Translations under genes and position numbers: made by a program | Assembly: GCF_003674065.1 (NCBI RefSeq) | Contig: NZ_RDBE01000010.1 | Location: 525,321-589,320 of the forward strand | DNA from: Nocardioides mangrovicus | Lineage (GTDB): Bacteria > Actinomycetota > Actinomycetes > Propionibacteriales > Nocardioidaceae | Length of the DNA: 64,000 nucleotides | Direction of reading: 5' to 3' | Part shown: piece after piece, positions 1-64,000 of the stretch | Layout of the letters: each line of letters starts with the position of its first letter | Numbering within the stretch: the stretch's first letter is position 1 | Notes under the pieces: generated by a model | The model's database searches: none | Seen by the model: only the letters and a program-made list of their open reading frames with translations | Told to the model about the DNA's origin: nothing

Positions 1-648
1 GACCAGCTGCCGGCCGTGGCACTGCGGGCAGGTCTCGTTCATCATGAAGCCGCCGCCGACCGACGATGCGACGGTGCCGGCGCCGTCGCAGGTCGGGCAC
101 ACGTGCGGCCGCGTGCCCGGCTTGCCGCCGGTGCCCTGGCAGTGGGAGCACGGAGCGTCGGAGGAGAGCCGCAGCGGCAGCGTCGTGCCGTCGATGGCCT
201 CCTTGAACCCGATGGTCGCCTCGGCCTCGATGTCGGCGCCGGGGCGCGCCTGCTGTCGCGTCGTGCGCCGGCCGCCCGCACCGCCGCCCCCGAAGAGGTC
301 GCCGAACAGGTCGCCGAAGTCGAACTGCTGCCCGCCCCCGCCCGTCGACGTCCGCCCGCCGCCGAAGCCGCCCGGGAACCCGCCGGGGAAGCCCCCGCCG
401 AACCCACCGGAGGCCGCCGCGGCGCGCAGCTCGTCGTACTCCTTGCGCTTCTTCTCGTCCCCCACGACGTCGTAGGCCTCGGCGACCTCCTTGAAGCGGG
501 CGTGCTTCTTCTCATCGCCCGGGTTGGAGTCGGGGTGGTTCTCCTTGGCCAGCTTGCGGTAGGCCTTCTTGATGTCCTTGGCGTCGGCGTCCTTCGCCAC
601 GCCGAGGATCCGGTAGAAGTCCTTGGTCGCCCAGTCGGCACTGCTCAT
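1..648 (-). CDS. dnaJ: Chaperone protein DnaJ, N-terminal part (cut by left window edge)
   Basis: Co-chaperone that stimulates DnaK ATPase and delivers unfolded substrates in the cytoplasm. The 216 visible codons start at an ATG at 648. They encode a J domain (about residues 9-75) with the HPD motif at residues 38-40, a Gly/Phe-rich linker with repeated GGF motifs (about 88-135), and the start of the zinc-binding domain, with CSHCQGTG and CPTCDGAG repeats and a third CPQCHG. The rest of the zinc domain and the C-terminal substrate domain lie beyond base 1. It is the last visible gene of dnaK-grpE-dnaJ, 77 bp after grpE, so it should share the HspR-type control upstream of dnaK. The long Gly/Phe linker suits the DnaJ1 type encoded with dnaK in actinobacteria. 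Confidence 0.96.
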
Positions 649-725
649 GGGGTCACCCCTCCTCTCGTTGCTTCATCGTTCTCGGTCTCGAGGCGACGCT
701 GGCGCGCCCCCTCGACCAGCGACCC

Positions 726-1315
726 TCACTCAGGGTCGAGCACCGTCACCTTGGCGGCCCGGACGACACGCTCGCCGATCCGGTAGCCGGCCTGCGCGAC
801 GTGCTCCACCGTCGTGGTGGTCACCTCGGCGGAGTGGCCGTGCATCAGCGCCTCGTGCAGATTGGGGTCGAACTCCTCGCCGCTGGCGCCGAACTTGGTC
901 AGCCCCAGCCCCGCGACCACCCTGTCGAGGGAGTCGGCCACGGCCTTGAAGCCGCCCTCGACCTCGCCGGCCTCGCGGGCCCGGTCGATGTCGTCGAGCA
1001 CCGGCAGCAGCGAGCTGAGCACGGAGAACGTGGCGTTCTGCCGCACCAGCTCGCGGTCGCGGTCGACGCGCCGCTTGTAGTTGACGTACTCGGCCTGGAT
1101 CCGCTGCAGGTCGGCGGTGCGCTCGGCCAGCTGCTGGGCGAGCGGGTCGGCCCCGGCGCCCGAGACCTGGTCGCTCGACACGCCGTCCGCCGACACCTCG
1201 TCCTGAGGCTCGAGCGGGCCACCCTCCTCGACCCAGTTGTCGACTCCGGAGATCTCCTCGGCGTCGGGGGCAGGAGGGGCCGACCGGTCGACCGGCCCCT
1301 CCGGGTGCTCCTGGG

Positions 1316-1319
<4 letters not shown>
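726..1319 (-). CDS. grpE: Nucleotide exchange factor GrpE
   Basis: Releases ADP from DnaK during the chaperone cycle. The 197-aa product has an acidic, poorly conserved N-terminus (about residues 1-60), a long helical coiled-coil segment (about 60-110) and the C-terminal beta domain ending in the family motif [15 protein letters not shown]. Length is typical of actinobacterial GrpE. The start is a GTG whose first bases overlap the dnaK stop codon (GTGA, 4 bp), which implies translational coupling. Neighbours dnaK upstream and dnaJ downstream confirm identity. Confidence 0.96.
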
Positions 1320-3175
<1,856 letters not shown>

Positions 3176-3249
3176 GTCTGCTACCTCTTCTTCTCGGTGT
3201 TCACGTCTAGTGAGCAGCGTGGTGGTTCTGCTCCGGTGGAGTCAAACAA

Positions 3250-3270
3250 GTTGAGTGCGCTGCGCTCAAG
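3250..3270. promoter_or_regulatory. HAIR-like operator (HspR-associated inverted repeat)
   Basis: The 21-bp sequence reads GTTGAGT, 7 nt, GCTCAAG. The established HAIR consensus is CTTGAGT-N7-ACTCAAG, so 12 of 14 arm positions match with the correct spacing. It sits between divergent dnaK and zwf, about 75 bp upstream of dnaK, where HspR represses the dnaK operon in streptomycetes and mycobacteria. The TTGAGC on the minus strand could double as a -35 element. The rest of the 3176-3467 gap shows no gene. Confidence 0.85.
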
Positions 3271-3467
3271 TCTGACATCTGGTCCAACGGCCGAGGTCGG
3301 CGGGAGATTCCCGATCGGCGCAATCGGGTTCGCACACGCCTCGACGCGGTGGCCGATCGGCCTCCGCGGCCGCGGCTGCGCTCGCGCTGCGGCCCCACCA
3401 CCGACTGGGCCGGGATCGGCAACACGGGCGTCATCCGGACCGGGCGGCGAGGTGCGACAGTTAGGAC

Positions 3468-4910
3468 ATGGCCACCGCACCGACCACCGTCGTCCTGTTC
3501 GGCGCGACCGGCGACCTCTCGCGCCGCAAGCTGCTGCCGGGGCTGATGCACCTGTTCGAGACCGGCCTGGTCGACCAGATCCAGGTCGTCGGCACCTCGT
3601 TGGACGAGCTGGACCGCGACGGGTTCGTCGACTTCGCCCGCAAGGCCGTGGAGGAGTTCGGCGGCGAGCGCGACCTCACCGTGTGGGACGACTTCGCGCC
3701 CCGGTTGCACTGGGCTCCCGGCGCCGAGGGACCCAACGGCCTGCGGCGAGCCGTCGAGGACGCGGAGAAGGCCGCCGGAGTCTTTGGCGAGAGCCAGCGC
3801 CTGCACTACCTCAGCGTGCCGCCGAAGGCGGCGCTCGCCGTCGTCCACGAGCTGGAGGAGGCGGGCCTGGCCGAACGCAGCCGGATCATCATGGAGAAGC
3901 CGTTCGGCGTCGACCTGGCCTCGGCCGTCGAGCTCAACAACGAGCTGCACGAGGTGTTCGCCGAGGACCAGATCTTCCGCATCGACCACTTCTTGGGCAA
4001 AGAGGCCGCCCAGAACATCTTGGCCTTCAGGTTCGGCAACGGGCTCTTCGAGCCGATCTGGCACCGCAACCACATCGACCACATCCAGATCGACGTCCCG
4101 GAGTCGCTCGGCCTGGAGCAGCGGGCCAACTTCTACGAGTCGACCGGTGCCTATCGCGACATGGTGGTCACCCACCTGTTCCAGATCATGGCCTTCACCG
4201 CGATGGAGCCGCCCACCGCGCTCGAGCCCTTCGCGATCAGCGAGGAGAAGAACAAGGTCTTCCGCTCGATGAGCCCGATCGAGCCCCACGACGTGGTCCG
4301 CGGCCAGTTCGTCGGGTACCGCGACATCCCCGGGGTCAAGCCCGACTCCGAGACCGAGACGTTCATCGCACTGCGCTGCTACATCGACAACTGGCGCTGG
4401 GCGGGGGTGCCGTTCTACCTGCGCACCGGCAAGGAGATGGCCGAGGGCGCGCGCATCATCTCGATCGCCTTCCGCGAGCCGCCGCGCTCGATGTTCCCGC
4501 CCGGCTCCGGCGTCGGCGACCACGGCCCGGACCATCTGACCTTCGACCTCGCCGACCGGGCCAAGATGTCGTTGTCGTTCTACGGCAAGCGTCCCGGCCC
4601 CGGCATGAAGCTGGACAAGCTCTCGATGCAGTTCGCCATGGGCGACACCGGGTGGGCGGGCGCGGTGCTGGAGGCCTACGAACGGCTGATCTACGACGCC
4701 ATCCGCGGTGACCGCACGCTGTTCACCTCGGCCCAGGGCATCGAGCGCCTCTGGGAGATCTCCCAGCCCCTCTTGGAGAACCCCCCGGTGGTCCGCCCCT
4801 ACGCGAAGGGCTCCTGGGGCCCCAACGCGATCCACCAGCTCGTCGCTCCCGCCACCTGGCGGCTCCCCTTCGAGCGTGGCTGGCGCGACCCGAACGCAGC
4901 GGGCGCCTGA
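3468..4910 (+). CDS. zwf: Glucose-6-phosphate 1-dehydrogenase
   Basis: Oxidises glucose 6-phosphate to 6-phosphogluconolactone with NAD(P)+, the entry step of the oxidative pentose phosphate pathway. The 480-aa product carries an N-terminal Rossmann motif (LFGATGDLSRRKL) and the substrate-binding/catalytic signature RIDHFLGKE near residue 172, followed by the beta+alpha domain. Full length for the family. It is divergent from dnaK and not next to the usual tkt/tal/opcA genes, so it may be a second, stand-alone zwf paralogue. The ATG at 3468 lacks a good ribosome-binding site. Confidence 0.93.
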   Translation: MATAPTTVVLFGATGDLSRRKLLPGLMHLFETGLVDQIQVVGTSLDELDRDGFVDFARKAVEEFGGERDLTVWDDFAPRLHWAPGAEGPNGLRRAVEDAEKAAGVFGESQRLHYLSVPPKAALAVVHELEEAGLAERSRIIMEKPFGVDLASAVELNNELHEVFAEDQIFRIDHFLGKEAAQNILAFRFGNGLFEPIWHRNHIDHIQIDVPESLGLEQRANFYESTGAYRDMVVTHLFQIMAFTAMEPPTALEPFAISEEKNKVFRSMSPIEPHDVVRGQFVGYRDIPGVKPDSETETFIALRCYIDNWRWAGVPFYLRTGKEMAEGARIISIAFREPPRSMFPPGSGVGDHGPDHLTFDLADRAKMSLSFYGKRPGPGMKLDKLSMQFAMGDTGWAGAVLEAYERLIYDAIRGDRTLFTSAQGIERLWEISQPLLENPPVVRPYAKGSWGPNAIHQLVAPATWRLPFERGWRDPNAAGA

Positions 4911-4934
4911 CGGTCCCGCGCGCACCGGGGTTGG

Positions 4935-4940
4935 TAGCGT
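4935..4940 (+). promoter_or_regulatory. Putative leaderless -10 element
   Basis: TAGCGT lies exactly 7 nt before the GTG at 4948. This matches the TANNNT-N6/7-start layout of actinobacterial leaderless transcripts, and it supports that GTG as the start. Confidence 0.5.
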
Positions 4941-4947
4941 CCGCGCC

Positions 4948-5475
4948 GTGCCGCAGACCATCTACCGCAAGAGCCGGGTCAGCCCGCGGGCGTGGGCGCT
5001 CCCCGTCGTCCTCTGGGTGATCGCCGCCGTGGTCATCGTGGTCTTCTTTCCGGGCGTGAGCACCAGCGCCACCGTGCTCGCCGCCACCCTGCCGACAGCG
5101 ATCGTGCTCGCGATCTGGCTGCTCACCTTGTGGTCGATGAACCGCTACGGCAGCCTGCGCTTGACCGCCGAGACGCTGTTCGTCGGCCGCGACACGGTGC
5201 CGGTCGACCAGATCGACCCCGCCTCGGTGCACGGCGCCGACAGCCGCCCGCCCGGCGCGCTCGAGCGCACCGTCACCTCGGCCGCCACGGTGCAGCCGCC
5301 CGGCCAGGGGCCGACGTCGGCCGACATGGACCGGCTGCTCGGTGGCGCCTACGGCTCCACCCTGGGTGACGACGTCGTGGTGATCCGGATGCGGAACGGC
5401 TCGCGCTACGGCGTGCCCACCACCGATCGCGCACGGCTACTGGCCGCGCTCCGCGAGGTGGTCCCCACCCCCTGA
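4948..5475 (+). CDS. Small membrane protein with PH-like soluble domain (DUF3093-like)
   Basis: A 175-aa protein with two adjacent N-terminal transmembrane helices (about residues 12-33 and 36-57) followed by a cytoplasmic part that looks like a small PH-type beta domain (LRLTAETLFVGRDTVPVDQI..., later VVVIRMRNGSRYGVPTTD). The order of two helices and a PH-like domain resembles actinobacterial DUF3093 proteins; this is judged by eye. The function of the family is unknown. The GTG start is supported by TAGCGT 7 nt upstream. It lies 37 bp after zwf on the same strand. Confidence 0.6.
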   Translation: MPQTIYRKSRVSPRAWALPVVLWVIAAVVIVVFFPGVSTSATVLAATLPTAIVLAIWLLTLWSMNRYGSLRLTAETLFVGRDTVPVDQIDPASVHGADSRPPGALERTVTSAATVQPPGQGPTSADMDRLLGGAYGSTLGDDVVVIRMRNGSRYGVPTTDRARLLAALREVVPTP

Positions 5476-5496
5476 GGTGGGATCACCACCCCAGCC

Positions 5497-5521
5497 GGAA
5501 TACCCGTCGGCACTGCTCGTT
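5497..5521 (+). promoter_or_regulatory. Putative SigR/SigH-type promoter (GGAAT-N17-GTT)
   Basis: GGAAT at 5497-5501 and GTT at 5519-5521 are separated by 17 nt, close to the thiol-oxidative-stress ECF sigma (SigR/SigH) consensus GGAAT-N17/18-GTT. The predicted transcription start falls within a few bases of the ATG at 5531, so the aldo/keto reductase would be nearly leaderless and induced by disulfide stress. Inference from motif only. Confidence 0.5.
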
Positions 5522-5530
5522 GCTACTTCT

Positions 5531-6376
5531 ATGAGCGTTCTCGACCTGACTCTGAACAACGGCATCACGATCCCCCAGCTCGGCTTCGGTGTGTTCCAGA
5601 TCCCGCCGGAAGAGACCGCGAAGGCGGTCGCGACCGCACTCGAGGTCGGCTACCGCCACATCGACACCGCCGAGATGTACGGCAACGAGGCGGAGGTCGG
5701 CGCCGCGATTCGCGCGTCGGGCGTCCCGCGCAACGAGATCTTCGTGACCAGCAAGCTCAACAACGGCTTCCACCAGCCCGACCAGGCCCGCGCCGCCTTC
5801 CAGGGCACGCTGGAGGCGCTCGACATCGGCTACGTCGACCTGTTCCTCATCCACTGGCCGCTGCCCACCCTCTACGGCGGCGACTACGTCTCCACGTGGG
5901 AGACCCTGGTCGAGTTCACCGCCGACGGCCGCGCCCGGTCGGTGGGCGTGAGCAACTTCCAGCCCGACCACCTCGACCGGCTGGCGGCGCAGACCGGCAC
6001 GGTGCCCGCCGTCAACCAGATCGAGGTGCACCCCTACTTCGGCAACGAGGCGGCCCGCAAGGCCAGCCACGACCGCAACATCCTCGTCGAGGCGTGGTCG
6101 CCGATCGCGCAGGGCGGCGTGCTGGAGGACGAGACGATCGTCGGCATCGCCCAGAAGTACGACAAGACGCCGGCCCAGGTCGTGCTGCGCTGGCACCTCG
6201 AGCGCGGCGACATCATCTTCCCCAAGTCCACCCACGAGGAGCGGATGCGCGAGAACTTCGCGCTCTTCGACATCGAGCTGAGCCCCGACGACGTCGAGGC
6301 GATCAGCGCGCTGGACAAGGGCGAGGAGGGTCGCACCGGCCCGAACCCCGACACCTTCGCCTACATCCCCGACTGA
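5531..6376 (+). CDS. Aldo/keto reductase
   Basis: NADPH-dependent oxidoreductase of the AKR5-like group reducing small aldehydes or ketones (for example 2,5-diketo-D-gluconate or methylglyoxal); substrate not predictable here. The 281-aa TIM barrel shows the catalytic tetrad context: GYRHIDTAEMYGNE (Asp and Tyr), FVTSKLNN (Lys) and LFLIHWPLP (His). The NADPH loop (FPKSTHEERMRENF) is near the C-terminus. The ATG at 5531 is preferred over an upstream in-frame ATG at 5477 because conservation begins here and the SigR-like promoter covers the region between. Confidence 0.9.
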   Translation: MSVLDLTLNNGITIPQLGFGVFQIPPEETAKAVATALEVGYRHIDTAEMYGNEAEVGAAIRASGVPRNEIFVTSKLNNGFHQPDQARAAFQGTLEALDIGYVDLFLIHWPLPTLYGGDYVSTWETLVEFTADGRARSVGVSNFQPDHLDRLAAQTGTVPAVNQIEVHPYFGNEAARKASHDRNILVEAWSPIAQGGVLEDETIVGIAQKYDKTPAQVVLRWHLERGDIIFPKSTHEERMRENFALFDIELSPDDVEAISALDKGEEGRTGPNPDTFAYIPD

Positions 6377-6410
6377 CTGTCCGAGCCGCTCGGCGCGGCG
6401 GTGGGGCACC

Positions 6411-7067
6411 TCAGCGACGTCGCCGGGCCAGCGAGGCCAAGGCGCCCACCGCTCGGGCGGTGTCGGCGGCGGCGTGAACCGCCGAACTCGCCAGCGTCTC
6501 GGTGGCAGACGGGAGGTCGGCCAGCTCGAGCAGCTCGAGCAGGAGAAGCTCGGCCGCCAATGTGCCGGCCTCCCAGCGGGTCACGTGCCGCCGGCCTGTA
6601 CCCCGGCGCTGCATCCGGATGCGAGCAGGGTGCGCTCCTGGCCGCTCACCGCGGGCCAGCAGCGCCGGTGAGCGGTGCCAGCGCCGGCCGTCGAGGTGAA
6701 CGGTCCACGCGTGCCCGTCGCCGCGCACCAGCAGGTGCTCGATCTGACTGCCTCCCCCCGCCGGCTCGACCCACTCCTGCTGCACGGTGAGCTCGCGGCC
6801 GAGCACCGTGAAGCGTCGGATCCGGACCGAGCCGACGACGTCCTCGTCGGCGGGCGCCCAACTGAACCGGGCCAGCTGGGCGCCTGCGGCGGTGAGGTTG
6901 AGCTCCCGAGCTGCCACGCCGGCGCTCACCGCGGTCCGGTCGACCTCGAACTCGGCCAGCAGCTCCGAGTCACCGCGAGCGTGGGCCCGCACGGCCGTGC
7001 GCTGGTCCACCGTGAGCAGCTCCTCGACAGACTGCTCACCGGCCTCCAGGGTCGTCGACCAGTCCAT
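6411..7067 (-). CDS. Unknown protein, last gene of the T7SS-associated operon
   Basis: A 218-aa product I do not recognise. The N-terminal half looks helical and acidic; the middle (about 75-150) alternates beta-like segments (IRRFTVLGRELTVQQEW, IEHLLVRGDGHAWTVHL). The C-terminal 45 residues form a Leu/Ala-rich amphipathic helix ending RRRR. No signal peptide or WXG motif. The ATG at 7067 follows a GAGGG about 11 nt upstream. It is 14 bp downstream of the 90-aa helical gene and ends the operon running from 10112, so it may be a chaperone or accessory factor of the secreted proteins. It could be a divergent EspG-like protein, but I could not match the fold. Confidence 0.6.
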   Translation of the reverse strand: MDWSTTLEAGEQSVEELLTVDQRTAVRAHARGDSELLAEFEVDRTAVSAGVAARELNLTAAGAQLARFSWAPADEDVVGSVRIRRFTVLGRELTVQQEWVEPAGGGSQIEHLLVRGDGHAWTVHLDGRRWHRSPALLARGERPGAHPARIRMQRRGTGRRHVTRWEAGTLAAELLLLELLELADLPSATETLASSAVHAAADTARAVGALASLARRRR

Positions 7068-7081
7068 GCCCGATGCAGCCC

Positions 7082-7354
7082 TCAGTGGGCGCCGCTGGTG
7101 GCGTTGGCCTGCTCGGTCTTCTCGGCTGCGCGGGCCTGCCCTTCCACCTTGGTGGCCTCCTCGCGGATCCCCTCGGCGGCCCGCTGGGCGGCGCCGCGGT
7201 AGCCCTTGATGGCACCACGAACCTCCGTGGCGTTGTCGCAGTCCCAGGTGCTGCCCGCCGCCGCGGTGTTCGCGGCGTCGCAGCAGACCTCGATGTCGGA
7301 TGCGAGCGCGCGCAGCAGCCGCGCCTTTTGGAAGAGGTCGTCTGAGTGAGCCAT
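7082..7354 (-). CDS. Small helical WXG100-like protein
   Basis: A 90-aa, all-helical, Ala-rich protein with the size and two-helix layout of ESAT-6/WXG100 secretion substrates. The central turn reads TWDCD rather than a canonical W-x-G. It has two Cys in helix 1 (CCD) and one in the turn. The ATG at 7354 has a good AGGAG 9 nt upstream. Encoded directly after the 507-aa putative substrate, it could be its partner in a heterodimer. The family assignment rests on size, helix pattern and context. Confidence 0.65.
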   Translation of the reverse strand: MAHSDDLFQKARLLRALASDIEVCCDAANTAAAGSTWDCDNATEVRGAIKGYRGAAQRAAEGIREEATKVEGQARAAEKTEQANATSGAH

Positions 7355-7366
7355 GCCTGACGTCTC

Positions 7367-8890
7367 CTAGAACCAGTTGCCCGGGTTGACCGGTGAGTCC
7401 TTGACGGCGTCGACCGCATCGCCGAGGCCGTCCTTGACGTCGTCGACGGTGTCGCTGACCTTGTCCTTCACGGTGTTGTAGGCATCGCTCGCCTTGTCGC
7501 CGACCCACTTCCCGGCGTCGGAGACCGCGCCGGTGACGTCGTCCCAGTGCTCGACCAGGCGCGCGCCGCCGTAGACGATGCCGGTGACCGCCACCGCACC
7601 CCAGGTGACCGGGTTGGGCGCGATCATCGCCGCGGTGAGCGAGGCGTTGAAGCCCACCTCGGCGACGTCGCCGATGACCTTCGCCTTGCCCTGGGTGCCA
7701 CCCTCGCTCCATGCCTTCTGGAGCTCGCCCGACCGGAAGCCGTTGACCACACCGATGGTGGAGTCGACGGTGGCGAACGCGCTGCCGGCCACCCCCAGCA
7801 CCCGCAGCGCACCGCCGACCTTGGCCACCTGGGCGAACTTGCCGGCCACCCCCTCGCCGTCGGCGAACACCTTGAGCAGGTTGGTGGCGTTGCGGCCCAC
7901 CGTGACGGTCTCGGTGACGCCCCCGCGCACGACGGTGGTGGTCCACGGCCGGCCGAAGATGTTGCCGGTCAGCGCGGCGAGCTTGCTCGAGGCCGGCGTC
8001 TTGGTGAGGTCGACCAGCTTGTCCATGTTGGACTTGATGAGCGGGTTGTTGAGGATCTTGGCCGACATCGAGAGCTGGCCCTCGCCGTTGGTGGCCTCGC
8101 GGGCGGCGTTGAGGGCGTCCTCGAAGCTCTGCGACTTCAAGATGTACTTCACGGCTTGGCCCTTGAGCCAGGGCAGGGTGCTGCCCGGCGCCGTCAGCGT
8201 GCGCCGCGGACCGGTGTAGAGGTCGTCGACGAGCTTGATGCCCTTCTGCAGCCACTGCGCCTGGTTGAGCAGGCCACGCGCCCGCAGCGCGTCCTGGCCC
8301 ATCTCGCCGTAGCGGCTGGTGACCTTGAACAGCAGCCCGTAGGCCTGGCTCTTCGACAGGTTGGCCACCGCCACCGACGCCATGCCACCTGCCTGCAGCA
8401 GGTTCTGGTACTCGTGGAAGGCGTGGATGCCCTTGCTGATCAGCTCGCCGTGGCTGCCCAGTAGGGGCAGGTGCTCGACAGCCTTGGTCTCCACCTTCTC
8501 CAGCCAGTCGGAGAAGTTCTGCGAGCCGTCCCAGCTCAAGATGCTGGAGTCGTCGCCCGACAGCTTCGCCTTCTGCGCCCCCTCCAGGGTGTAGAGCTGC
8601 TCGTCGACCGGCATCGAGGCGCCTGCCATCGCCTTCAACTGCGCCTCGGAGGCGCTGAACCCGTCGAACTTCGTCTGGTGGGCCTCCATGCGGTGGATCA
8701 GCCCGACCCGTGCGCGCAGGTCGATCGCGGTCTCGGTGGCCCAGGTCGAGAGCGTGCGCAGCTGGCCGACCTCGTGACCGACGTCGAGGGAGTCAGCGGT
8801 GCGCAGCATGCCCGGCACGTCGTCGGCCAGCGCGGTCAGCTTGTCGGCGGTGGCCTTGAGGACGTCGGCGTCGACGAACGAGCCGCTCAC
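7367..8890 (-). CDS. Large putative T7SS substrate with glycine-zipper region
   Basis: A 507-aa protein without signal peptide. Residues about 1-110 are helical and WXG/LXG-like (VDADVLKATADKLTALADDV...). A helical middle follows, then a Gly/Ala-rich hydrophobic stretch (about 355-430, GVAGKFAQVAKVGGALRVLG) of glycine-zipper type, and a C-terminal amphipathic tail with repeating DxVKD motifs ending PVNPGNWF. No toxin domain is recognisable. The GTG start overlaps the stop of the EspG-like gene (GTGA). The layout of a long protein beside EspG-like and WXG100 genes suggests a secreted or membrane-inserted substrate. Function unknown. Confidence 0.65.
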   Translation of the reverse strand: MSGSFVDADVLKATADKLTALADDVPGMLRTADSLDVGHEVGQLRTLSTWATETAIDLRARVGLIHRMEAHQTKFDGFSASEAQLKAMAGASMPVDEQLYTLEGAQKAKLSGDDSSILSWDGSQNFSDWLEKVETKAVEHLPLLGSHGELISKGIHAFHEYQNLLQAGGMASVAVANLSKSQAYGLLFKVTSRYGEMGQDALRARGLLNQAQWLQKGIKLVDDLYTGPRRTLTAPGSTLPWLKGQAVKYILKSQSFEDALNAAREATNGEGQLSMSAKILNNPLIKSNMDKLVDLTKTPASSKLAALTGNIFGRPWTTTVVRGGVTETVTVGRNATNLLKVFADGEGVAGKFAQVAKVGGALRVLGVAGSAFATVDSTIGVVNGFRSGELQKAWSEGGTQGKAKVIGDVAEVGFNASLTAAMIAPNPVTWGAVAVTGIVYGGARLVEHWDDVTGAVSDAGKWVGDKASDAYNTVKDKVSDTVDDVKDGLGDAVDAVKDSPVNPGNWF

Positions 8891-9729
8891 ACCAGTGCCC
8901 CGCTCGCGGCGGCGCCGGCCTCCAGCTCACCCTTGGCGGGAAGGAGATCGCTCAGCGCCTGCCACAGGTCGCCACCGCTGGTGGGGACGAAGGTGGCATC
9001 GGGATCGGCCGCGATGTCCTCGGGGTGCAGCGGCTCGGCCGGCGTGGTGCGCACCCAGAAGCCGCCGGGTCCGCAGTCCCACACGGCCAGGCCGCGAGCG
9101 TGGGCGCGCGAGTCGGGACCCCAGACGCAGGTGACCCGCCACGTGGCCTGCAAGGTGGCGAGGACGGCCAGCCACATCTCGCGCTGATCGGTCTCCATGG
9201 AGCCGAGGATGTCGTCGAGCGTAGCGATCGCGACGGTGCGCACGTCCTCCCACTCGGTGTGCTCCGAGGCGGCGGCGAACGCCGCCATCAAGGAACCCAC
9301 CGTCGAGAACGACGCCGCGACCGGCCGCGAGACCGGCGGCGGGGTGCTGCGACGGAAGCCGACGAGCCGGGCCAGCACCCAGATCAGCTGCGGCAGCGCG
9401 TCACGGGTGTAGACCGTCTCGTCGCGGCCTGGCCAGGGGTCGGTGTACCAGATCGTCTCGTCACCGCCCACGACCACGTGCGCGGTCACCTGACCGCGGT
9501 CGCTGGCGGACTCGACGAAGAGCTCGATGAGCGGGCGCGACATGGCCAGCGCCAGGTCGGCCACCAACGGATGGATCTCCCCGTCGGCGGTGAGCAGTCC
9601 TGCCGTGCTCAGCTCCTCGCGCGTGGCTGCGTCGACCCCGGCGGACTCGCCGTTGCTCACCGCTCGCAGCGCTTCGAGATGATCGTCGCTGACTGACAGC
9701 CGTCGTCGCATCGTGTCCAGTGCGGGCAC
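8887..9729 (-). CDS. EspG-like ESX secretion-associated protein
   Basis: A 280-aa cytoplasmic protein whose layout resembles EspG chaperones that bind type VII substrates. There is an N-terminal segment (LEALRAVSNGESAGVDAATREELSTAGLL), the phrase DGEIHPLVADLALAMSRP, and a C-terminal FVPTSGGDLWQALSDLLP that resembles the family's end. It lies between the WXG100 gene (107 bp upstream) and the large substrate gene (4-bp overlap). The GTG at 9729 has a GGGGGAG just upstream. Assigned by eye from pattern and context. Confidence 0.65.
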   Translation of the reverse strand: MPALDTMRRRLSVSDDHLEALRAVSNGESAGVDAATREELSTAGLLTADGEIHPLVADLALAMSRPLIELFVESASDRGQVTAHVVVGGDETIWYTDPWPGRDETVYTRDALPQLIWVLARLVGFRRSTPPPVSRPVAASFSTVGSLMAAFAAASEHTEWEDVRTVAIATLDDILGSMETDQREMWLAVLATLQATWRVTCVWGPDSRAHARGLAVWDCGPGGFWVRTTPAEPLHPEDIAADPDATFVPTSGGDLWQALSDLLPAKGELEAGAAASGALV

Positions 9730-9836
9730 GCGGCGCTCCCCCTCGGTCGTGTGTCGTCGATGTGGTCGTGCCTGGTGATGACGAACCGGGCACCGCCGCG
9801 GTGGCGGTGCCCGGTCCGGTGCAGCCGTGGAGGGCC

Positions 9837-10112
9837 TCAGATGGAGGCGGACTCCCCGGTAGCTGCAGCGATGTTGTTGTGCTGGGTGCGCACGTCGTCG
9901 CGCCCCTCGTGCAGCGCGGTCTGCAGCTTGTCGAACGCCGGCTTGAAGTCGTTCCAGGCCGAGCGGAACTTGTCCGCGTTGTGGCCCTTCCAGACGGCCT
10001 GGTTCAGGTGACCGTCACCCTTCGACTTCATGTCCTGCGCCTGGTCGCCGAGCTCGCCCAGACCCTTGTGCAGGTTCCGCAGCGTCTCGAGATCGCCACC
10101 AACTTCCGGCAT
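9837..10112 (-). CDS. WXG100 family (ESAT-6-like) secreted protein
   Basis: A 91-aa two-helix protein with a WKG turn (VWKGHNADKFRSAWNDF) at about residue 40, the WXG motif of small T7SS substrates. C-terminal helix about 45-80. Such proteins dimerise and are exported by the EccC/EssC motor. The ATG at 10112 is chosen over an upstream in-frame start at 10142 because AAGGGGG lies 8-9 nt before it and WXG100 proteins normally start close to helix 1. First gene of the minus-strand T7SS operon, divergent from eccC. Confidence 0.85.
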   Translation of the reverse strand: MPEVGGDLETLRNLHKGLGELGDQAQDMKSKGDGHLNQAVWKGHNADKFRSAWNDFKPAFDKLQTALHEGRDDVRTQHNNIAAATGESASI

Positions 10113-10288
10113 GATCCTTGCCCCCTTCGAGGGATGTGTCACGGCCCGCGAAGGCCCTTGTTAGGTGAGGATTTACCACCGTCCGGCGCCCCCCAAACAT
10201 CGGATTCACAAGTTGTTGAGGAGCCGCCAGGCGCCCCGGTCGCGGATATCCTGGGTGGGCACGTCTCGTGCGGACGAGGGGACTCCTG

Positions 10289-13200
10289 GTGCGACTGCTC
10301 ATCACGGCCGTCATCGACGGCGACCCCGTCGACCTCGCCATCGACGCCGAGGACGACGCCCGGGTGCGCGATCTGGCCACCGTCATCGCCGGGGCGTACC
10401 CGCGCGTCCACGCCGCCGCTCTCGCTGCCGCCGCGCCGGTCGGAGCGCCGTCGCTGCGCGTCGTCGGCCGCAGCGAGGAGAGCACGCCGCGGCTCCCGCC
10501 GCCGGACCTGTTCTGCGACACCGATCTGCTCGACCCCGACGAGCCGCTGACGCACAGCCGGGTGCGCCACGGGGTGGTGCTCGGCGTCGGCAAGCCCGCG
10601 CCGGGATCCTTCGCCGAACCGGCCGGGCTGCTCGAGGTGCGCATCAGCAGTGGTGCCGGCGCCGGCACCGTCGCCCGGCTCGGCGCCGGCGAGTACACCG
10701 TCGGCGGCGGCGCGGACTGCGACGTCGTGCTGCCGGACCTGGGCCTGCCCGAGCGGTGCCTGTGCCTGCTGGTGCGCGTCGACGGCACGGTGGAGCTGGT
10801 GCCCGACGCCGGCGTCGTCGGCCGCTCGCGGCCTGCCCCGGTGCGGGCGCGGCCGTTGGAGGGCCCGATCGTCCTGGACATCCACAAGCAGCGGGTGCCC
10901 AAGAAGCCGAAGCCGGGCTCGACGCTGCCCGACGGCACGGTGACGGCCGACCCGATGGGCGACATCCCCCTGCTGCACATGGATCGCAAGCCCGTCGAGG
11001 CACCGCAGGACTGGCCGGTGGGCCAGACGCTCGCCGTCGGCACCACCCTGCTCGACCTGGTGCGGGTGTCCGCGCCGGACGCCTCGCTGTCGCCCAACCC
11101 GGCCGGCGCCACCCTCGACTACAACCGACCGCCGCGATTGCTGCCGCCCGACCGGCGCACCAGCTTCGGGCTGCCCAACGAGCCGCAGCGGCCGGAGAAG
11201 ACGCCGATCCCGCTCCTGATGATCTTCATCCCGATCGCCCTCGGCGGGGCGATGCTCGCCATCACCCACAGTGCGTACTCCCTGCTGTTCATGCTGATGT
11301 CGCCGATGATGGCCATCGGCAACTACGTCAGCGGCAAGCGCTCGGGCAAGCAGCGCTACACCGACCAGGCCAGCGACTACGCCGAGCGGATGCACAAGAT
11401 CCAGCAGGACGCCCTGGCGGCGTTGGTGGAGGAGCGCACGGCCCGGCGCCGTGACTTCGCCGACCCGGCCGAGATCATCATGACCGCCGTCGGCCCGCGC
11501 TCGCGGTTGTGGGAGCGCCGCCAGACCGACCCCGACTTCCTCGTGGCGCGCCTCGGCACGGCAGACCAGCCCTCCGACGTCACGGTGAGCAACCCGGCGC
11601 GGGAGAGCCACGAGGGCGACCTGGCGTGGACGGCGCCCGACGTCCCGGTCACCGTCGACCTCGCCGAGGTGGGCGTCACCGGCATCGCCGGCCCGGCCGA
11701 GGAGCGGCTCGGGCTGGCGCGCTGGATCATCGGCCAGACCGCCGTGCTGCAGACCCCGGCCGACGTCGACATGGTGCTCCTCACCGATGTCGGCGGCGAC
11801 GCGGACTGGAACTGGGTGCGCTGGTTGCCGCACGTGCGCTCCGACGCCGGCGACTCCGAGCTGGTCCACATCGGCGTCGACGAGGAGAGCACCGCTCGTC
11901 GCGTCAGCGAGCTGATGGCCGAGATGCAGCAGCGGCACGAGGCATTGGGCGAGGGCTCCGGAGGGCTCGGTGGCGGCGCCAACAAGCTGGCGGCGTTCCA
12001 GCCGATGCTGATCGTGCTCGACGGCGCCCGCCGGCTGCGGCTGCTGCCCGGCGTGCCGGAGCTGCTGCAGCTCGGGCCGCGCGTGCGCATGTACTTCGTG
12101 TGCCTCGACGCCGATGCGCGGCTGCTGCCCGAGGAGTGCAACGCGGTCGTCAACGCCGTGCACGGCGACTTCTCGCTGAGCGTGACCGGACGTCCGGTCG
12201 TCGAGGGCGTCCGGCCCGACCTGGTGAGCATCTCGTGGGCCGAGATGCTGGCCCGCACCCTCGCGCCGATCCGCGACGTCAGCGACGTCGAGGCGGGCGG
12301 GTCGCTGCCTGGCTCGTCGCGGCTGCTCTCTGTGATCCGGCTCGACCCGCCGTCGGTCGAGGCGGTGCTGGAGCGGTGGACCTCCGTCGGCCGCACTACG
12401 GAGGCGGTCATCGGCGAGAGCGCCGACGGTGCGTTCGCCATCGACATGGTCCGCGACGGTCCGCACGGTCTGGTGGCCGGCACCACCGGCGCCGGCAAGT
12501 CCGAGCTGCTGCAGACGATCATCGCCTCGCTGGCCATCAACAACCGGCCCGACGAGATGAACTACGTGCTCATCGACTACAAGGGCGGCGCGGCCTTCAA
12601 GGACTGCAACAACCTGCCCCACACGGTCGGCATGGTCACCGACCTCGACGGCCACCTCACCACGCGAGCGCTGGAGAGCCTGGGCGCGGAGCTGCGGCGC
12701 CGCGAGCACCAGCTGGCGGCCGCCGACGCCAAGGACATCGAGGACTACCTGGCGGCCAAGGGCCCCGACGACGAGCCGATGCCGCGGCTGCTGATCGTGA
12801 TCGACGAGTTCGCCGCGCTCGTGGCCGAGCTGCCCGACTTCGTCACCGGCCTGGTCGACATCGCCCGACGCGGCCGCTCGCTCGGTGTCCACCTGATCTT
12901 GGCCACCCAGCGCCCGGCCGGCGTCGTGAGCGCGGAGATCAAGTCCAACACCAACCTGCGCATCGCGCTGCGGGTCACCGACAGCGGCGACTCCTCCGAC
13001 GTCATCGAGGCGCCCGACGCCGCCCAGATCGCGAAGGCGACGCCCGGTCGCGCCTACGCCCGGCTCGGGCACTCCAGCCTGATCCCGTTCCAGTCCTCGC
13101 GCGTCGGTGGCCGGCCGCGCGGCGAGGACGCCCCGGCCGACATCAACTTGCGCCAGGTCGCCTTCGCCTCACTGGGCACTCCCGAGGAGCGCCGGGCGGC

Positions 13201-14902
13201 GGCCGAGGAGGACATCTCGATCCCCACCGACCTGGCCGCCTTCGTCACCTCGGCCCGCGAGGCCAGCGCGCGGTCGGGCATCGTCGCACCGCCCAGCCCG
13301 TGGCTGCCGGCCATGCCCGAGATCGTCACCCTCGACCAGCTGCTCGAGGAGTTCCCCGCCGCCGTGCCGTCCGAGGACCGTCTCGTGCTGCCGTTCGGCA
13401 TGGTCGACGTGCCCTCGGAGCAGCGGCGCGACGTCGCCGGCTACGACCTCGCGCGCGGTGGCCATCTCGCCGTCGTCGCGGCCCCACGCGCCGGCCGCTC
13501 CACGCTGCTGCGCGCGCTGGCCGGTGCGGTCGCCCGGTTCACCAGTCCGGCCGACGTGCAGGTCTACGGCGTCGACTGCGGCAACAACGCGCTGCTGCCG
13601 CTTGTGGGGCTGCCCCACGTCGGCGCCGTGGTGACCCGCGACCAGCGCGACCGGATGGACCGGCTGGTCTCGCGGCTGCAGGCGGTCATCACCGAGCGTC
13701 AGCAGTCGCTGGCACTCGGCGGCTACGCCGACGTCACCGAGCAGCGCGCCAGCGTCGCCCCGGAGGAGCGCCTGCCCTACCTCCTGGTGCTCTTCGACCG
13801 CTGGGAGGGCTTCTTCCAGGCCTACGACGAGATCGACGGCGGCCGGCTGGTCGCGGCCTGGCAGCAGATCCTGCAGGAGGGTGCCGCGGTCGGCATCAAG
13901 GTGGTCGTCACGGGCGACCGCACCCTGACGCTGGGCCGGATGTCGACCCTGATCGACGACAAGCTGATGATGCGGATGGTCGACATGACCGACTTCGGCA
14001 CCATCGGCATGTCCAGCAAGCAGGTGCCGTCGTCGCTGAGCGAGGGACGCGGCTTCCGCGCCGAGGGGCTGCGCGAGACCCAGGTGGCGCTGCTGGCCGA
14101 GGACCCGGCCGGTACGGCCCAGGTCGGCGCGCTGCAGGAGATCGGCCGCGAGGCCGAGACCCGCTACGCCGACCTGCCCCGGGAGCGGCGGCCCTTCCGG
14201 CTCGACGTGCTGCCGGTGCAGATCGGGTTGGCCGAGGCCACGGCGCTGCAGGAGCGGCCGCTGGGAGACAGCGAGCTGGTGCTCGCCGTGGGCGGCGACA
14301 CCCTCGGCCTGCGCACCCTCGACGCGTTCGAGCACGGCCCCGCGCTGCTGGTCACCGGGCCGCGGCGCAGCGGCCGGTCCACGGTGCTGCGCACGATGGC
14401 CACGTTCGCGCTGACCAGCGGTTGGAAGGTCGTCGTCGTCACGCCGCGGCTGAGCCCGCTGCGCGACCTGTGCGCCACCAGCCCGGACGTCTACGGCCCC
14501 TTCGACGACAGCTCGGACCAGACCGAGGTCACCGCCCTGTTCGCCGAGCTGCGCGACGAGTCGGGCCCGGTGCTGACCCTGGTCGACGACGTGGAGCTGA
14601 TCGGCGCCGACGGCTGGCTGCCCGAGCTGCTCGGCGACCACATCGACCTGCTGCGCGACTCCGGCTCCGTGCTCGCCGCCGCCGGCTCACCGGCCGACAT
14701 GGGCGGTCTCTACCGCGGCCCGACCGTGGCGCTGAAGCGGTCGGGGTCGGGCCTCATGCTGGCGCCGGCCTCCACCTCGGACCCCGACATGTTCGGCGCC
14801 CGCATGGCCCGCTCGTTGATCGGCCTCCCGATGCCCCCGGGCGGCGGCTACCTGATGCGCACCGGCTCCGCCGAGCGGGTGCAGGTGATCTGGCCGGAGT
14901 GA
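10289..14902 (+). CDS. eccC: Type VII secretion FtsK/SpoIIIE ATPase, EccC/EssC-like with N-terminal FHA-like domain
   Basis: Membrane motor of type VII secretion, 1537 aa. Order: a short ubiquitin/FHA-like N-terminal region (about 1-250, LGAGEYTVGGGADCDVVLPD), two adjacent transmembrane helices (about 308-345), and three FtsK/SpoIIIE ATPase domains. Domain 1 is intact: Walker A GTTGAGKSE near residue 731, Walker B LLIVIDEF near 833. Domain 2 has APRAGRST near 1065 and domain 3 has GPRRSGRST near 1357; both carry Arg in place of the Walker Lys. The long FHA-bearing N-terminus resembles Firmicutes EssC more than roughly 1300-aa mycobacterial EccC. The GTG at 10289 is preferred over the GTG at 10268 because GAGGGG lies 7-8 nt upstream. 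No eccB, eccD, eccE or mycosin gene is visible. Confidence 0.93.
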   Translation: MRLLITAVIDGDPVDLAIDAEDDARVRDLATVIAGAYPRVHAAALAAAAPVGAPSLRVVGRSEESTPRLPPPDLFCDTDLLDPDEPLTHSRVRHGVVLGVGKPAPGSFAEPAGLLEVRISSGAGAGTVARLGAGEYTVGGGADCDVVLPDLGLPERCLCLLVRVDGTVELVPDAGVVGRSRPAPVRARPLEGPIVLDIHKQRVPKKPKPGSTLPDGTVTADPMGDIPLLHMDRKPVEAPQDWPVGQTLAVGTTLLDLVRVSAPDASLSPNPAGATLDYNRPPRLLPPDRRTSFGLPNEPQRPEKTPIPLLMIFIPIALGGAMLAITHSAYSLLFMLMSPMMAIGNYVSGKRSGKQRYTDQASDYAERMHKIQQDALAALVEERTARRRDFADPAEIIMTAVGPRSRLWERRQTDPDFLVARLGTADQPSDVTVSNPARESHEGDLAWTAPDVPVTVDLAEVGVTGIAGPAEERLGLARWIIGQTAVLQTPADVDMVLLTDVGGDADWNWVRWLPHVRSDAGDSELVHIGVDEESTARRVSELMAEMQQRHEALGEGSGGLGGGANKLAAFQPMLIVLDGARRLRLLPGVPELLQLGPRVRMYFVCLDADARLLPEECNAVVNAVHGDFSLSVTGRPVVEGVRPDLVSISWAEMLARTLAPIRDVSDVEAGGSLPGSSRLLSVIRLDPPSVEAVLERWTSVGRTTEAVIGESADGAFAIDMVRDGPHGLVAGTTGAGKSELLQTIIASLAINNRPDEMNYVLIDYKGGAAFKDCNNLPHTVGMVTDLDGHLTTRALESLGAELRRREHQLAAADAKDIEDYLAAKGPDDEPMPRLLIVIDEFAALVAELPDFVTGLVDIARRGRSLGVHLILATQRPAGVVSAEIKSNTNLRIALRVTDSGDSSDVIEAPDAAQIAKATPGRAYARLGHSSLIPFQSSRVGGRPRGEDAPADINLRQVAFASLGTPEERRAAAEEDISIPTDLAAFVTSAREASARSGIVAPPSPWLPAMPEIVTLDQLLEEFPAAVPSEDRLVLPFGMVDVPSEQRRDVAGYDLARGGHLAVVAAPRAGRSTLLRALAGAVARFTSPADVQVYGVDCGNNALLPLVGLPHVGAVVTRDQRDRMDRLVSRLQAVITERQQSLALGGYADVTEQRASVAPEERLPYLLVLFDRWEGFFQAYDEIDGGRLVAAWQQILQEGAAVGIKVVVTGDRTLTLGRMSTLIDDKLMMRMVDMTDFGTIGMSSKQVPSSLSEGRGFRAEGLRETQVALLAEDPAGTAQVGALQEIGREAETRYADLPRERRPFRLDVLPVQIGLAEATALQERPLGDSELVLAVGGDTLGLRTLDAFEHGPALLVTGPRRSGRSTVLRTMATFALTSGWKVVVVTPRLSPLRDLCATSPDVYGPFDDSSDQTEVTALFAELRDESGPVLTLVDDVELIGADGWLPELLGDHIDLLRDSGSVLAAAGSPADMGGLYRGPTVALKRSGSGLMLAPASTSDPDMFGARMARSLIGLPMPPGGGYLMRTGSAERVQVIWPE

Positions 14903-14905
14903 GCG

Positions 14906-15880
14906 CTACTTCGACGTCGCCTTGACCACGTCGATGACGAACCACAGGGTCGCGTTGCCCGGGATCGTCGAGCCGCTCCCCTCGGCGCCGTAGCCGTAGC
15001 CCGGGGGGATCTGCAGCAGGACCCGGCTGCCGACCTTCACGCCGCTCAGCCCGATCTTCCACCCCTGGATGAGGTTGCTCAACGACGAGGTGAGCGCGGT
15101 CTTCGTGTAGCTCTGGTCGAAGGGCGTGGTCGCCTGGTAGGTCTCCCCCAGGTAGTTGACCGTGACGGTGTCGGTCGCCTTCACGACCGCGCCCGTGCCC
15201 TTCTTCAGCACCACGCGCTGCACCGGGGTGGTCAGCGACGGCTTCGCGATGCCCGTCCAGCTGAGCCCCGAGGGCTTGCCCTTGGTGGAGACGACCTTGG
15301 GCAGCTGGCTCGCCGGCACGTCGTGCGCCTGATCGTCCGACGGCGTCGGCGAGGTCGCGACCTTCTTGACCAGGTCGGCCACGACCACCAGGTTGTCGCT
15401 GGCACCGATGCCCAGATCGGAGTTGCCCGAGCTGGAGCCGAGGAGGTCGGTCGCCGTCGTCACGGCCGCCACCCGGGAGCCGTACGTCGCGTTCTCGAAC
15501 AGCTTCGCCACGACCCCGCTGAGCTGGGCGGTGGGGATCGACTCGGCCGAGCCGTTGGTGTAGTCGCTGTAGGCGACCTTCTTCGTGGTGCCGTCGCCGA
15601 TCCAAAGGTAGGCACTGACGGTGTCACCCGTGGCGATCTTGGCGCCCTTCCCCTTCACCAAGGTCGTGACCTTCGCCGACGCCGGCGTGGTGAGCTTCTT
15701 GCGCCAGGTCACCTCGATCTTCTCCCCGACCGCCCCGGTGATGGAGGCGGCGTCGAGGTGGCCCGCGGTGGTCGTGCCGCTCCCTTTCTTGGCGCTACTG
15801 CTGCCGCACCCGGCCAGGAACGGGAGGATCACGACGGCGGACAGCAGCACGGTCGCGGGGCGGCGGAGTCCTACGGGCAC
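14906..15880 (-). CDS. FKBP-type peptidyl-prolyl isomerase lipoprotein
   Basis: A predicted lipoprotein (324 aa) with signal peptide and lipobox LAGC near residue 25. The mature part appears to hold two FKBP-like units: a degenerate one (about 55-190, GDTVSAYLWIGDGTTKKVAY) and a better conserved one (about 215-322) with TVNYLGETYQATTPFDQSY, LIQGWKIGLSGVKVGSRVLLQIPPGYGYG and a closing IPGNATLWFVIDV. It would isomerise X-Pro bonds in exported proteins outside the membrane. GTG start with GGAAGG upstream. Convergent with eccC, 3 bp between stop codons. Confidence 0.9.
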   Translation of the reverse strand: MPVGLRRPATVLLSAVVILPFLAGCGSSSAKKGSGTTTAGHLDAASITGAVGEKIEVTWRKKLTTPASAKVTTLVKGKGAKIATGDTVSAYLWIGDGTTKKVAYSDYTNGSAESIPTAQLSGVVAKLFENATYGSRVAAVTTATDLLGSSSGNSDLGIGASDNLVVVADLVKKVATSPTPSDDQAHDVPASQLPKVVSTKGKPSGLSWTGIAKPSLTTPVQRVVLKKGTGAVVKATDTVTVNYLGETYQATTPFDQSYTKTALTSSLSNLIQGWKIGLSGVKVGSRVLLQIPPGYGYGAEGSGSTIPGNATLWFVIDVVKATSK

Positions 15881-16032
15881 AGGGTGGGCCTTCCGGTCGG
15901 GGAGACGACGTCGGAACGGTAGCCACCCAGCATGAGCGTCTGCTGTGAGAACCGGCCCGAGAAGCCATCCGTCCTCAGGATGGTCGCGAGATGAGCAGCG
16001 TGGTCAAGCCGCGGTCCCGGGCATTCTCGGTC

Positions 16033-18822
16033 TCAGCCGGCCTGCCCGGCGGGGGCCTCCGGGCTCACGCCCGGCGCCAGGTGAGCGACCAGCGCCTCGG
16101 TCTCGGGCTCGAACCGGTGGCCCGGCAGCGTGCGGAACATCTCGGCGGCGATGGTGGGAGCGCCCTCGGGACCGTCGCCCTTGAGCCGCATCAGGTCGCG
16201 CCACAGCTCCTCGGAGTCCGGCACCAGTCGCAGCCCGTTGCGCAGCGCGGCCTCGGCCCGGCGGGGGTCGCCGGCCCCGAGCAGCGCCGTGACGCGCTCG
16301 GCCATGGTGACGATCAGCGCGCGGGCGTCGCGGGCGGCCCGGTGCCAGGCCAGCCAGCCGTAACGACCGGCCGGGGTGCCGGAGAACGCTGCCCCCTGGG
16401 CCAGCTCCAGCGCTCGCACGTAGCTGCCCGCCTCCGAGCCGCCGTCGGGGATGGCGGCCAGCTGCAGCGCGTTCCAGTCGACGTAGACGTCGCCGGAGAG
16501 TCGGTAGAGGCCGTCGTCGCCGGCGGCGAGACGGGGCTGGCCGGTGGCGTCGACGCCGAGCCAGATCTGGGCGTCGCGGATGGTGCTCTCCACGACGTCG
16601 TCGCCGACGCCGCGCGGCCACAGGCCCGAGCGCAGGGTGGCTTCGTGCAGGCCGTGCGGATGCAGCGCCGCCATCGCCACGAGCTCGGTGAGCACGTCGC
16701 GGGTAGGGCCCTGGCCGCCGCTGGGCGTGGTGACCCCGACCGGGCCGAGCAGCTGGACGGTGACCTCGGCGTCGGCGCCGGGCAGCGTGCCCGCGGTGCG
16801 GCCGGCCGACATCAGCTCACCGGTCTCCTTGTGCACGAAGCTCGACGGGCGGCTCTCGGCCACCTCGCGGGCGCGGTCGCCGGCCTCCTTGACGGTGTCG
16901 CCGAGCAGGACCTTCAGCTCCTGCTGGGCGGCGACGGTGAGCCGCCGCGCGGTGCCCCGCACGCCGAGGACGCCGAGGTCGATGTGGCCGCTGCCGTCGA
17001 CCACGAAGCGCCATCGCGCGCCCGGGGCGTCGCCGACGCAGATCGCGGCGAAGGCGGTGCGGCCACCGGAGGCGAGCCGGCTGATGCGCTGCACCTGCTC
17101 GGCGGAGGGCGGGCCGGAGAGCACGAGCACCTGCGGGCGCAGCTCGGCGTGGCGGGCGGTGCCGCGACCCGAGAGCACGCCGTCGACGCCGAGCCGGGCC
17201 AGCAGCCGCGAGGCCAGGCCGAGCCGCTCCTCGGCGGCGTCGAGGGCCTCGTCCAGGCTGTGGCTGAGCGTGACGCGCTCCGGCGCCACCTGGGACAGGT
17301 CGTCGCCGAACCCGACCATCTGCACGTCGACGGAGTCCGACCAGGCGTGGGTGACCAGGTCGACCGCCGCCGACATCGCCACCTCGCGGGCGACCGGGAG
17401 GTCGCCACCGAGCGCGACGAGGCCGGAGGCGTACTCCAGGTCGACCAGCACGTCGTAGCCGTGCGACTCGGCCACATCGACCAGGGCCGGGTAGGGCGCG
17501 GGGCCGGTGCCCGCGAAGTCGGCGAGGTCCGCGGCCGCGACCGACCACGAGCCGCCGTCCTCGGCCGCCCGCCACGGGTGGGACGGGGCCTGCGGCGAGC
17601 CGACCACGTGCGCGACGACCTGGTCGTCGGAGAGGTAGACCACCGAGAGGTCGGGCATCGGCAGGTTCTGGCCCAACCGGGTCTCGGCGAGCACCCGCAT
17701 CGCCTTGTCCAGCAGGTCCGAGCGCACCGGGTTGGCCGCGAGCCGCAGCGCACCCTCGGTGTCACTCGGCGTGCCGAACAGGCCACGGCGCGAGGTGAGC
17801 GCGGTCAGCACGCCCGCCAGCAGCAGTCCGCCGCCCAGCAGCAGATCGCCTAGGTCGACGCCCTGCTGGTCCTGATCGCCGGCGAGCGACTCGACACCGG
17901 TGACGACGTCGCTCTGCTGGGTGCTCGACGCCTGGTCGGAGCCGGGGGCCGCCGGGGTGGCGGGAGCATCCGGTGCGCTGAGCTGGGTGTGCGCCTGCGG
18001 CGCCAGCCGGACGCCGGGACCCTTGGCGTCGGCGGGGAGGACGAGCTGCCAGCCCGGCTGGATCAGGTCGGCGTCGGTGAGCCTGCGGCCATCGGGCTGC
18101 ATCCGGTCCTTGTTGAGGTCGTAGATCTCCTTGTAGCGCAGCGGGTCGCCCAGCAGTCGCTGCGAGATGTCCCAGAGCGTGTCGTGATGGCGACCCTGCG
18201 GCGGCACCACCTCGTAGTGCTTCATCGCACCGCTGCGAGGCGTGGTCGCCCCGACGTCGACCGCGCTCTCGGCGGCCGCGCGGGACTGCGCGGCGTCGGC
18301 GCCGGCCACGGTCAGGGAGGAGACGCTGGTCGTGGCCTGCGTCGGACCGGTCGCCGAGGGGGTCGTCATCGCGGCGGACACGCCGTGCACCACGCCGAGG
18401 CCACCGCTGAGCATGAGGATGCCGGCCACCAGCCGACGGGCGACGCTCTGCGAGCCGCCGCCGAGGATCACGCCGTGCGGCACCCGTCCCTGGCGCAGCG
18501 CCCGCCACTCGCTGATGAAGCAGGCGACGAAGTGCGCCCAGACGATCCATACCAGCACCGCGAGCACGTTGATGACGAGGTCGGAGGTGATCTGCGCGGT
18601 GAGCCAGTCGCGCGAGGGCGCGGTGGACGGCAGCGGGTTGCCGACCAGGAGCACCAGCGCCACCGGGACGCCGAGGAGCAGCAGCAGCGACCCGACGACG
18701 GACGCCGCGCCCACGAGCACGTTGCGCTCGCTGGAGGAGTCGTCGCGCGGCAGCATGTCGGGCCGGGTCGCGGGCGTCGAAGTCGCTCGCGAACGGGCCT
18801 TGGTGGCGTTCGGCGGTGTCAT
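16033..18822 (-). CDS. Membrane protein with LysM domain and C-terminal SARP/BTAD-type domains
   Basis: A 929-aa protein combining three transmembrane helices (about 35-61, 82-103, 130-151), a LysM-type domain (about 200-260, LWDISQRLLGDP...LIQPGWQLVLP), a Ser/Pro/Ala linker, one further membrane segment (about 314-330, DLLLGGGLLLAGVL), a large unassigned region, an OmpR/SARP-like winged-helix segment (about 685-775, VQLLGPVGVTTPSGG) and a bacterial transcriptional activator (BTAD) helical repeat region (about 777-915). LysM on the outside would sense peptidoglycan and the BTAD part would lie in the cytoplasm; this topology is inferred. AGGGGAG precedes the ATG at 18822. Located just downstream of the Tad operon and exported-protein genes on the same strand, so it may regulate or scaffold that machinery. 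Confidence 0.75.
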   Translation of the reverse strand: MTPPNATKARSRATSTPATRPDMLPRDDSSSERNVLVGAASVVGSLLLLLGVPVALVLLVGNPLPSTAPSRDWLTAQITSDLVINVLAVLVWIVWAHFVACFISEWRALRQGRVPHGVILGGGSQSVARRLVAGILMLSGGLGVVHGVSAAMTTPSATGPTQATTSVSSLTVAGADAAQSRAAAESAVDVGATTPRSGAMKHYEVVPPQGRHHDTLWDISQRLLGDPLRYKEIYDLNKDRMQPDGRRLTDADLIQPGWQLVLPADAKGPGVRLAPQAHTQLSAPDAPATPAAPGSDQASSTQQSDVVTGVESLAGDQDQQGVDLGDLLLGGGLLLAGVLTALTSRRGLFGTPSDTEGALRLAANPVRSDLLDKAMRVLAETRLGQNLPMPDLSVVYLSDDQVVAHVVGSPQAPSHPWRAAEDGGSWSVAAADLADFAGTGPAPYPALVDVAESHGYDVLVDLEYASGLVALGGDLPVAREVAMSAAVDLVTHAWSDSVDVQMVGFGDDLSQVAPERVTLSHSLDEALDAAEERLGLASRLLARLGVDGVLSGRGTARHAELRPQVLVLSGPPSAEQVQRISRLASGGRTAFAAICVGDAPGARWRFVVDGSGHIDLGVLGVRGTARRLTVAAQQELKVLLGDTVKEAGDRAREVAESRPSSFVHKETGELMSAGRTAGTLPGADAEVTVQLLGPVGVTTPSGGQGPTRDVLTELVAMAALHPHGLHEATLRSGLWPRGVGDDVVESTIRDAQIWLGVDATGQPRLAAGDDGLYRLSGDVYVDWNALQLAAIPDGGSEAGSYVRALELAQGAAFSGTPAGRYGWLAWHRAARDARALIVTMAERVTALLGAGDPRRAEAALRNGLRLVPDSEELWRDLMRLKGDGPEGAPTIAAEMFRTLPGHRFEPETEALVAHLAPGVSPEAPAGQAG

Positions 18823-18856
18823 GGGTGCTCCCCTGTCGTGGTCCGACGGGTGGTCG

Positions 18857-19819
18857 TCACGAGACGTTGATGGCCTGGATCTCGGTGACCGGGATGTTGG
18901 CGGTGGTGGACTTCTGGAAGGAGTTGAACCGCGCCCCGTTGAGGTAGACGGTCCAGTAGGCGGTGATGCGGACCGGATACTTGTCGTCAGGCTGGCCCGC
19001 CGAGGACCGCGGATAGCGGTACCAGCAGTTGCCACCGGCCACGGGGGTCTCGCCCGCTACGGCCTTGTGGCCGCTGCCGGGACAGGAGATCGAGTCGTCG
19101 TCGTTCGTCCCGCGAGGTCGGACGACGATCTTCTCCTCCTTGGCCACGAGGGTCTGCCCGAGGGCGGTGACGGTGACCTGGTGCTCGGTAACGCCGTCGA
19201 CGTCCTTGGCCGGCTGGCCGTCGAAGAATGACAGCCACTGGTTGACCCGGGGCGAGGTGGTGGGCGAGACGACGGCGACCGGGTAGGGAATCGTGTGGTT
19301 GGTGAAGACCAGCAGCTTCCGCTCGTTGTCGCCGATCCGCCTGATCTTGCTCTGGTCGTAGATGTACTCGGCCGTCTGCCGCAGGTAGATCGGCGGGTGG
19401 ACCGTGAGGTCGTCGTCGATGCCCATGAGGCAGCGTTCCCAGTAGCCCCAGCGCGGCGGCACCTCGTCGGGAGCGTCGTAATACCCGGTGAGCGCCTGGT
19501 CCTCGGCGCTCATCGGGTCGTCCCAGCACTTCTTGAACTTCTCCTTGCCCATGATCGCCTTGATCGAGGCCGTGTCGCTCTCGCCACCGGGGCAGTAGGA
19601 GCCCAGGGACTGCGGGGTCGAGACCAGGTGGCAGCCACCGGAGTCGGCCGTCGCGGTGCCACCGGAGTCCGTGGCGCCCTGGGACTGGCTGACCGGGTCG
19701 GGGTCGGGGTTGGGGGTGGGGTTCGGGTCGATGCCCGCTTGCGAGGGAGCTGAGACCGCCAGAACGACCAGGGCGGCCGCCACCGCGCCCACCACACTGC
19801 GGTGCCACGAAGCGTGCAC
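18857..19819 (-). CDS. Secreted protein of unknown function near the Tad locus
   Basis: A 320-aa protein with a Sec signal peptide (about 1-28, cleavage near SQAG) followed by a Pro/Asn/Asp-rich linker and a mature domain with several Cys (CHLVS, YCPGG, KKCWDD, ERCLMG, SCPGSG, NCWYRYP) that could form disulfides. I do not recognise the domain. GTG start with a purine-rich AGGGGG upstream. It sits between the LysM/BTAD gene (34 bp downstream) and a lipoprotein gene, all on the strand of the Tad operon, so a cell-surface or pilus-assembly role is likely but unproven. Confidence 0.75.
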   Translation of the reverse strand: MHASWHRSVVGAVAAALVVLAVSAPSQAGIDPNPTPNPDPDPVSQSQGATDSGGTATADSGGCHLVSTPQSLGSYCPGGESDTASIKAIMGKEKFKKCWDDPMSAEDQALTGYYDAPDEVPPRWGYWERCLMGIDDDLTVHPPIYLRQTAEYIYDQSKIRRIGDNERKLLVFTNHTIPYPVAVVSPTTSPRVNQWLSFFDGQPAKDVDGVTEHQVTVTALGQTLVAKEEKIVVRPRGTNDDDSISCPGSGHKAVAGETPVAGGNCWYRYPRSSAGQPDDKYPVRITAYWTVYLNGARFNSFQKSTTANIPVTEIQAINVS

Positions 19820-19941
19820 GCTCTCCCCCTCTACATCGGTGCGGATACATCGGTGCGGACTGCGCCTGCACGCGGCCCCCGCGTCCAGGTCATGGTCGTT
19901 CTACCCGCTCCGACCGGCGGGAAACCTCGGTGTCGCCCATC

Positions 19942-20562
19942 TCAGGACGGGGCGAACGGCACGCCCACGACCTTGACGCCGGAGCAGGTGACGTCGTCGT
20001 CCGTCACGTCGGCCACCTTCCATACTCCGCCGGTCTTCGTCATGTTGAACGCGATACCGGCGACCTTCGGCGGGTCGTGGGGCTTGTTCGTCGCACGGAC
20101 CAGGGTCCAGCCGCCCAGCCGGGCACAACCGATCACCTTGACGATCGACCCGGACCTCTCGATGCGCACGGGGGTGAACGGAGTAGGCCCGGGATAGAGC
20201 TGCTTGTCCTTGATGTCGGAGTTGGCGATGGACTGGTACGACAGCGCGGAGGTGCTCAGCTTCTTGGCGCGGGGGAAGTCGAACTGCTGGGCGTTGACGT
20301 CCTGGGCGTAGGCGACGTTCCAGGCTCGGACGCCCTTGACCGGTCCCAGGTCCTCGAAGCGTGACAACGGCGCCTGGGTCGGGCTCGGCGACGCCGACGC
20401 GCTCGCGCTGGGCGACGGGCTGGGCGAGGTGCTGCTCGACGTGGTGCTCGGCGTGGCGGAGGCCGATCCGCTGCTCGTGGAGTCACCGCCACCACAGCCC
20501 GCGACCGCGGCCGCGAGGACGGGGATGGCGACGAGCGCCGCCACACGGTGCGCCTGCGTCAT
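19942..20562 (-). CDS. Lipoprotein of unknown function near the Tad locus
   Basis: A 206-aa predicted lipoprotein with signal peptide and lipobox AVAGC near residue 20, then a low-complexity Ser/Ala/Pro linker (about 22-60) and a globular domain with YAQDVNAQQFDFPRAKKL and WTLVRATNKPHDPPKVAGI. No family recognised. The ATG at 20562 has GAAGGAG upstream, at somewhat long spacing (11 nt). It follows the last Tad pseudopilin gene by 100 bp and may belong to the same surface structure. Confidence 0.75.
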   Translation of the reverse strand: MTQAHRVAALVAIPVLAAAVAGCGGGDSTSSGSASATPSTTSSSTSPSPSPSASASASPSPTQAPLSRFEDLGPVKGVRAWNVAYAQDVNAQQFDFPRAKKLSTSALSYQSIANSDIKDKQLYPGPTPFTPVRIERSGSIVKVIGCARLGGWTLVRATNKPHDPPKVAGIAFNMTKTGGVWKVADVTDDDVTCSGVKVVGVPFAPS

Positions 20563-20662
20563 GAGATGACCAGCTCCTTCGTCTGAGGTGTCCGGATGGT
20601 CCCGGTGCCGGCCCTTGTATACCCGTCGGCACTGCCAAGAAACGCTGCGGCTCGGCGTCCGG

Positions 20663-21145
20663 CTACTCGTCGAGCGGCTTGGTGATGCCCTCGTAGGGCC
20701 GGGCACGACCGCTGCCGCTGAGGTTCATGTGGCTGATGGTGGCGATCTGCAGCAGCGTGGTGTCGATCTCCCCGGACACCTTGACCGAGACGTAGAGCGG
20801 GTGGCCACCGGGGCCGTCGCTGATCGCGATGTCGGTGCAGTGGATGCGGACGCCGACGCTGTTGGCACTGATGGTGTTGCAGTAGGTCCGCACCGCGTCG
20901 TAGGCCTTGCTCGGGTCGAGCTCGAGCGTGGTGGAGTCGAGGTTCACCTGCTGCGCCCCGGCGCGGGCGGCCTCCTCGGCGTAGGCCACCGCCACACCGC
21001 GGGCGTTGAGCAGCCGGGAGCCGTCGATGCCGAGCCCGCCGAGCAGCAGCAGCATCATCGCCAGGATCGGCAGCGCGGGAGCCAGCGAACCGCGCTCGTC
21101 GCGCCGGTGCAGCCGGGCCGTCAACCGGGCGGTGAGCCGGGCCAT
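20663..21145 (-). CDS. TadG-like pseudopilin, last gene of the Tad operon
   Basis: A 160-aa protein with an N-terminal DERGSLAPALPILAMMLLLLG helix, the signature of TadG/TadE-like Flp pilus assembly proteins, followed by a periplasmic domain with two Cys (YCNTIS, IHCTDI). The ATG at 21145 overlaps the stop of the preceding gene (GTGATG context), with a GTG one codon earlier as alternative. Shorter than full TadG, so a minor pseudopilin is likely. Confidence 0.8.
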   Translation of the reverse strand: MARLTARLTARLHRRDERGSLAPALPILAMMLLLLGGLGIDGSRLLNARGVAVAYAEEAARAGAQQVNLDSTTLELDPSKAYDAVRTYCNTISANSVGVRIHCTDIAISDGPGGHPLYVSVKVSGEIDTTLLQIATISHMNLSGSGRARPYEGITKPLDE

Positions 21146-21591
21146 CACTCGGTCCCGTCGTCGAGCCCGCGGTTGGGGTCGAGCATCGAGGTGAAGGTCG
21201 ACTTGGAGGTGATGACCTTGGTGACACCCGGCAGGCCCGCGTCGGCCAGTGAGTAGCGGCAGGTGGCGGTGACGGTGACCGCGTTGCCGGGCTGGAACTG
21301 ACCGCTTGGCACCGTGACCTTGGCCGTGGCCCGGCAGTCCGAGGGTGCGTCGGCCAGCCCCTGGTCGAGCACCTGCTGGGCGTTGGCCTGCGCCTGGTCG
21401 GCCGACCGGGAGTCGGTGGCGGTGCGGGCGGCGTCGCGCGTGCTGGCGTCGAGCAGGCCGTGCACCTGGGCGACGATGCCGTAGGCGTAGATGAGGGCGA
21501 AGATGAACAGCAGGCTCGGGGCGAGCATGGCGAGCTCGATCGACAGCGAGCCCCGCTCGTCGCGCCGGCGCCTGAGGAGGGGCCTGCTCAC
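21145..21591 (-). CDS. TadE-like pilus assembly protein
   Basis: A 148-aa protein: basic N-terminus RRRRDERGSLSIELAMLAPSL followed by one transmembrane helix, the TadE-like motif with the conserved Glu five residues after the cleavage-site Gly. The remainder is an extracytoplasmic domain with two Cys (DCRATA, ATCRYS) that could form a disulfide. The GTG at 21591 overlaps the preceding stop (GTGA). Second of three pseudopilin-like genes in a row. Confidence 0.85.
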   Translation of the reverse strand: MSRPLLRRRRDERGSLSIELAMLAPSLLFIFALIYAYGIVAQVHGLLDASTRDAARTATDSRSADQAQANAQQVLDQGLADAPSDCRATAKVTVPSGQFQPGNAVTVTATCRYSLADAGLPGVTKVITSKSTFTSMLDPNRGLDDGTE

Positions 21592-22037
21592 TCGTCGGCC
21601 TCGAACCGCTCGACCGAGCCCGACGCGGTGCCGTGGGCCGTCAGGTCCAGACCCGGGATGAGTGAGATCGTCTTGCCCGACACCGAGACCGTGGTGCGTG
21701 GGAACCGCTCGTCGTAGTGCGGTTGCGCGCCGAAGGTGACCTGCGGGTCGTTCAGACCGCCGCTGCCCACGCTCGCGGCGAAGTCGGTGGTGCGCGCCCG
21801 CACCTGTGGCAGCAAGGAGTCGTAGGTCGCGGCGTCCTGGGCCAGCCGCAGCTGCGACACGGCCTCCCGCGCCGCCTGGATGGCGACGTTGCGGCCGTAG
21901 AAGTACAGCGCGGCCTGGATGGAGAGGAAGATCAGCGCCAGCAGCCACGGCGCGAGGAAGGCGAGCTCGAGCGCGCTCGCGCCGCGTTCGTTCCGCCGGC
22001 GCGGGACGCACGCGGGCACGAGCACGCGCAGGCTCAT
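21588..22037 (-). CDS. TadE-like pilus assembly protein
   Basis: A 149-aa TadE family protein with the motif RRRNERGASALELAFLAPWLLALIF (Glu at +5 relative to the processed Gly/Ala) and a single membrane helix, then an extracytoplasmic domain lacking Cys. The ATG at 22037 lies one base after the stop of flp. An in-frame alternative start at 22049 would overlap flp and is less likely. First of the three pseudopilin-like genes. Confidence 0.85.
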   Translation of the reverse strand: MSLRVLVPACVPRRRNERGASALELAFLAPWLLALIFLSIQAALYFYGRNVAIQAAREAVSQLRLAQDAATYDSLLPQVRARTTDFAASVGSGGLNDPQVTFGAQPHYDERFPRTTVSVSGKTISLIPGLDLTAHGTASGSVERFEADE

Positions 22038-22038
22038 C

Positions 22039-22260
22039 TCAGCAGCCACCGCCCGCGTTGTCGCACATCTCGCCCTTCTTCTTGTTCACGATGCCCATGA
22101 TCGCCGCGCCGATGATCGAGGCGGCGAGCACCACGACGGCGGCGATGAGTGCCCATTCCAGGACGCTTGCGCCGCCCTCCTCGCGGCGCAGCCGCTCGAA
22201 GCGAGCGAACATGCCGCGGTAGACGATGAGGCCCAGGGTGAGAGCCGGGTCGTTGAACAT
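22039..22260 (-). CDS. flp: Flp-type pilin
   Basis: A 73-aa protein that would be the major Tad pilus subunit. A 29-residue basic leader precedes the processing motif GGASVLEWALIAAVVV (conserved Glu+5-like residue) and a hydrophobic helix; the C-terminus is short and ends CDNAGGGC with two Cys. Size and layout match actinobacterial Flp pilins. ATG preceded by GAAGGGG about 10 nt upstream. Placed between tadC and the tadE-like genes, the standard order. No prepilin peptidase gene is visible here. Confidence 0.85.
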   Translation of the reverse strand: MFNDPALTLGLIVYRGMFARFERLRREEGGASVLEWALIAAVVVLAASIIGAAIMGIVNKKKGEMCDNAGGGC

Positions 22261-22297
22261 GGTGGTGATCCCCTTCTTTGAGAAAGCGCGGACGCGG

Positions 22298-23227
22298 TCA
22301 GGCCTTGAGCAGCTGAGAGACGGCCGGGAACCCGAGGAAGATCATGAAGGCGGTGCTGATGAGCATCTGGGCCACCAGCATCGACTGCGACTTCTCCCCC
22401 TCCTCGCCCTCGGCCTGGGTGAGCTCGCGTCGCCGCAACGTCGCGGCACGGGCCGAGAGCGACGAGCGGATCTTCGCGCCGTCGTCCGCAGCCAGCAACA
22501 GGGCCCCCGAGAGCTCTTCGAGCTCCTCCACACCCAGAGCCTTCCCCAAATCGCCGAGGGCAACCCACGGAGTGGTGCCGTAGAGGCGGGCGTTGGCCAG
22601 GGCGCTGCGGATCCGGACCATGGACCAGTGGTCACCCACGCTGGCCGCGGCGAGCAACGCCTCGGGCAGGCCGCGACCACCGGCGAGGTTCATGGCCACG
22701 AGGTCGAGGAAGACCCCGACGCTGCGGCGGAAGTCCCGGCGTCGCTCGCCGGCCTCCGAGCGCAGCACCACGTCGGGGAGCAAGAAGCCCACCAACGCGA
22801 AGATCAACCCGACGAAGGCGGGCACCACGGGGGGCACGTGGGCGCCTCCCAGGGTCAGGATCGACCACACCACCGGCGCCAGCAGGAACAGCCCGACGGC
22901 GGTGACCGCCTTGCTGGCCAGGTGGAACCCGACCGTGCGGCTCATCAGCGCGAGGTCCTGGCGTTGCCGGCCCAGCTGCCAGCCGCGGTCGGCGGCGAGC
23001 ACCTCGAACCGGTCGGCGAGCTTGGCGAACATGGTCTGCACGCGGTCCTGCTGCCCGCCCTCGGCGAGCTCGTGCGCGGTGATCGTGTGGGTCGACATCG
23101 ACCGGGAGCCGGAGTCGATGCGAGCGAGCATCGTGCCGACGCCGGTGCGCGGACGGGCGAACACGCGGGTGACCAGGTAGAGCCCGGCGCCGGCCACGGC
23201 GCCGCACATCAGGGCGAGGAACATCAT
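22298..23227 (-). CDS. tadC: Tad pilus inner-membrane platform protein TadC
   Basis: A 309-aa polytopic protein of the type II secretion F family, forming with TadB the membrane platform that TadA acts on. Membrane helices near 5-20, 108-128, 135-155 and 285-305; the cytoplasmic F domain contains RRDFRRSVGVFLDLVAMNLAGGRGLPEAL and RSSLSARAATLRRRELTQAEGEEGEKSQ. The ATG at 23227 overlaps the tadB stop (ATGA). Confidence 0.9.
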   Translation of the reverse strand: MMFLALMCGAVAGAGLYLVTRVFARPRTGVGTMLARIDSGSRSMSTHTITAHELAEGGQQDRVQTMFAKLADRFEVLAADRGWQLGRQRQDLALMSRTVGFHLASKAVTAVGLFLLAPVVWSILTLGGAHVPPVVPAFVGLIFALVGFLLPDVVLRSEAGERRRDFRRSVGVFLDLVAMNLAGGRGLPEALLAAASVGDHWSMVRIRSALANARLYGTTPWVALGDLGKALGVEELEELSGALLLAADDGAKIRSSLSARAATLRRRELTQAEGEEGEKSQSMLVAQMLISTAFMIFLGFPAVSQLLKA

Positions 23228-24126
23228 GCGGCACCACCGGTGCGGATGGTCTCGATCTCGTCGCTCACCACGGTGGTGTCGTCGAAGACCAGGAAACGCT
23301 CGGTCTTCGACGGCGCGGCGAGGCTGCGCAGCCACAGCAGGCCCAGGCCGAAGATGGCGGTGATGATGATGAGCATCAGCTGCCCCAACAGCGTGTCGTA
23401 GGGCTTGACGTAGGTGCGGTTGAAGACGCTCAGCCCGCCCATCATGCCCAGCACGATGACCAGCACGATACGCACGCTTCGCCGGATCGCCTTGCGGCTG
23501 GCCTCGATCCGCCGCCGCATGTCCAGCTCCTCGCGGGTGGAGACGGCCAGCTCGGAGAGGACGTCGCGCAGGCCCGGCCCCCGCAGCCGGGCGTTGAGCA
23601 GCAGCGCCGCGCAGATGACGTCGGCGCTGGAGTCGTGCAGGTCGGCGGCGAAGGCCTTCAGCGCTTCGGGGAGCGGGTCGCGGATCCGGATCCGGTCGAC
23701 CAGCAGGTTCAAGGAGGGCCGGATCGCCGGACTGGCGTTGGCCGCGGTGGCCGGGATGGCCTGCTCGAGGCCGATGGCGCCGGCGATCGTGTCGCGCAGC
23801 GACTCGGTCCACTGGGCCAGCGCCTCCAGCTTGCCGATGGCCAGCTTCTCCACGGTGCCCGAGCCGGCGATGCGGTCCCAGAAGGCGACCAGCAGCCCGA
23901 TGCCGACGCCGGCCACCACCCAGTGCGTGCCGATGAGGGCCACCAGGCCGGCCACCGCGCCGAACAACATCCGCCGGCCGCGCTCGCCCAGCGACTCGCG
24001 CTGCTTCGTCGGCTTGCCCACCGGCCGCTCGGGCAGCCCGACGACGGCCAGCACGGCCACGAACAGGCCGAGCCCGAAGACGACCCCGGCGAGCAGGGCG
24101 ATCGGGGTGCGGAGGACGTCGATCAC
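23224..24126 (-). CDS. tadB: Tad pilus inner-membrane platform protein TadB
   Basis: A 300-aa type II secretion F family protein. N-terminal membrane helices (about 10-30, 55-80), a cytoplasmic F domain (IAGAIGLEQAIPATAANASPAIR; LRDVLSELAVSTREELDMRRRIEASRKAIRRSVR) and C-terminal helices (about 220-240, 250-275). GTG start, 7 bp after tadA. Works with TadC and the TadA ATPase. Confidence 0.9.
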   Translation of the reverse strand: MIDVLRTPIALLAGVVFGLGLFVAVLAVVGLPERPVGKPTKQRESLGERGRRMLFGAVAGLVALIGTHWVVAGVGIGLLVAFWDRIAGSGTVEKLAIGKLEALAQWTESLRDTIAGAIGLEQAIPATAANASPAIRPSLNLLVDRIRIRDPLPEALKAFAADLHDSSADVICAALLLNARLRGPGLRDVLSELAVSTREELDMRRRIEASRKAIRRSVRIVLVIVLGMMGGLSVFNRTYVKPYDTLLGQLMLIIITAIFGLGLLWLRSLAAPSKTERFLVFDDTTVVSDEIETIRTGGAA

Positions 24127-24133
24127 GGCACGA

Positions 24134-25462
24134 TCACGCCCACCGGTTGACGACCTGGCCGACGTAGCCGTTGGCCATCAGGTCGTCGATGCAGGAGATC
24201 GGGGCGTGGGGCACCGCGACCCCTTGGCTGTTGAGTGCGAAGACCTCGCTGGAGAGCACCCGGCCGTCGACGCCGGTGACCTCGCGCACGCTCTCGATCG
24301 CGCGGTTCAGCGTGCCGCCGCGCGCGTAGTCGTTGCGCTTGCGCAAGAACACGACGAAGTTGATCGACCCGGCGATCAGCATGTGCGTCGCCTCGACCGG
24401 CAGGTGCTCCTCGGCCTGCAGGGCGTAGGTGGAGATGCGGTTGAACACCTCCATCGAGGAGTTCGCGTGGATCGTGGACAGCGAACCGTCGTTGCCCTGG
24501 CTCATCGCGTTGAGCATCGTCACGATCTCATCGCCCAGCACCTCGCCGACGATGACCCGGCTGGGGTTCTGCCGCAGCGAGCGGCGCACCAGGTCGGCCA
24601 TGGTGACCATGCCGAGGCCCTCGGAGTTGGGCAGCCGCTCCTCGAAGGCCACCACGTTGGGGTGGAGGTCCTCGAACTGGTCGAGTCCGAGCTCCAGCGC
24701 CCGCTCCACCGTGATCAGCCGCTCGTGGGCGGGGATCTCGTTGGCCAGCGCGCGCAGCAGCGTGGTCTTGCCCGAGTTCGTCGACCCGGCGAGCATCACG
24801 TTCTTCCGCGCCTTGACGCAGGCCCGCAGGAAGGAGGCGAGCTCGGGCGTCATGGTGCCGTTGGCCACCAGGTCGTCGAGCCCGACCTTGCCCAGGCGCG
24901 AGCGCCGGATCGAGATGCTGGGTCGCGAGCACACCGACTGCACGGCCGAGAGCCGGGAGCCGTCGGGCAGCCTCAGGTCCAGCTGGGGGTTGGCGGTGTC
25001 GAAGGGGCGCGAGGCCAGACCGACGCTGGCGGCGAGGATCTGGATCAGCTCGACGAGCTCCTCGTCGCTCTCCGCCACCGGGTCGGAGAGCTCCTCACGA
25101 CCGTCGGCATAGCTGACGAAGACCCGGTCGCAGCCGTTGATGTCAACGTTCTCGACCTCGGGGTTCTGCAGCAGCGGCTGCAGCCGGCCGACCCCGAACA
25201 GGGCCGCGTGGATGGCGGCGGCGAGCAGCTCCTCCTGCTCGACGCTGGGCGGCGTGCGGCCGATGCTGATCTCGGCCCGGGCGTGGTCCTCGAGCACCTG
25301 GACCACCAGGGACCGGGCGTACTGGCGCTCGTCCTCGGGAGCCATGGGTGTGCGGGCGGCGAGCTCGTCGCTGCGTCGCTGCTGGTTGAGCCGGTCGGCG
25401 ACCTGGGCCCGCAGGGTGCGGACCAGCTGCGGGTCGGCGACGGCGGGCTGGGTCATCGTCAC
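24134..25462 (-). CDS. tadA: Tad pilus assembly ATPase TadA/CpaF
   Basis: Cytoplasmic secretion ATPase (GspE/CpaF family, 442 aa) that powers Flp pilus assembly. Walker A GSTNSGKTT near residue 225, Asp box ERALELGLDQFEDLHPNVVAFEER, Walker B-like SRVIVGEVLGDE near 303 and His box STIHANSS near 325. The GTG at 25462 overlaps the tadZ stop (GTGA) and has GAGG 7 nt upstream, favouring it over the ATG two codons later. Confidence 0.95.
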   Translation of the reverse strand: MTMTQPAVADPQLVRTLRAQVADRLNQQRRSDELAARTPMAPEDERQYARSLVVQVLEDHARAEISIGRTPPSVEQEELLAAAIHAALFGVGRLQPLLQNPEVENVDINGCDRVFVSYADGREELSDPVAESDEELVELIQILAASVGLASRPFDTANPQLDLRLPDGSRLSAVQSVCSRPSISIRRSRLGKVGLDDLVANGTMTPELASFLRACVKARKNVMLAGSTNSGKTTLLRALANEIPAHERLITVERALELGLDQFEDLHPNVVAFEERLPNSEGLGMVTMADLVRRSLRQNPSRVIVGEVLGDEIVTMLNAMSQGNDGSLSTIHANSSMEVFNRISTYALQAEEHLPVEATHMLIAGSINFVVFLRKRNDYARGGTLNRAIESVREVTGVDGRVLSSEVFALNSQGVAVPHAPISCIDDLMANGYVGQVVNRWA

Positions 25463-26367
25463 GACGTCACCTCGCTGCGCTCGCGATGGCGGCGGACGCC
25501 GCGGCGGCGCCCCCGTCGGTTGGTGGGCTTGACCTCGCTGCCGTCACCGCCGGGCAGCCCCGCCGTCACGGCGTCGTCGTCCTCGACGGCGGCCGCGACG
25601 TCGTGCGGCGTCGCGGAGCCGGCCAGGTCGGCGTAGGCCTGGGCCGCCACGGTGCGTGCGCTGCGGGCCAGCATGCTGCGCTCGGGCCGGTAGACGGTGA
25701 CGCCCTCGAACATCACGACGGCGCGCGGGTCGTAGGCGATCGACCCGTAGTCGCGGACCCACCCCAGCCCGCTGCGGATCGCGGCTGAGGCGGCCTGCCG
25801 GTCGCGCTCCTGGTCGGGGTCGGCGATGCCGACGATGCCGACGCGCAGGCCGCGCTCGCGGGCCGGCTCCTCCAGCGTCTCCAGCCGGCGGCGCAGGTGC
25901 AGGGCGCTCCACGCGGTGGGGCGGTAGACCGCCAGCAGCAGATCGGAGCCGAGGACGACCGCCAGGTGGTCGGAGGTGGCCTGCACCTGACCGACGTCGA
26001 CGAACATGTCGGCGTCGGAGACCTGGGAGAACAGGTCGATCAGCGTCGGCCACATCGGCGCGACGGCCGCGGCCTGCTCCGGGCCGGGCAGGCCGACCAG
26101 CACCGGCTGGCCGCCGACGGCCTCTTGGGTGTGCTGAGCGACCGCGACGGGGTCCATCCCGCGCCGGGCGGCCGGCAGCACCGAGAGCAGGCCCCGGTCG
26201 GGATCCATGGCCCGGCCGTCGGAGCGTTGCAGCCGCAGCCCGACGTCGCCGCCGAGCGGGTCGGCGTCGAGCACGATGGTGGGTGCGGGCCACAGCGTGG
26301 CCAGCAGGAGGGTCGTGGTGGTCGCGCCGGGGGCTCCCTTGGCGGACATCACGGAGATGATCGCCAC
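25459..26367 (-). CDS. tadZ: TadZ/CpaE-like ParA-type localisation ATPase
   Basis: A 302-aa ParA/MinD-like P-loop protein with an N-terminal deviant Walker A (SAKGAPGATTTTLLLA) and LDADPLGGDVGLRL; in Tad systems this protein localises the machinery at a pole or site. The N-terminal receiver-like domain of classical CpaE is absent, as in other actinobacterial members. The C-terminal 30 residues are strongly basic (NRRGRRRGVRRHRERSE). GTG start 3 bp after the upstream gene. Confidence 0.88.
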   Translation of the reverse strand: MAIISVMSAKGAPGATTTTLLLATLWPAPTIVLDADPLGGDVGLRLQRSDGRAMDPDRGLLSVLPAARRGMDPVAVAQHTQEAVGGQPVLVGLPGPEQAAAVAPMWPTLIDLFSQVSDADMFVDVGQVQATSDHLAVVLGSDLLLAVYRPTAWSALHLRRRLETLEEPARERGLRVGIVGIADPDQERDRQAASAAIRSGLGWVRDYGSIAYDPRAVVMFEGVTVYRPERSMLARSARTVAAQAYADLAGSATPHDVAAAVEDDDAVTAGLPGGDGSEVKPTNRRGRRRGVRRHRERSEVTS

Positions 26368-26370
26368 GAG

Positions 26371-27066
26371 TTACTCCCCGGGGGAGACGAGGTCGACGTC
26401 GGGGTCGGTGTCGCTCGGCAGCACGGTCATCGCCACGTTGCCGTTGGCCGACAGCGCGGCCACCGCACCGGCGTCGGAGCGCTTGACGACCACCGTGACG
26501 TTGGCGCTCCCGCTGGCCCCGCCGGAGTGGACCCCGACGACGCGAGCGGCATCGACCACCGAGTCGCCGGGGTTGTAGGAGCTGGCCGCCGTGCTGCTCT
26601 GGCTGGAGGTGACGAAGTAGAGCCGGACGACGTCGCCGGGGCTGGGCACGGTGCCGGGGCGCTTCGCGGAGCTCACCACGACACCGACCTCCTCGGCGCC
26701 GGCGGGCAGGATCTGGCCCTTGCTGAACATCGTGCGCGTGATGAAGGCGCCGCGGGGGACGCCGACCAGGGCGCGGCCGCCGGAGACGGCGCTCAGCGCG
26801 GTGGTGCGCACCAGGGTCGCGGTGTCGCCGGCGACCTTCACCTCGCGGAAGTCGGAGGCCTCGACCTTCTGGCCGACCTCGATGTTCTGCGCCGCCACCA
26901 GCACCGAGACCCGGTCGCCGCTGCGGAAGGCGATGAGTGCGCTGCCCAGCGCGCCGAGCAGGATCAGCAGCACCGCCAGCGCGGCCAGGGCCGGACGTCG
27001 GTCGCGCCGCGCTGCGGGCAGCCGGCCTCGCACCGCCTCACGCTCGCGGACAGGGCTCTGGACCAT
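26371..27066 (-). CDS. CpaB/RcpC-like SAF-domain pilus assembly protein
   Basis: A 231-aa protein with one N-terminal membrane helix (about 26-48) and an extracytoplasmic SAF domain (about 52-120, VLVAAQNIEVGQKVEASDFREVKV), as in CpaB/RcpC of Flp pilus systems, which act at the cell wall. The ATG at 27066 has GGAGGG 7 nt upstream. First gene of the operon running to 20663. The 27067-27234 gap upstream holds no recognisable ORF and presumably the operon promoter. Confidence 0.85.
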   Translation of the reverse strand: MVQSPVREREAVRGRLPAARRDRRPALAALAVLLILLGALGSALIAFRSGDRVSVLVAAQNIEVGQKVEASDFREVKVAGDTATLVRTTALSAVSGGRALVGVPRGAFITRTMFSKGQILPAGAEEVGVVVSSAKRPGTVPSPGDVVRLYFVTSSQSSTAASSYNPGDSVVDAARVVGVHSGGASGSANVTVVVKRSDAGAVAALSANGNVAMTVLPSDTDPDVDLVSPGE

Positions 27067-27234
27067 GGGGTTCCCTCCGTCGTCGCATCTCGCACCGAGC
27101 CACGGGCCCGACCGTGACCACCACCAGGACCGCCCCGATACCGGCCTGACGCCGTTCGCGCGCGGCCGTCGACCGCGCAGAACGGTTGTTCCCCTGCTGG
27201 AGCGCGGCAAACCCGTGCGTCACCGCGTATTTGG

Positions 27235-27759
27235 TCAGCCGATCGTCACCTGGACGACGTTCGAGGCCTGGCCGGTCGTCGGGTCGAGCAGTCGGAAGCT
27301 GGCCGCCCCCCGCTGGCTGGTGATGATGTAGGTCGAGAAGGCCCCGCCGTGCACGGTCACGGTGACGCCGGCGAAGGAGCCCCAGGTGGTGCCGGTCATC
27401 CGCTGCACCTGCAGCGTGACGCCGTCGGCGCCGGGGTACTGCCCGGTCAGGGTGACCCGGCTACCGGCCCCGGCCTGCGCCGGCGCCGTGAGCTGGATGC
27501 CCTGGGCGGGGGTGGGGGTCGGTGTGGCGCTCGGGGTGGGGCTGGCCGAGGCCTCCCCAGAGGTGATGGCGACCGTGGGCAGCTGGCTGGGAGTGCTCGT
27601 CGCGGCCTCGGAACGGTGGGATCCGTCGTCGGTGTCGCCGGTCAGGCCCAGCGCGCGGACCAGCATGAAGGTGACCAGCGCCAAGACGACCGCGATGACC
27701 ACCGCGAACGCCGCGAACTTGACCAGCGCGGCACGAGCCTCGACCTGCTCGTCCTCCAT
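27235..27759 (-). CDS. Membrane-anchored protein with Ser/Thr/Pro linker
   Basis: A 174-aa protein: short cytoplasmic N-terminus, one transmembrane helix (about 14-37), a Ser/Thr/Pro-rich linker (about 45-85, repeated PTP) and a C-terminal Ig-like beta domain (about 88-174, RVTLTGQYPGADGVTLQVQRM). No family recognised. A TACGCT -10-like hexamer on the minus strand at 27802-27807 would give a leader of about 35 nt. Located 168 bp upstream of the Tad operon on the same strand; a surface role is plausible. Confidence 0.75.
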   Translation of the reverse strand: MEDEQVEARAALVKFAAFAVVIAVVLALVTFMLVRALGLTGDTDDGSHRSEAATSTPSQLPTVAITSGEASASPTPSATPTPTPAQGIQLTAPAQAGAGSRVTLTGQYPGADGVTLQVQRMTGTTWGSFAGVTVTVHGGAFSTYIITSQRGAASFRLLDPTTGQASNVVQVTIG

Positions 27760-27859
27760 CGCGCGCTCCCCGCTCCGCTCCGTGCCACCGTTGCCGCTGC
27801 CAGCGTACGTGGCGGATGGGACGGGTGGGGATAACGATTTGAGTCGAGCGCGCGCCGCC

Positions 27860-28075
27860 CTACTTCGCGGTGTCGCGATAGGCGCGCCAGCCCCACCGAC
27901 CGAGCACGACGGCGATGATCAGGTTGACCACGATGAGCACCGAGTGCGCCACGTAGTACCCGGTCGGTCGGTCCTCCTGCGTGTCGACCAGCGCCTTGGT
28001 AAACCGCGCGTAGGTCAGCACGTTCCAGGTGGCGACGGCGAGCAGGACCACGGCGTGCTTGCGCTCGAGCTTCAC
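27860..28075 (-). CDS. Small membrane protein, SCO4848-like family
   Basis: A 71-aa protein with two membrane helices (about 7-24 and 42-62) and the pattern MKLERKHAVVLLAVATWNVLTYARFTK...YYVAHSVLIVVNL, resembling the small SCO4848 family of actinobacterial membrane proteins of unknown function. GTG start with a leaderless-type TACGCT 7 nt upstream. Monocistronic by position. Confidence 0.75.
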   Translation of the reverse strand: MKLERKHAVVLLAVATWNVLTYARFTKALVDTQEDRPTGYYVAHSVLIVVNLIIAVVLGRWGWRAYRDTAK

Positions 28076-28082
28076 GCCGCCG

Positions 28083-28088
28083 AGCGTA
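28083..28088 (-). promoter_or_regulatory. Putative leaderless -10 element
   Basis: TACGCT on the minus strand, 7 nt before the GTG at 28075. Matches the TANNNT-N7-start layout and supports the assigned start. Confidence 0.5.
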
Positions 28089-28095
28089 GCGGGGA

Positions 28096-28127
28096 CCCGG
28101 TTTCACCCGCCGGCCGGCGAAACCGGG
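28096..28127. repeat. Imperfect palindrome in intergenic region
   Basis: CCCGGTTTC and GAAACCGGG bracket a self-complementary CGCCGGCCGGCG core, giving a 32-bp near-perfect hairpin. It lies in the 329-bp gap 28076-28404, between the P450 gene end and the SCO4848-like gene start, about 20 bp upstream of that start. No other gene is visible in the gap. Confidence 0.7.
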
Positions 28128-28230
28128 GGACGAACCGGGGCGGACCGGTCGCCGAACACCCGGATTCGCGCGCCCGTGGGGTGGTTTGTCTGGGTGCGTG
28201 GGCAGTGGGTGGGTTGGCGCGGCAGGGGCT

Positions 28231-28265
28231 GGACGGTTTCCCCCGCCTAGGCGGGGAAGCCGTCC
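28231..28265. terminator. Strong GC-rich hairpin downstream of the P450 operon
   Basis: GGACGGTTTCCCC and GGGGAAGCCGTCC flank a CGCCTAGGCG-type core: arms of 16-17 nt pair with one mismatch and one bulge around a TA centre. It lies 140 bp after the P450 stop on that transcript. It could terminate the P450 operon, but no T-tract follows. Confidence 0.5.
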
Positions 28266-28354
28266 CACGAACCAGGGCGAAACACCCCAACGAAGGGCGG
28301 TTTCCTCCGCTCGCGCGTCCGTTTCGCCCCGATGACGGCGTGGGCCCGCCGGGC

Positions 28355-28403
28355 GCCCAGCTCAGCTCGGTCGCCCCAGCGCGGTGAGCCCAGCTCAGCT
28401 CGG
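28355..28403. repeat. 16-bp direct repeat
   Basis: GCCCAGCTCAGCTCGG occurs at 28355-28370 and again at 28388-28403, offset 33 bp, immediately 3' of the P450 stop codon. AGCTCAGCTC is itself an internal repeat. Likely a small slippage or duplication product; no function suggested. Confidence 0.7.
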
Positions 28404-28404
28404 C

Positions 28405-29757
28405 TCAGCGTGGGGCGACGGCGATCCGCGCCCCGTGGCGCGGGACGCTGGTGATGTTGCGGACCTTGGGCTCGTCGTCGCCGACCGCCTCGAGGTCCCA
28501 GGTCGTCAGCACCTCGCGCAGCACCGCGACACCCTCCATCAGCGAGAAGCCGGCGCCGATGCAGCGCCGCACTCCGCCGCCGAAGGGCAGCCAGGTGTTC
28601 GGCGGGATCCGGCCGTGCTCGAAGCGCGAGGGGTCGAAGACCAGGGGCAGCGGGAAGTTCCGCGGGTCGGAGTGGGCGAGCAGGATCGACGCCGCCACTG
28701 TGACGCCGGCGGGCAGGTCGTAGCCGCCGACCCGCGCCGGGGCCATCAGGTGCCGCACCACCATCGGGATGACCGGGTGGAGCCGCATCGCCTCCTTGAG
28801 CACCGCCTCGAGGTGGTCGTCGTCGCCGCCGAGCGCGGCCTCGCGCGCTCGCGCCAGGTGCCCGGGGTCGCGGCCGAGCTCGTAGAGCGACCAGCTCAGC
28901 GCCGTGGCGGTGGTCTCGTGGCCGGCGAGCAGCAAGGTGACCAGCTGGTCGCGCAGCTCGTCGTCGCCCAGGCGCTCCCCCTCGTCCTCGACCAGCAGCA
29001 GCCGGGAGAGCACGTCGCCGCGCTCGGCGAGGTCGGGGGCCCGTCGCCGCTCGGCGATCTCGGCGTAGATGACGCGGTCCAGCTCCTGCTGGTTCTCGTA
29101 GGTCCGCCGCCACGGGCCGTAGCGGTGCAGCCCGGAGAGGCCCCAGCCCAAGAACACCAGCGGTGAGATGTTCACGGTCTGGTTGACCAACGGGCGCAGC
29201 TCGGCGAGCCGGTGCTCGTCGGTGACGCCGAAGACGACCTGCAAGATCACCTCGAGGGTCAGCGCGTTCATCCGGTCCAGCGACCGGAAGGGCCGGCCCG
29301 GTGTCCACGACCCGACCTCGGTCTTGGCCAGCCCCGTCACGACGTCGGCGTAGCCGCGCAGGGCGTGCCCGTTGAAGGCCGGCATCAGCAGCTTGCGGGC
29401 CCGCTGATGCGTGGCGCCGTCGACCAGGAGCAGCGAGTGCTCGCCCATGACCGGGCCGAGGATGGCGTTGCCCTTGCCGGCGTGGAAGACCTCGGGATCG
29501 CCGGCGAAGATCTCCTTGAGCACCTCCGGACGCTCGAAGACCACGAGGTGGCGGCCCTCGGGAAGCACGTCGAGGGTGAAGGCGTCGCCGTAACGGCGGC
29601 GCATCGCCGGCACGAACCGGTGCCGGAAGCCCAGCAGCCCGATGCTCTGCACGATGGCGTGCGAGCGCGGGCCCGGCGGCAGGGCAGCGACGTCGATCGC
29701 CGGCCCCCGGCGCGGCCGGGGACGCATCCGCTGCAGCCGGTCCTCTGTGACGCTCAT
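28405..29757 (-). CDS. Cytochrome P450
   Basis: Heme monooxygenase, 450 aa, with the I-helix oxygen-binding motif AGHETT (about 276-281), the ExxR motif (KEAMR, about 319-323) and the heme-ligand loop FGGGVRRCIGAGFS with Cys399. Soluble; no membrane anchor. Substrate unknown. Its ATG overlaps the stop of the FAD oxidoreductase gene (ATGA), so it is the last gene of a coupled five-gene operon that also encodes a ferredoxin-like protein, a plausible electron donor. The linkage to a repeat peptide and cupin oxygenase suggests a tailoring role. Confidence 0.95.
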   Translation of the reverse strand: MSVTEDRLQRMRPRPRRGPAIDVAALPPGPRSHAIVQSIGLLGFRHRFVPAMRRRYGDAFTLDVLPEGRHLVVFERPEVLKEIFAGDPEVFHAGKGNAILGPVMGEHSLLLVDGATHQRARKLLMPAFNGHALRGYADVVTGLAKTEVGSWTPGRPFRSLDRMNALTLEVILQVVFGVTDEHRLAELRPLVNQTVNISPLVFLGWGLSGLHRYGPWRRTYENQQELDRVIYAEIAERRRAPDLAERGDVLSRLLLVEDEGERLGDDELRDQLVTLLLAGHETTATALSWSLYELGRDPGHLARAREAALGGDDDHLEAVLKEAMRLHPVIPMVVRHLMAPARVGGYDLPAGVTVAASILLAHSDPRNFPLPLVFDPSRFEHGRIPPNTWLPFGGGVRRCIGAGFSLMEGVAVLREVLTTWDLEAVGDDEPKVRNITSVPRHGARIAVAPR

Positions 29758-30899
29758 CTCGACATACTAGGAGTATGTCCGGGTCCTCGCCAGGCCCGCA
29801 GCAACGCGGCCGTCAGCCGGGGCGTGACCAGTCCGTCGCCCAGCCCGATCTCCACCAGCTCGTCGAACACGCGCTGGCTACGACGCGCTGCGGTGATGCC
29901 GGCGTCGACCACCGACTCGTGGTCGGAGAGCCCGGCGACCACGGCGGTGTGGCGCAGGTGACGACCGATCAGCCGGTGCACCGCCCGCCGGTAGGCGAGC
30001 CCCGCGTCGCCGCCCGCGGCCGCGGCACGGCCCGCCAAGATGCCCGTGGCCACGGCGTAGTAGATGCCCTCACCCGTCATCGGGTTGATCAGCGACGCGG
30101 CGTCGCCGGCCAGCAGCACCGGACCGTCGGGCTGGGTCCACCGGAACGACGACAGCGGCAGCTGGTGTCCGGTGAACGCGCGCGGGTCGGTCATCGATCC
30201 GGGGATGAGCCGCTCCAGCTGGGCCAGCAGGTGCGCCCGGCTGGGCCGCTCCTGGCCGACCAGCTCGCCATAGCCGACGTTGGAGAGCCCGTCGCCGCGG
30301 TCGAAGGCCCAGGCGTACGCCGGCTGCAGCCCGTCGGCGTACCGGATCAGCTGTCGCCCGCGCCCCGACTCCGGCGTCGGCACGTAGCCCCGCAGCGCCA
30401 CCGCCCGGCGGCCGCGGGCCGAGCGGCCCAGGAGCCAGCGGCGCACGATGGACTGGGCGCCGTCGGCGCCGAGCACGACCCGGGCGCGGATCTGCTCGTC
30501 GAGCAGCATCTCCTCGCCCACCCGGCGCAGCGAGGTGACGCGGTGACGGCGGCGTACCGCTCCGGCTGCCTCGGCGTGCGCCACGAGCCGGGCGTCGAAG
30601 ACCTCGCGCGGGATCACCTGCACCGGCCGGGTGAGCGGCCGCTCCACGCCGTGGTCGCCACGCGAGAGCTCCAGCCGGGTGACCGGCGCCCAGCCGTCGG
30701 CCGCGTCGTGCACGCCGACCGAGGCGAGCGCGTCGAACACGTGCGGGGCCACGCCGTCGCCGCAGCACTTGTCGCGCGGGAAGTCGGCGCGGTCGAGCAG
30801 CAGCACCCGCAGCGACGGGTCGGCGTGCAGCGCCCCGAGGGCGGCACTGGCGCCGGCCGGACCGGCACCGACGACGACCAGGTCCCAGGTCGTGGTCAC
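29754..30899 (-). CDS. FAD-dependent oxidoreductase of the geranylgeranyl reductase family
   Basis: A 381-aa FAD enzyme with the N-terminal dinucleotide motif VVVGAGPAGASAA, the family motif DKCCGDGVAP (about residues 43-52), GADGAQSIVRRW and the second FAD motif GPVLLAGDAASLINPMTGEGI. Relatives reduce prenyl double bonds or oxidise small molecules; the substrate is not predictable. The GTG at 30899 overlaps the preceding stop (GTGA) and its own stop overlaps the P450 start. Could pass electrons or modify the same product as the P450. Confidence 0.9.
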   Translation of the reverse strand: MTTTWDLVVVGAGPAGASAALGALHADPSLRVLLLDRADFPRDKCCGDGVAPHVFDALASVGVHDAADGWAPVTRLELSRGDHGVERPLTRPVQVIPREVFDARLVAHAEAAGAVRRRHRVTSLRRVGEEMLLDEQIRARVVLGADGAQSIVRRWLLGRSARGRRAVALRGYVPTPESGRGRQLIRYADGLQPAYAWAFDRGDGLSNVGYGELVGQERPSRAHLLAQLERLIPGSMTDPRAFTGHQLPLSSFRWTQPDGPVLLAGDAASLINPMTGEGIYYAVATGILAGRAAAAGGDAGLAYRRAVHRLIGRHLRHTAVVAGLSDHESVVDAGITAARRSQRVFDELVEIGLGDGLVTPRLTAALLRAWRGPGHTPSMSR

Positions 30900-31798
30900 G
30901 GCAACGGTCGCATCGCCGCGACCTGGAACCTCGGCACCGGGTTCTCCGCCCGCGCCGAGCAGGTCAGGTAGGCCGCCAGGTCGTCGGTGGTGCGGACGAC
31001 CTCGACCTCCCAGGTGAGCCCGCCGGGCGTCTCGAACCAGGCCCGCCAGCGGCCCTCGACCTGCTCCCAGGGACGCGCCGGGCGCAGCGCGTCCAGGCCC
31101 CACTCACCCAGCTCCTCGCGCACCGCGAACTCCGCGAACTGCACCGACATCGGGTAGCCGGCCCGCCCGCGCAGCCGGTCGGGGGTCATCCGGCCGGCCA
31201 GGTGCGCCTCGGCGACGGCGACCGCGGACTCCGGGTCGGTCCAGCCGTAGCCCAGGCCGTGCGGCAGCACCAGCATGTTGCCGGCCCACCGGTCGCCTCC
31301 GAGGTGGGAGACCTCCCAGGTGTGGTCGGGGTAGGCCTTTGTCAGCGCCCTCGCCACCGGCCGGCCGCGCTCCGCGCAGCAGGCGTCGTGGCGGCCGTGG
31401 GTGCACACGCCGAAGACCGGCTCGGTGTGGGCTGCGAGCCCCGGCGTGTCCCCGCGGCCGAGGGCCTCGAGGTCGAGGTCGAGCACCTCGTGGTGATCCT
31501 CGAGCACGGTGGTCTCGAGCCAGGGCCGCACCGGGTCGGTGCACGCGGCCCACACGCGCACGCCCTCCTGCCCACGCTGCTGATGCCTCCTGGTCAGCAG
31601 GATCCGCACCTTCGCCGAGCTGGACCGGCGGCGCAGGGCGGCCAGGAGATTGCCGGGCAGCGCGGTGTCGCGCAGCGCCGACTGGCCCCAGGGTCCCGGA
31701 TGCTCCACGAGCAGGAAGGCCCGGACGTGGGTGGCCGTGCCGATGGTCTGGTCGCCGCGCTCCTGGGCGGCCAGCGAACAGCGGAAGCTGCCGCTCAC
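30896..31798 (-). CDS. Sucrase/ferredoxin-like protein
   Basis: A 300-aa member of the sucrase/ferredoxin-like (Suc_Fer) family, a thioredoxin-fold [2Fe-2S]-type protein. Diagnostic stretches are VCTHGRHDACCAERGRPVA and VSHLGGDRWAGNMLVLPHGLGYG. In this operon it is a candidate redox carrier for the P450 or FAD enzyme; that is inference. The GTG at 31798 overlaps the cupin gene stop (GTGA) and is preferred over an upstream in-frame start. Confidence 0.85.
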   Translation of the reverse strand: MSGSFRCSLAAQERGDQTIGTATHVRAFLLVEHPGPWGQSALRDTALPGNLLAALRRRSSSAKVRILLTRRHQQRGQEGVRVWAACTDPVRPWLETTVLEDHHEVLDLDLEALGRGDTPGLAAHTEPVFGVCTHGRHDACCAERGRPVARALTKAYPDHTWEVSHLGGDRWAGNMLVLPHGLGYGWTDPESAVAVAEAHLAGRMTPDRLRGRAGYPMSVQFAEFAVREELGEWGLDALRPARPWEQVEGRWRAWFETPGGLTWEVEVVRTTDDLAAYLTCSARAENPVPRFQVAAMRPLP

Positions 31799-32925
31799 AC
31801 GACGACCTCGAGCAGCCCCTCCCGCACGAGGCGTCGGCACAGCACCACCCGGCTCTGCGGGTCGAGGTCGACGAGGTCGGCAGGACTCAGCCCACCCGAC
31901 GACAGCGTCAGGTCGCGGATCCGCTCGAGGTGCGGGGTGAGACGCGCCGGGACCGTCAGCACCCGGTCCCCGAGCAGCACCTCGACGCTCTCTCCCTGCG
32001 TCCGCATCCGCATCGGGTGCCCCGGACGACGACCCAACCGGGTGGTGTCCTCGATCGCGGCCAGGGCGAGCCGGTCGCGCAGCCCGCCGCGCAGCCGTGG
32101 CGGGCGACCGCCCAGGAACGCGCCGATCTGGCGCTGCGCCTCCGCCTCGACGTCGACCTCGCGCAGCCGGTCGGCCAGCGAGCCGAGCCGCTCGCGCAGG
32201 CCGTCGGCCAGCGCGGCGGGATCGTCGAGGTAGCCCGCCGGCACGTGCTCGTCGCCGGCCAGCGTGCGGCCCACCACCTTGCGCAGGACGTCACCCCAGG
32301 TGACCTGGTTGATTCCGAGGGTGACGTGCAGCGACGCCCCCTCCTGCGCCCGGGCGGCGTGCGGTGTGCCCGTGGGCAGGTACATCGACAGGCCGGGCTC
32401 GAGCAGTACGTCGCGCCGCTCGCCGTCCTCGTGGACCTCCCACAGCTTCGTGCCGTGGGTCTGAAACACGAACACGTCGTGGGCGTCGGAGTGCACCGCG
32501 AAGCCCTGCGAGCCGGGCGGGGTGAGGTAGGCGTTGGCCTGGCAGGGGTGGCCCAGCTCGTCCTCGAGCTGGGCGCACAGCTCGGTCAGCGGCTCCCAGT
32601 AGCGCTGCAGGCCCTGCAGCACCACGGACGCGCCGTCCTCGAACAGGTCCAGCAGCCGGCGCGCGTCGACCAGCCCGGTCATCGGCTGCCCCGACATCGT
32701 CGCCGAGCGGGTGTAGGTCGAGGCGGGCAGCACGGCGCCGTCCTTGGCCACGCGGACCGACGGCGTCCGGATGGCCGTGGCGGTCAGCAGCCGGTCGACG
32801 TCGTCCAGGGAGAGGTAGCCGACCAGGTGGTCCGGTTCGGTCTGGTGGAGCAGCACGCGTGACGCCCAGACCTTCTCCTTGAAGGTCTGGGCGTCACCGC
32901 TCAGCAGCTCGAGCGCGGAGATCAC
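31795..32925 (-). CDS. Cupin-4/JmjC-type Fe(II) 2-oxoglutarate oxygenase
   Basis: A 376-aa protein of the cupin-4 (ribosomal oxygenase/ROXA-like) family. The metal triad is visible: His145-x-Asp147 (VHSDAHD) and His189 (GTPHAA), with FQTHGTKLWEV between and a helical/winged-helix C-terminal part. Relatives hydroxylate side chains in proteins (Arg or His of ribosomal proteins). Here the gene begins (GTG) directly after the stop of a small acidic repeat peptide, with zero spacing, so the peptide may be its substrate; that is inference. Confidence 0.88.
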   Translation of the reverse strand: MISALELLSGDAQTFKEKVWASRVLLHQTEPDHLVGYLSLDDVDRLLTATAIRTPSVRVAKDGAVLPASTYTRSATMSGQPMTGLVDARRLLDLFEDGASVVLQGLQRYWEPLTELCAQLEDELGHPCQANAYLTPPGSQGFAVHSDAHDVFVFQTHGTKLWEVHEDGERRDVLLEPGLSMYLPTGTPHAARAQEGASLHVTLGINQVTWGDVLRKVVGRTLAGDEHVPAGYLDDPAALADGLRERLGSLADRLREVDVEAEAQRQIGAFLGGRPPRLRGGLRDRLALAAIEDTTRLGRRPGHPMRMRTQGESVEVLLGDRVLTVPARLTPHLERIRDLTLSSGGLSPADLVDLDPQSRVVLCRRLVREGLLEVVV

Positions 32926-33165
32926 TCAGGCGTCGGTGGCGTCGCCGTCGGAGCCGTCGCCGTCGACGCCGTCGGCGCCCTCGACGCCCTCGACGCTGTC
33001 GGCCGGGCCCTCGCTGCCGTCGGTGGCGTCACCGTCGGAGCCGTCGCCGTCGACGCCGTCCTCGCCCTCGTGACCCTCGACGCTGTCCGCCGGGCCCTCC
33101 TGCGAGCCGTCGCCACCGGGGGTGCTGGTCTCCATGTCGTCGTCGTTCAGCGGCTCGTCGGCCAT
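32926..33165 (-). CDS. Small acidic peptide with two 29-residue repeats, possible modified-peptide precursor
   Basis: A 79-aa, extremely Asp/Glu/Gly-rich peptide with no hydrophobic segment. After an N-terminal 22 residues (MADEPLNDDDMETSTPGGDG...) come two near-identical units beginning EGPADSVEG and ending DGVDGDGSDGDATD. Lys and Arg are absent. GAGAGG lies 8 nt before the ATG, so it is a well-formed gene. It heads the operon peptide, cupin oxygenase, ferredoxin-like, FAD enzyme, P450. Leader plus repeated core with oxidative enzymes is the layout of a RiPP cluster, but no family is recognised. It could instead be an acidic scaffold. Confidence 0.75.
   Translation of the reverse strand: MADEPLNDDDMETSTPGGDGSQEGPADSVEGHEGEDGVDGDGSDGDATDGSEGPADSVEGVEGADGVDGDGSDGDATDA
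32931..33104. repeat. 87-bp tandem repeat (2 copies) in the acidic peptide gene
   Basis: Copies at 32931-33017 and 33018-33104 share long identical runs, beginning CGTCGGTGGCGTC and differing at scattered positions. The unit is 29 codons, so the reading frame is kept. Confidence 0.85.
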
Positions 33166-33242
33166 GACGTTGTCCTCTCGTCGGTGAAGTTCGGTCCAGT
33201 CTGGCCATCGTGTCAGCCCCCGGGCAAGGCCCCTACGGGCGG

Positions 33243-34085
33243 CTACGCTGCGTGCCTCATCCGCCGCCGCCACACCACGTAGGCCGCTCGCCGCAGCCAG
33301 GCTGTGCGCAGCGCTCGCAGCGAGCCCAGCACCTCATCGGCGGCCGAGACTGTCTGCGGCAGGTCGGCGCGGAAGTGGCGGTGCACCGCCCGCGCCTGCC
33401 GGGCCTGCTCGGTCGCCAGTCGCACGCTCCACTGGGTGGTGCTGATCCGGAAGCTCGCCTGAGGCCGCGGCAGCGCCACGAGGTCGACGTGCTCGAGCAC
33501 GCGCAGGTAGGTGAACTGGTCGATCAGGTAGGGGTACCGCGCGTCCCAGCCCCCGATCTTGCGCAGCGCGTCGGCTCGCAGCAGTACGCAGCCCGGCTCG
33601 CCGAGCAGGTTGCTGCCCGCGCGCACGATCTCGCGGATCGCCAGCGGCCCCGGCACCAGACCCGACATCCGGCCCAGACCCCGGCCGTGCAGCAGGACCT
33701 CGCCAACGACGTCGACCAGGTCGCGCGAGCAGGCGGCCACGCCGGCGGTCGGGTGCTCCTCCAGCGCGGCGACCTGCGCGGCCAGCGCATCGGGAGCGAT
33801 CAGGTCGTCCCCGCACAGCAGCTTCACGTAGGTGCCGCGGGCGGCGTCGGTCGCCGCGTTCCAGTTCCGCTCGGCGCCGCCTCCCGCCGGTGTCCTGAGC
33901 AGCCTGACCCGGGGGTCGCCGCGGAACTGCTGGAGGCGCTCCCAGGTGCCGTCGTCCGACGCGTGATCGGCCACGACCAGCTCGAGATCGGGGTACGCCT
34001 GGTCCAGCACCGAGCGCACCGTCTCCTCGATGTAGGGCGCATTGCGGTAGCTGGGCACCACCACCGAGACCACCGGCGCGCTCAC
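33243..34085 (-). CDS. Family 2 glycosyltransferase
   Basis: A 280-aa GT-A fold glycosyltransferase with N-terminal VSVVVPSYRNAPYIEETVRSVLDQ and the nucleotide-sugar/metal motif CGDDL near residue 90. No transmembrane segment; C-terminus basic (RRAAYVVWRRRMR). The GTG at 34085 overlaps the epimerase gene stop. Third gene of a surface-glycan operon. Confidence 0.88.
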   Translation of the reverse strand: MSAPVVSVVVPSYRNAPYIEETVRSVLDQAYPDLELVVADHASDDGTWERLQQFRGDPRVRLLRTPAGGGAERNWNAATDAARGTYVKLLCGDDLIAPDALAAQVAALEEHPTAGVAACSRDLVDVVGEVLLHGRGLGRMSGLVPGPLAIREIVRAGSNLLGEPGCVLLRADALRKIGGWDARYPYLIDQFTYLRVLEHVDLVALPRPQASFRISTTQWSVRLATEQARQARAVHRHFRADLPQTVSAADEVLGSLRALRTAWLRRAAYVVWRRRMRHAA

Positions 34086-35029
34086 GCCAGCGCTCCCGCC
34101 GCGAGGGCGCCGGTCTGCGCCTGCACGGTGCGCGCGATGCCGACGGCGAGCGGAGTGATCGGGCGTCGGTCCAGGTCGGGCCAGACGATGCTGCGCACCC
34201 GCAGGTCGCGGGCCTGCAGCGTCGCGTTCGGGTGAGCGCCGAACGTGACGCGCGGACGTCGCTTCACCACGCGGCGCACCTCGGCCACCAGGTGCCCCAC
34301 CGTCACCGGCTGGTGCGAGGCGATGATCTTGGTCCGGTGGCCCCGCTCGCGCCGGACCCGCTCCAGGCAGTCGGCGACCAGCGCACCCGCGTCGGCGGCG
34401 AAGAGGTAGTCGCGCACCGTGTCCAGCGGCACGTAGACCGTCAGCGGGCGGGCGAGCAGGTGCGCCCGGCAGATCTGCGAGACCAGGCCCTGAGCCTTGG
34501 CCAGGTCCTGGCCGGGGCCGTAGAGGTTGGCGACCCGGCCGACGACGACCGGGATCCCGGCCTCGCTCAGCCGGGCGGCCGCGGCCTCGACCGCCAGCTT
34601 GGCGTGGCCGTAGTCCGAGATCGGGCGCACCACGCTCGCCTCGTCGAACGGGGCGCTGCGCGAGCCGGCGTACACGGCGCCGGCCGAGGACGCGACGAAG
34701 CCGGCTCCGGCCTCGGCGCGGTCGCCGAGACGCTCGGTCAGCGCGCGGGACCACGCCTCGAACGCCGCCGACTCGGCCGCCAGGGCGGCGGCGGTGGTGC
34801 CGGTGACGCCGGCGCCGGCACACCACGAGACCTGCCACGGCCCCTCACCGACAGCGTCGGCGAAGTCGGCTGCCAGCCGAGCCAGCAGCCGCGGTGCGTC
34901 GGCGGTGCCCCACGGCACGCTGCACCCGGGCGTCCAGAGCCGCGCGCGGCGCGAGAGTGCCGTGATGACGTGCGAGCCGAGCAGCCCGCCGGCGCCGACG
35001 ACCCAGGTCAACGGCGCATCGACAGTCAT
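34082..35029 (-). CDS. NAD-dependent epimerase/dehydratase (SDR family)
   Basis: A 315-aa extended SDR with N-terminal WVVGAGGLLGSHV (Rossmann), FVASSAGAVYAGS, and catalytic YGHAK (Tyr and Lys four apart). Likely modifies a nucleotide-linked sugar for the flanking glycosyltransferases. ATG overlaps the upstream stop (ATGA). Confidence 0.85.
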   Translation of the reverse strand: MTVDAPLTWVVGAGGLLGSHVITALSRRARLWTPGCSVPWGTADAPRLLARLAADFADAVGEGPWQVSWCAGAGVTGTTAAALAAESAAFEAWSRALTERLGDRAEAGAGFVASSAGAVYAGSRSAPFDEASVVRPISDYGHAKLAVEAAAARLSEAGIPVVVGRVANLYGPGQDLAKAQGLVSQICRAHLLARPLTVYVPLDTVRDYLFAADAGALVADCLERVRRERGHRTKIIASHQPVTVGHLVAEVRRVVKRRPRVTFGAHPNATLQARDLRVRSIVWPDLDRRPITPLAVGIARTVQAQTGALAAGALA

Positions 35030-36042
35030 GACCGCCGAGACGCCGGCGGCCGTCCCAGCGGTCCGGCGGCCAGGTCGGCGGTGATGAGGAACGGCGGCCG
35101 GCCCATGGCCATGTTGACCGCGACCCCGACGTACTCGGCCACGACGCCGAGAGAGAACAGCACCAGGCCCGAGGCCATCAACACCACGACCATGACCGAG
35201 GTCCAGCCGGGCTGCTGCGTACCGCCGGTCAGCCGGCCGACCACCACGTAGGCGGAGAGCAGCACGCCGAGGACGGCGAACATGGCGCCGGTCATCGAGA
35301 CCAGCCTCAGTCCGCGTGTGCCGGAGGAGAGCACCATGCGCCAGAAGTGGGAGAGCAGCGAGCGGGTGGAGTATCCCGAGGGCCGGCCGCCCTCCGCGCG
35401 CAGCTCGACGTCGCAGACGGCGGTGCGGTCGTTGACCCAGCCGATGGCGACGTCGAGGAAGACACCGGCACCGGCGTAGGCGGCGACGCTACGGCCGACC
35501 TCGCCGAGCACGAGCCGGTAGCTCTGAAAGCGTGAGAGGTCACCGCCGCGCAGCAGGTGCTCGAAGACCCACTTCGCCGAGCGCGAGGCAGCGTTGCGCA
35601 GGGCGCCGTGCGGGGCCGCGTTGGTCGGCCGGGCGTAGACCAGAGCGGCCTGTTCGCGCATCGCGACGTCGAGGAAGCGGGGGATGGCGGCCGGGTCGTG
35701 CTGGCCGTCCTCGTCGAGGGTGACGATCCAGTCGCCGCCGGAGGAGGCCATCCCGGCCAGCGTCGCGGCGTGCTGGCCGAAGTTGCGGCTGAGCCAGACC
35801 GGGCGCACCCGGTCGTACTTCTCGGCGAGCCGCCGCATGACCTCGGGTGATCGGTCCGGTCCGCAGTCGTGGACCAGCAGCACCTCGTGGATCTCGAAGC
35901 GGTGACCCTCGGCGGTCTCGGCGCCGTCGAAGAGCGGCTCCATCTCGGCGACCAGCCCGGCCAGCGTGTCGTAGCCCCGGTACACCGGGATCACGACCGA
36001 GACGGTGTGCACGTTGACACCGTCGACCACGGGGGTAGTCAC
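35026..36042 (-). CDS. Membrane family 2 glycosyltransferase (GtrB/ArnC-like)
   Basis: A 338-aa enzyme of the dolichol/polyprenyl-phosphate sugar synthase type: N-terminal GT-A domain (VSVVIPVYRGYDTLAGLV, DEDGQHDPAAIP, SRNFGQHAA) and two C-terminal membrane helices (about 235-262, 275-300). Likely loads a sugar onto polyprenyl phosphate for export. GTG start with a leaderless-type TAATCT 6 nt upstream, so this is the operon promoter. Confidence 0.9.
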   Translation of the reverse strand: MTTPVVDGVNVHTVSVVIPVYRGYDTLAGLVAEMEPLFDGAETAEGHRFEIHEVLLVHDCGPDRSPEVMRRLAEKYDRVRPVWLSRNFGQHAATLAGMASSGGDWIVTLDEDGQHDPAAIPRFLDVAMREQAALVYARPTNAAPHGALRNAASRSAKWVFEHLLRGGDLSRFQSYRLVLGEVGRSVAAYAGAGVFLDVAIGWVNDRTAVCDVELRAEGGRPSGYSTRSLLSHFWRMVLSSGTRGLRLVSMTGAMFAVLGVLLSAYVVVGRLTGGTQQPGWTSVMVVVLMASGLVLFSLGVVAEYVGVAVNMAMGRPPFLITADLAAGPLGRPPASRRS

Positions 36043-36048
36043 TCGCCC

Positions 36049-36054
36049 AGATTA
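36049..36054 (-). promoter_or_regulatory. Putative leaderless -10 element of the glycosyltransferase operon
   Basis: TAATCT on the minus strand, 6 nt before the GTG at 36042, fits TANNNT-N6-start. Confidence 0.5.
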
Positions 36055-36128
36055 TCGACGAAACCCGCATAACGGACCGAAACCGACTATTCCGTCACGC
36101 TGTGCGGTCGGTGAGCAGTGGCTCGCCC

Positions 36129-39107
36129 TCAGCCCAGGAGCCCCTCGCGGCGGGCGATGGCGGCCGCCTCGGTGCGGCCCCCCGCTCCGAGCTTGGCCAG
36201 GATGTGGGAGACGTGGACGCTGACGGTCTTGGTGGAGATGAACAGCTGCTTGCCGATCTCGCCGTTGCTGCGGCCGGCGGCGACCAGGGTCAGGATCTCC
36301 TGCTCACGGGGGGTGAGGTCGTCGTTGCCCCGGGCGCGGGGACCGGGGCCACCCAGTGCGTCGAGCTCGGCCAGCAACGGCTTCGCTCCCAGGCGCTCGG
36401 CGCACGCGCGGGCCGCGGCCAGCAGCGTGCGCACCTCCTCGGCGCCGGTGGGCAGCGCGGCGGCGAGCCGGGTACGCGACCGGGCGATCTCGACGACGTG
36501 GCCGAGGGCCTCGAAGCCGGCGAGGTCGGCACGCCAGGCCGCGACGAGCTCGTCCTCGGCGGGTGCGTCGACCCCGGCCAACCGGCAGAGGCGCAGGTGC
36601 TCGGCGTGCAGCCGCCGGGCCCAGGCGATGCCCTCGGGCCCCCAGTCGTCGGTGGACTCACGCTGCGCGCGGAGCGCGAGGTCGGCGCTTTCCCGCACCC
36701 GGTCGGCATCGGCGACCACACGCCGCCGTACGTCGGCGGCCTCGGTGTCCAGCCCGCGGGCGAGCGCGCCCAAGGTGACGGCCGCCAGCCGGACCTGGCC
36801 GTTGAACCGGCCCCGCCACAGCCGCGAGAGCGTCTCCACGGCGTCGTCGTGAACGGCCAGCGCGGCGCTGCGGTCGCCGGCCACCCCGTGCAGCTCGATG
36901 GTGGCCGGGGCGGCCGTGATGGCGACGACGCCGTCAGCCTCCCACTGCTGACGCAGCCGCGGCGCGACGCCGAGCTGGTCGACCTCGCCCCGGCCCGCCT
37001 GCACCGTGAGCAGTCCGGCGCGCAGCGTCGCCTCGGGCATCACCGGCGGCGACTGACCGCTGACGTCGGCCAGCACGCCCACCTCGTCCCAGTCGCCGAC
37101 CAGGTGCGCGATCAGCAGCAGGCTGAACCGCGAGTCGAACCCGTAGGGCGCCCAGGAGCTGCCGATCTCCTGGGCGAGCTGCCAGGCCTGGGTGAAGTAG
37201 TCGCGCGAGCGGTCCAGCTCGGCGCGGTCGTAGTACCAGCGCCCGAGCAGCCAGACCGCGCGGAGCTGGGCCTGCCGTGCACCGGTACGCGCAGCCGACT
37301 CGGCCGCGGCGTGCAGCGCCTGCTCGACGTCCTCGACGTCGGCGGCCCCGTCGTAGCGGTTGACCGCGGCCAGGCTCGCGGCGATGTCGCTGCCCAGCCG
37401 CGGCATGCCCAGCGCCTCGGCCATCGAGAGCGCCTCCACGCCCACCTCGCGGGCCTCCTCACGGCGGTGGTGGAAGCCGAGCGCGCGGGCGTGCAGGTGC
37501 AGCAGCCTCGCCCGCAGCGCCGACGGCGCCGGGTCCATCTCGGCCAGGGCGGGCGTGGTGTAGGCCAGGGGGTCGAGCCGGGTCTCGGCCACCGTGATGG
37601 TGTCGGCGACCGCTGCTCGCAAGATCGCGCGCTGCACCGGGTCGGCGTCCTCGCCCAGCTGCTCGAGCAAGCGGACGGCCAGGGCGAGCCCGCGGGGTGG
37701 GTTGCCGGCAGCGACCAGGGCGTCGACGGTGCGCGCACCCAAGGTGGCGACGTCGACCTCGTGGTCGGCGGGCAACGAGGGGTCGGCCAGCAGCTCGAGG
37801 GCGGTCTCGAAGTGGCGGGCCGCCTCGATTGGGCCGCCCACCGACATCGCCTCCTCGCCGGCCCGGATGCTGGCGTCGAGCGCGGCCGCCGGCTGACGTG
37901 CGGCGCGCGCGTGCCGGGCCAGCTCCGCGGCGGTGCCCAGCGACGGGTCGGCGAGCATCGCCCGGGTGTACGCCGCGTGCAGGCGCGTGCGCTCTCCGGG
38001 CAGCAGGTCGTCGTAGACGGCCTCGGCCAGCAGGGCGTGGCGGAAGGCGTAGGTGTCGTCACGGTTCGGCACCAGCAGGTGATGTCCGACGGCGTCGCGC
38101 AGCCCGGCGTCGAGCTCGGCGGCCCCGAGTCCGGACACCGCGCTGAGCAGGCCGTAGCCGACGCGGCGCCCGGCGACCGCAGCGTCGCGCACCACCTCCT
38201 GGCCCTCCGCGCGCAGCTGCTCCAGGCGCAGCAGCAGCAGGTCGGCCAGGCCCCAGGGCAGCTCACCGGCGTGCTCGAGGCCGGCGGCGCCGACCAGCTC
38301 CTCGACGAAGAACGCGTTGCCGTCGGCGCGCTCGACGATGCCAGCCAGATCGGCCTCGCTGAGCGGCCCGGCGTGCAGGTCGCGGACCAGGGTGCGCACG
38401 GCCTCGGACGGCAGGGGCTCGAGCTGCAGACGCTCGACCCCCGGGATGCGGGCCCACTCAGCAGCCTGCCGGCGCAGCGGGTGACGGCGGTGGAGGTCGT
38501 CGCTGCGGTAGGACACCACGACCGCCACCGACGCCGCGAAGGCACGGGTGAACAAGAAGGTCATCAGGTCGCGGGAGGACGAGTCGGCCCAGTGGGCGTC
38601 CTCGACCACCAGCAGCAGCGGCTGCAGCTCCGCCGCCGCGGTGAGCAGCGCGTGGACCGCCTCGTAGAGGGCGCCGCGATCGAGGGAGTCCGCCGACTCC
38701 TCCCCGAGCAGCCGCCGCCCGGGGCGCAGTCGACCCAGGGCGGGGTGGGCCTCCGCAACGGCGTCGACCAGGTCGGGACGCTCGGTGACCAGCCGACCGA
38801 CGACCTCGGAGAACGGCAGGTAGGGCAGGGCGCTGTCGCCGAAGTCCAGCGAGTGCCCCGCCACCACCTGCCACCCCTCGGCGAAGGCCACGTCGCGCAG
38901 CTCGGTGAGCAGTCGCGTCTTGCCGACGCCCGCGTCACCGGCCAGCAGCACCGCCTGTGCGGACCGGCCGGCCGGCCGCGCCGGGTCGGCCCGCACGCCA
39001 CTGAGCGCCGCGAGAGCCCTCAGCTCGGCCTCGCGGCCGACAAGCGCGTTCAGGGGCGTGGTCGGCACGTCCGCCATTGTGGCGGGCGCCTCCGACAGCG
39101 CCGTCAC
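36129..39107 (-). CDS. Large ATPase-type LuxR family transcriptional regulator (LAL)
   Basis: A 992-aa regulator. N-terminal AAA/STAND ATPase (about 20-330) with Walker A LLAGDAGVGKTRLL near residue 57 and Walker B-like LLLVVEDAHWAD; a long TPR-like helical region (about 400-900); C-terminal LuxR HTH (about 928-992, LTPREQEILTLVAAGRSNGEIGKQL...TVSVHVSHIL). Ligand and targets unknown. Two starts are possible: GTG at 39107, inside a 14-bp repeat that duplicates an AAGTGA stop/start junction, and ATG at 39077 with GGAGG about 11 nt upstream. It follows a 35-codon ORF on the same strand. Confidence 0.88.
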   Translation of the reverse strand: MTALSEAPATMADVPTTPLNALVGREAELRALAALSGVRADPARPAGRSAQAVLLAGDAGVGKTRLLTELRDVAFAEGWQVVAGHSLDFGDSALPYLPFSEVVGRLVTERPDLVDAVAEAHPALGRLRPGRRLLGEESADSLDRGALYEAVHALLTAAAELQPLLLVVEDAHWADSSSRDLMTFLFTRAFAASVAVVVSYRSDDLHRRHPLRRQAAEWARIPGVERLQLEPLPSEAVRTLVRDLHAGPLSEADLAGIVERADGNAFFVEELVGAAGLEHAGELPWGLADLLLLRLEQLRAEGQEVVRDAAVAGRRVGYGLLSAVSGLGAAELDAGLRDAVGHHLLVPNRDDTYAFRHALLAEAVYDDLLPGERTRLHAAYTRAMLADPSLGTAAELARHARAARQPAAALDASIRAGEEAMSVGGPIEAARHFETALELLADPSLPADHEVDVATLGARTVDALVAAGNPPRGLALAVRLLEQLGEDADPVQRAILRAAVADTITVAETRLDPLAYTTPALAEMDPAPSALRARLLHLHARALGFHHRREEAREVGVEALSMAEALGMPRLGSDIAASLAAVNRYDGAADVEDVEQALHAAAESAARTGARQAQLRAVWLLGRWYYDRAELDRSRDYFTQAWQLAQEIGSSWAPYGFDSRFSLLLIAHLVGDWDEVGVLADVSGQSPPVMPEATLRAGLLTVQAGRGEVDQLGVAPRLRQQWEADGVVAITAAPATIELHGVAGDRSAALAVHDDAVETLSRLWRGRFNGQVRLAAVTLGALARGLDTEAADVRRRVVADADRVRESADLALRAQRESTDDWGPEGIAWARRLHAEHLRLCRLAGVDAPAEDELVAAWRADLAGFEALGHVVEIARSRTRLAAALPTGAEEVRTLLAAARACAERLGAKPLLAELDALGGPGPRARGNDDLTPREQEILTLVAAGRSNGEIGKQLFISTKTVSVHVSHILAKLGAGGRTEAAAIARREGLLG

Positions 39108-39140
39108 TTCTGGGCCGTCACTTCTGGGCCGTCACTTCTG
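39101..39140. repeat. 14-bp tandem repeat, about 2.9 copies
   Basis: CCGTCACTTCTGGG repeats at 39101, 39115 and 39129. On the minus strand each copy reads CAGAAGTGACGG: the first contains the stop of the 35-codon ORF, the last the possible GTG start of the LuxR gene. Confidence 0.9.
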
Positions 39141-39239
39141 GCGCAGGCGCTGCAGGATGCCGCGGTGGTGCGTCCACGAGCGGGTGAGCAGCTCGCGGCG
39201 GTAGTCGTGGTTGGCCTTGGCGAAGGCGATGTCGTACAT
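39132..39239 (-). CDS. 35-residue basic peptide ORF upstream of the LuxR regulator
   Basis: A short ORF starting MYDIAFAKANHDYRR and ending RLRQK, basic and His/Arg-rich, with a strong AGGAGAG 5-6 nt before the ATG. No family recognised. It probably shares a transcript with the LuxR gene, and its stop lies in the tandem repeat at 39101-39140. It could be a leader peptide coupling translation of the regulator or a small protein in its own right. Codon-position composition is too short to judge. Confidence 0.5.
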   Translation of the reverse strand: MYDIAFAKANHDYRRELLTRSWTHHRGILQRLRQK

Positions 39240-39295
39240 GGTGTCTCTCCTCTGCTGCGACCTCCCTGGCGAGGTCACACCACGAGGTTCGTCCG

Positions 39296-39352
39296 CTGAG
39301 GTAGGCCCGGACATCGGGAAAGTGCCTGAGGTAGGGCTCGCCGCTACCTCAG
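39296..39352. promoter_or_regulatory. CTGAGGTAG repeats: one direct copy plus a hairpin
   Basis: CTGAGGTAG occurs at 39296-39304 and 39326-39334, and inverted as CTACCTCAG at 39344-39352. The last two form a perfect 9-bp stem with a 9-nt loop. They lie 57-113 bp upstream of the 35-codon ORF, just after the helicase stop. Could be an operator for the LuxR regulator or a terminator of the helicase gene; a T-tract is absent, which favours an operator. Confidence 0.5.
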
Positions 39353-39358
39353 ATCCGG

Positions 39359-40987
39359 CTACTTGTGGCGCGGCTTCTTGTGGCCCGCGCGTCGCGAGGG
39401 CGCCGGGCCGCGGTCCGGCCGGATGTCGATGGGGACGCCGCCGATGCGGGTGTCGGCCAGCCGGCGCAGCGTCTCGGCGGAGAGCTCGGGCAGCTCGACC
39501 AGCGAGAAGCCCGGCTTGATGTCGATCTTGCCGAAGTCGCCGCGCCGCAGGCCGCCCTCGTTGGCCAGGGCGCCCACGATCTGCCGCGGCTCCACCCGGT
39601 TCTTCCGCCCGACCGCGATCCGGTAGCGGATCTGGTCGCCGCGCTCGCGGGGGCGCGGCGGCGGCGGGGGCTCGTCGTCGGCCAGCAGCAGCGGCGCCCC
39701 GTCCTGGGCCAGCACGGCGACAGCGGCCGCGATGTCGGCGGCCGGGACGTCGTGCTGCGCCTCGTAGCTCGCGACGAGCTCGCGGAACAGCGGGATCTGC
39801 TCGTCGTCCAGGGCCGCGGTGATGGCCTCGGAGAAGCGAGCGACCCGCGTGGCGTTGACGTCCTCGACCGAGGGCATCGGCATCTCCACGAGCGTGGCCT
39901 GCGTCGCCTTCTCGATCGCCCGCAGCAGGTGCTTCTCGCGCGGGGTGACGAAGGAGATCGCATCCCCACTGCGCCCGGCGCGACCGGTGCGGCCGATGCG
40001 GTGCACGTAGGACTCGGTGTCGGTGGGCAGGTCGAGGTTGACGACGTGGCTCACCCGCTCCACGTCGAGGCCGCGGGCGGCGACGTCGGTGGCCACCAGG
40101 ACGTCGAGGTCGCCGCGGCGCAGCGCCTCGACCGTCCGCTCACGCTGGGCCTGCACGACGTCGCCGTTGAGGGCGGCGGCGGAGAACCCCCGGGCGCGCA
40201 GCTTCTCGGCGAGCTCCTCGGTGGCCTGCTTGGTGCGCACGAAGACGATGGCCGCCTCGAAGCTCTCCACCTCCAGCACGCGGGTGAGGGCGTCGAGCTT
40301 GCGCGGCCAGGCGACGAAGAGGTAGCGCTGCCGGACGTTCTCCGCGGTCCGCGTCCGGTTCTTGACCGTGACCTCCACCGCGCCGGGCGCGTGGGTCTTG
40401 GCGATGCGGCGGATGGCGGGCGGCATCGTGGCCGAGAACAGCGCCACCTGCTTGTGCTCCGGGGTCGCGCTGAGGATCCGCTCGACGTCCTCGGCGAAGC
40501 CCATGTTGAGCATCTCGTCGGCCTCGTCGAGGACCACGTGACGCACCTCGGAGAGATCCAGCGTCCCCTTGTCGAGGTGGTCCATGACGCGCCCGGGGGT
40601 GCCGACGACCACGTGCACCCCGCGCCGCAGGGCGCTCAGCTGCACGCCGTAGCCCTGGCCGCCGTAGACCGGCAGCACGTGGAGCCCCGGCAGCTGGGCG
40701 GCGTAGCGCTCGAAGGCCTCGGAGACCTGCAGCGCCAGCTCACGTGTGGGCGCGAGCACCAGCGCCTGGGGGGTGCGCTGGGCGATGTCGAGCCGGCTCA
40801 GGATCGGCAGCGCGAACGCGGCCGTCTTGCCGGTGCCGGTCTGCGCCAGCCCCACTACGTGCTCCCCGCCCAGCAGGTGCGGGATGGTGCGGGCCTGGAT
40901 CGGCGACGGCGACTCGTAACCGACGTCTCGCAGTGCCGCCAGCACCCCGTCGGCGAGCCCGAGCTGCTCGAAGGTCTGGTCGGTCAC
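39359..40987 (-). CDS. DEAD-box ATP-dependent RNA helicase (DeaD/CsdA-like)
   Basis: A 542-aa RNA helicase used in ribosome assembly and RNA turnover, often cold-induced. Motifs: Q motif (YESPSPIQ), motif I AQTGTGKT, motif II DEAD, motif III SAT, motif VI HRIGRTGRAG. A DbpA-like RNA-binding domain (about 445-525, YRIAVGRKNRVEPRQIVGALANEG) and a basic tail follow. GTG start with TAGCCT 6 nt upstream (leaderless type). Confidence 0.95.
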   Translation of the reverse strand: MTDQTFEQLGLADGVLAALRDVGYESPSPIQARTIPHLLGGEHVVGLAQTGTGKTAAFALPILSRLDIAQRTPQALVLAPTRELALQVSEAFERYAAQLPGLHVLPVYGGQGYGVQLSALRRGVHVVVGTPGRVMDHLDKGTLDLSEVRHVVLDEADEMLNMGFAEDVERILSATPEHKQVALFSATMPPAIRRIAKTHAPGAVEVTVKNRTRTAENVRQRYLFVAWPRKLDALTRVLEVESFEAAIVFVRTKQATEELAEKLRARGFSAAALNGDVVQAQRERTVEALRRGDLDVLVATDVAARGLDVERVSHVVNLDLPTDTESYVHRIGRTGRAGRSGDAISFVTPREKHLLRAIEKATQATLVEMPMPSVEDVNATRVARFSEAITAALDDEQIPLFRELVASYEAQHDVPAADIAAAVAVLAQDGAPLLLADDEPPPPPRPRERGDQIRYRIAVGRKNRVEPRQIVGALANEGGLRRGDFGKIDIKPGFSLVELPELSAETLRRLADTRIGGVPIDIRPDRGPAPSRRAGHKKPRHK

Positions 40988-40993
40988 CGACCA

Positions 40994-40999
40994 AGGCTA
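40994..40999 (-). promoter_or_regulatory. Putative leaderless -10 element of the helicase gene
   Basis: TAGCCT on the minus strand, 6 nt before the GTG at 40987. The TANNNT-N6 layout supports that start. Confidence 0.5.
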
Positions 41000-41003
41000 G
41001 GGG

Positions 41004-41074
41004 CCGGGGTAGTCAGAGACGAAATGGCTGCTCCGGAGCCGCTCCGACAGCCATTTCGTCTCTGACTACCCCGG
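41004..41074. repeat. 71-bp palindromic element, TAGTC-tip family (copy 1)
   Basis: Perfect 27-bp inverted arms, 41004-41030 and 41048-41074, beginning CCGGGGTAGTCAGAGACG. The 17-nt centre contains a second hairpin (CGGAGC, C, GCTCCG), so almost the whole element folds on itself around base 41040. It lies between the helicase promoter and the hutI stop codon and holds no ORF. Related to the elements at 44570 and 57535 by the outer TAGTC(C)AGA. Confidence 0.95.
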
Positions 41075-41082
41075 CTGTCCGG

Positions 41083-42222
41083 CTATCGCGCCGATGACCC
41101 CACGTGGGCGACGAGCGGGACCCCGGGGCGGTAGGCCAGGTGCACGGCCGAGGGGGCGTCGAGGACGACGTGGTCGGCGCGGGCACCGAGGGTGAGGCGG
41201 CCGACGTCGTCGCGTCCCAGCGCCCGGGCGCCACCCGCCGTGGCCGACCAGACCGCCTCGGCCGGGGTCAGCCCCATCTCGCGCACCGCCAGCGCGATGC
41301 AGAACGGCATCGAGGAGGTGTAGCAGGAGCCGGGGTTGCAGTCGCTGGCCAACGCCACGGTGACTCCAGCGTCGACCAGTGCGCGGGCGTCGGGATAGGG
41401 GTGGCGGGTGGAGAACTCCACCCCGGGCAGCAAGGTGGCGACGGTGCCGGAGTCGCGGAGCGCGCTGACGTCGTCGGCGGCGAGGTAGGTGCAGTGGTCC
41501 ACGGCGGCCAGCCCGAGCTCGCAGGCCAGCCGCACGCCGGGACCCTCGGTGAGCTGGTTGGCGTGGAGCCGCCCGCCCAGCCCGCGGTCCATCCCGGCGG
41601 TGAGCACGGCCCGGGCCTGGTCGGCGTCGAAGGCTCCGGTCTCGCAGAACGCGTCGATCCACCGTGCGTGCGGCGCGGCGGCGTCGAGCATGGGACCGGT
41701 GACCAGGTCGACGTAGCCGGCCGGGTCGTCGGCGTACTCCGCGGGCACGACGTGGGCGCCGAGGAAGGTGGTCTCCTCGGTGTAGCGGCGGGCCACCGCG
41801 AGGGCGCGGGCCTCGTCGTGGACGGTGAGGCCGTAGCCGCTCTTGGTCTCCACCGTGGTGGTGCCCTGGCGGCGCATCTCGGCCAGGTGGCGCACCAGGT
41901 TGGCCTCGAGCTGCTCGTCGGCGGCGGCGCGGGTGGCGGCGACCGTGGTGCGGATCCCGCCTGCTGCGTAAGGGGTCCCGCTCATCCGGGCCGCGAACTC
42001 GGCCGAGCGGTCGCCGGCGAAGAGCAGGTGGCTGTGGGAGTCCACGAAGCCCGGGATCACCGCGCGGCCACCGACGTCCTGTACCTCGTCGGTAGCCGGG
42101 GCCGCGGCCGCGTCGCCCACCCACGCGACCAGCCCGCGCTCGACTACGAAGGCGGCGGCGGTGAGCGTCCGCTCGCCGTTGGTGGTGAGCTCGGAGACGT
42201 TGGTGACGAGCAGGGAGGTCAC
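41083..42222 (-). CDS. hutI: Imidazolonepropionase
   Basis: Hydrolyses 4-imidazolone-5-propionate to N-formimidoyl-L-glutamate, third step of histidine degradation. 379-aa metal-dependent amidohydrolase with [14 protein letters not shown] (metal His pair), [28 protein letters not shown] and [11 protein letters not shown] motifs of HutI. The GTG at 42222 overlaps the hutF stop (GTGA). Downstream of hutF in the same operon. Confidence 0.95.
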
Positions 42223-43586
42223 AGCAGCGCTCCGATCGCCTGCTCCAGCTCGGCCGCGATCCCGGGCAGGTCGTCGGGGGTGAAGACGACCTCGCCGCCG
42301 ACGATCACCTGACGCACGTCGGCGCCTGAGGCCGCGAAGACGACGGTCTCCGGGCCAGCGCCCGTGCCCGCGGTGCGCACCGAGTCCAGGGCGACGGTCA
42401 CCAGGTCGGCCCGCTGGCCGACCTCGATCGACCCGGCGTCGGGGAACCCGAGACTGGCGTGGCCGCCCGCCGTCGCCGCCTCGAGCAGCTCCTCCGGCGT
42501 CCAGTGGCCACGGCGCCGGGTGGCCAGTCGCTCGTCGAGCTCGACGGCCCGCATCTCCTCGAAGAGGTCGATGACCGCGTGGCTGTCCGAGCCGAGCGTG
42601 AGTCCGGCGCCGGCGGCGTGCAGGGCGCGGCTCGGGCCGATGCCGTCGCCCAGGTCGCGCTCGGTGGTCGGGCAGAAGCAGGCGTAGGACCGGGCGTCGC
42701 CGAGGCGGCGGACGTCGTCGTCGGTGAGGTGCGTGGCGTGCACGACGCTGGTACGCGCGGTCAGCGCGCCGGACTCGTCCAGCAGTGCGGTCGGGGTGAC
42801 TCCGTAGGCCGCGAGGCAGTCCTCGTTCTCCTTCACCTGCTCGCTCAGGTGGACGTGGAGCGGGCCGTCCAGCGACGCCACCGTCGCCAGCTGGTCGCGA
42901 GGCACCGCTCGCACCGAGTGGATCGCCGCACCGACCACCACGTCGTCCGCACCCGTCAGGCGTGCGACCCGCTCGGCCCACGCGCCGGCGTCGCCGTCGC
43001 TGTAGCGCCACTGCACGCCCTCGGGCGACTGGCCGAACCCCGCAGAGAGGTAGCAGGTGTCGAGCAGCGCGATCCGCAGCCCGGCCTCCTGCGCGGCCGC
43101 AACGAGCGCCTCGCCCATCGCGTTGGGGTCGGCGTACGGGGTGCCGTCGGGCTGGTGGTGGAGGTAGTGGAACTCCCCCACGCCCGTGATGCCGGTGGCC
43201 ACCATCTCGCGGTAGGTGGCGCGGGCCAGGGCGAGGTAGGTGTCGGGGTCGAGCCGCTCGGCCACGGCGTACATCTGGTCGCGCCAGGTCCAAAACGACC
43301 CGCTCCCCCGTTCCGTACGACCGCGCAGCGCACGGTGGAAGGCATGGCTGTGGCAGTTGGCGAGACCGGGGATGGTCAGGCCGGGAACGAGAATCGTTCC
43401 CGGGTGGGCGCCGGCGGGAATGGGAATCGTTCCCACGTCGGTCTGGGCGGGAATGGGAATGGTTCCCGTTTCGGTCTCGACGCGGGTGAACCGCCCGTCG
43501 GCCATCTCGACCAGCACGTGATCGCGCACCGCCCCACCGACGAAGGCCCGCTCGAGGACGAGAGTCGTTCCCGCCGGCGCGCTCAC
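42219..43586 (-). CDS. hutF: Formimidoylglutamate deiminase
   Basis: Deiminates N-formimidoylglutamate to N-formylglutamate and ammonia, the HutF branch of histidine degradation. 455-aa amidohydrolase with [40 protein letters not shown] and [21 protein letters not shown]. Residues about 36-68 contain an 11-residue repeat ([33 protein letters not shown]) just before the first metal motif, encoded by a 33-bp tandem repeat. GTG start overlaps the amidohydrolase stop. Confidence 0.93.
43383..43481. repeat. 33-bp tandem repeat (3 copies) with internal palindromes inside hutF
   Basis: Units at 43383, 43416 and 43449 each begin GGGAAYGRGAATSGTTCCC, a 19-bp inverted repeat (perfect 8-bp arms in the first), with about 14 nt between. 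The unit is 11 codons and keeps the frame. The regular 33-bp spacing is exact. Confidence 0.9.
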
Positions 43587-44833
43587 GTGAGCTCCGCCAG
43601 GACGTCGGCGAGCGCGTCGACCCCGGCCAGGCAGTCGGCCATCGGGGCGAACTCCGACGGCGCATGACTGATGCCGGTCGGGTTGCGCACGAACAGCATG
43701 GCGGTCGTGATGCCGGCGGCCGAGAGGATGCCGGCGTCGTGGCCGGCCATCGTCGGTATCACCGGCGCCGCGCCCAGCGTCCGCGAGAGCCGCTGCGCGA
43801 GGGTGGCGTCGAAGTGGACGGCGCCGCTCACCGACTCCGGCGTCACGGTGAGCGCGGTGCCGTCACGGCCGACCCGCTCGGTGGCCTGGCGCTCGATCTC
43901 GGCCAGCATCGCGGCGAGGGTGGCCTCGTCCTGGCAGCGCGCGTCGAGCCAGGCGGTGACGAGGGAGGGCACGGCGTTGGTGCCGTTGGGCGTCACCTGC
44001 AACCGGCCGAAGGTGGCGCGCTGGCCGGCGAGCCGGGCCTGCTTGTTGGCCGCGAGCACGGTCATGGCGTAGCTGAGCATGGGGTCGTGGCGGTCCTCCA
44101 TGCGCGTGGTGCCCGCGTGGTTGGCCTCGCCGGCGAAGTCGAACCGGTACCGCCCGTGCGGCCAGATGGCGCTGGCGACGCCGATGGCGGCGTCGCGGTC
44201 GACCAGGTCGCGCCCCTGCTCCACGTGCAGCTCGACGAAGACGCCGACGTCACGCAGCAACGGGCTGGGGCCCAGCGCCGGCTCGAGCCCGGCCGCGGCC
44301 ATCGCGTCGAGCAGCGGCACGCCGTCGGGGTCGCGCAGCTCGCCCGCCTGCTCGGGAGTCAACGCCCCGGTGGCCAGTCGCGAGCCCAGACAGGCGATCC
44401 CGAACCGCGAGCCCTCCTCCTCCACGAACACGCCCACCCCGATCGGCACGCTCGGTCGGTACCCGCGCTCGCGCAGCCGGTCGACCGCGGCCAAGGCGGT
44501 CGCCACCCCCAACGGTCCGTCGTAGGCCCCGCCGTCGCGGACGGAGTCCAGGTGGGAGCCGGTCAGGACGCCTAGTCCAGAACGTTCTGCATGGTTTTCG
44601 CCGCGAGAACGGTGCGAAACGTTCTGGACTAGGCCCTCGGGGCGCCACCAGGCCGCCACGTTCCCGTTGCCGTCGGCCTCGACCTCGAGCCCGCGGGAGG
44701 CCGCCTGCTCGAGGAACCAGGCCAGGCACTCGCGCTCGGCGGCGGCGAAGGGCTGGCGGAAGTAGCCGCCCGAGGAGGTCGAGCGGCCCAAGGGCGCGAG
44801 GTCGGCCCACATCTGCTCCAGGTCAGCCGGCAC
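43583..44833 (-). CDS. Allantoate amidohydrolase/N-carbamoyl-amino-acid hydrolase family protein in the hut operon
   Basis: A 416-aa M20-type dinuclear hydrolase with [28 protein letters not shown] and [11 protein letters not shown] metal and substrate motifs. Its position before hutF-hutI suggests it acts on the HutF product, hydrolysing N-formylglutamate in place of HutG; family relatives cleave N-carbamoyl or ureido bonds, so this is inference. A 21-codon palindromic insertion ([20 protein letters not shown]) lies just before the GSHLDSV motif. The GTG at 44833 has GGGGAG 6 nt upstream, preferred over an upstream in-frame start at 44893 that overlaps the divergent nitroreductase. Confidence 0.85.
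44570..44634. repeat. 65-bp palindromic element inside a gene, TAGTCC-tip family (copy 2)
   Basis: Perfect 17-bp arms GCCTAGTCCAGAACGTT at 44570-44586 and inverted at 44618-44634. The inner 15 nt of each side pair at 10 of 15 positions around base 44602. It adds 63 nt (21 codons), keeping the frame of the amidohydrolase gene, with GGC on both sides. Confidence 0.93.
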
Positions 44834-44849
44834 GATCGCTCCCCGCAGA

Positions 44850-45446
44850 ATGGTCGGCGTGGAGTTCCAGGACGTCGTCCGCCGCCGGCGCATGGTGCGC
44901 GACTACGACTCGCGCCCGGTCGATCCCGCGGTCGTCGACCGCTGCCTGGCCAACGCCCAGCGGGCCCCGAGCGCCGGCTTCAGCCAGGGTTGGGGCTTCT
45001 TGGTGCTCGACCGGCCCGAGACGGTGCGCCGGTACTGGGAGCTCACGGCCGACATCGCGCACCCCGACGCGTGGCTGACGGGCATGATGCGCGCCCCGGT
45101 GATCGTGCTGCCCTGCTCCAGCAAGGCCGCCTACCTCGACCGCTACGCCGAGCCCGACAAGGGCTGGACCGACCGCGACGAGGCGCGCTGGCCGATGCCG
45201 TTCTGGCACATGGACGCCGCGATGGCCTCGCTGCTGATCCTGCAGACGGTGGTGGACGAGGGCCTGGGCGCCTGCTTCTTCGGCGTGGTGGAGATCGACG
45301 CCGTGCGCACCGAGTTCGGTATCCCGGCCAGCCACGACCCGGTCGGCGTCATCACGATCGGCCACCGCACGGACTCCTCCGGCGCGGCCGGCTCGCCCCG
45401 CACGCGCGCCCGGCGCTCGGACGTCGTCCACCGCAACCGCTGGTGA
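44850..45446 (+). CDS. Nitroreductase family protein
   Basis: A 198-aa FMN-dependent nitroreductase-like protein: N-terminal FQDVVRRRRMVRDYDSRPVD with the conserved Arg residues, RAPSAGFSQGW, and a C-terminal LGACFFGVVEIDAVRTEFGIP...VGVITIGH. Substrate unknown. The ATG at 44850 is 16 bp from the divergent amidohydrolase start and lacks an SD; a GTG at 44859 is the alternative. Confidence 0.88.
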   Translation: MVGVEFQDVVRRRRMVRDYDSRPVDPAVVDRCLANAQRAPSAGFSQGWGFLVLDRPETVRRYWELTADIAHPDAWLTGMMRAPVIVLPCSSKAAYLDRYAEPDKGWTDRDEARWPMPFWHMDAAMASLLILQTVVDEGLGACFFGVVEIDAVRTEFGIPASHDPVGVITIGHRTDSSGAAGSPRTRARRSDVVHRNRW

Positions 45447-45522
45447 GACGGGTCGGGTCAGCACGGGCACCAGTCCACCGGCAGCCGACCGGGAGGGCAA
45501 CGACCGGCACGCCGCGCGAGTC

Positions 45523-46263
45523 TCAGTCCCGAGACTTCTCCCACACCGAGACGTGCGAGGTGCTGGTGTCCGTGAACGGCGTCCGGTCCCACCACGCCCA
45601 CCTCTCGCGCAGCCGCATGCCGGCCAGTCGCGCCATGAGGTCGAGCTCGGCCGGCCAGGCGTAGCGGAACGGCACGGAGTTGCGGCGCACCGTGCCCTCG
45701 GGACCGAACGTGAGGTGATGCGACCACATCGCCTGCGTGACGCGGTCGTACTCGTCGTAGCCGACGTGCTCCGAGGAGTGGTCGAAGACCCGGAACCGCT
45801 CCTGCGGCGCGATCCGCGAGACGCCCGGCACCGACGTCTCGACGACGAAGCAGCCACCGGGACGCAGGTGGCGAGCGGCGTTGGCGAAGGTGGCGACCTG
45901 CGCGTCCTGGGTGGTCACGTTGCCGATGGTGTTGAAGACCAGGTACGCGACGTCGAAGGTACCGTCGGCGTCCGCCGAGGTGTAGTCGCCCAGCGTCACG
46001 GGGATCTCGCGACCACCCGGCTTCTCGCGCAGCCGGTCGACCATCGCCTGGCTCAGCTCGATGCCGTGCACCTCGACCCCGCGCGCGGCGAGCGGCAGCG
46101 CCACGCGCCCGGTGCCGATCGCCAGCTCCAGCGCCCGACCACCCGGGGACGCCAGCTCGGCCAGGAACCCGGACTCCAGCGCCAGGTGCTCAGCGCTGAA
46201 CCGGACGTCGGTGTCGTCGTCGTAGTCCGCGGCGACCGGCTCGTCGAAGTAGTTGTGGGGCAC
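45523..46263 (-). CDS. SAM-dependent class I methyltransferase
   Basis: A 246-aa Rossmann-fold methyltransferase with motif I RALELAIGTGRVALPLAARG, HGIELSQAMVDRLRE and motif for LRPGGCFVVET. Substrate unknown. GTG start; SD weak. It ends 76 bp from the convergent nitroreductase gene. Confidence 0.85.
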   Translation of the reverse strand: MPHNYFDEPVAADYDDDTDVRFSAEHLALESGFLAELASPGGRALELAIGTGRVALPLAARGVEVHGIELSQAMVDRLREKPGGREIPVTLGDYTSADADGTFDVAYLVFNTIGNVTTQDAQVATFANAARHLRPGGCFVVETSVPGVSRIAPQERFRVFDHSSEHVGYDEYDRVTQAMWSHHLTFGPEGTVRRNSVPFRYAWPAELDLMARLAGMRLRERWAWWDRTPFTDTSTSHVSVWEKSRD

Positions 46264-46307
46264 GGGGCGCCACTGTCGTCGCGCGCACCACAGGAGGCAA
46301 CACAAAT

Positions 46308-46334
46308 TCCCCGCACGGGCGGGACATACGGGGA
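46308..46334 (-). terminator. Weak possible terminator downstream of the MATE gene
   Basis: On the minus strand, TCCCCG and CGGGGA pair across a 15-nt loop and are followed by AATTTGTGTT. Located in the 86-bp gap after the MATE stop. Confidence 0.3.
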
Positions 46335-46349
46335 CCGACGGCGCACGGC

Positions 46350-47660
46350 TCAGCCGACGACGCCCTCCACCGACCACCGCGTCCCCCGGACCCGCCAGAC
46401 CATGCCCACCAGCCGGACCAGGACGAACGCGGCGAGCCCGGCCCAGACCCCGCCGATGCCCCAGCCGAGCCGCAGCGCGAGGAGGTTGAGCGGCGCGAAC
46501 GCCACGACCCCGGCCACGACGGTGAGCCAGGCCATGAAGCCGACGTCGCCGGCGCCCAGCAGCACTCCGTCGAGGGCGAACACGAGTCCGGCCGCGGGCA
46601 GCATCGCCACGAACCACCACCACAGCAGGTGCGCCTGGTGCTGCACTCCGGCGTCGGAGGTGAAGGCACGTGGCACCAGCGACCAGCCGGCGGCGTAGAG
46701 GACGGCGAAGCCCAGGCCGGCGTAGAGGCCCCACCGGCCGACCTGCCAGGCCAGCGTCCGCGCGTACGCCGCATCGGCACCGCCCAGCGCCGCGCCGACC
46801 AGCGACTGCGCGGCGATGGCGAAGCTGTCGAGCAGCAGGGCCGTGAACTCCCACAGCTGCAGGCCGATCTGGTGGGCGGCGATCTGCGCGGTGCCCATCC
46901 GGCTGGCCACGCCGGCGGCGGAGAGGAAGGCGATCTGGAAGGCCACGGACCGGATGATCAGGTCGCGTCCGACGACCAGCTGGCGGCGCATGACGCCGAG
47001 GTCGGGTCGCAGCGACGGCGCGGCGCGGCGCAGTGAGGTCAGGAACAGCACGGCGCCCAGCACCTGGGCGGCCAGGTTGGCCCAGGCCGAGCCGGCCAGG
47101 CCGAGTCCCACGGGATAGACCAGCACCGGCGAGAGCACGGCCGAGACGGCGTTGGCCGCGAGCACCAGCACCACCGGCTCCCGGGTGCGCTGCACCCCGC
47201 GCATCCAGCCGTTGCCGGCGAGCACCAGCAAGATCCCGGGCAGTCCGACGAGCGCGATGCGCAGCCACGACTCCGCTGCGCGCTGCGTCGGTCCGGCGCC
47301 GCCGGCGAGCGCCGCGGTGAGCGGACCGACGAAGATCTCGCCGATCACGACGATGACCAGGCCGATGCCCAGCGCGAGCCACGACGCCTGGACCCCCTCC
47401 CCCACGGCGCGTTCGGTCTGCCCGGCGCCGAACCAGCGCGCCGCCCGCGAGGTGGTGCCGTACTCGACGAAGGTGCCGACCACCGTCAGCAGCCCCATGA
47501 CGGCGGCACCCACCCCGAGCCCGCCGAGCGAGATCCGGCCCAGGTGTCCCACCACCGCCGTGTCGACGAGGAGATAGAGCGGTTCGGCGGCGAGCACCAC
47601 GAAGGCCGAGGCCGAGAGGGCGAGCAGCCGCCGCGTCGTCGGGGCCTCGGGCTGACTCAC
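46350..47660 (-). CDS. MATE family efflux transporter
   Basis: A 436-aa cation-coupled multidrug/toxin exporter of the DinF-like MATE group, with about 12 hydrophobic helices and motifs PLYLLVDTAVVGHLG, EYGTTSRAARWFGAG and TAQIAAHQIGLQLWEF. The GTG at 47660 is chosen; an upstream in-frame ATG at 47681 would overlap the start of the divergent M20 gene. Confidence 0.92.
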   Translation of the reverse strand: MSQPEAPTTRRLLALSASAFVVLAAEPLYLLVDTAVVGHLGRISLGGLGVGAAVMGLLTVVGTFVEYGTTSRAARWFGAGQTERAVGEGVQASWLALGIGLVIVVIGEIFVGPLTAALAGGAGPTQRAAESWLRIALVGLPGILLVLAGNGWMRGVQRTREPVVLVLAANAVSAVLSPVLVYPVGLGLAGSAWANLAAQVLGAVLFLTSLRRAAPSLRPDLGVMRRQLVVGRDLIIRSVAFQIAFLSAAGVASRMGTAQIAAHQIGLQLWEFTALLLDSFAIAAQSLVGAALGGADAAYARTLAWQVGRWGLYAGLGFAVLYAAGWSLVPRAFTSDAGVQHQAHLLWWWFVAMLPAAGLVFALDGVLLGAGDVGFMAWLTVVAGVVAFAPLNLLALRLGWGIGGVWAGLAAFVLVRLVGMVWRVRGTRWSVEGVVG

Positions 47661-47666
47661 CGGCCC

Positions 47667-47672
47667 TACGCT
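47667..47672 (+). promoter_or_regulatory. Putative leaderless -10 element of the M20 peptidase gene
   Basis: TACGCT exactly 7 nt before the ATG at 47680; TANNNT-N7-start layout. Confidence 0.55.
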
Positions 47673-47679
47673 GCCATCC

Positions 47680-48981
47680 ATGACCGACCGTGCCGTCAAC
47701 GCCCTGCAGGCGTTGGTGCGGATCCCGACCGTCTCCCACGCCGATCCCGCCCAGCGCGACGACGCCGCCCTCGGCGCGTTCGTCGAGGAGCACGCACGCC
47801 GGTTCCCGCTGCTCCACCACCACCTAGAGCGCGTCGAGCTGCCCAGCCACGCCCTGCTGCTGCGCTGGCCCGGAGCGGGCGACGAGGCGCCGGTGGTGCT
47901 GATGGCGCACATCGACGTCGTGCCGGTCGACGACGACTCGCCCTGGCAGCACCCGGCGTACGGCGGCGACGTGGTCGACGGCGTGCTGTGGGGACGCGGC
48001 ACACTCGACGACAAGGGCCAGGTGGTGGCCGTGAGCGAGGCGGTCGAGGGACTGCTGGAGCAGGACTTCGTGCCCGCCCGCGACGTCTGGCTCAGCTTCG
48101 GCACCAGCGAGGAGGTCTCGGGTGAGACCGCGCAGCTGGCCGCCGCCGAGCTGCGCGAGCGCGGCGTGGCGCCGTGGTTCGTGCTCGACGAGGGCGGTGC
48201 GGTGGCGGCCGAGGCCTTTCCCGGCGTCCGCCCACCCGTCGCCGTGATCGGGGTGTCGGAGAAGGGCACGACGACGCTGGAGCTGCGGGTCGACGGTCGC
48301 GGCGGTCACGCGTCCACGCCGGTGCGCAAGGACGCCACCGCGCGGCTCGCCCGGGCGATCGTCCGGTTGGACGCCAGACCCATGCGTAGCCACGTGCCGG
48401 CGCCCACCCGGGAGCTGTTCCGTCGCCTCTCCCCGCACCTGCCGCGGGCGCTGCGCCCTGCGGTCGGGGGCCCACTGCTCGGCCGCGTGCTCGCGATGGC
48501 CGGGGCCGAGCCTGCGGCGATGGTGCGCACCACGCTCGCGGTCACCACGCTGTCGGGCGCGCCGGCGCCCAACGTCATCGCCTCCACCGCCCGGGCCGGG
48601 ATCAACGTACGGGTACTGCCGGGCGACACCGTCGACGACGTCGTCGCCCACGTGCGCCGGGTCGTGCGCGACGACGCCGTGCAGGTGCGCGTGGTCGAGG
48701 CGGGCGAGGCCAGCCCGGTCTCCCCCACCGACGAGGCGTTCGCCCTGCTCGGCGAGGTGGTCGGCGAGGTCTTCCCCGATGCCGTCGTGGCGCCGTACGT
48801 CATGAACCAGGCCACCGACGCGCGTCACTTCGCCGCGGTCTGCCCGCGGGTGTACCGGTTCGCGCCGTTCCGGATGAGCCAGGAGCAGCGGCAGAGCATC
48901 CACTCCTACGACGAGCGGATCGGCGTCGACGCTCTGGCGGAGGGGGTGCGGTGGTACCGCCGGCTGATCGAGCGCCTGTAG
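47680..48981 (+). CDS. M20 family zinc peptidase (PM20D1/carboxypeptidase-S-like)
   Basis: A 433-aa metallopeptidase with the M20 metal motifs VLMAHIDVVPV, GRGTLDDKGQ, FGTSEEVSG and a C-terminal metal His (MNQATDARHFAA). Dimerisation domain around residues 195-320 (GRGGHASTPVRKDATARLARAI). Likely a cytoplasmic dipeptidase or N-acyl amino acid hydrolase. Leaderless by position of TACGCT. Its 3' end overlaps the following MFS gene by 31 bp. Confidence 0.9.
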   Translation: MTDRAVNALQALVRIPTVSHADPAQRDDAALGAFVEEHARRFPLLHHHLERVELPSHALLLRWPGAGDEAPVVLMAHIDVVPVDDDSPWQHPAYGGDVVDGVLWGRGTLDDKGQVVAVSEAVEGLLEQDFVPARDVWLSFGTSEEVSGETAQLAAAELRERGVAPWFVLDEGGAVAAEAFPGVRPPVAVIGVSEKGTTTLELRVDGRGGHASTPVRKDATARLARAIVRLDARPMRSHVPAPTRELFRRLSPHLPRALRPAVGGPLLGRVLAMAGAEPAAMVRTTLAVTTLSGAPAPNVIASTARAGINVRVLPGDTVDDVVAHVRRVVRDDAVQVRVVEAGEASPVSPTDEAFALLGEVVGEVFPDAVVAPYVMNQATDARHFAAVCPRVYRFAPFRMSQEQRQSIHSYDERIGVDALAEGVRWYRRLIERL

Positions 48982-50396
48982 TCCGTTCGCTGGCCGGCCT
49001 GGTCGGCTTCCTGGTCTGCGTCGAGCTGGCCAGCGGCGTCCTGCAGGGCTATTACACGCCGATCTTCCCGCAGATCGCCGACCACCTCGGCATCCACCAC
49101 GCGAGCGTCAACTGGTTCGAGGCGGCCCAGCTGGTCCTCTCCGCGCTGGTGCTGCCGGTGCTCTCGCGGCTGGGCGACCTGATCGGTCACCGACAGGTGC
49201 TGCTGCTCTCGACCGTGATCACTGCTCTCGCTTCGTGGGCGGTCGCACTCGCCCCGGACTTCGCGACGTTCCTCATCGCCTGGGCGGTGCAGGGCTGCTA
49301 CGTGGTGTGGCTGCCGCTGGAGATCAGCATCGTGCACCGGCGTACCGCCGGTGCGGCCGACCAGGACCGGAGCACCCGACGTGCGGCCGCCTACCTGGTG
49401 GCCGCCCTCGAGGTGGCCGTCATCGCCGGTGCGCTGGTCGCCGGCCAGCTCGGCGACAGCGTCGACATGCGTCTGGTGCTCTGCGTGCCCGCGCTCGCGG
49501 TGACGCTGTGCCTGGCGGCCGTCGCCTACGGTGTCCCGGCGACGCCGCCGGTGGCTGCCGGTGGGCGCATCGACAAGATCGGGCTGCTCCTGCTCACCAC
49601 CAGCCTGCTGCTGCTCATGGGTGGTCTCGTGGCCCTGCGACTCCAGGGGGTGCGCAGCCCGCTCGGCTACGCCGGCATCGTCCTGGCGCTGGCGGTGCTG
49701 GTGCCCTTCGCGCGCTACGAGGCCCGCCACCCCGACCCCCTGGTCGACGTCAGGCTGCTGGCCACGCCCGGCCAGTGGCCGGTGCAGCTGACCGCCTTCT
49801 TGTTCGGCATGTCGGTGCTGGGCGCGCAGATCCCGCTCTCGACCTACGCCCAGACCGACCGGTCCACCGGTTACGGCCTGGGCGCCGGCCCGGGATTCGT
49901 CTCGGTGCTCATCGGGGTCTACGTGCTCATGCTCGTGGTGGGCGCGCTCTCGCTGCCCGCCGCCTCCCGCGTGCTGGGCACGCGCACGGCCCTCGCCGTC
50001 GCGTCGCTGCTCGTGGCGGCGGGCTATGCGCTGTGGATCGGTTTCCACGACTCGACCGCGCAGGCGCTGGTGAACATGGCCGTCGCCGGTGTCGGCTCGG
50101 GCGCCCTCGTGGCCGCGCTGCCCGCGGCCGCTGCCGCCGCGGCGCCCCCCGAACGCACCGGCTTCGCGACCGGCATGACCAACACCACCAAGACCGTCGG
50201 CGGCGCCGTCGCCTCCAGCGTCTTCGCCATGGCGCTCTCGGCCACCGGCACGATCGACACCGAGGGCGCGGTCAACGCCCCGCTCTCGGGCTACCTGGTG
50301 GTGTGGGGCGTCTGCGCCGGCTCCGCGCTGCTGGCCGCGCTGAGCCTGCTCGCCGCGACGAGGCGCACGCGCCTGTCCCGGTCGTCGTGGAGCTGA
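48951..50396 (+). CDS. MFS transporter (DHA2/14-TM drug-exporter type)
   Basis: A 481-aa membrane protein with about 14 hydrophobic helices and MFS motif A (LSRLGDLIGHRQVLLLS), plus the DHA2-like NTTKTVGGAVASSVFAMAL near the C-terminus. Substrate unknown. GTG start inside the end of the M20 gene (31-bp overlap), so co-expressed. Confidence 0.9.
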   Translation: MVPPADRAPVVRSLAGLVGFLVCVELASGVLQGYYTPIFPQIADHLGIHHASVNWFEAAQLVLSALVLPVLSRLGDLIGHRQVLLLSTVITALASWAVALAPDFATFLIAWAVQGCYVVWLPLEISIVHRRTAGAADQDRSTRRAAAYLVAALEVAVIAGALVAGQLGDSVDMRLVLCVPALAVTLCLAAVAYGVPATPPVAAGGRIDKIGLLLLTTSLLLLMGGLVALRLQGVRSPLGYAGIVLALAVLVPFARYEARHPDPLVDVRLLATPGQWPVQLTAFLFGMSVLGAQIPLSTYAQTDRSTGYGLGAGPGFVSVLIGVYVLMLVVGALSLPAASRVLGTRTALAVASLLVAAGYALWIGFHDSTAQALVNMAVAGVGSGALVAALPAAAAAAAPPERTGFATGMTNTTKTVGGAVASSVFAMALSATGTIDTEGAVNAPLSGYLVVWGVCAGSALLAALSLLAATRRTRLSRSSWS

Positions 50397-50436
50397 CGGC
50401 CGGAACATCCCACGTCGATGCGGAGTTCCTCTCCGC

Positions 50437-51096
50437 ATGACCTCCCTGGGAACCATCGGCAGCGGCAACATCGGCAGCACCGTGGCGCGACTGGCGGTGG
50501 CCGCGGGCCACGACGTCGTGCTGAGCAACTCCCGCGGCCCGGACACCCTGCGCGAGCTGGCCGCCGAGATCGGCGCCCGCGCCGGCACCACCGCCGACGC
50601 CGCGGCGGCCGACGTCGTGCTCGTGACCGTCCCGCTCGAGGTGTACCCGGACCTGGACCCCGAGCTGTTGGCCGGCAAGGTCGTGCTCGACACCATGAAC
50701 TACTACCCGCAGCGCGACGGGCAGATCGCCGAGCTCGACGACAAGCGCTCCACCACCAGCGGCCTGCTGCAGGCCCACGCGCCGCAGGCGAAGGTGGTCA
50801 AGGCCTTCAACAACATCTACTTCAAGCACCTGCTGAACCTCGCCCGGCCCGAGGGCGACCCCGAGCGTTCGCCGCTGCTCATCGCCGGTGACGACGAGTC
50901 GGCCAAGGCGCTGGCGGGCTCGTTCATCGGCTCGCTGGGCTACGACGTGCTCGACACCGGTTCGCTGGCCGAGAGCTGGCGCTTCGAGCGCGACCGGCCG
51001 GCCTACGCCGCGGCCTACGGCACGTTCGAGAACGAGGCCGGCGCCCCCATCACCGCCGAGCGGCTGCAGGAGCTGCTCGACGAGGCCGTTCGCTGA
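50437..51096 (+). CDS. NADPH-dependent F420 reductase-like oxidoreductase
   Basis: A 219-aa Rossmann protein starting LGTIGSGNIGSTVARLAVAAGHDVVLSNSRGP, the NADP-binding fingerprint of F420:NADP oxidoreductase-like proteins, followed by ADVVLVTVPLEVYPDL and KAFNNIYF. Could reduce F420 or another cofactor; not decidable from sequence alone. Monocistronic or with the next gene (20 bp gap). Confidence 0.8.
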   Translation: MTSLGTIGSGNIGSTVARLAVAAGHDVVLSNSRGPDTLRELAAEIGARAGTTADAAAADVVLVTVPLEVYPDLDPELLAGKVVLDTMNYYPQRDGQIAELDDKRSTTSGLLQAHAPQAKVVKAFNNIYFKHLLNLARPEGDPERSPLLIAGDDESAKALAGSFIGSLGYDVLDTGSLAESWRFERDRPAYAAAYGTFENEAGAPITAERLQELLDEAVR

Positions 51097-51103
51097 GGCG
51101 ACG

Positions 51104-51109
51104 TACGGT
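51104..51109 (+). promoter_or_regulatory. Putative leaderless -10 element
   Basis: TACGGT 7 nt before the ATG at 51117. An AGGAAGG also lies directly before the ATG, too close to act as a normal SD. Confidence 0.45.
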
Positions 51110-51116
51110 AGGAAGG

Positions 51117-51572
51117 ATGGCCGACCAACCCGAGCAGGCACCTCGCCGCGGTCCGCGCGACAGCCGCGCCGCCGCCCGCGCGAGGGCAGAGAACCAGAGC
51201 TCCTACGTCGACCAGCAGGTCCGCATCGCGATGGCTCGCGGCGACTTCGACAACCTGCCGGGCGCCGGCAAGCCGATCCCCGACCTGGGCAAGACCCACG
51301 ACAAGGACTGGTGGCTGAAGAAGCTCATCGAGCGCGAGCGGATCACCGGCGTCCTTCCCGAGGCGCTACAGCTGCGCAAGGACGACGCCGAGCTCGACGC
51401 CGAGCTCGACCGGCAGTCGGCCGAGCGCGTGGTGCGCGACCTGCTGGAGGACTTCAACCGACGCGTGGTCGCCGCCCGGCGCCAGCTCACCGGCGGGCCG
51501 CCCGTGGTCACCAAGCTGCGCGAGGTCGAGGCCGAGGTCTCCGCCTGGCGCGAGCGGCGCACACGTCGCTGA
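51117..51572 (+). CDS. DUF1992 (DnaJ-homologue subfamily C 28-like) protein
   Basis: A 151-aa protein with the DUF1992 pattern ENQSSYVDQQVRIAMARGDFDNLPGAGKPIPDL, a middle segment DKDWWLKKLIERERITGVLPEALQLRK and a coiled-coil C-terminus. Function unknown; human DNAJC28 shares the domain. Confidence 0.85.
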   Translation: MADQPEQAPRRGPRDSRAAARARAENQSSYVDQQVRIAMARGDFDNLPGAGKPIPDLGKTHDKDWWLKKLIERERITGVLPEALQLRKDDAELDAELDRQSAERVVRDLLEDFNRRVVAARRQLTGGPPVVTKLREVEAEVSAWRERRTRR

Positions 51573-51577
51573 CGACC

Positions 51578-51583
51578 TAGGCT
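51578..51583 (+). promoter_or_regulatory. Putative leaderless -10 element
   Basis: TAGGCT 6 nt before the GTG at 51590; TANNNT-N6-start layout, and it supports the GTG. Confidence 0.5.
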
Positions 51584-51589
51584 CGCCCG

Positions 51590-52957
51590 GTGGCTGACCT
51601 CGACCGGTTCGAGACCTGGCGACCGGTGCTCGCCGCCCTGCGCGCCACCGCACCGAGCGCGACGTCGCTGAGCTGGTCGGGCACGGCGACCGCCTCCAGC
51701 ATGGGCGGCAACGCCGTCGCCGACGGGGCGAGAGCGGACCTCGGTCGGGACGTCATGGACGCCGTCACCGCTCTCGCCCAGCGCCTCGCGCCCGACCGCG
51801 AGCTGGTGATCGAGGCGGCGATCACCGGCACCGACGCACGGGTGCGGTGCAGCGTGCTGCCGCCGGAGGTCGAGGCGTCGTTCGTGGTGGTCGACGCGGT
51901 GACGCTGCGACCGGGCACGATGCCCCGGCCGTTTCGCAGCGAACCCGACCGCAGCCTCGACCGGCCCGCCTCCCCCGGGCAGGACCCGGCCTTCGTCGAC
52001 GCGACCGTGCGCCGGGCACTGCCCGACGCGGCGGCGCACACCCTCGAGGAGATCGCCGAGTTCGAGCGCGTCCACGCGGTGACGCTGCCCGACGACGTCC
52101 GGTCGCTGTACCTCGCCGCGAACGAGGGCGACCTCAAGGTCGGCGACGAGGACGCACCGGTCTTCGCCCTGGAACTCCTGCCGATCGGCAACCCATCGGC
52201 GCTGGCCGACTACAGCGCGTCGGCCCGCTTCTTCGGCTGGGCCCTCAACGGCACCGACGTCGCCCGGGTCGACCCCGGCGGCCGGGTCCAGGCGCTGGCC
52301 GGGGTCGACGCGAGCACGTGGCTGCCGCTCGGCACCGACGGGGGCGGCAACCTGTTCGTGGTCGACCTCGCCCCCGGACCCCACGGCTGGACCGGCCAGA
52401 TCCTCTTCGTCGACCACGAGGAGTCGCTCGGCGCGACCCGCATCGCGGAGTCGTTGACCGCGCTGCTGCGCGGCGACGTCGTGGACGAACCACGCGCCGA
52501 GCCGGACCGTGCGACGGCGAGTACGCACCAGAACCCGCAACGCACCCCGGACCAGCTGGTCGGACCGGCGACGCAGGTGCTCCAGCTGTTCGAGGTGACC
52601 TCGCCGGTCGACCTCGCGCCCCTCGCCGGCCACCCCGCGCTACGTGCGGTGAGCGCGGAGGACGGCAGCATCGCCGACCTCGCGGCGCTGCGCGAACTTC
52701 CTGCCCTGGAGCTGCTGCGGCTCTCGGTGCGCGACTGGACGACGCTGCTCGACGACGGTCCGCTGCCACCACAGCTGCACGCCGCGCTGATCCTCGACGA
52801 TCCCGGCCCCGCACGCCTGGACCTGGTCGACCGGCTGCTGAGCCTCAGCGGCCAACCGCCGCTGCACTGGCACGAGGCCACGGGCGAACTCCCGCCACCC
52901 GTGCTGCCACCCGCCTCACCGAGGGAGCGGCGGCGCTGGTGGCAGCGCCGCGGCTGA
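51590..52957 (+). CDS. SMI1/KNR4-domain protein with additional C-terminal region
   Basis: A 455-aa cytoplasmic protein. Residues about 135-300 contain a SMI1/KNR4-like fold (LEEIAEFERVHAVTLPDDVRSLYLAANEGDL, TWLPLGTDGGGNLFVVDLAPGP, GQILFVDHE), with an unassigned N-terminal domain (about 1-110) and a Pro/Leu-rich C-terminal part. SMI1 domains often occur in immunity proteins of contact-dependent toxin systems, but no toxin gene is adjacent here, so the role is open. Convergent with the MFS gene (34-bp gap). Confidence 0.75.
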   Translation: MADLDRFETWRPVLAALRATAPSATSLSWSGTATASSMGGNAVADGARADLGRDVMDAVTALAQRLAPDRELVIEAAITGTDARVRCSVLPPEVEASFVVVDAVTLRPGTMPRPFRSEPDRSLDRPASPGQDPAFVDATVRRALPDAAAHTLEEIAEFERVHAVTLPDDVRSLYLAANEGDLKVGDEDAPVFALELLPIGNPSALADYSASARFFGWALNGTDVARVDPGGRVQALAGVDASTWLPLGTDGGGNLFVVDLAPGPHGWTGQILFVDHEESLGATRIAESLTALLRGDVVDEPRAEPDRATASTHQNPQRTPDQLVGPATQVLQLFEVTSPVDLAPLAGHPALRAVSAEDGSIADLAALRELPALELLRLSVRDWTTLLDDGPLPPQLHAALILDDPGPARLDLVDRLLSLSGQPPLHWHEATGELPPPVLPPASPRERRRWWQRRG

Positions 52958-52991
52958 GCAATCCCTCCCGGGGGAGCGCCGTGGCTGCCGG

Positions 52992-54413
52992 TCAGCCGCC
53001 CTGCGCCGAGACGTACTCCTTCGCCTCCTCCTCCGAGGCCGCTGCCGGTGCCGAGCCCCACATCTTGCGGCCGTTGGGCTCGGCCAGGAAGTACAGCGAG
53101 ACGGCGCCGATCAGACCGGCCGCGATGAGGTAGTACGCCGGCCAGTTCAGGTCGCCGGTCGCACCGACCAGCGTGCTCATCACGAACGACGTCGTGCCCG
53201 CGAACAGCGAGACCGAGACGTTGAAGGAGATCGAGAGCCCCGCCCCGCGGACGTCGGTCGGGAAGAGCGACGGCAGCGTCGAGGGCATGGTCGAGGAGAA
53301 GCAGATCAGGGCCAGCCCCATGATCAGCAGCCCCGCGAAGACGCCGACGGCGCTGGAGGCGCGCACCAGCAGGATCATCGGGAAGGCCAGCACGACGAGC
53401 ATCGCGGCGCCGACGAAGGCGATCGGCTTGCGGCCGATGCGGTCCGAGAGCAGTCCCAGGAGCGGGATGGTCAGCAACGCCACGACCATCACCACGATCT
53501 GCACCACCTGCGAGGTGCCCGACGAGACGCCGGCGCCGTGCTGGTGCACGGTGTCGGTGACGTAGGTCGGCATGTAGGCGGTGAGCATGTAGTTGGTGAC
53601 GTTCCAGGCCAGCACCAGGCCCACGCACACCAACGCGAACGGCCACAGGTGCGCGAGCTTCTTGGCCTCGCCCTCGCTCTTCTGCTGCTTCTCCTTGTCC
53701 TCCTGCTCCTGCTCCAGCTGCTGGTAGGCCGGGGTGTCGGCCAGCCGAGCCCGCAGGTAGACGCCGACGATGCCCAGCGGCAGCGCGACGAAGAACGGCA
53801 GTCGCCAGCCCCACGACAGCAGCTGGTCGTCGCTGAAGACGGCGTCGGCGACGGTCACCATGATCGCGCCGAGCAGGTAGCCGGTGAACGTGCCGAACTC
53901 CAGCCAGCTGCCGAGGAAGCCGCGTCGCCTGTCGGGGGCGTACTCGGCGATGAAGGTCATCGCGTTGCCGTACTCGCCGCCGGTGGAGAAGCCCTGCACC
54001 AGCCGGGCGACCAGGAGCAGGATCGGTGCCCAGATGCCGATGGAGGCGTGGCTGGGGATGCAGCCGATGGCGAAGGTGCCCAGCGCCATCAAGATCATGG
54101 TGGTGGCCAGCACCCGGTTGCGGCCGATCCGGTCGGCCAGCGGCCCGAAGACCATGCCGCCGATCGGGCGCACCAGGAACGCCACGGCGAACAGTCCGGC
54201 GGTCGCGATCGTCCCGGCGGTGTCGCCGAGCCCGGAGAAGAAGACCTTCTTGATGGTGGGCTCGAAGTAGGCGTAAACCCCGAAGTCGTACCACTCGGTG
54301 ATGTTGCCGATGGCCGCGGCGCCGATGGCCCGCCGGATGATCGGCGGGTCGGTGACGACGATGTCGTCGAGCTTCCAGCGTCGGGGTCGTTCGTCCGGTA
54401 CGAGCACTGCCAC
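52992..54413 (-). CDS. MFS transporter, metabolite:H+ symporter (MHS/ProP-like)
   Basis: A 473-aa transporter with about 12 helices and the MHS signatures IGNITEWYDFGVYAYFEPTIKK, FLVRPIGGMVFGPLADRIGRNRVLATTM, RLVQGFSTGGEYG and SLFPTDVRGAGLSISFN. Likely imports a carboxylate or osmolyte. The loop LEQEQEDKEKQQKSEGEAKK (about 225-250) is unusually charged. The GTG at 54413 has GGAGG 11 nt upstream; upstream in-frame starts at 54425 and 54485 cannot be excluded. Confidence 0.9.
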   Translation of the reverse strand: MAVLVPDERPRRWKLDDIVVTDPPIIRRAIGAAAIGNITEWYDFGVYAYFEPTIKKVFFSGLGDTAGTIATAGLFAVAFLVRPIGGMVFGPLADRIGRNRVLATTMILMALGTFAIGCIPSHASIGIWAPILLLVARLVQGFSTGGEYGNAMTFIAEYAPDRRRGFLGSWLEFGTFTGYLLGAIMVTVADAVFSDDQLLSWGWRLPFFVALPLGIVGVYLRARLADTPAYQQLEQEQEDKEKQQKSEGEAKKLAHLWPFALVCVGLVLAWNVTNYMLTAYMPTYVTDTVHQHGAGVSSGTSQVVQIVVMVVALLTIPLLGLLSDRIGRKPIAFVGAAMLVVLAFPMILLVRASSAVGVFAGLLIMGLALICFSSTMPSTLPSLFPTDVRGAGLSISFNVSVSLFAGTTSFVMSTLVGATGDLNWPAYYLIAAGLIGAVSLYFLAEPNGRKMWGSAPAAASEEEAKEYVSAQGG

Positions 54414-54517
54414 TGATCCGCGCACCTCCGAGGTTGCTGCTGGGGCCAGCCTTCGACCCTGCTCCTCGATACCCCGATCCGTCAAAACCCACGCGGGTGG
54501 GCGAGACTGGCCGAGCC

Positions 54518-55903
54518 ATGCCAGCGCAGTCCCCGCCCGGTGAGGGCCAGCCCGTCATCGGCTCCTTCGGCGACCCGGAGATCTTCCGGACGCTCGACCT
54601 CGCGCTGCGCATCGGCGAGCTGCTGCTCTCCTCCGGCGCCGGCGCGGCCGACGTCCGCGCCCAGATGGACAACGTCGCCTACGCCTGCGGGCTGCGCGGC
54701 TACTCCGTCGACGTCACCTTCACCGAGCTCGCGATGAGCCACCAGAGCACGCCCGAGCAGCCCGCCCTGATCCAGATCCGCAACGTGCGCCACCGCGAGG
54801 TCGACTACGAGGACCTCACCCTGGTCGACCACCTGGTGCGCGACCTGGTCGTCGGCCGCATCGACCGCGACCAGGCGGCTACGCGGCTGAACCGGATCGT
54901 CTCCTCGGGCCACGCGCGACCGAAGTGGGCCGTCACGCTCGGGCTGGGCGCGATGGGCGGTGGCGTCGGCCTGGTGCTGGGCGGCGACCTGGTGGTGGTG
55001 CTGATCGCCTTCATCGCCGTGGTCGGCGTCGACCTGCTGCAACGCCGGATGACGCGCAACCGGATCCCGACCTTCTACCAGCAGGTGGCCGGCGGGCTGC
55101 TGGCCACGCTGCTCGCGGTGGGGGTCGACGCCGTGGGCCTGCCGGTGGCCCGGTCGACGGTCATCACGGCCGGCATCATCCTGCTGCTGGCGGGCGTCAG
55201 CTTCCTCGGCGCGATCCAGGACGCGCTCACCGGCTTCCCGCTCACCGCCGGCGCCCGCATCCTCGAGGCGATCATCGCCACCGCCGGCGTCATCGGCGGG
55301 GTCAGCGGCGGCCTGCAGCTGGCCCGGGTGGTCGGGCTGCCGCTGGGGACGCTGGATCCGGGGGTGATCACCTACGGCGACGTGGCCCTCATGGGCCTCG
55401 GCGGCGCGATCACCGCCGCGGCGTACGCGTACTCCTCCTACGCGCCGTACCGCGCGCTGCTGCCGGTGGCGGTCATCGGCGCCGCGGCGGTGCTCGTCTA
55501 CCGGCTGATGTTCGACCGGGGCTTCGGCGTCGCCTGGGCCTCGGGGGTCGCCGCGCTGGTCGTGGGCCTGGTCAGCTTCTCGGTCGCCGGCCGGGCCCGG
55601 GTCCCGGCCCTGGTGGTAGTCACCGCGGCGATCGTGCCGCTGCTGCCCGGCCTGTCGATCTACCGGGGGCTGGCGCTGCTCTCCGACGGCGGCAGCACCG
55701 GGCTGCTGGCGATGGTCACCGCCGCCGCGATCGCCATCGCGCTCAGCTCGGGAGTGATCCTGGGCGAGTACATCGCCCAGCCGCTCAAGCGCGAGGCCCG
55801 CAAGCTCGAGACTCGGCTCGCCGGACCGCGCCTGGTGGGACCGCTCACTGCCCGCGCTTCGAGTCCGACCCGCCGCCGAAGGTCTCGTCGAACCAGCCCC
55901 TGA
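54518..55903 (+). CDS. thrE: Threonine/serine exporter ThrE
   Basis: A 461-aa exporter of the ThrE family: N-terminal cytoplasmic hydrolase-like domain (about 1-135, LDLALRIGELLLSSGAGAADVRAQM) and ten hydrophobic helices (about 145-450), with FLGAIQDALTGFPLTAGARI (DUF1212 region) and a C-terminal DUF3815-like region. Exports threonine and serine; substrate inferred from family. Start ATG at 54518. Its 3' end overlaps the convergent M48 gene by 59 bp. Confidence 0.88.
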   Translation: MPAQSPPGEGQPVIGSFGDPEIFRTLDLALRIGELLLSSGAGAADVRAQMDNVAYACGLRGYSVDVTFTELAMSHQSTPEQPALIQIRNVRHREVDYEDLTLVDHLVRDLVVGRIDRDQAATRLNRIVSSGHARPKWAVTLGLGAMGGGVGLVLGGDLVVVLIAFIAVVGVDLLQRRMTRNRIPTFYQQVAGGLLATLLAVGVDAVGLPVARSTVITAGIILLLAGVSFLGAIQDALTGFPLTAGARILEAIIATAGVIGGVSGGLQLARVVGLPLGTLDPGVITYGDVALMGLGGAITAAAYAYSSYAPYRALLPVAVIGAAAVLVYRLMFDRGFGVAWASGVAALVVGLVSFSVAGRARVPALVVVTAAIVPLLPGLSIYRGLALLSDGGSTGLLAMVTAAAIAIALSSGVILGEYIAQPLKREARKLETRLAGPRLVGPLTARASSPTRRRRSRRTSP

Positions 55904-56870
55904 CGCTCCCGGCCACGCCGGCGGTGTCCTGCACGATCCGCCCCAGCGCGTCACCGGCCTTGCGGAAGGCGTCGCTGTAGCTGCGCGCCGCCTCCGAGGC
56001 GGCCTGGCTCATCGAGGCGTCGGCGTCGTCCTCACGGCGCGGGTAGTCGCCGCCCAGGAGGGCGGTGTACTCCCCGGAGTCCACCCATCGACGCAGCTCG
56101 GCGGCGCGGACGACGGCGAACGGATGGGTCTGCGACTGCAGCAGCGACAGCTTGGTGAGCACCTCGCGCACGTCGCCGCCCTCGTCGTACTCCTGCCCCT
56201 GGGCGATGAAGGAGGTGGTGTCGAGCTCCTCGAGGTGACCGCCGCTGGCCAGCTGCATGTGGACACGGGTCGCCGTCGCCGGGTCCTGGGTGGCCAGCAG
56301 ACCGGCGCGGTCGGCCGACAGCTCGGCCTTGCGCTGCCACTCCAGCAGCGCCGCCCGGATCAGCCGGATCGGCACTCCGGCCAGGGGGATGAACCCGAGC
56401 CGGAGCAGGGTGTCGAGCATCGTGCGGTAGACCGCGTGCCCGCTCAGGGCATGGCCGAGCTCGTGGCCGATGACGAAGCGCATCTCCTCCTCGTCGAGCA
56501 GGTCGACCAGCGCGGAGTTCACCACGATGATCGGCTTGTCGAGACCGATCGTGACGGCCCCCAGCAGCGGGTTCGCCGAGACGAACAGCTCCGGCACCCG
56601 GTCGGCGTCGAGGGTCTCGCAGGACTCCAGCAGCAGCCGGTGCAGCCGCGGGAACTGCCGCTCGTCGACCCGGACGGCGCCGCCCAGCAGCTGCAACCGG
56701 ACCCCGCGCTGCACCCGGAAGCCGTTGAGGAACTTCAGCAGCGTGTCGAAGCCCTTAAGCTTGCGCAGCGCGGTGAGCGCGCCACGGTCGGCCGGGTGCT
56801 CCCAGGCCCGGGAGCTGACGCCGGTCAGCGTGACCCGGTGGCGGACGGGCTGGTTCGACGACTCCGTCAT
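55845..56870 (-). CDS. M48 family metallopeptidase (HtpX/Ste24-like)
   Basis: A 341-aa zinc protease with HELGHALSGHA, HELGH at residues 136-140, a third ligand near AELSADRAG, and a hydrophobic segment (about 155-172) after the active site. The C-terminal part (about 260-341) is long and polar. May act on membrane or stress-damaged proteins. A CACAAT hexamer 6 nt before the ATG suggests a leaderless start. Confidence 0.9.
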   Translation of the reverse strand: MTESSNQPVRHRVTLTGVSSRAWEHPADRGALTALRKLKGFDTLLKFLNGFRVQRGVRLQLLGGAVRVDERQFPRLHRLLLESCETLDADRVPELFVSANPLLGAVTIGLDKPIIVVNSALVDLLDEEEMRFVIGHELGHALSGHAVYRTMLDTLLRLGFIPLAGVPIRLIRAALLEWQRKAELSADRAGLLATQDPATATRVHMQLASGGHLEELDTTSFIAQGQEYDEGGDVREVLTKLSLLQSQTHPFAVVRAAELRRWVDSGEYTALLGGDYPRREDDADASMSQAASEAARSYSDAFRKAGDALGRIVQDTAGVAGSVRGWFDETFGGGSDSKRGQ

Positions 56871-56900
56871 GCAGCCATTGTGCAGCCCGGTTCGAGCCGA

Positions 56901-57500
56901 TCAGGCGGGAATGGGCTGATCGTCCTCACGTGGCCCGAAGATGCACATCTCGTCCAGCCGCTCCGCCGGCGCCCGTCCCTGACCCCGACCCCACGCCTGC
57001 ATCTGGCTCCGCGAGCGGCGCGAGAACAGCCCGCGGAACAGCTCGTAGTCGTCGGCCTCGACGTCGGCGGGCACCTTGCTGCGCAACGCGTCGACGATCG
57101 GCTGCCAGTACGCCGCCGGCGGCCGGCCCTTGCCCAGCGCCTCGTGCAGGTCGGTGTGGTGGACGGCGATGTCCCACACGATCGCCGGGCTCGGGTTGTC
57201 GACGAGCGAGGCCGCCACCGCGTCGGTGTTGGCGTTCAGCTCGGCGAGGAGCTCCTCGATGCCGGCGCCACGGCGCTCGTCGACCGCCCGCTGAGTCCAT
57301 TCCGGCCCGGGGATGCCGTCGGTGCGCTCGGCCAGGACGTCGGCCGGCACGCCGGCCATGTGCCGCAGCACGTCGTGCACCGTCCACTGCGGGGTCGCCG
57401 GGACCGTCGTCGCCAGCTCGGCCTCACCCAACCCCGGAGCCAGCGCGCTCACCGCCTCGACGTGCGTGCGGTACAGGTCGCCCCACTCGGTGTCCGCCAT
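56901..57500 (-). CDS. Maleylpyruvate isomerase-like (mycothiol-dependent, DinB fold) protein
   Basis: A 199-aa four-helix protein of the DinB/maleylpyruvate-isomerase superfamily with TVHDVLRHMAGVPADV (metal His) and IVWDIAVHHTDLHEALGK (His-rich metal motif). Relatives use mycothiol to isomerise or transfer thiol conjugates. Leaderless-type TAGCGT lies 6 nt before the ATG at 57500. Function otherwise open. Confidence 0.8.
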   Translation of the reverse strand: MADTEWGDLYRTHVEAVSALAPGLGEAELATTVPATPQWTVHDVLRHMAGVPADVLAERTDGIPGPEWTQRAVDERRGAGIEELLAELNANTDAVAASLVDNPSPAIVWDIAVHHTDLHEALGKGRPPAAYWQPIVDALRSKVPADVEADDYELFRGLFSRRSRSQMQAWGRGQGRAPAERLDEMCIFGPREDDQPIPA

Positions 57501-57506
57501 GGCGTC

Positions 57507-57512
57507 ACGCTA
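57507..57512 (-). promoter_or_regulatory. Putative leaderless -10 element
   Basis: TAGCGT on the minus strand 6 nt before the ATG at 57500. Confidence 0.5.
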
Positions 57513-57534
57513 GGCCCGCGCCACCCGGTAGGCC

Positions 57535-57593
57535 TAGTCCAGATCAAGTTGCTCCGTCCTGGCCTCCCACAGCGACCAACTTGATCTGGACTA
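57535..57593. repeat. 59-bp palindromic element, TAGTCC-tip family (copy 3)
   Basis: Perfect 17-bp arms TAGTCCAGATCAAGTTG at 57535-57551 and inverted at 57577-57593, with a 25-nt loop that pairs poorly. The right tip supplies the TAG stop codon of hutU. Shares TAGTCCAGA with copy 2 and TAGTC-AGA with copy 1, while the inner arms differ from both. Confidence 0.93.
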
Positions 57594-59243
57594 CCCCCGC
57601 ATCGGGACGCGTACGCCCCGCTCGTCGGCCACCTGAGCCGCCTCGTCGTAGCCGGCGTCGACGTGGCGGATGACGCCCATGCCGGGGTCGTTGGTCAAGA
57701 CGCGCTCGATCTTCGCCGCGGCCAGCTCGGTGCCGTCGGCGACGCAGACCTGGCCGGCGTGCAGCGAGCGGCCGATGCCGACGCCGCCGCCGTGGTGGAA
57801 GGACACCCAGGTGGCGCCGGAGGCGGTGTTGACCAGGGCGTTGAGGATGGCCCAGTCGGCGATGGCGTCCGAGCCGTCCTTCATCGCCTCCGTCTCCCGG
57901 TAGGGGGAGGCCACCGAGCCGCAGTCGAGGTGGTCGCGGCCGATGACCACCGGCGCGGAGAGCTCGCCGCTGGCGACCATCTCGTTGAACTTCAGGCCGG
58001 CCAGGTGCCGCTCGCCGTAGCCGAGCCAGCAGATCCGCGCGGGCAGGCCCTGGTAGTGCACGCGTTCTTGGGCCATCGTGATCCAGGTCCGCAGCCGCTC
58101 GTTGTCGGGGAACAGCGCGAGGATCGCCTCGTCGGTCTTGCGGATGTCCTCGGGGTCACCGGAGAGCGCGGCCCAGCGGAACGGGCCCTTGCCCTCGCAG
58201 AACAGCGGTCGGATGTAGGCCGGCACGAAGCCGGGGAACGAGAACGCCCGGTCGTAACCGCCCTTGCGAGCCTCGTCGCGGATCGAGTTGCCGTAGTCGA
58301 AGACCTCGGCGCCGGCGTCCTGCAGCTCCACCATCGCCCGCACGTGCACGGCCATCGACGCCTGCGCGTCCTTGGTGAAGCCCTCCGGGTCGCGCTCGGC
58401 GGCGTCGTGCCAGTTCTCGAACGCGACACCCGTCGGCAGGTAGGAGAGCGGGTCGTGCGCGGAGGTCTGGTCGGTGACGACGTCGACCGGCGCGCCCAGC
58501 TCGACCAGTCGCGGCAGCAGCTCGGCGGCGTTGCCCAGGACGCCGATGGAGACCGCCTGCTTCTCGTCGCGGGCCTTGATCGCCCGCTCGACGGCGTCCT
58601 CCAGCGAGTCGGCCTGCTCGTCGAGGTAGCGGTGCTCGATGCGACGCGTGATGCGCGCCTGGTCCACCTCGATGCAGATCGCGACACCGCCGTTCATCGT
58701 GACCGCCAGCGGCTGGGCGCCACCCATGCCGCCCAGACCGGCGGTGACGGTGATGGTGCCGGCCAACGTGCCGCCGAAGCGCTTGTCGGCCACGGCGGCG
58801 AACGTCTCGAACGTGCCCTGCAAGATGCCCTGCGTGCCGATGTAGATCCACGACCCGGCCGTCATCTGGCCGTACATCGTCAGGCCGAGGTCCTCCAGGC
58901 GGCGGAACTCCTCCCAGTTGGCCCAGTCGGGCACCAGGTTGGAGTTGGCGATGAGCACCCGCGGCGCCCACTCGTGGGTGCGCATGACGCCGACGGGCTT
59001 GCCCGACTGCACCAGCATCGTCTCGTCGTCCTCGAGGTCACGCAGGGTGCGCACCAGGGCGTCGTAGGCCTCCCAGCTGCGGGCCGCGCGGCCGGTGCCG
59101 CCGTAGACGACGAGGTCCTCGGGTCGCTCGGCGACCTCGGGGTCGAGATTGTTCATCAGCATCCGCAGCGGTGCCTCGGTCTGCCACGACTTCGCGGTCA
59201 GCTCGGTGCCGGTGGCGGCGTGGATGGGGAGTCGTTCGTTCAC
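57591..59243 (-). CDS. hutU: Urocanate hydratase (urocanase)
   Basis: Converts urocanate to 4-imidazolone-5-propionate with NAD+, second step of histidine degradation. 550 aa, full length. Motifs: [56 protein letters not shown] and [20 protein letters not shown]. The GTG at 59243 has GGAG 7 nt upstream and overlaps the hutH stop (GTGA). The stop codon TAG lies within the palindromic element at 57535-57593. Confidence 0.97.
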
Positions 59244-60781
59244 TGGAGTTCTCCGATCACGGGCTGGACGGCGGCGACGACGGCGCCGGAGCGGACGAGA
59301 CCCACGACGGTCTCGATCTCGGGGGCGAGGTGGCGGTCCGGACCCGGACCCTCGACGCCGCTGGCGCGCAGCAGGTCGACGACCGCGCCGGTGGCCGGCG
59401 ACGGCGCGAGCGGACGGCGCAGGTCGAGCGCCCGGGCGGCGGTGAGGACCTCGATCGCCAGCACGCGTGCGAGCCCGTCGACCGACCGGCGCAGCTTGCG
59501 TGCCGCCGCCCAACCCATCGAGACGTGGTCCTCCTGCATCGCCGAGGAGGGGATCGAGTCGACGCTGGCGGGGTTCGCCAGCCGCTTGAGCTCCGAGACG
59601 ATCCCGGCCTGGGTGTACTGGGCGATCATGTGGCCCGAGTCGACGCCGGGGTCGTCGGCCAGGAACGGCGGCAGCCCGTGGTTGCGGGCCTTGTCGAGGA
59701 ACCGGTCGGTGCGCCGCTCGCTGATCGAGGCGACATCGGCGGCGACGATGGCGGCGAAGTCGAGCACGTAGGCCACCGGGGCGCCGTGGAAGTTGCCGTT
59801 GGACTCGACGCGTCCGTCCTCGAGGACCACCGGGTTGTCGACCGCGGAGTCGAGCTCGCGGGAGGCGACCAGCGCGCAGTGCTCCAGGGTGTCGCGAGCA
59901 GCACCGTGCACCTGCGGCGAGCAGCGCAACGAGTAGGCGTCCTGCACGCGGTTGCAGTCGGGCCCGCGGTGCGAGGCGACGACGCCGGAGTCGCGCAGGA
60001 GCGCGGTGAGATTGGCTGCCGACCGGGCCTGGCCGGGGTGCGGGCGCAATGCCTGCAGCTCGGGAGCGAACACGCGGTCGGTGGCCAGCTGTCCCTCCAC
60101 CGACATCGCGGCGGCGACGTCGGCGGTCTTGAGCAGCACCTCGAGGTCGCGCAGCGCGAGCACCAGCATGCCGAGCATGCCGTCGGTGCCGTTGATGAGC
60201 GCGAGCCCCTCCTTGGCCCTGAGCTCCACCGGCTCCAGGCCGGCCGCGGCGAGCGCGTCGGCGGCGTCGACGAGGGCACCGGAGGCGTCGTGCACCGACC
60301 CCTCGCCGAGCAGCGCCAGTGCGCAGTGCGAGAGCGGAGCGAGGTCCCCGGAGCAGCCGAGTGAGCCGTACTCGTGCACCACCGGCGTGATCCCGGCGCT
60401 GATCAGCCCCGCCATCAGCTGCGCGGTCTCCGGGCGCACCCCGGTGTGGCCGGTGGCCAGCGTCGAGAGCCGCAGCAGCATCAGTGCGCGCACCACCTCG
60501 CGCTCGACCTCGGGCCCCGATCCGGCGGCGTGCGAGCGGACCAGCGACCGCTGCAGCTGCTCGCGCATCTCGGTGGGGATGTGGCGGGTGGCGAGCGCGC
60601 CGAAGCCGGTGGAGATCCCGTACGCCGGCGTCGGCGCAGCGGCCAGCTCCTCCACGGCCTGACGCGCGCGGGCCAACGCGGTCAGCGCGTCGTCGCCGAC
60701 CACCACGGGTGCGCCGTCACGGGCGACCGCGACGACGTCGTCGAAGCTGACCGGACCGACGCCCACGACCACGGGTTGCAT
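59240..60781 (-). CDS. hutH: Histidine ammonia-lyase
   Basis: Deaminates L-histidine to urocanate, first step of the pathway. 513 aa. The MIO-forming loop reads [12 protein letters not shown] with Cys143-Ser144-Gly145; Cys replaces the more familiar Ala, a variant I believe is common in actinobacterial enzymes, and Ser-Gly are retained. Also [49 protein letters not shown] and [14 protein letters not shown] at 60781. Confidence 0.97.
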
Positions 60782-60856
60782 GCGGCCCACTCTCGCGTCG
60801 CCGCGCCTACCCCGGAAGACCGAGCGTCGACCACCCGTCTCGGATGCGAGACGCAC

Positions 60857-61813
60857 TCAGTACTGGTGGAACCAGTCGCCCAGCCGCGAGACGCCGTCGG
60901 GGCAGGTGACGATCCGGTCGCGCCCGGTCTCGGCCGAGCCGTCGACCCACTGCGACATCACCGCCGAGCCGCCCTGGAACATCCGCTCCACTCCGCACCG
61001 GCGCAGCGCCTCCGCCCGCGACGTCATCCCGGCCGCGCGCCACTCCGGGAGCTCGAGGCGCAGATCGCCGACGACCTCCTGCCACAGGTGCTGGGTGGAG
61101 TAGACGCCGACGCGATAGCCGGCCGCCTGGTAACCGCGCACCGCCCCGCGCACGACGGCCGCGTTGGCCTTCGGGTCCGCGCTCCAGGCGAAGTCGTTGA
61201 CGGGCTCGACGTCGACCCACACCACCGGCGCGCGCAATCCCGCGCCCTTCATCGTGGCCACGTTGAACCGCGCCTGGGCGTACCCCACGTTGCCGAGCAT
61301 CCCGAGCGGAGTATCGCCGTCGTAGGGCCCGGCGCCGCCCTCGCGCGTCAGCGTCGCCTCGTCCGGATAGCTCACCACCGAGTACGCCGCCGCGAGCAGG
61401 TGGCGCTGCGCCACCCACTGCACCTGCGACGCCAGGCACGGGTTGGCGGTGAAGCCCGGGGAGTTGGTCAGCCCGAGCACGACGAACCGCGCCGTGGGCA
61501 GCGGCATGGCCAGCCCCTTGCTGCGCTTCTGCGGGATGCCCATCCCCTTGGGGCACTGCGGCCAGGAGACGTCGGCACCTTCCACCGGCCCATCGCCGCC
61601 ATCCAGGTTCTGGGCCTGGGCGGAGGCGATGCTCTCCAGCCCCGACGGCACTAGCGACGTCGGGCTCGGCGACGACCGGGCCGGGCTGCTCGCCGACGAG
61701 GACGGCGACAGGGCCGGTGTGGGCGCCCGTGCGGGCGACTCGGCCGCAGCGTGTCCACCGCACCCGGCCAGCAGCAGCGGGGCCGCCGCCAGGCGCACGA
61801 AAGCGATCCTCAT
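60857..61813 (-). CDS. Lipoprotein with predicted TIM-barrel hydrolase-like domain (Rv2525c/DUF1906-like)
   Basis: A 318-aa predicted lipoprotein: signal peptide with lipobox LLAGC near residue 18, a Ser/Pro/Ala linker (about 20-60) and a domain starting GADVSWPQCPKGMGIPQKR, with VVLGLTNSPGFTANPC, APVVWVDVEP and a segment GYRVGVYSTQHLW. The DVSWPQ start and WVDVEP are typical of glycoside-hydrolase-like DUF1906/GH25-type barrels exported by actinobacteria. Enzymatic activity is not certain. Confidence 0.75.
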   Translation of the reverse strand: MRIAFVRLAAAPLLLAGCGGHAAAESPARAPTPALSPSSSASSPARSSPSPTSLVPSGLESIASAQAQNLDGGDGPVEGADVSWPQCPKGMGIPQKRSKGLAMPLPTARFVVLGLTNSPGFTANPCLASQVQWVAQRHLLAAAYSVVSYPDEATLTREGGAGPYDGDTPLGMLGNVGYAQARFNVATMKGAGLRAPVVWVDVEPVNDFAWSADPKANAAVVRGAVRGYQAAGYRVGVYSTQHLWQEVVGDLRLELPEWRAAGMTSRAEALRRCGVERMFQGGSAVMSQWVDGSAETGRDRIVTCPDGVSRLGDWFHQY

Positions 61814-61927
61814 CGCGGGGCATCGTCGCAGACCATCACCGGCGGCGACACCCGCGCGTAGGGCCGCGCGGGCTGGGTATGGACCTAGCCAGGGTCCTCG
61901 CCGTGGGGCACCCGAGAAGGAGTGGAC

Positions 61928-62332
61928 ATGAGCACCAGCGGATGGATCATCCTCATCGTCGTCGTGGTCGTCGTACTGGCCGTGGCGCTGGCCGTGGCCG
62001 CCGCGGCCCGCAACCGCAGCCGGGCCGCCCGGCGCGACGAGGCGCAGGCCAAGCGGGAACAGGCGGCCGGCGACGCGACCCACCTGGCGGACTCCGGTCG
62101 GCGAGCCCAGCAGGCCGAGGCGGAGGCGGAGGCGGCGCGGCTGCAGGCCGAGCGCGCGGAGTCCCGGGCCAGCGAGGCCCGTCAGGTCCACGACGTGGAG
62201 CGCGCCGAGCACGAGGACCAGGTCCGCGAGGCCGACCGCATCGACCCCGACGTCGACCACCGCTCCCGCGACTACGAGCCGCGGACCCTCGAGGACGGCA
62301 CCGGCGAGGCGGGCCCGCAGCAGCCGCGCTGA
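61928..62332 (+). CDS. Small membrane protein with cytoplasmic coiled coil
   Basis: A 134-aa protein: one N-terminal transmembrane helix rich in Val/Leu/Ile (about 6-27), then a highly charged coiled coil (about 30-105, RDEAQAKREQAAGDATHLADS...AEAEAEAARLQAERAE) and a polar tail. AAGGAG precedes the ATG at 61928. Function unknown; resembles small stress-related membrane proteins of actinobacteria. Confidence 0.8.
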   Translation: MSTSGWIILIVVVVVVLAVALAVAAAARNRSRAARRDEAQAKREQAAGDATHLADSGRRAQQAEAEAEAARLQAERAESRASEARQVHDVERAEHEDQVREADRIDPDVDHRSRDYEPRTLEDGTGEAGPQQPR

Positions 62333-62342
62333 CCGGGCCCTC

Positions 62343-64000
62343 TCAGGCCGCGAGCTCCCGCATCCGGACGGCCGCCAGCAGCGGGTCGCTCTCGGCCAGC
62401 TGGAACAGCGTCGCCGAGAGGTGGTGCAGGTGCCGCACGACCGCCTCCTCGCTACTGCCGCCGACGGCGAACAGCGCCCGGTCGCCCTCCAGCAGCGGGA
62501 TGCCCGCCTCGGGCGCGCCAGAGCCGAGCGCCACCGCGGACAGGACGTCCATCGCCTCGGCCAGCGACCGGCACGCGGCGGCCACGCTCGCGACGTCGTG
62601 CACACCGTCGCGGTTCATCGCCACGGTCAGCGCCCGGCACTGCGAGACCGCCACCACGATCAGCTCCATCCGGCGGCGCATCCGGCGGTTGGCCCCGGCG
62701 CCGACCCCGAACGGGCGCACCATCGGGCGCGCGACCAGGGCCATCCGCCGGGCCCGGTCGTCCAGCACCCGGGTGGCGGCGTCGAGGTCCACCCGCCGTC
62801 CTTCGGCGCAGGTCGACGCGCCGAGGAGCAGGTCGCGCATCGCGACGTAGACCTGACCGCGCGCCGCTCGGACGGTGTCGCGCGTGGACAGCGGGGCGAA
62901 GAGCAGCGCGACGACGATGCCGATGCCGGCGCCCACCGCCGTCTCCCCCAGCCGCAGCGCCAGCAGCGAGTCGGTGAAGGTGCCGAGCACCGTGTAGAGC
63001 TCGCCGAGCACCAGGGTGATGAAGAAGCCCATGGCCGTGGCAGAGACCTTCTGGAAGTAGAAGGCCAAGAAGATCGAGACCAAGATGATGGCGAGCACGA
63101 CGGCGCTGTGACCGGCCGTCACGTGGGCGAGGAGGATCGCCACCACGATCCCCAGCAGCGTGCCCACGGTGCGACCGACGCCCTTGACCCAGGTCTCCGA
63201 GCGGGTGCCGGTGCCGGTGAAGGTGATGAAGACGGTGATGACGGCCCAGTAGTAGCGCGTGGGTGAGAGCACCGCGCCGGCCAGCAGGGCGAGCACGCCG
63301 GCCAGTGCCACCTGCACCGCCTGACGACTGGTCATCGACAGCCGCGCCACGGGGTTCCAGCGACTGCCGCGGGCGGCGACGTCGCGTGCGACCGCAGGCG
63401 AGCCGGCCAGGCCACCGAAGACCAGCCCGGTAGCGGCCTCGAAGTCGGCCTCACCCGGGTCGACCTCGGGCGGGTCGTCGGCGGCGGCGTCGAAGCGCAG
63501 GAACTCCCGAACCCCGAACGCCAGCTGCCGGGCGGGCGCCCAGCCCTCGAGATCCTGCTCCTTGGCGCGCTCGGAGAGCCGCTCCAGCCGGGTGGCGGCC
63601 CACGCCGCCGCACGGTCGCGACGCCGGGCGAGGTGGTCCAGCACCCGCTGCGAGGCGACGACCAGGTCGGGGTGGCCGTCGTGGGCGAGCGCGACGGACG
63701 CCCCGGCGATCCGGTCGACGGCCTGCTGGGACTCGATGAGCCGGCGACGCAGCGCGCTGGGCGACCAGCCCGGCGGGGTCGCCCTGCGCTCACTCGACCA
63801 GGCCTCGGCCAGCAGCGAGGCGTCGGCCAGGGCCGCCTGCCGGGCAGCCAGCGCGCGCAACGCCCGGCGTCGACGCGCGGGACCGGCGCTGGAGACGGCG
63901 AGCAGGTCGGCACCCTCCCGGGCCACCGACCGGCCGGCGGCGAAGAACGCGGCCAAGGTGGCGTGCAGCGCGCGCCCGGCGCCGATGTGGAACACCGTCG
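62343..64000 (-). CDS. FUSC family membrane transporter, N-terminus cut by right edge
   Basis: The reading frame stays open to base 64000, so the start lies outside the window; an internal GTG at 63995 is not a convincing start. The visible 550 residues contain a helical soluble region (about 1-230) and a FUSC/aromatic-acid-exporter membrane block (about 228-385, YYWAVITVFITFTGTGTRSETWVKGVGRTVGTLLG; VSATAMGFFITLVLGELYTV), then another soluble helical domain. FUSC proteins usually have two membrane blocks; the first is presumably beyond the edge. Possible exporter of small acids. Confidence 0.85.
   Translation of the reverse strand, partial: TVFHIGAGRALHATLAAFFAAGRSVAREGADLLAVSSAGPARRRRALRALAARQAALADASLLAEAWSSERRATPPGWSPSALRRRLIESQQAVDRIAGASVALAHDGHPDLVVASQRVLDHLARRRDRAAAWAATRLERLSERAKEQDLEGWAPARQLAFGVREFLRFDAAADDPPEVDPGEADFEAATGLVFGGLAGSPAVARDVAARGSRWNPVARLSMTSRQAVQVALAGVLALLAGAVLSPTRYYWAVITVFITFTGTGTRSETWVKGVGRTVGTLLGIVVAILLAHVTAGHSAVVLAIILVSIFLAFYFQKVSATAMGFFITLVLGELYTVLGTFTDSLLALRLGETAVGAGIGIVVALLFAPLSTRDTVRAARGQVYVAMRDLLLGASTCAEGRRVDLDAATRVLDDRARRMALVARPMVRPFGVGAGANRRMRRRMELIVVAVSQCRALTVAMNRDGVHDVASVAAACRSLAEAMDVLSAVALGSGAPEAGIPLLEGDRALFAVGGSSEEAVVRHLHHLSATLFQLAESDPLLAAVRMRELAA

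Follow-up and report, generated by a model that had tools for sequence, protein, structure and literature searches.

An acidic repeat peptide paired with a JmjC-type oxygenase in Nocardioides mangrovicus and related actinobacteria: a candidate RiPP-like system

In the genome of Nocardioides mangrovicus, a small acidic peptide with a leader and tandem repeats is encoded directly before an oxygenase of the PF08007 (JmjC_2) family with an intact active site, and across relatives the core type of the peptide co-varies with the clade of the enzyme. We consider it probable, at roughly 0.6, that the peptide serves the oxygenase as its dedicated substrate in an undescribed RiPP-like system, in which the C-terminal domain of the enzyme would bind the leader and the oxygenase would hydroxylate the repeats, most likely at Asp. 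Judged by gene content in relatives, the conserved unit (hereafter the module) comprises the repeat peptide and the oxygenase, usually followed by a Suc_Fer gene, and is smaller than the five-gene set in which it lies.

The window, i.e., the whole analyzed stretch of 64,000 nucleotides, harbors on its minus strand five ORFs at 28405-33165 (Table 1). As the first-pass annotation had stated, these touch or overlap at 0- or 4-base junctions throughout: TGA of the peptide abuts GTG of the cupin gene at 0 bp, while the cupin/Suc_Fer and Suc_Fer/FAD enzyme junctions overlap by GTGA and the FAD enzyme/P450 junction by ATGA. Pfam matches to JmjC_2, Suc_Fer, FAD_binding_3, and p450 supported the enzyme identities originally assigned, the type of the FAD enzyme being indicated by TIGR02032; a 449-aa version of the latter ORF is a mechanical over-extension. 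In agreement with the reported lack of an adjacent transporter or protease, neither type was among the Pfam matches of the six flanking proteins scanned, four of which gave matches and two none. A consensus scan of 28000-33600 returned no promoter-like site of the sigma-70 type and two terminator-like sites, both on the plus strand.

Table 1. Features of the five-gene stretch and of the candidate precursor peptide and oxygenase
Feature	Position	Strand	Basis
Candidate precursor peptide, 79 aa	32926..33165	-	ORF, AGGA stretch 5' of ATG; relatives have this ORF type before the cupin
Leader part, residues 1-21	33103..33165	-	LNDDDMET fits the family leader consensus
Core repeat 1, residues 22-50	33016..33102	-	Matches repeat 2 at 25/29 positions
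Core repeat 2, residues 51-79	32929..33015	-	25/29 identical to repeat 1
JmjC_2 (cupin) Fe(II)/2OG oxygenase, 376 aa	31795..32925	-	PF08007 E 6.9e-19; best solved relatives NO66, MINA53
Putative iron site H145, D147, H189 and lysine K160	32359..32493	-	Invariant in 14 sequences; align with NO66 HxD, K, H
Predicted C-terminal winged-helix / RRE-like domain, residues 286-376	31798..32070	-	AF2 model
Suc_Fer (thioredoxin-like ferredoxin family) protein, 300 aa	30896..31798	-	PF06999 E 1.4e-17
Geranylgeranyl-reductase-type FAD enzyme	29754..30899	-	TIGR02032 above cut-off; local neighbor, outside conserved module
Cytochrome P450	28405..29757	-	PF00067; local neighbor, outside conserved module

The extremely acidic window peptide has the architecture first described for it, a short leader followed by two 29-residue repeats. 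Its GC content by codon position (0.81/0.51/0.95) resembles the values for the cupin (0.78/0.47/0.94), Suc_Fer, and P450 genes, as expected of a translated gene. It has no match in Pfam or NCBIfam; four peptides from relatives likewise had none in NCBIfam, and in Pfam one of these four gave two matches far below the cut-offs (E 0.7 and 2.3). The leader consensus L-x-D-[DE]-[DE]-[IM]-x-T was obtained by counting residues per column in those peptides, 66 out of 76, for which anchoring succeeded. Behind this conserved leader the cores are hypervariable and rich in Asp placed between small residues. With cores cut at a fixed distance past the motif, so that over-extended ORFs (e.g., L039, L102, and L105) add foreign residues, Asp, Gly, and Ala occur in all 76, Thr in 75, Lys in four, and Cys in three, with few aromatic residues. 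Asp has the highest median share (36%), and the 1153 core Asp residues counted mostly follow A/T/G/S and precede G/A/S/T.

Conservation of the peptide next to the cupin had been named as a point on which the original proposal could fall. To assess it, 82 related loci were picked by the oxygenase alone, leaving out the window and segments below 100 bits, and 78 of them had upstream DNA (the contig-edge loci L041, L086, L092, and L104 were left out). An acidic repeat ORF directly precedes the oxygenase in 73 of these 78 loci under one filter and in 76 under a looser one, compared with 0 and 9, respectively, of 279 control genes from crude gene calls in 26 of the same regions; both the filters and the core-type patterns used below were set after examples had been seen. 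Four of the five loci failing the filter (L020, L055, L061, and L107) carry peptide variants recognizable by eye. At the close locus L103, no peptide of this kind precedes the oxygenase. Based on these counts, the association is more than chance, and the proposal passed on this point. Among low-scoring JmjC_2 genes, none of 12 passed either filter. Such genes may have other small peptides, for instance a 74-aa ORF 98 bases upstream in L118 and a 48-aa ORF in L120.

The cores also follow the enzyme. In an oxygenase tree covering 75 of the 83 loci (the window counted among them), type 2 cores (GPADGG...DGGADG) mark 22 loci, which make up one side of a single branch with support 100/99, a grouping that none of 500 shuffles matched. 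The labels are our own patterns, and type 1 is broad, taking in L058 and L060. Since type 2 includes L048, a locus from the same genus as the window, core type tracks the enzyme rather than the host species; part of this match is due to adjacent genes being inherited together.

Regarding the oxygenase itself, the PF08007 domain with the intact HxD...H motif noted at the outset places it with the JmjC_2, ribosomal-oxygenase-type enzymes. H145, D147, and H189 do not vary across 14 aligned sequences and, together with K160, align with the HxD, K, and H of NO66; we take the three former to be iron ligands and the lysine to bind 2OG, as in ROX enzymes. Its assignment to a protein-hydroxylating kind of cupin holds at the level of family membership, with NO66 and MINA53 as best solved relatives, and the solved PF08007 relatives are named protein hydroxylases. 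Catalytic fold, HxD...H, aligned lysine, and C-terminal winged helix are shared with NO66, MINA53, and YcfD. In contrast, identity to these is only ~20%, HxDxHD and LRTPxxR are common in the present family and not seen in aligned NO66, and the oxygenase of this family is encoded beside a small repeat peptide varying with the enzyme. The B. subtilis protein YxbC (7zcc, 1vrb) is a further solved bacterial JmjC_2 relative (E 2e-17), but the profile match stops at position 278 of 379, short of the C-terminal domain.

In terms of distribution, the enzyme is patchy. Of 24 same-genus genomes (own included), 10 have a close orthologue, and when weak matches count as well, 32 of 58 relatives have one. 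Across the phylum, any match occurs in 58 and a match of at least 300 bits in 51 of 396 sampled actinobacterial genomes, own included. One locus (L055) belongs to Eremiobacterota, and a more distant JmjC_2 gene (L050) lies within an NHLP/YcaO RiPP cluster. A scan of viral contigs with the oxygenase alignment confirmed no relative. In plasmids, the protein search matched distant cupins in 123 records, with query coverage below 80% in each (best identity 34.8% among the 20 of 123 listed). At the DNA level, a type 2 cupin used as query had a 94-base match in two Streptomyces plasmid records.

These data bear on a distinctly unlikely alternative, in which the peptide stays unmodified as an acidic partner (metal buffer, delivery factor, or regulator) and the oxygenase acts on another protein, e.g., a ribosomal one, as NO66, MINA53, and YcfD do. 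Ribosomal oxygenases being the closest solved relatives, the lack of a second PF08007 match in the genome, and the extreme acidity of the peptide would all suit it. However, variable repeated cores behind a constant leader, with core type tracking enzyme clade, fit a substrate better, and the patchy occurrence is unlike that of a housekeeping modification. A ribosomal oxygenase with an unrelated neighbor was set aside as the less likely reading on the grounds of the peptide association and the core/clade match.

The way in which the leader might be recognized is suggested by the C-terminal domain of the oxygenase (residues 286-376), modeled by AF2 with a mean pLDDT of 89. The model comprises strands 20-25, 28-33, and 36-41 (own numbering), a helix at 42-57, a 3-residue helix, and a helix at 71-83. 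On the basis of this model, the domain resembles the winged helix of MINA53/NO66, a fold near RiPP recognition elements (RREs): structural matches include MINA53 (Z 11.3), MccB (7.9), the PbtF RRE (7.4), and PqqD (6.8). The RRE chains score Z 6.8-7.9, below the MINA53 and NO66 entries, with Foldseek E-values of 0.06 or worse, so that this likeness could reflect a common arrangement only. A sequence profile of the domain alone matched neither RRE nor ROX entries in the PDB. According to PMC12710340, JmjC proteins with RRE-like domains have been reported, with bacterial homologues in RiPP-like contexts.

Of the three genes behind the peptide/oxygenase pair, only Suc_Fer follows regularly in relatives. 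It lies downstream in 61 of 71 loci with room, to which L035, scored as missing there, adds one by tblastn; no Suc_Fer was found in the other nine, and its absence from some lineages marks it as accessory. Wherever another relative has a close Suc_Fer orthologue (16 cases), the gene adjoins the cupin. The protein matches PF06999 and retains the conserved cysteines, with a Cys, CxxGxHDxCC, and HxGGDR conserved over 71 sequences. Clustering of 26 regions (window included; the clusters carry no function names) gave no third family beside the module, besides cupin and Suc_Fer, that is common across host families; the crude GC-position gene calls used for these neighborhoods missed the cupin of L136 in one run. 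Consequently, these neighborhoods suggest no candidate for a maturation protease or an exporter, although distant genes could serve.

The FAD enzyme and the P450 could tailor the peptide further if all five genes formed one natural-product pathway, as initially proposed; start and stop codons touching or overlapping across the set would favor this, as would the best NCBIfam profile of the P450 being the RiPP P450 ApyO, at 142 bits far under the cut-off of 525. Against it, the window is the only one of the 26 regions in which the FAD gene adjoins the module. This gene occurs in eight of 39 genomes (own included); in the other seven it is either separated from the cupin by a contig boundary (G005, G024, and G043) or ~1.6-2.1 Mb away (G038, G041, G046, and G048). 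P450 orthologues are present in 10 genomes of the same genus that lack a close cupin and absent from three that have one. Based on gene content in the relatives compared, both are thus local neighbors only, not linked to the module, which makes the five-gene pathway very improbable, and it was set aside. Of the RiPP-like layout recognized in the first-pass annotation, the peptide/oxygenase part stood, with its conserved leader, variable repeated cores, and, by model, RRE-like domain, while its extension to all five genes did not.

With the peptide as dedicated substrate, a precursor and an oxygenase would make up the minimal unit, in most cases joined by Suc_Fer. The predicted winged-helix/RRE-like domain would bind the acidic leader, and the Fe(II)/2-oxoglutarate site would then hydroxylate the repeated core many times. 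Suc_Fer belongs to a [2Fe-2S] protein family, and its most likely role would be to feed the electrons by which the iron is held at, or restored to, Fe(II). The target would most likely be the beta-carbon of Asp between small residues, giving an Asp/Gly peptide with added hydroxyl groups that would plausibly bind metal. The choice of Asp is made on chemistry, Gly and Ala being as universal in the cores. A variant overlapping with this reading, in which the oxygenase targets another residue (Thr/Ser/Ala/Gly, or His in HDGG cores) or further oxidizes, cleaves, or crosslinks the chain, is somewhat unlikely. The near-universal occurrence of Ala, Gly, and Thr would allow it, and so would PbsQ, a RiPP-pathway cupin that hydroxylates ornithine according to PMC12257519, indicating that the fold accepts several residues. 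In contrast, the leading share of Asp, its maintained small-residue context, and its recurrence as the repeated residue in the Eremiobacterota core DDQGRDD argue for Asp.

By sequence and position, an encoded precursor with leader and core adjoins a candidate modifying enzyme, as in RiPP pathways. Compared with RRE-dependent pathways (MccB, McbBCD, PbtF, TbiB1, and PqqD), the linked modifying enzyme here is a JmjC oxygenase, the cores are almost without Cys and poor in aromatic residues, and the module has no conserved third family. The peptide-modifying dioxygenases reportedly covered by Iyer et al. 2010 may bear on this system. The JmjC-type hydroxylases PbsQ/BpmG of biphenomycin-like RiPPs likewise represent a cupin/JmjC hydroxylase in a ribosomal peptide pathway; PbsQ was shown to act on the peptide, after an MNIO and an arginase, on FHAFRF cores (PMC12257519). 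Here, by contrast, the oxygenase is the only conserved candidate modifying enzyme and stands beside Asp-rich repeats. No description of this peptide family was found in open-licence PMC papers, a scope in which absence is not proof, and the strings GPADGG, HDGGADG, DADGTD, DGTDGDATD, PADGGA, and TDGDATD were absent from those searched.

Extending this further, we tentatively suggest, at somewhat less than even odds, a widespread, undescribed actinobacterial class of ribosomal peptides whose Asp-rich repeats would be turned into poly-hydroxyaspartate, e.g., as an encoded metal chelator, by a JmjC oxygenase with built-in leader-binding domain, with number and type of repeats freely rewritten while leader and enzyme stay recognizable. 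Should the substrate reading hold, roughly one in eight of the 396 sampled actinobacterial genomes would possess a two- or three-gene peptide-modification system for whose product no description was found, with an enzyme writing hydroxyl groups along repeat peptides. A shared leader-binding domain would then join ribosomal oxygenases to RiPP enzymes, a link testable with two genes.

The five minus-strand genes are laid out as the first-pass annotation had described them. The 79-aa peptide consists of a short leader followed by two 29-residue repeats identical at 25/29 positions, and its gene is close to the neighbouring genes in base composition by codon position. Its core, i.e., the repeated part behind the leader, joins an EGPAD start to a DGDATD end. 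Searches of the genome of the window returned the peptide at one place and a single PF08007 match. Same-cluster members of the large regulator listed in the table lie downstream of the module (repeat peptide plus JmjC_2 oxygenase, usually with Suc_Fer) in the loci L031, L033, L036, and L038.

Features of the window and of oxygenase loci (L) in other genomes (G)
Feature	Positions	Strand	Family or remark
Repeat peptide	32926-33165	minus	no family match in Pfam or NCBIfam
Oxygenase (cupin)	31795-32925	minus	JmjC_2, PF08007
Suc_Fer protein	30896-31798	minus	PF06999
FAD enzyme	29754-30899	minus	geranylgeranyl-reductase-type, TIGR02032
P450	28405-29757	minus	PF00067
Large regulator	36129-39107		AAA/LuxR-type
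CpaF-like ATPase, CpaE-like, CpaB-like genes	24134-27210	minus	putative pilus assembly, named from sequence
L045 (G024), split oxygenase	8465-9581
L055, peptide	~7749-7943
L134 (G336), oxygenase and next gene	7554-10333
L120, small ORF and cupin	4769-6164		Streptomyces clavuligerus plasmid NZ_CP065235.1
L050, cluster	2205-11638
L121, cluster	203201-216031		Streptomyces sp. NBC_00557 plasmid NZ_CP107797.1

Oxygenase matches of any strength occur in 32 of 58 relatives, the genome of the window included. A profile search of 396 genomes of the phylum gave 58 with a match at 1e-15, 51 of them (again including this genome) reaching at least 300 bits, and a search in named genome contigs gave five loci, from Brooklawnia, Propioniciclava (two), an actinomycete, and an Eremiobacterota MAG. 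Excluding the window, 82 loci carry an oxygenase of at least 300 bits, 78 of them with upstream DNA. By one filter for every locus, defined post hoc with examples already known, a peptide ORF precedes the oxygenase in 73 of these 78 (76 by a looser filter). Among other genes in 26 wide regions, 0/279 passed the filter and nine the looser one; for JmjC_2 genes below 300 bits it was 0/12 by either, some being preceded by differently built small ORFs. Four of the five failures have a peptide variant by eye: L020, L061 (richer in Lys/Arg), L107 (repeat unit PTEDDENLDAPGEHSQDTGDE), and the Eremiobacterota locus L055, in which DDQGRDD repeats are separated by poly-proline stretches. Upstream of the remaining oxygenase, L103, no convincing peptide was found. 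The L055 peptide has the same leader type (FSDADVKTIW), and no Suc_Fer was found after its cupin. At L045, the oxygenase is split into three frames with peptide and Suc_Fer open, by decay or assembly error.

Three further cupin loci were also recorded. At L120, a 48-aa ORF with a similar-looking leader (SLEPDEIEVI) and two Asp/Pro-rich units directly precedes a distant JmjC_2 cupin; genes for an S9 peptidase and an ABC transporter lie in the vicinity, and the whole may be a complete pathway of a sister family. At L050, a more distant JmjC_2 gene sits in a cluster encoding two NHLP-like precursors, one of which exceeds the NCBIfam cut-off; the cluster also has two YcaO/SagD cyclodehydratases, together with a SagB-like dehydrogenase that stays below its cut-off. 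L121 holds two cupin genes along with S9 and M13 peptidases, a carbamoyltransferase, and an MFS transporter.

Among the 71 loci with sufficient downstream DNA, 61 carry Suc_Fer no more than 1.5 kb behind the oxygenase; L035 was scored as missing in that count and found by a separate search. All 16 close orthologues in other relatives (E 1.9e-60 or better) sit at the oxygenase (truncated by the contig end in G025); more distant matches occur at type 2 oxygenases or elsewhere. In the extended flanks of five loci without Suc_Fer, no called gene matches its profile, gene calling having recovered the oxygenase in four of the five (that of L136 was missed). The minimal unit is therefore peptide plus oxygenase. 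At L134, where Suc_Fer was not called, the next same-strand gene is a putative MFS transporter (429 aa, named from sequence).

The proposal that all five genes form one set was not supported, as the FAD gene is unlinked to the oxygenase in the seven other genomes that have it and the P450 shows no association within Nocardioides. The former is present in 8 of 39 genomes, this one included, and elsewhere lies on a different contig (G005, G024, G043) or ~1.6-2.1 Mb away (G038, G041, G046, G048). The latter follows from 24 same-genus genomes, this one included: seven with close oxygenase and P450, three with the oxygenase alone, ten with the P450 alone, and four with neither, G013 (type 2 oxygenase) counting as without a close oxygenase. 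The P450 lies ~3.2-5.9 kb downstream of Suc_Fer in L031, L033, and L035, so nearness is common to some of the genus; among 26 regions compared, the tight FAD and P450 run behind the module was seen in the window only.

Leader columns, anchored at the acidic motif, were available for 66 of 76 peptides: Leu in 55, Asp two places further in 62, [DE] at the following two places in 58 and 65, then Ile/Met in 62 and Thr two further along in 58. Behind this shared motif the cores differ, being built of D-G-D-A-T / D-A-D-G-T units (type 1), GPADGG...DGGADG units (type 2), or, more rarely, GAGDAAGDG (L058) and SADGTDQGVEGGTYGPRDA (L060). In a tree of 75 oxygenases, a single branch (support 100/99) separates the 22 with type 2 cores from all the others, and 0/500 shuffles were as low as observed. 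Since this group crosses genus and family lines (L048 from Nocardioides, L049 and L102 from Nocardioidaceae, plus members of other families), the core changes along with the enzyme, regardless of species boundaries. We regard this co-variation as the strongest sign that the peptide may be the oxygenase's substrate; inheritance as a whole unit accounts for part of the match, because linked genes travel together.

The best solved relatives of the oxygenase are NO66 (E 3.4e-34) and MINA53 (4.9e-31), then YxbC and YcfD; Foldseek agrees with NO66/MINA53-type relatives (model mean pLDDT 78, built from six sequences). H145, D147, H189, and K160, aligned with NO66, are invariant in 14/14 sequences. 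The C-terminal 91 residues (286-376) gave a good model (pLDDT 89, five sequences), its best matches being winged helices, that of MINA53 at Z 11.3 and that of NO66 at up to Z 9.5. MccB (7.9), McbBCD (7.5), PbtF (7.4), and TbiB1 and PqqD (6.8) come next, YcfD and the oxidase BmdC (both 7.4) being among the same matches. Z below 8 may reflect a common arrangement, so this winged-helix/RRE-like domain is no more than a candidate leader binder. PMC12710340 describes RRE-like folds in JmjC proteins of fish and algae, whose closest bacterial homologues sit in RiPP-like contexts.

In the openly accessible literature searched, no description of this peptide family was found; the nearest published system encountered is PbsQ/BpmG of biphenomycin-like RiPPs (PMC12257519). 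By its anatomy the module looks like an RRE-guided RiPP pathway, and it is a candidate member of the RiPPs. Pairing, leader, repeats, active-site residues, and core/enzyme co-variation are observed; beyond them, the JmjC site would hydroxylate the core repeatedly. Asp, Gly, and Ala are present in all 76 cores as cut (a cut admitting foreign residues for a few over-extended ORFs), and hydroxylation at Ala, Gly, or Thr instead of Asp is possible. FIH is akin to JmjC oxygenases. We favour Asp as the likely target because it has the highest median core share (36%) and is mostly flanked by small residues, and also because FIH is reported to hydroxylate L-Asp (PMC9814778). Suc_Fer may act as the electron donor restoring Fe(II), other roles being possible. 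As beta-hydroxyaspartate has metal affinity, our guess is that the product might be a metal binder.
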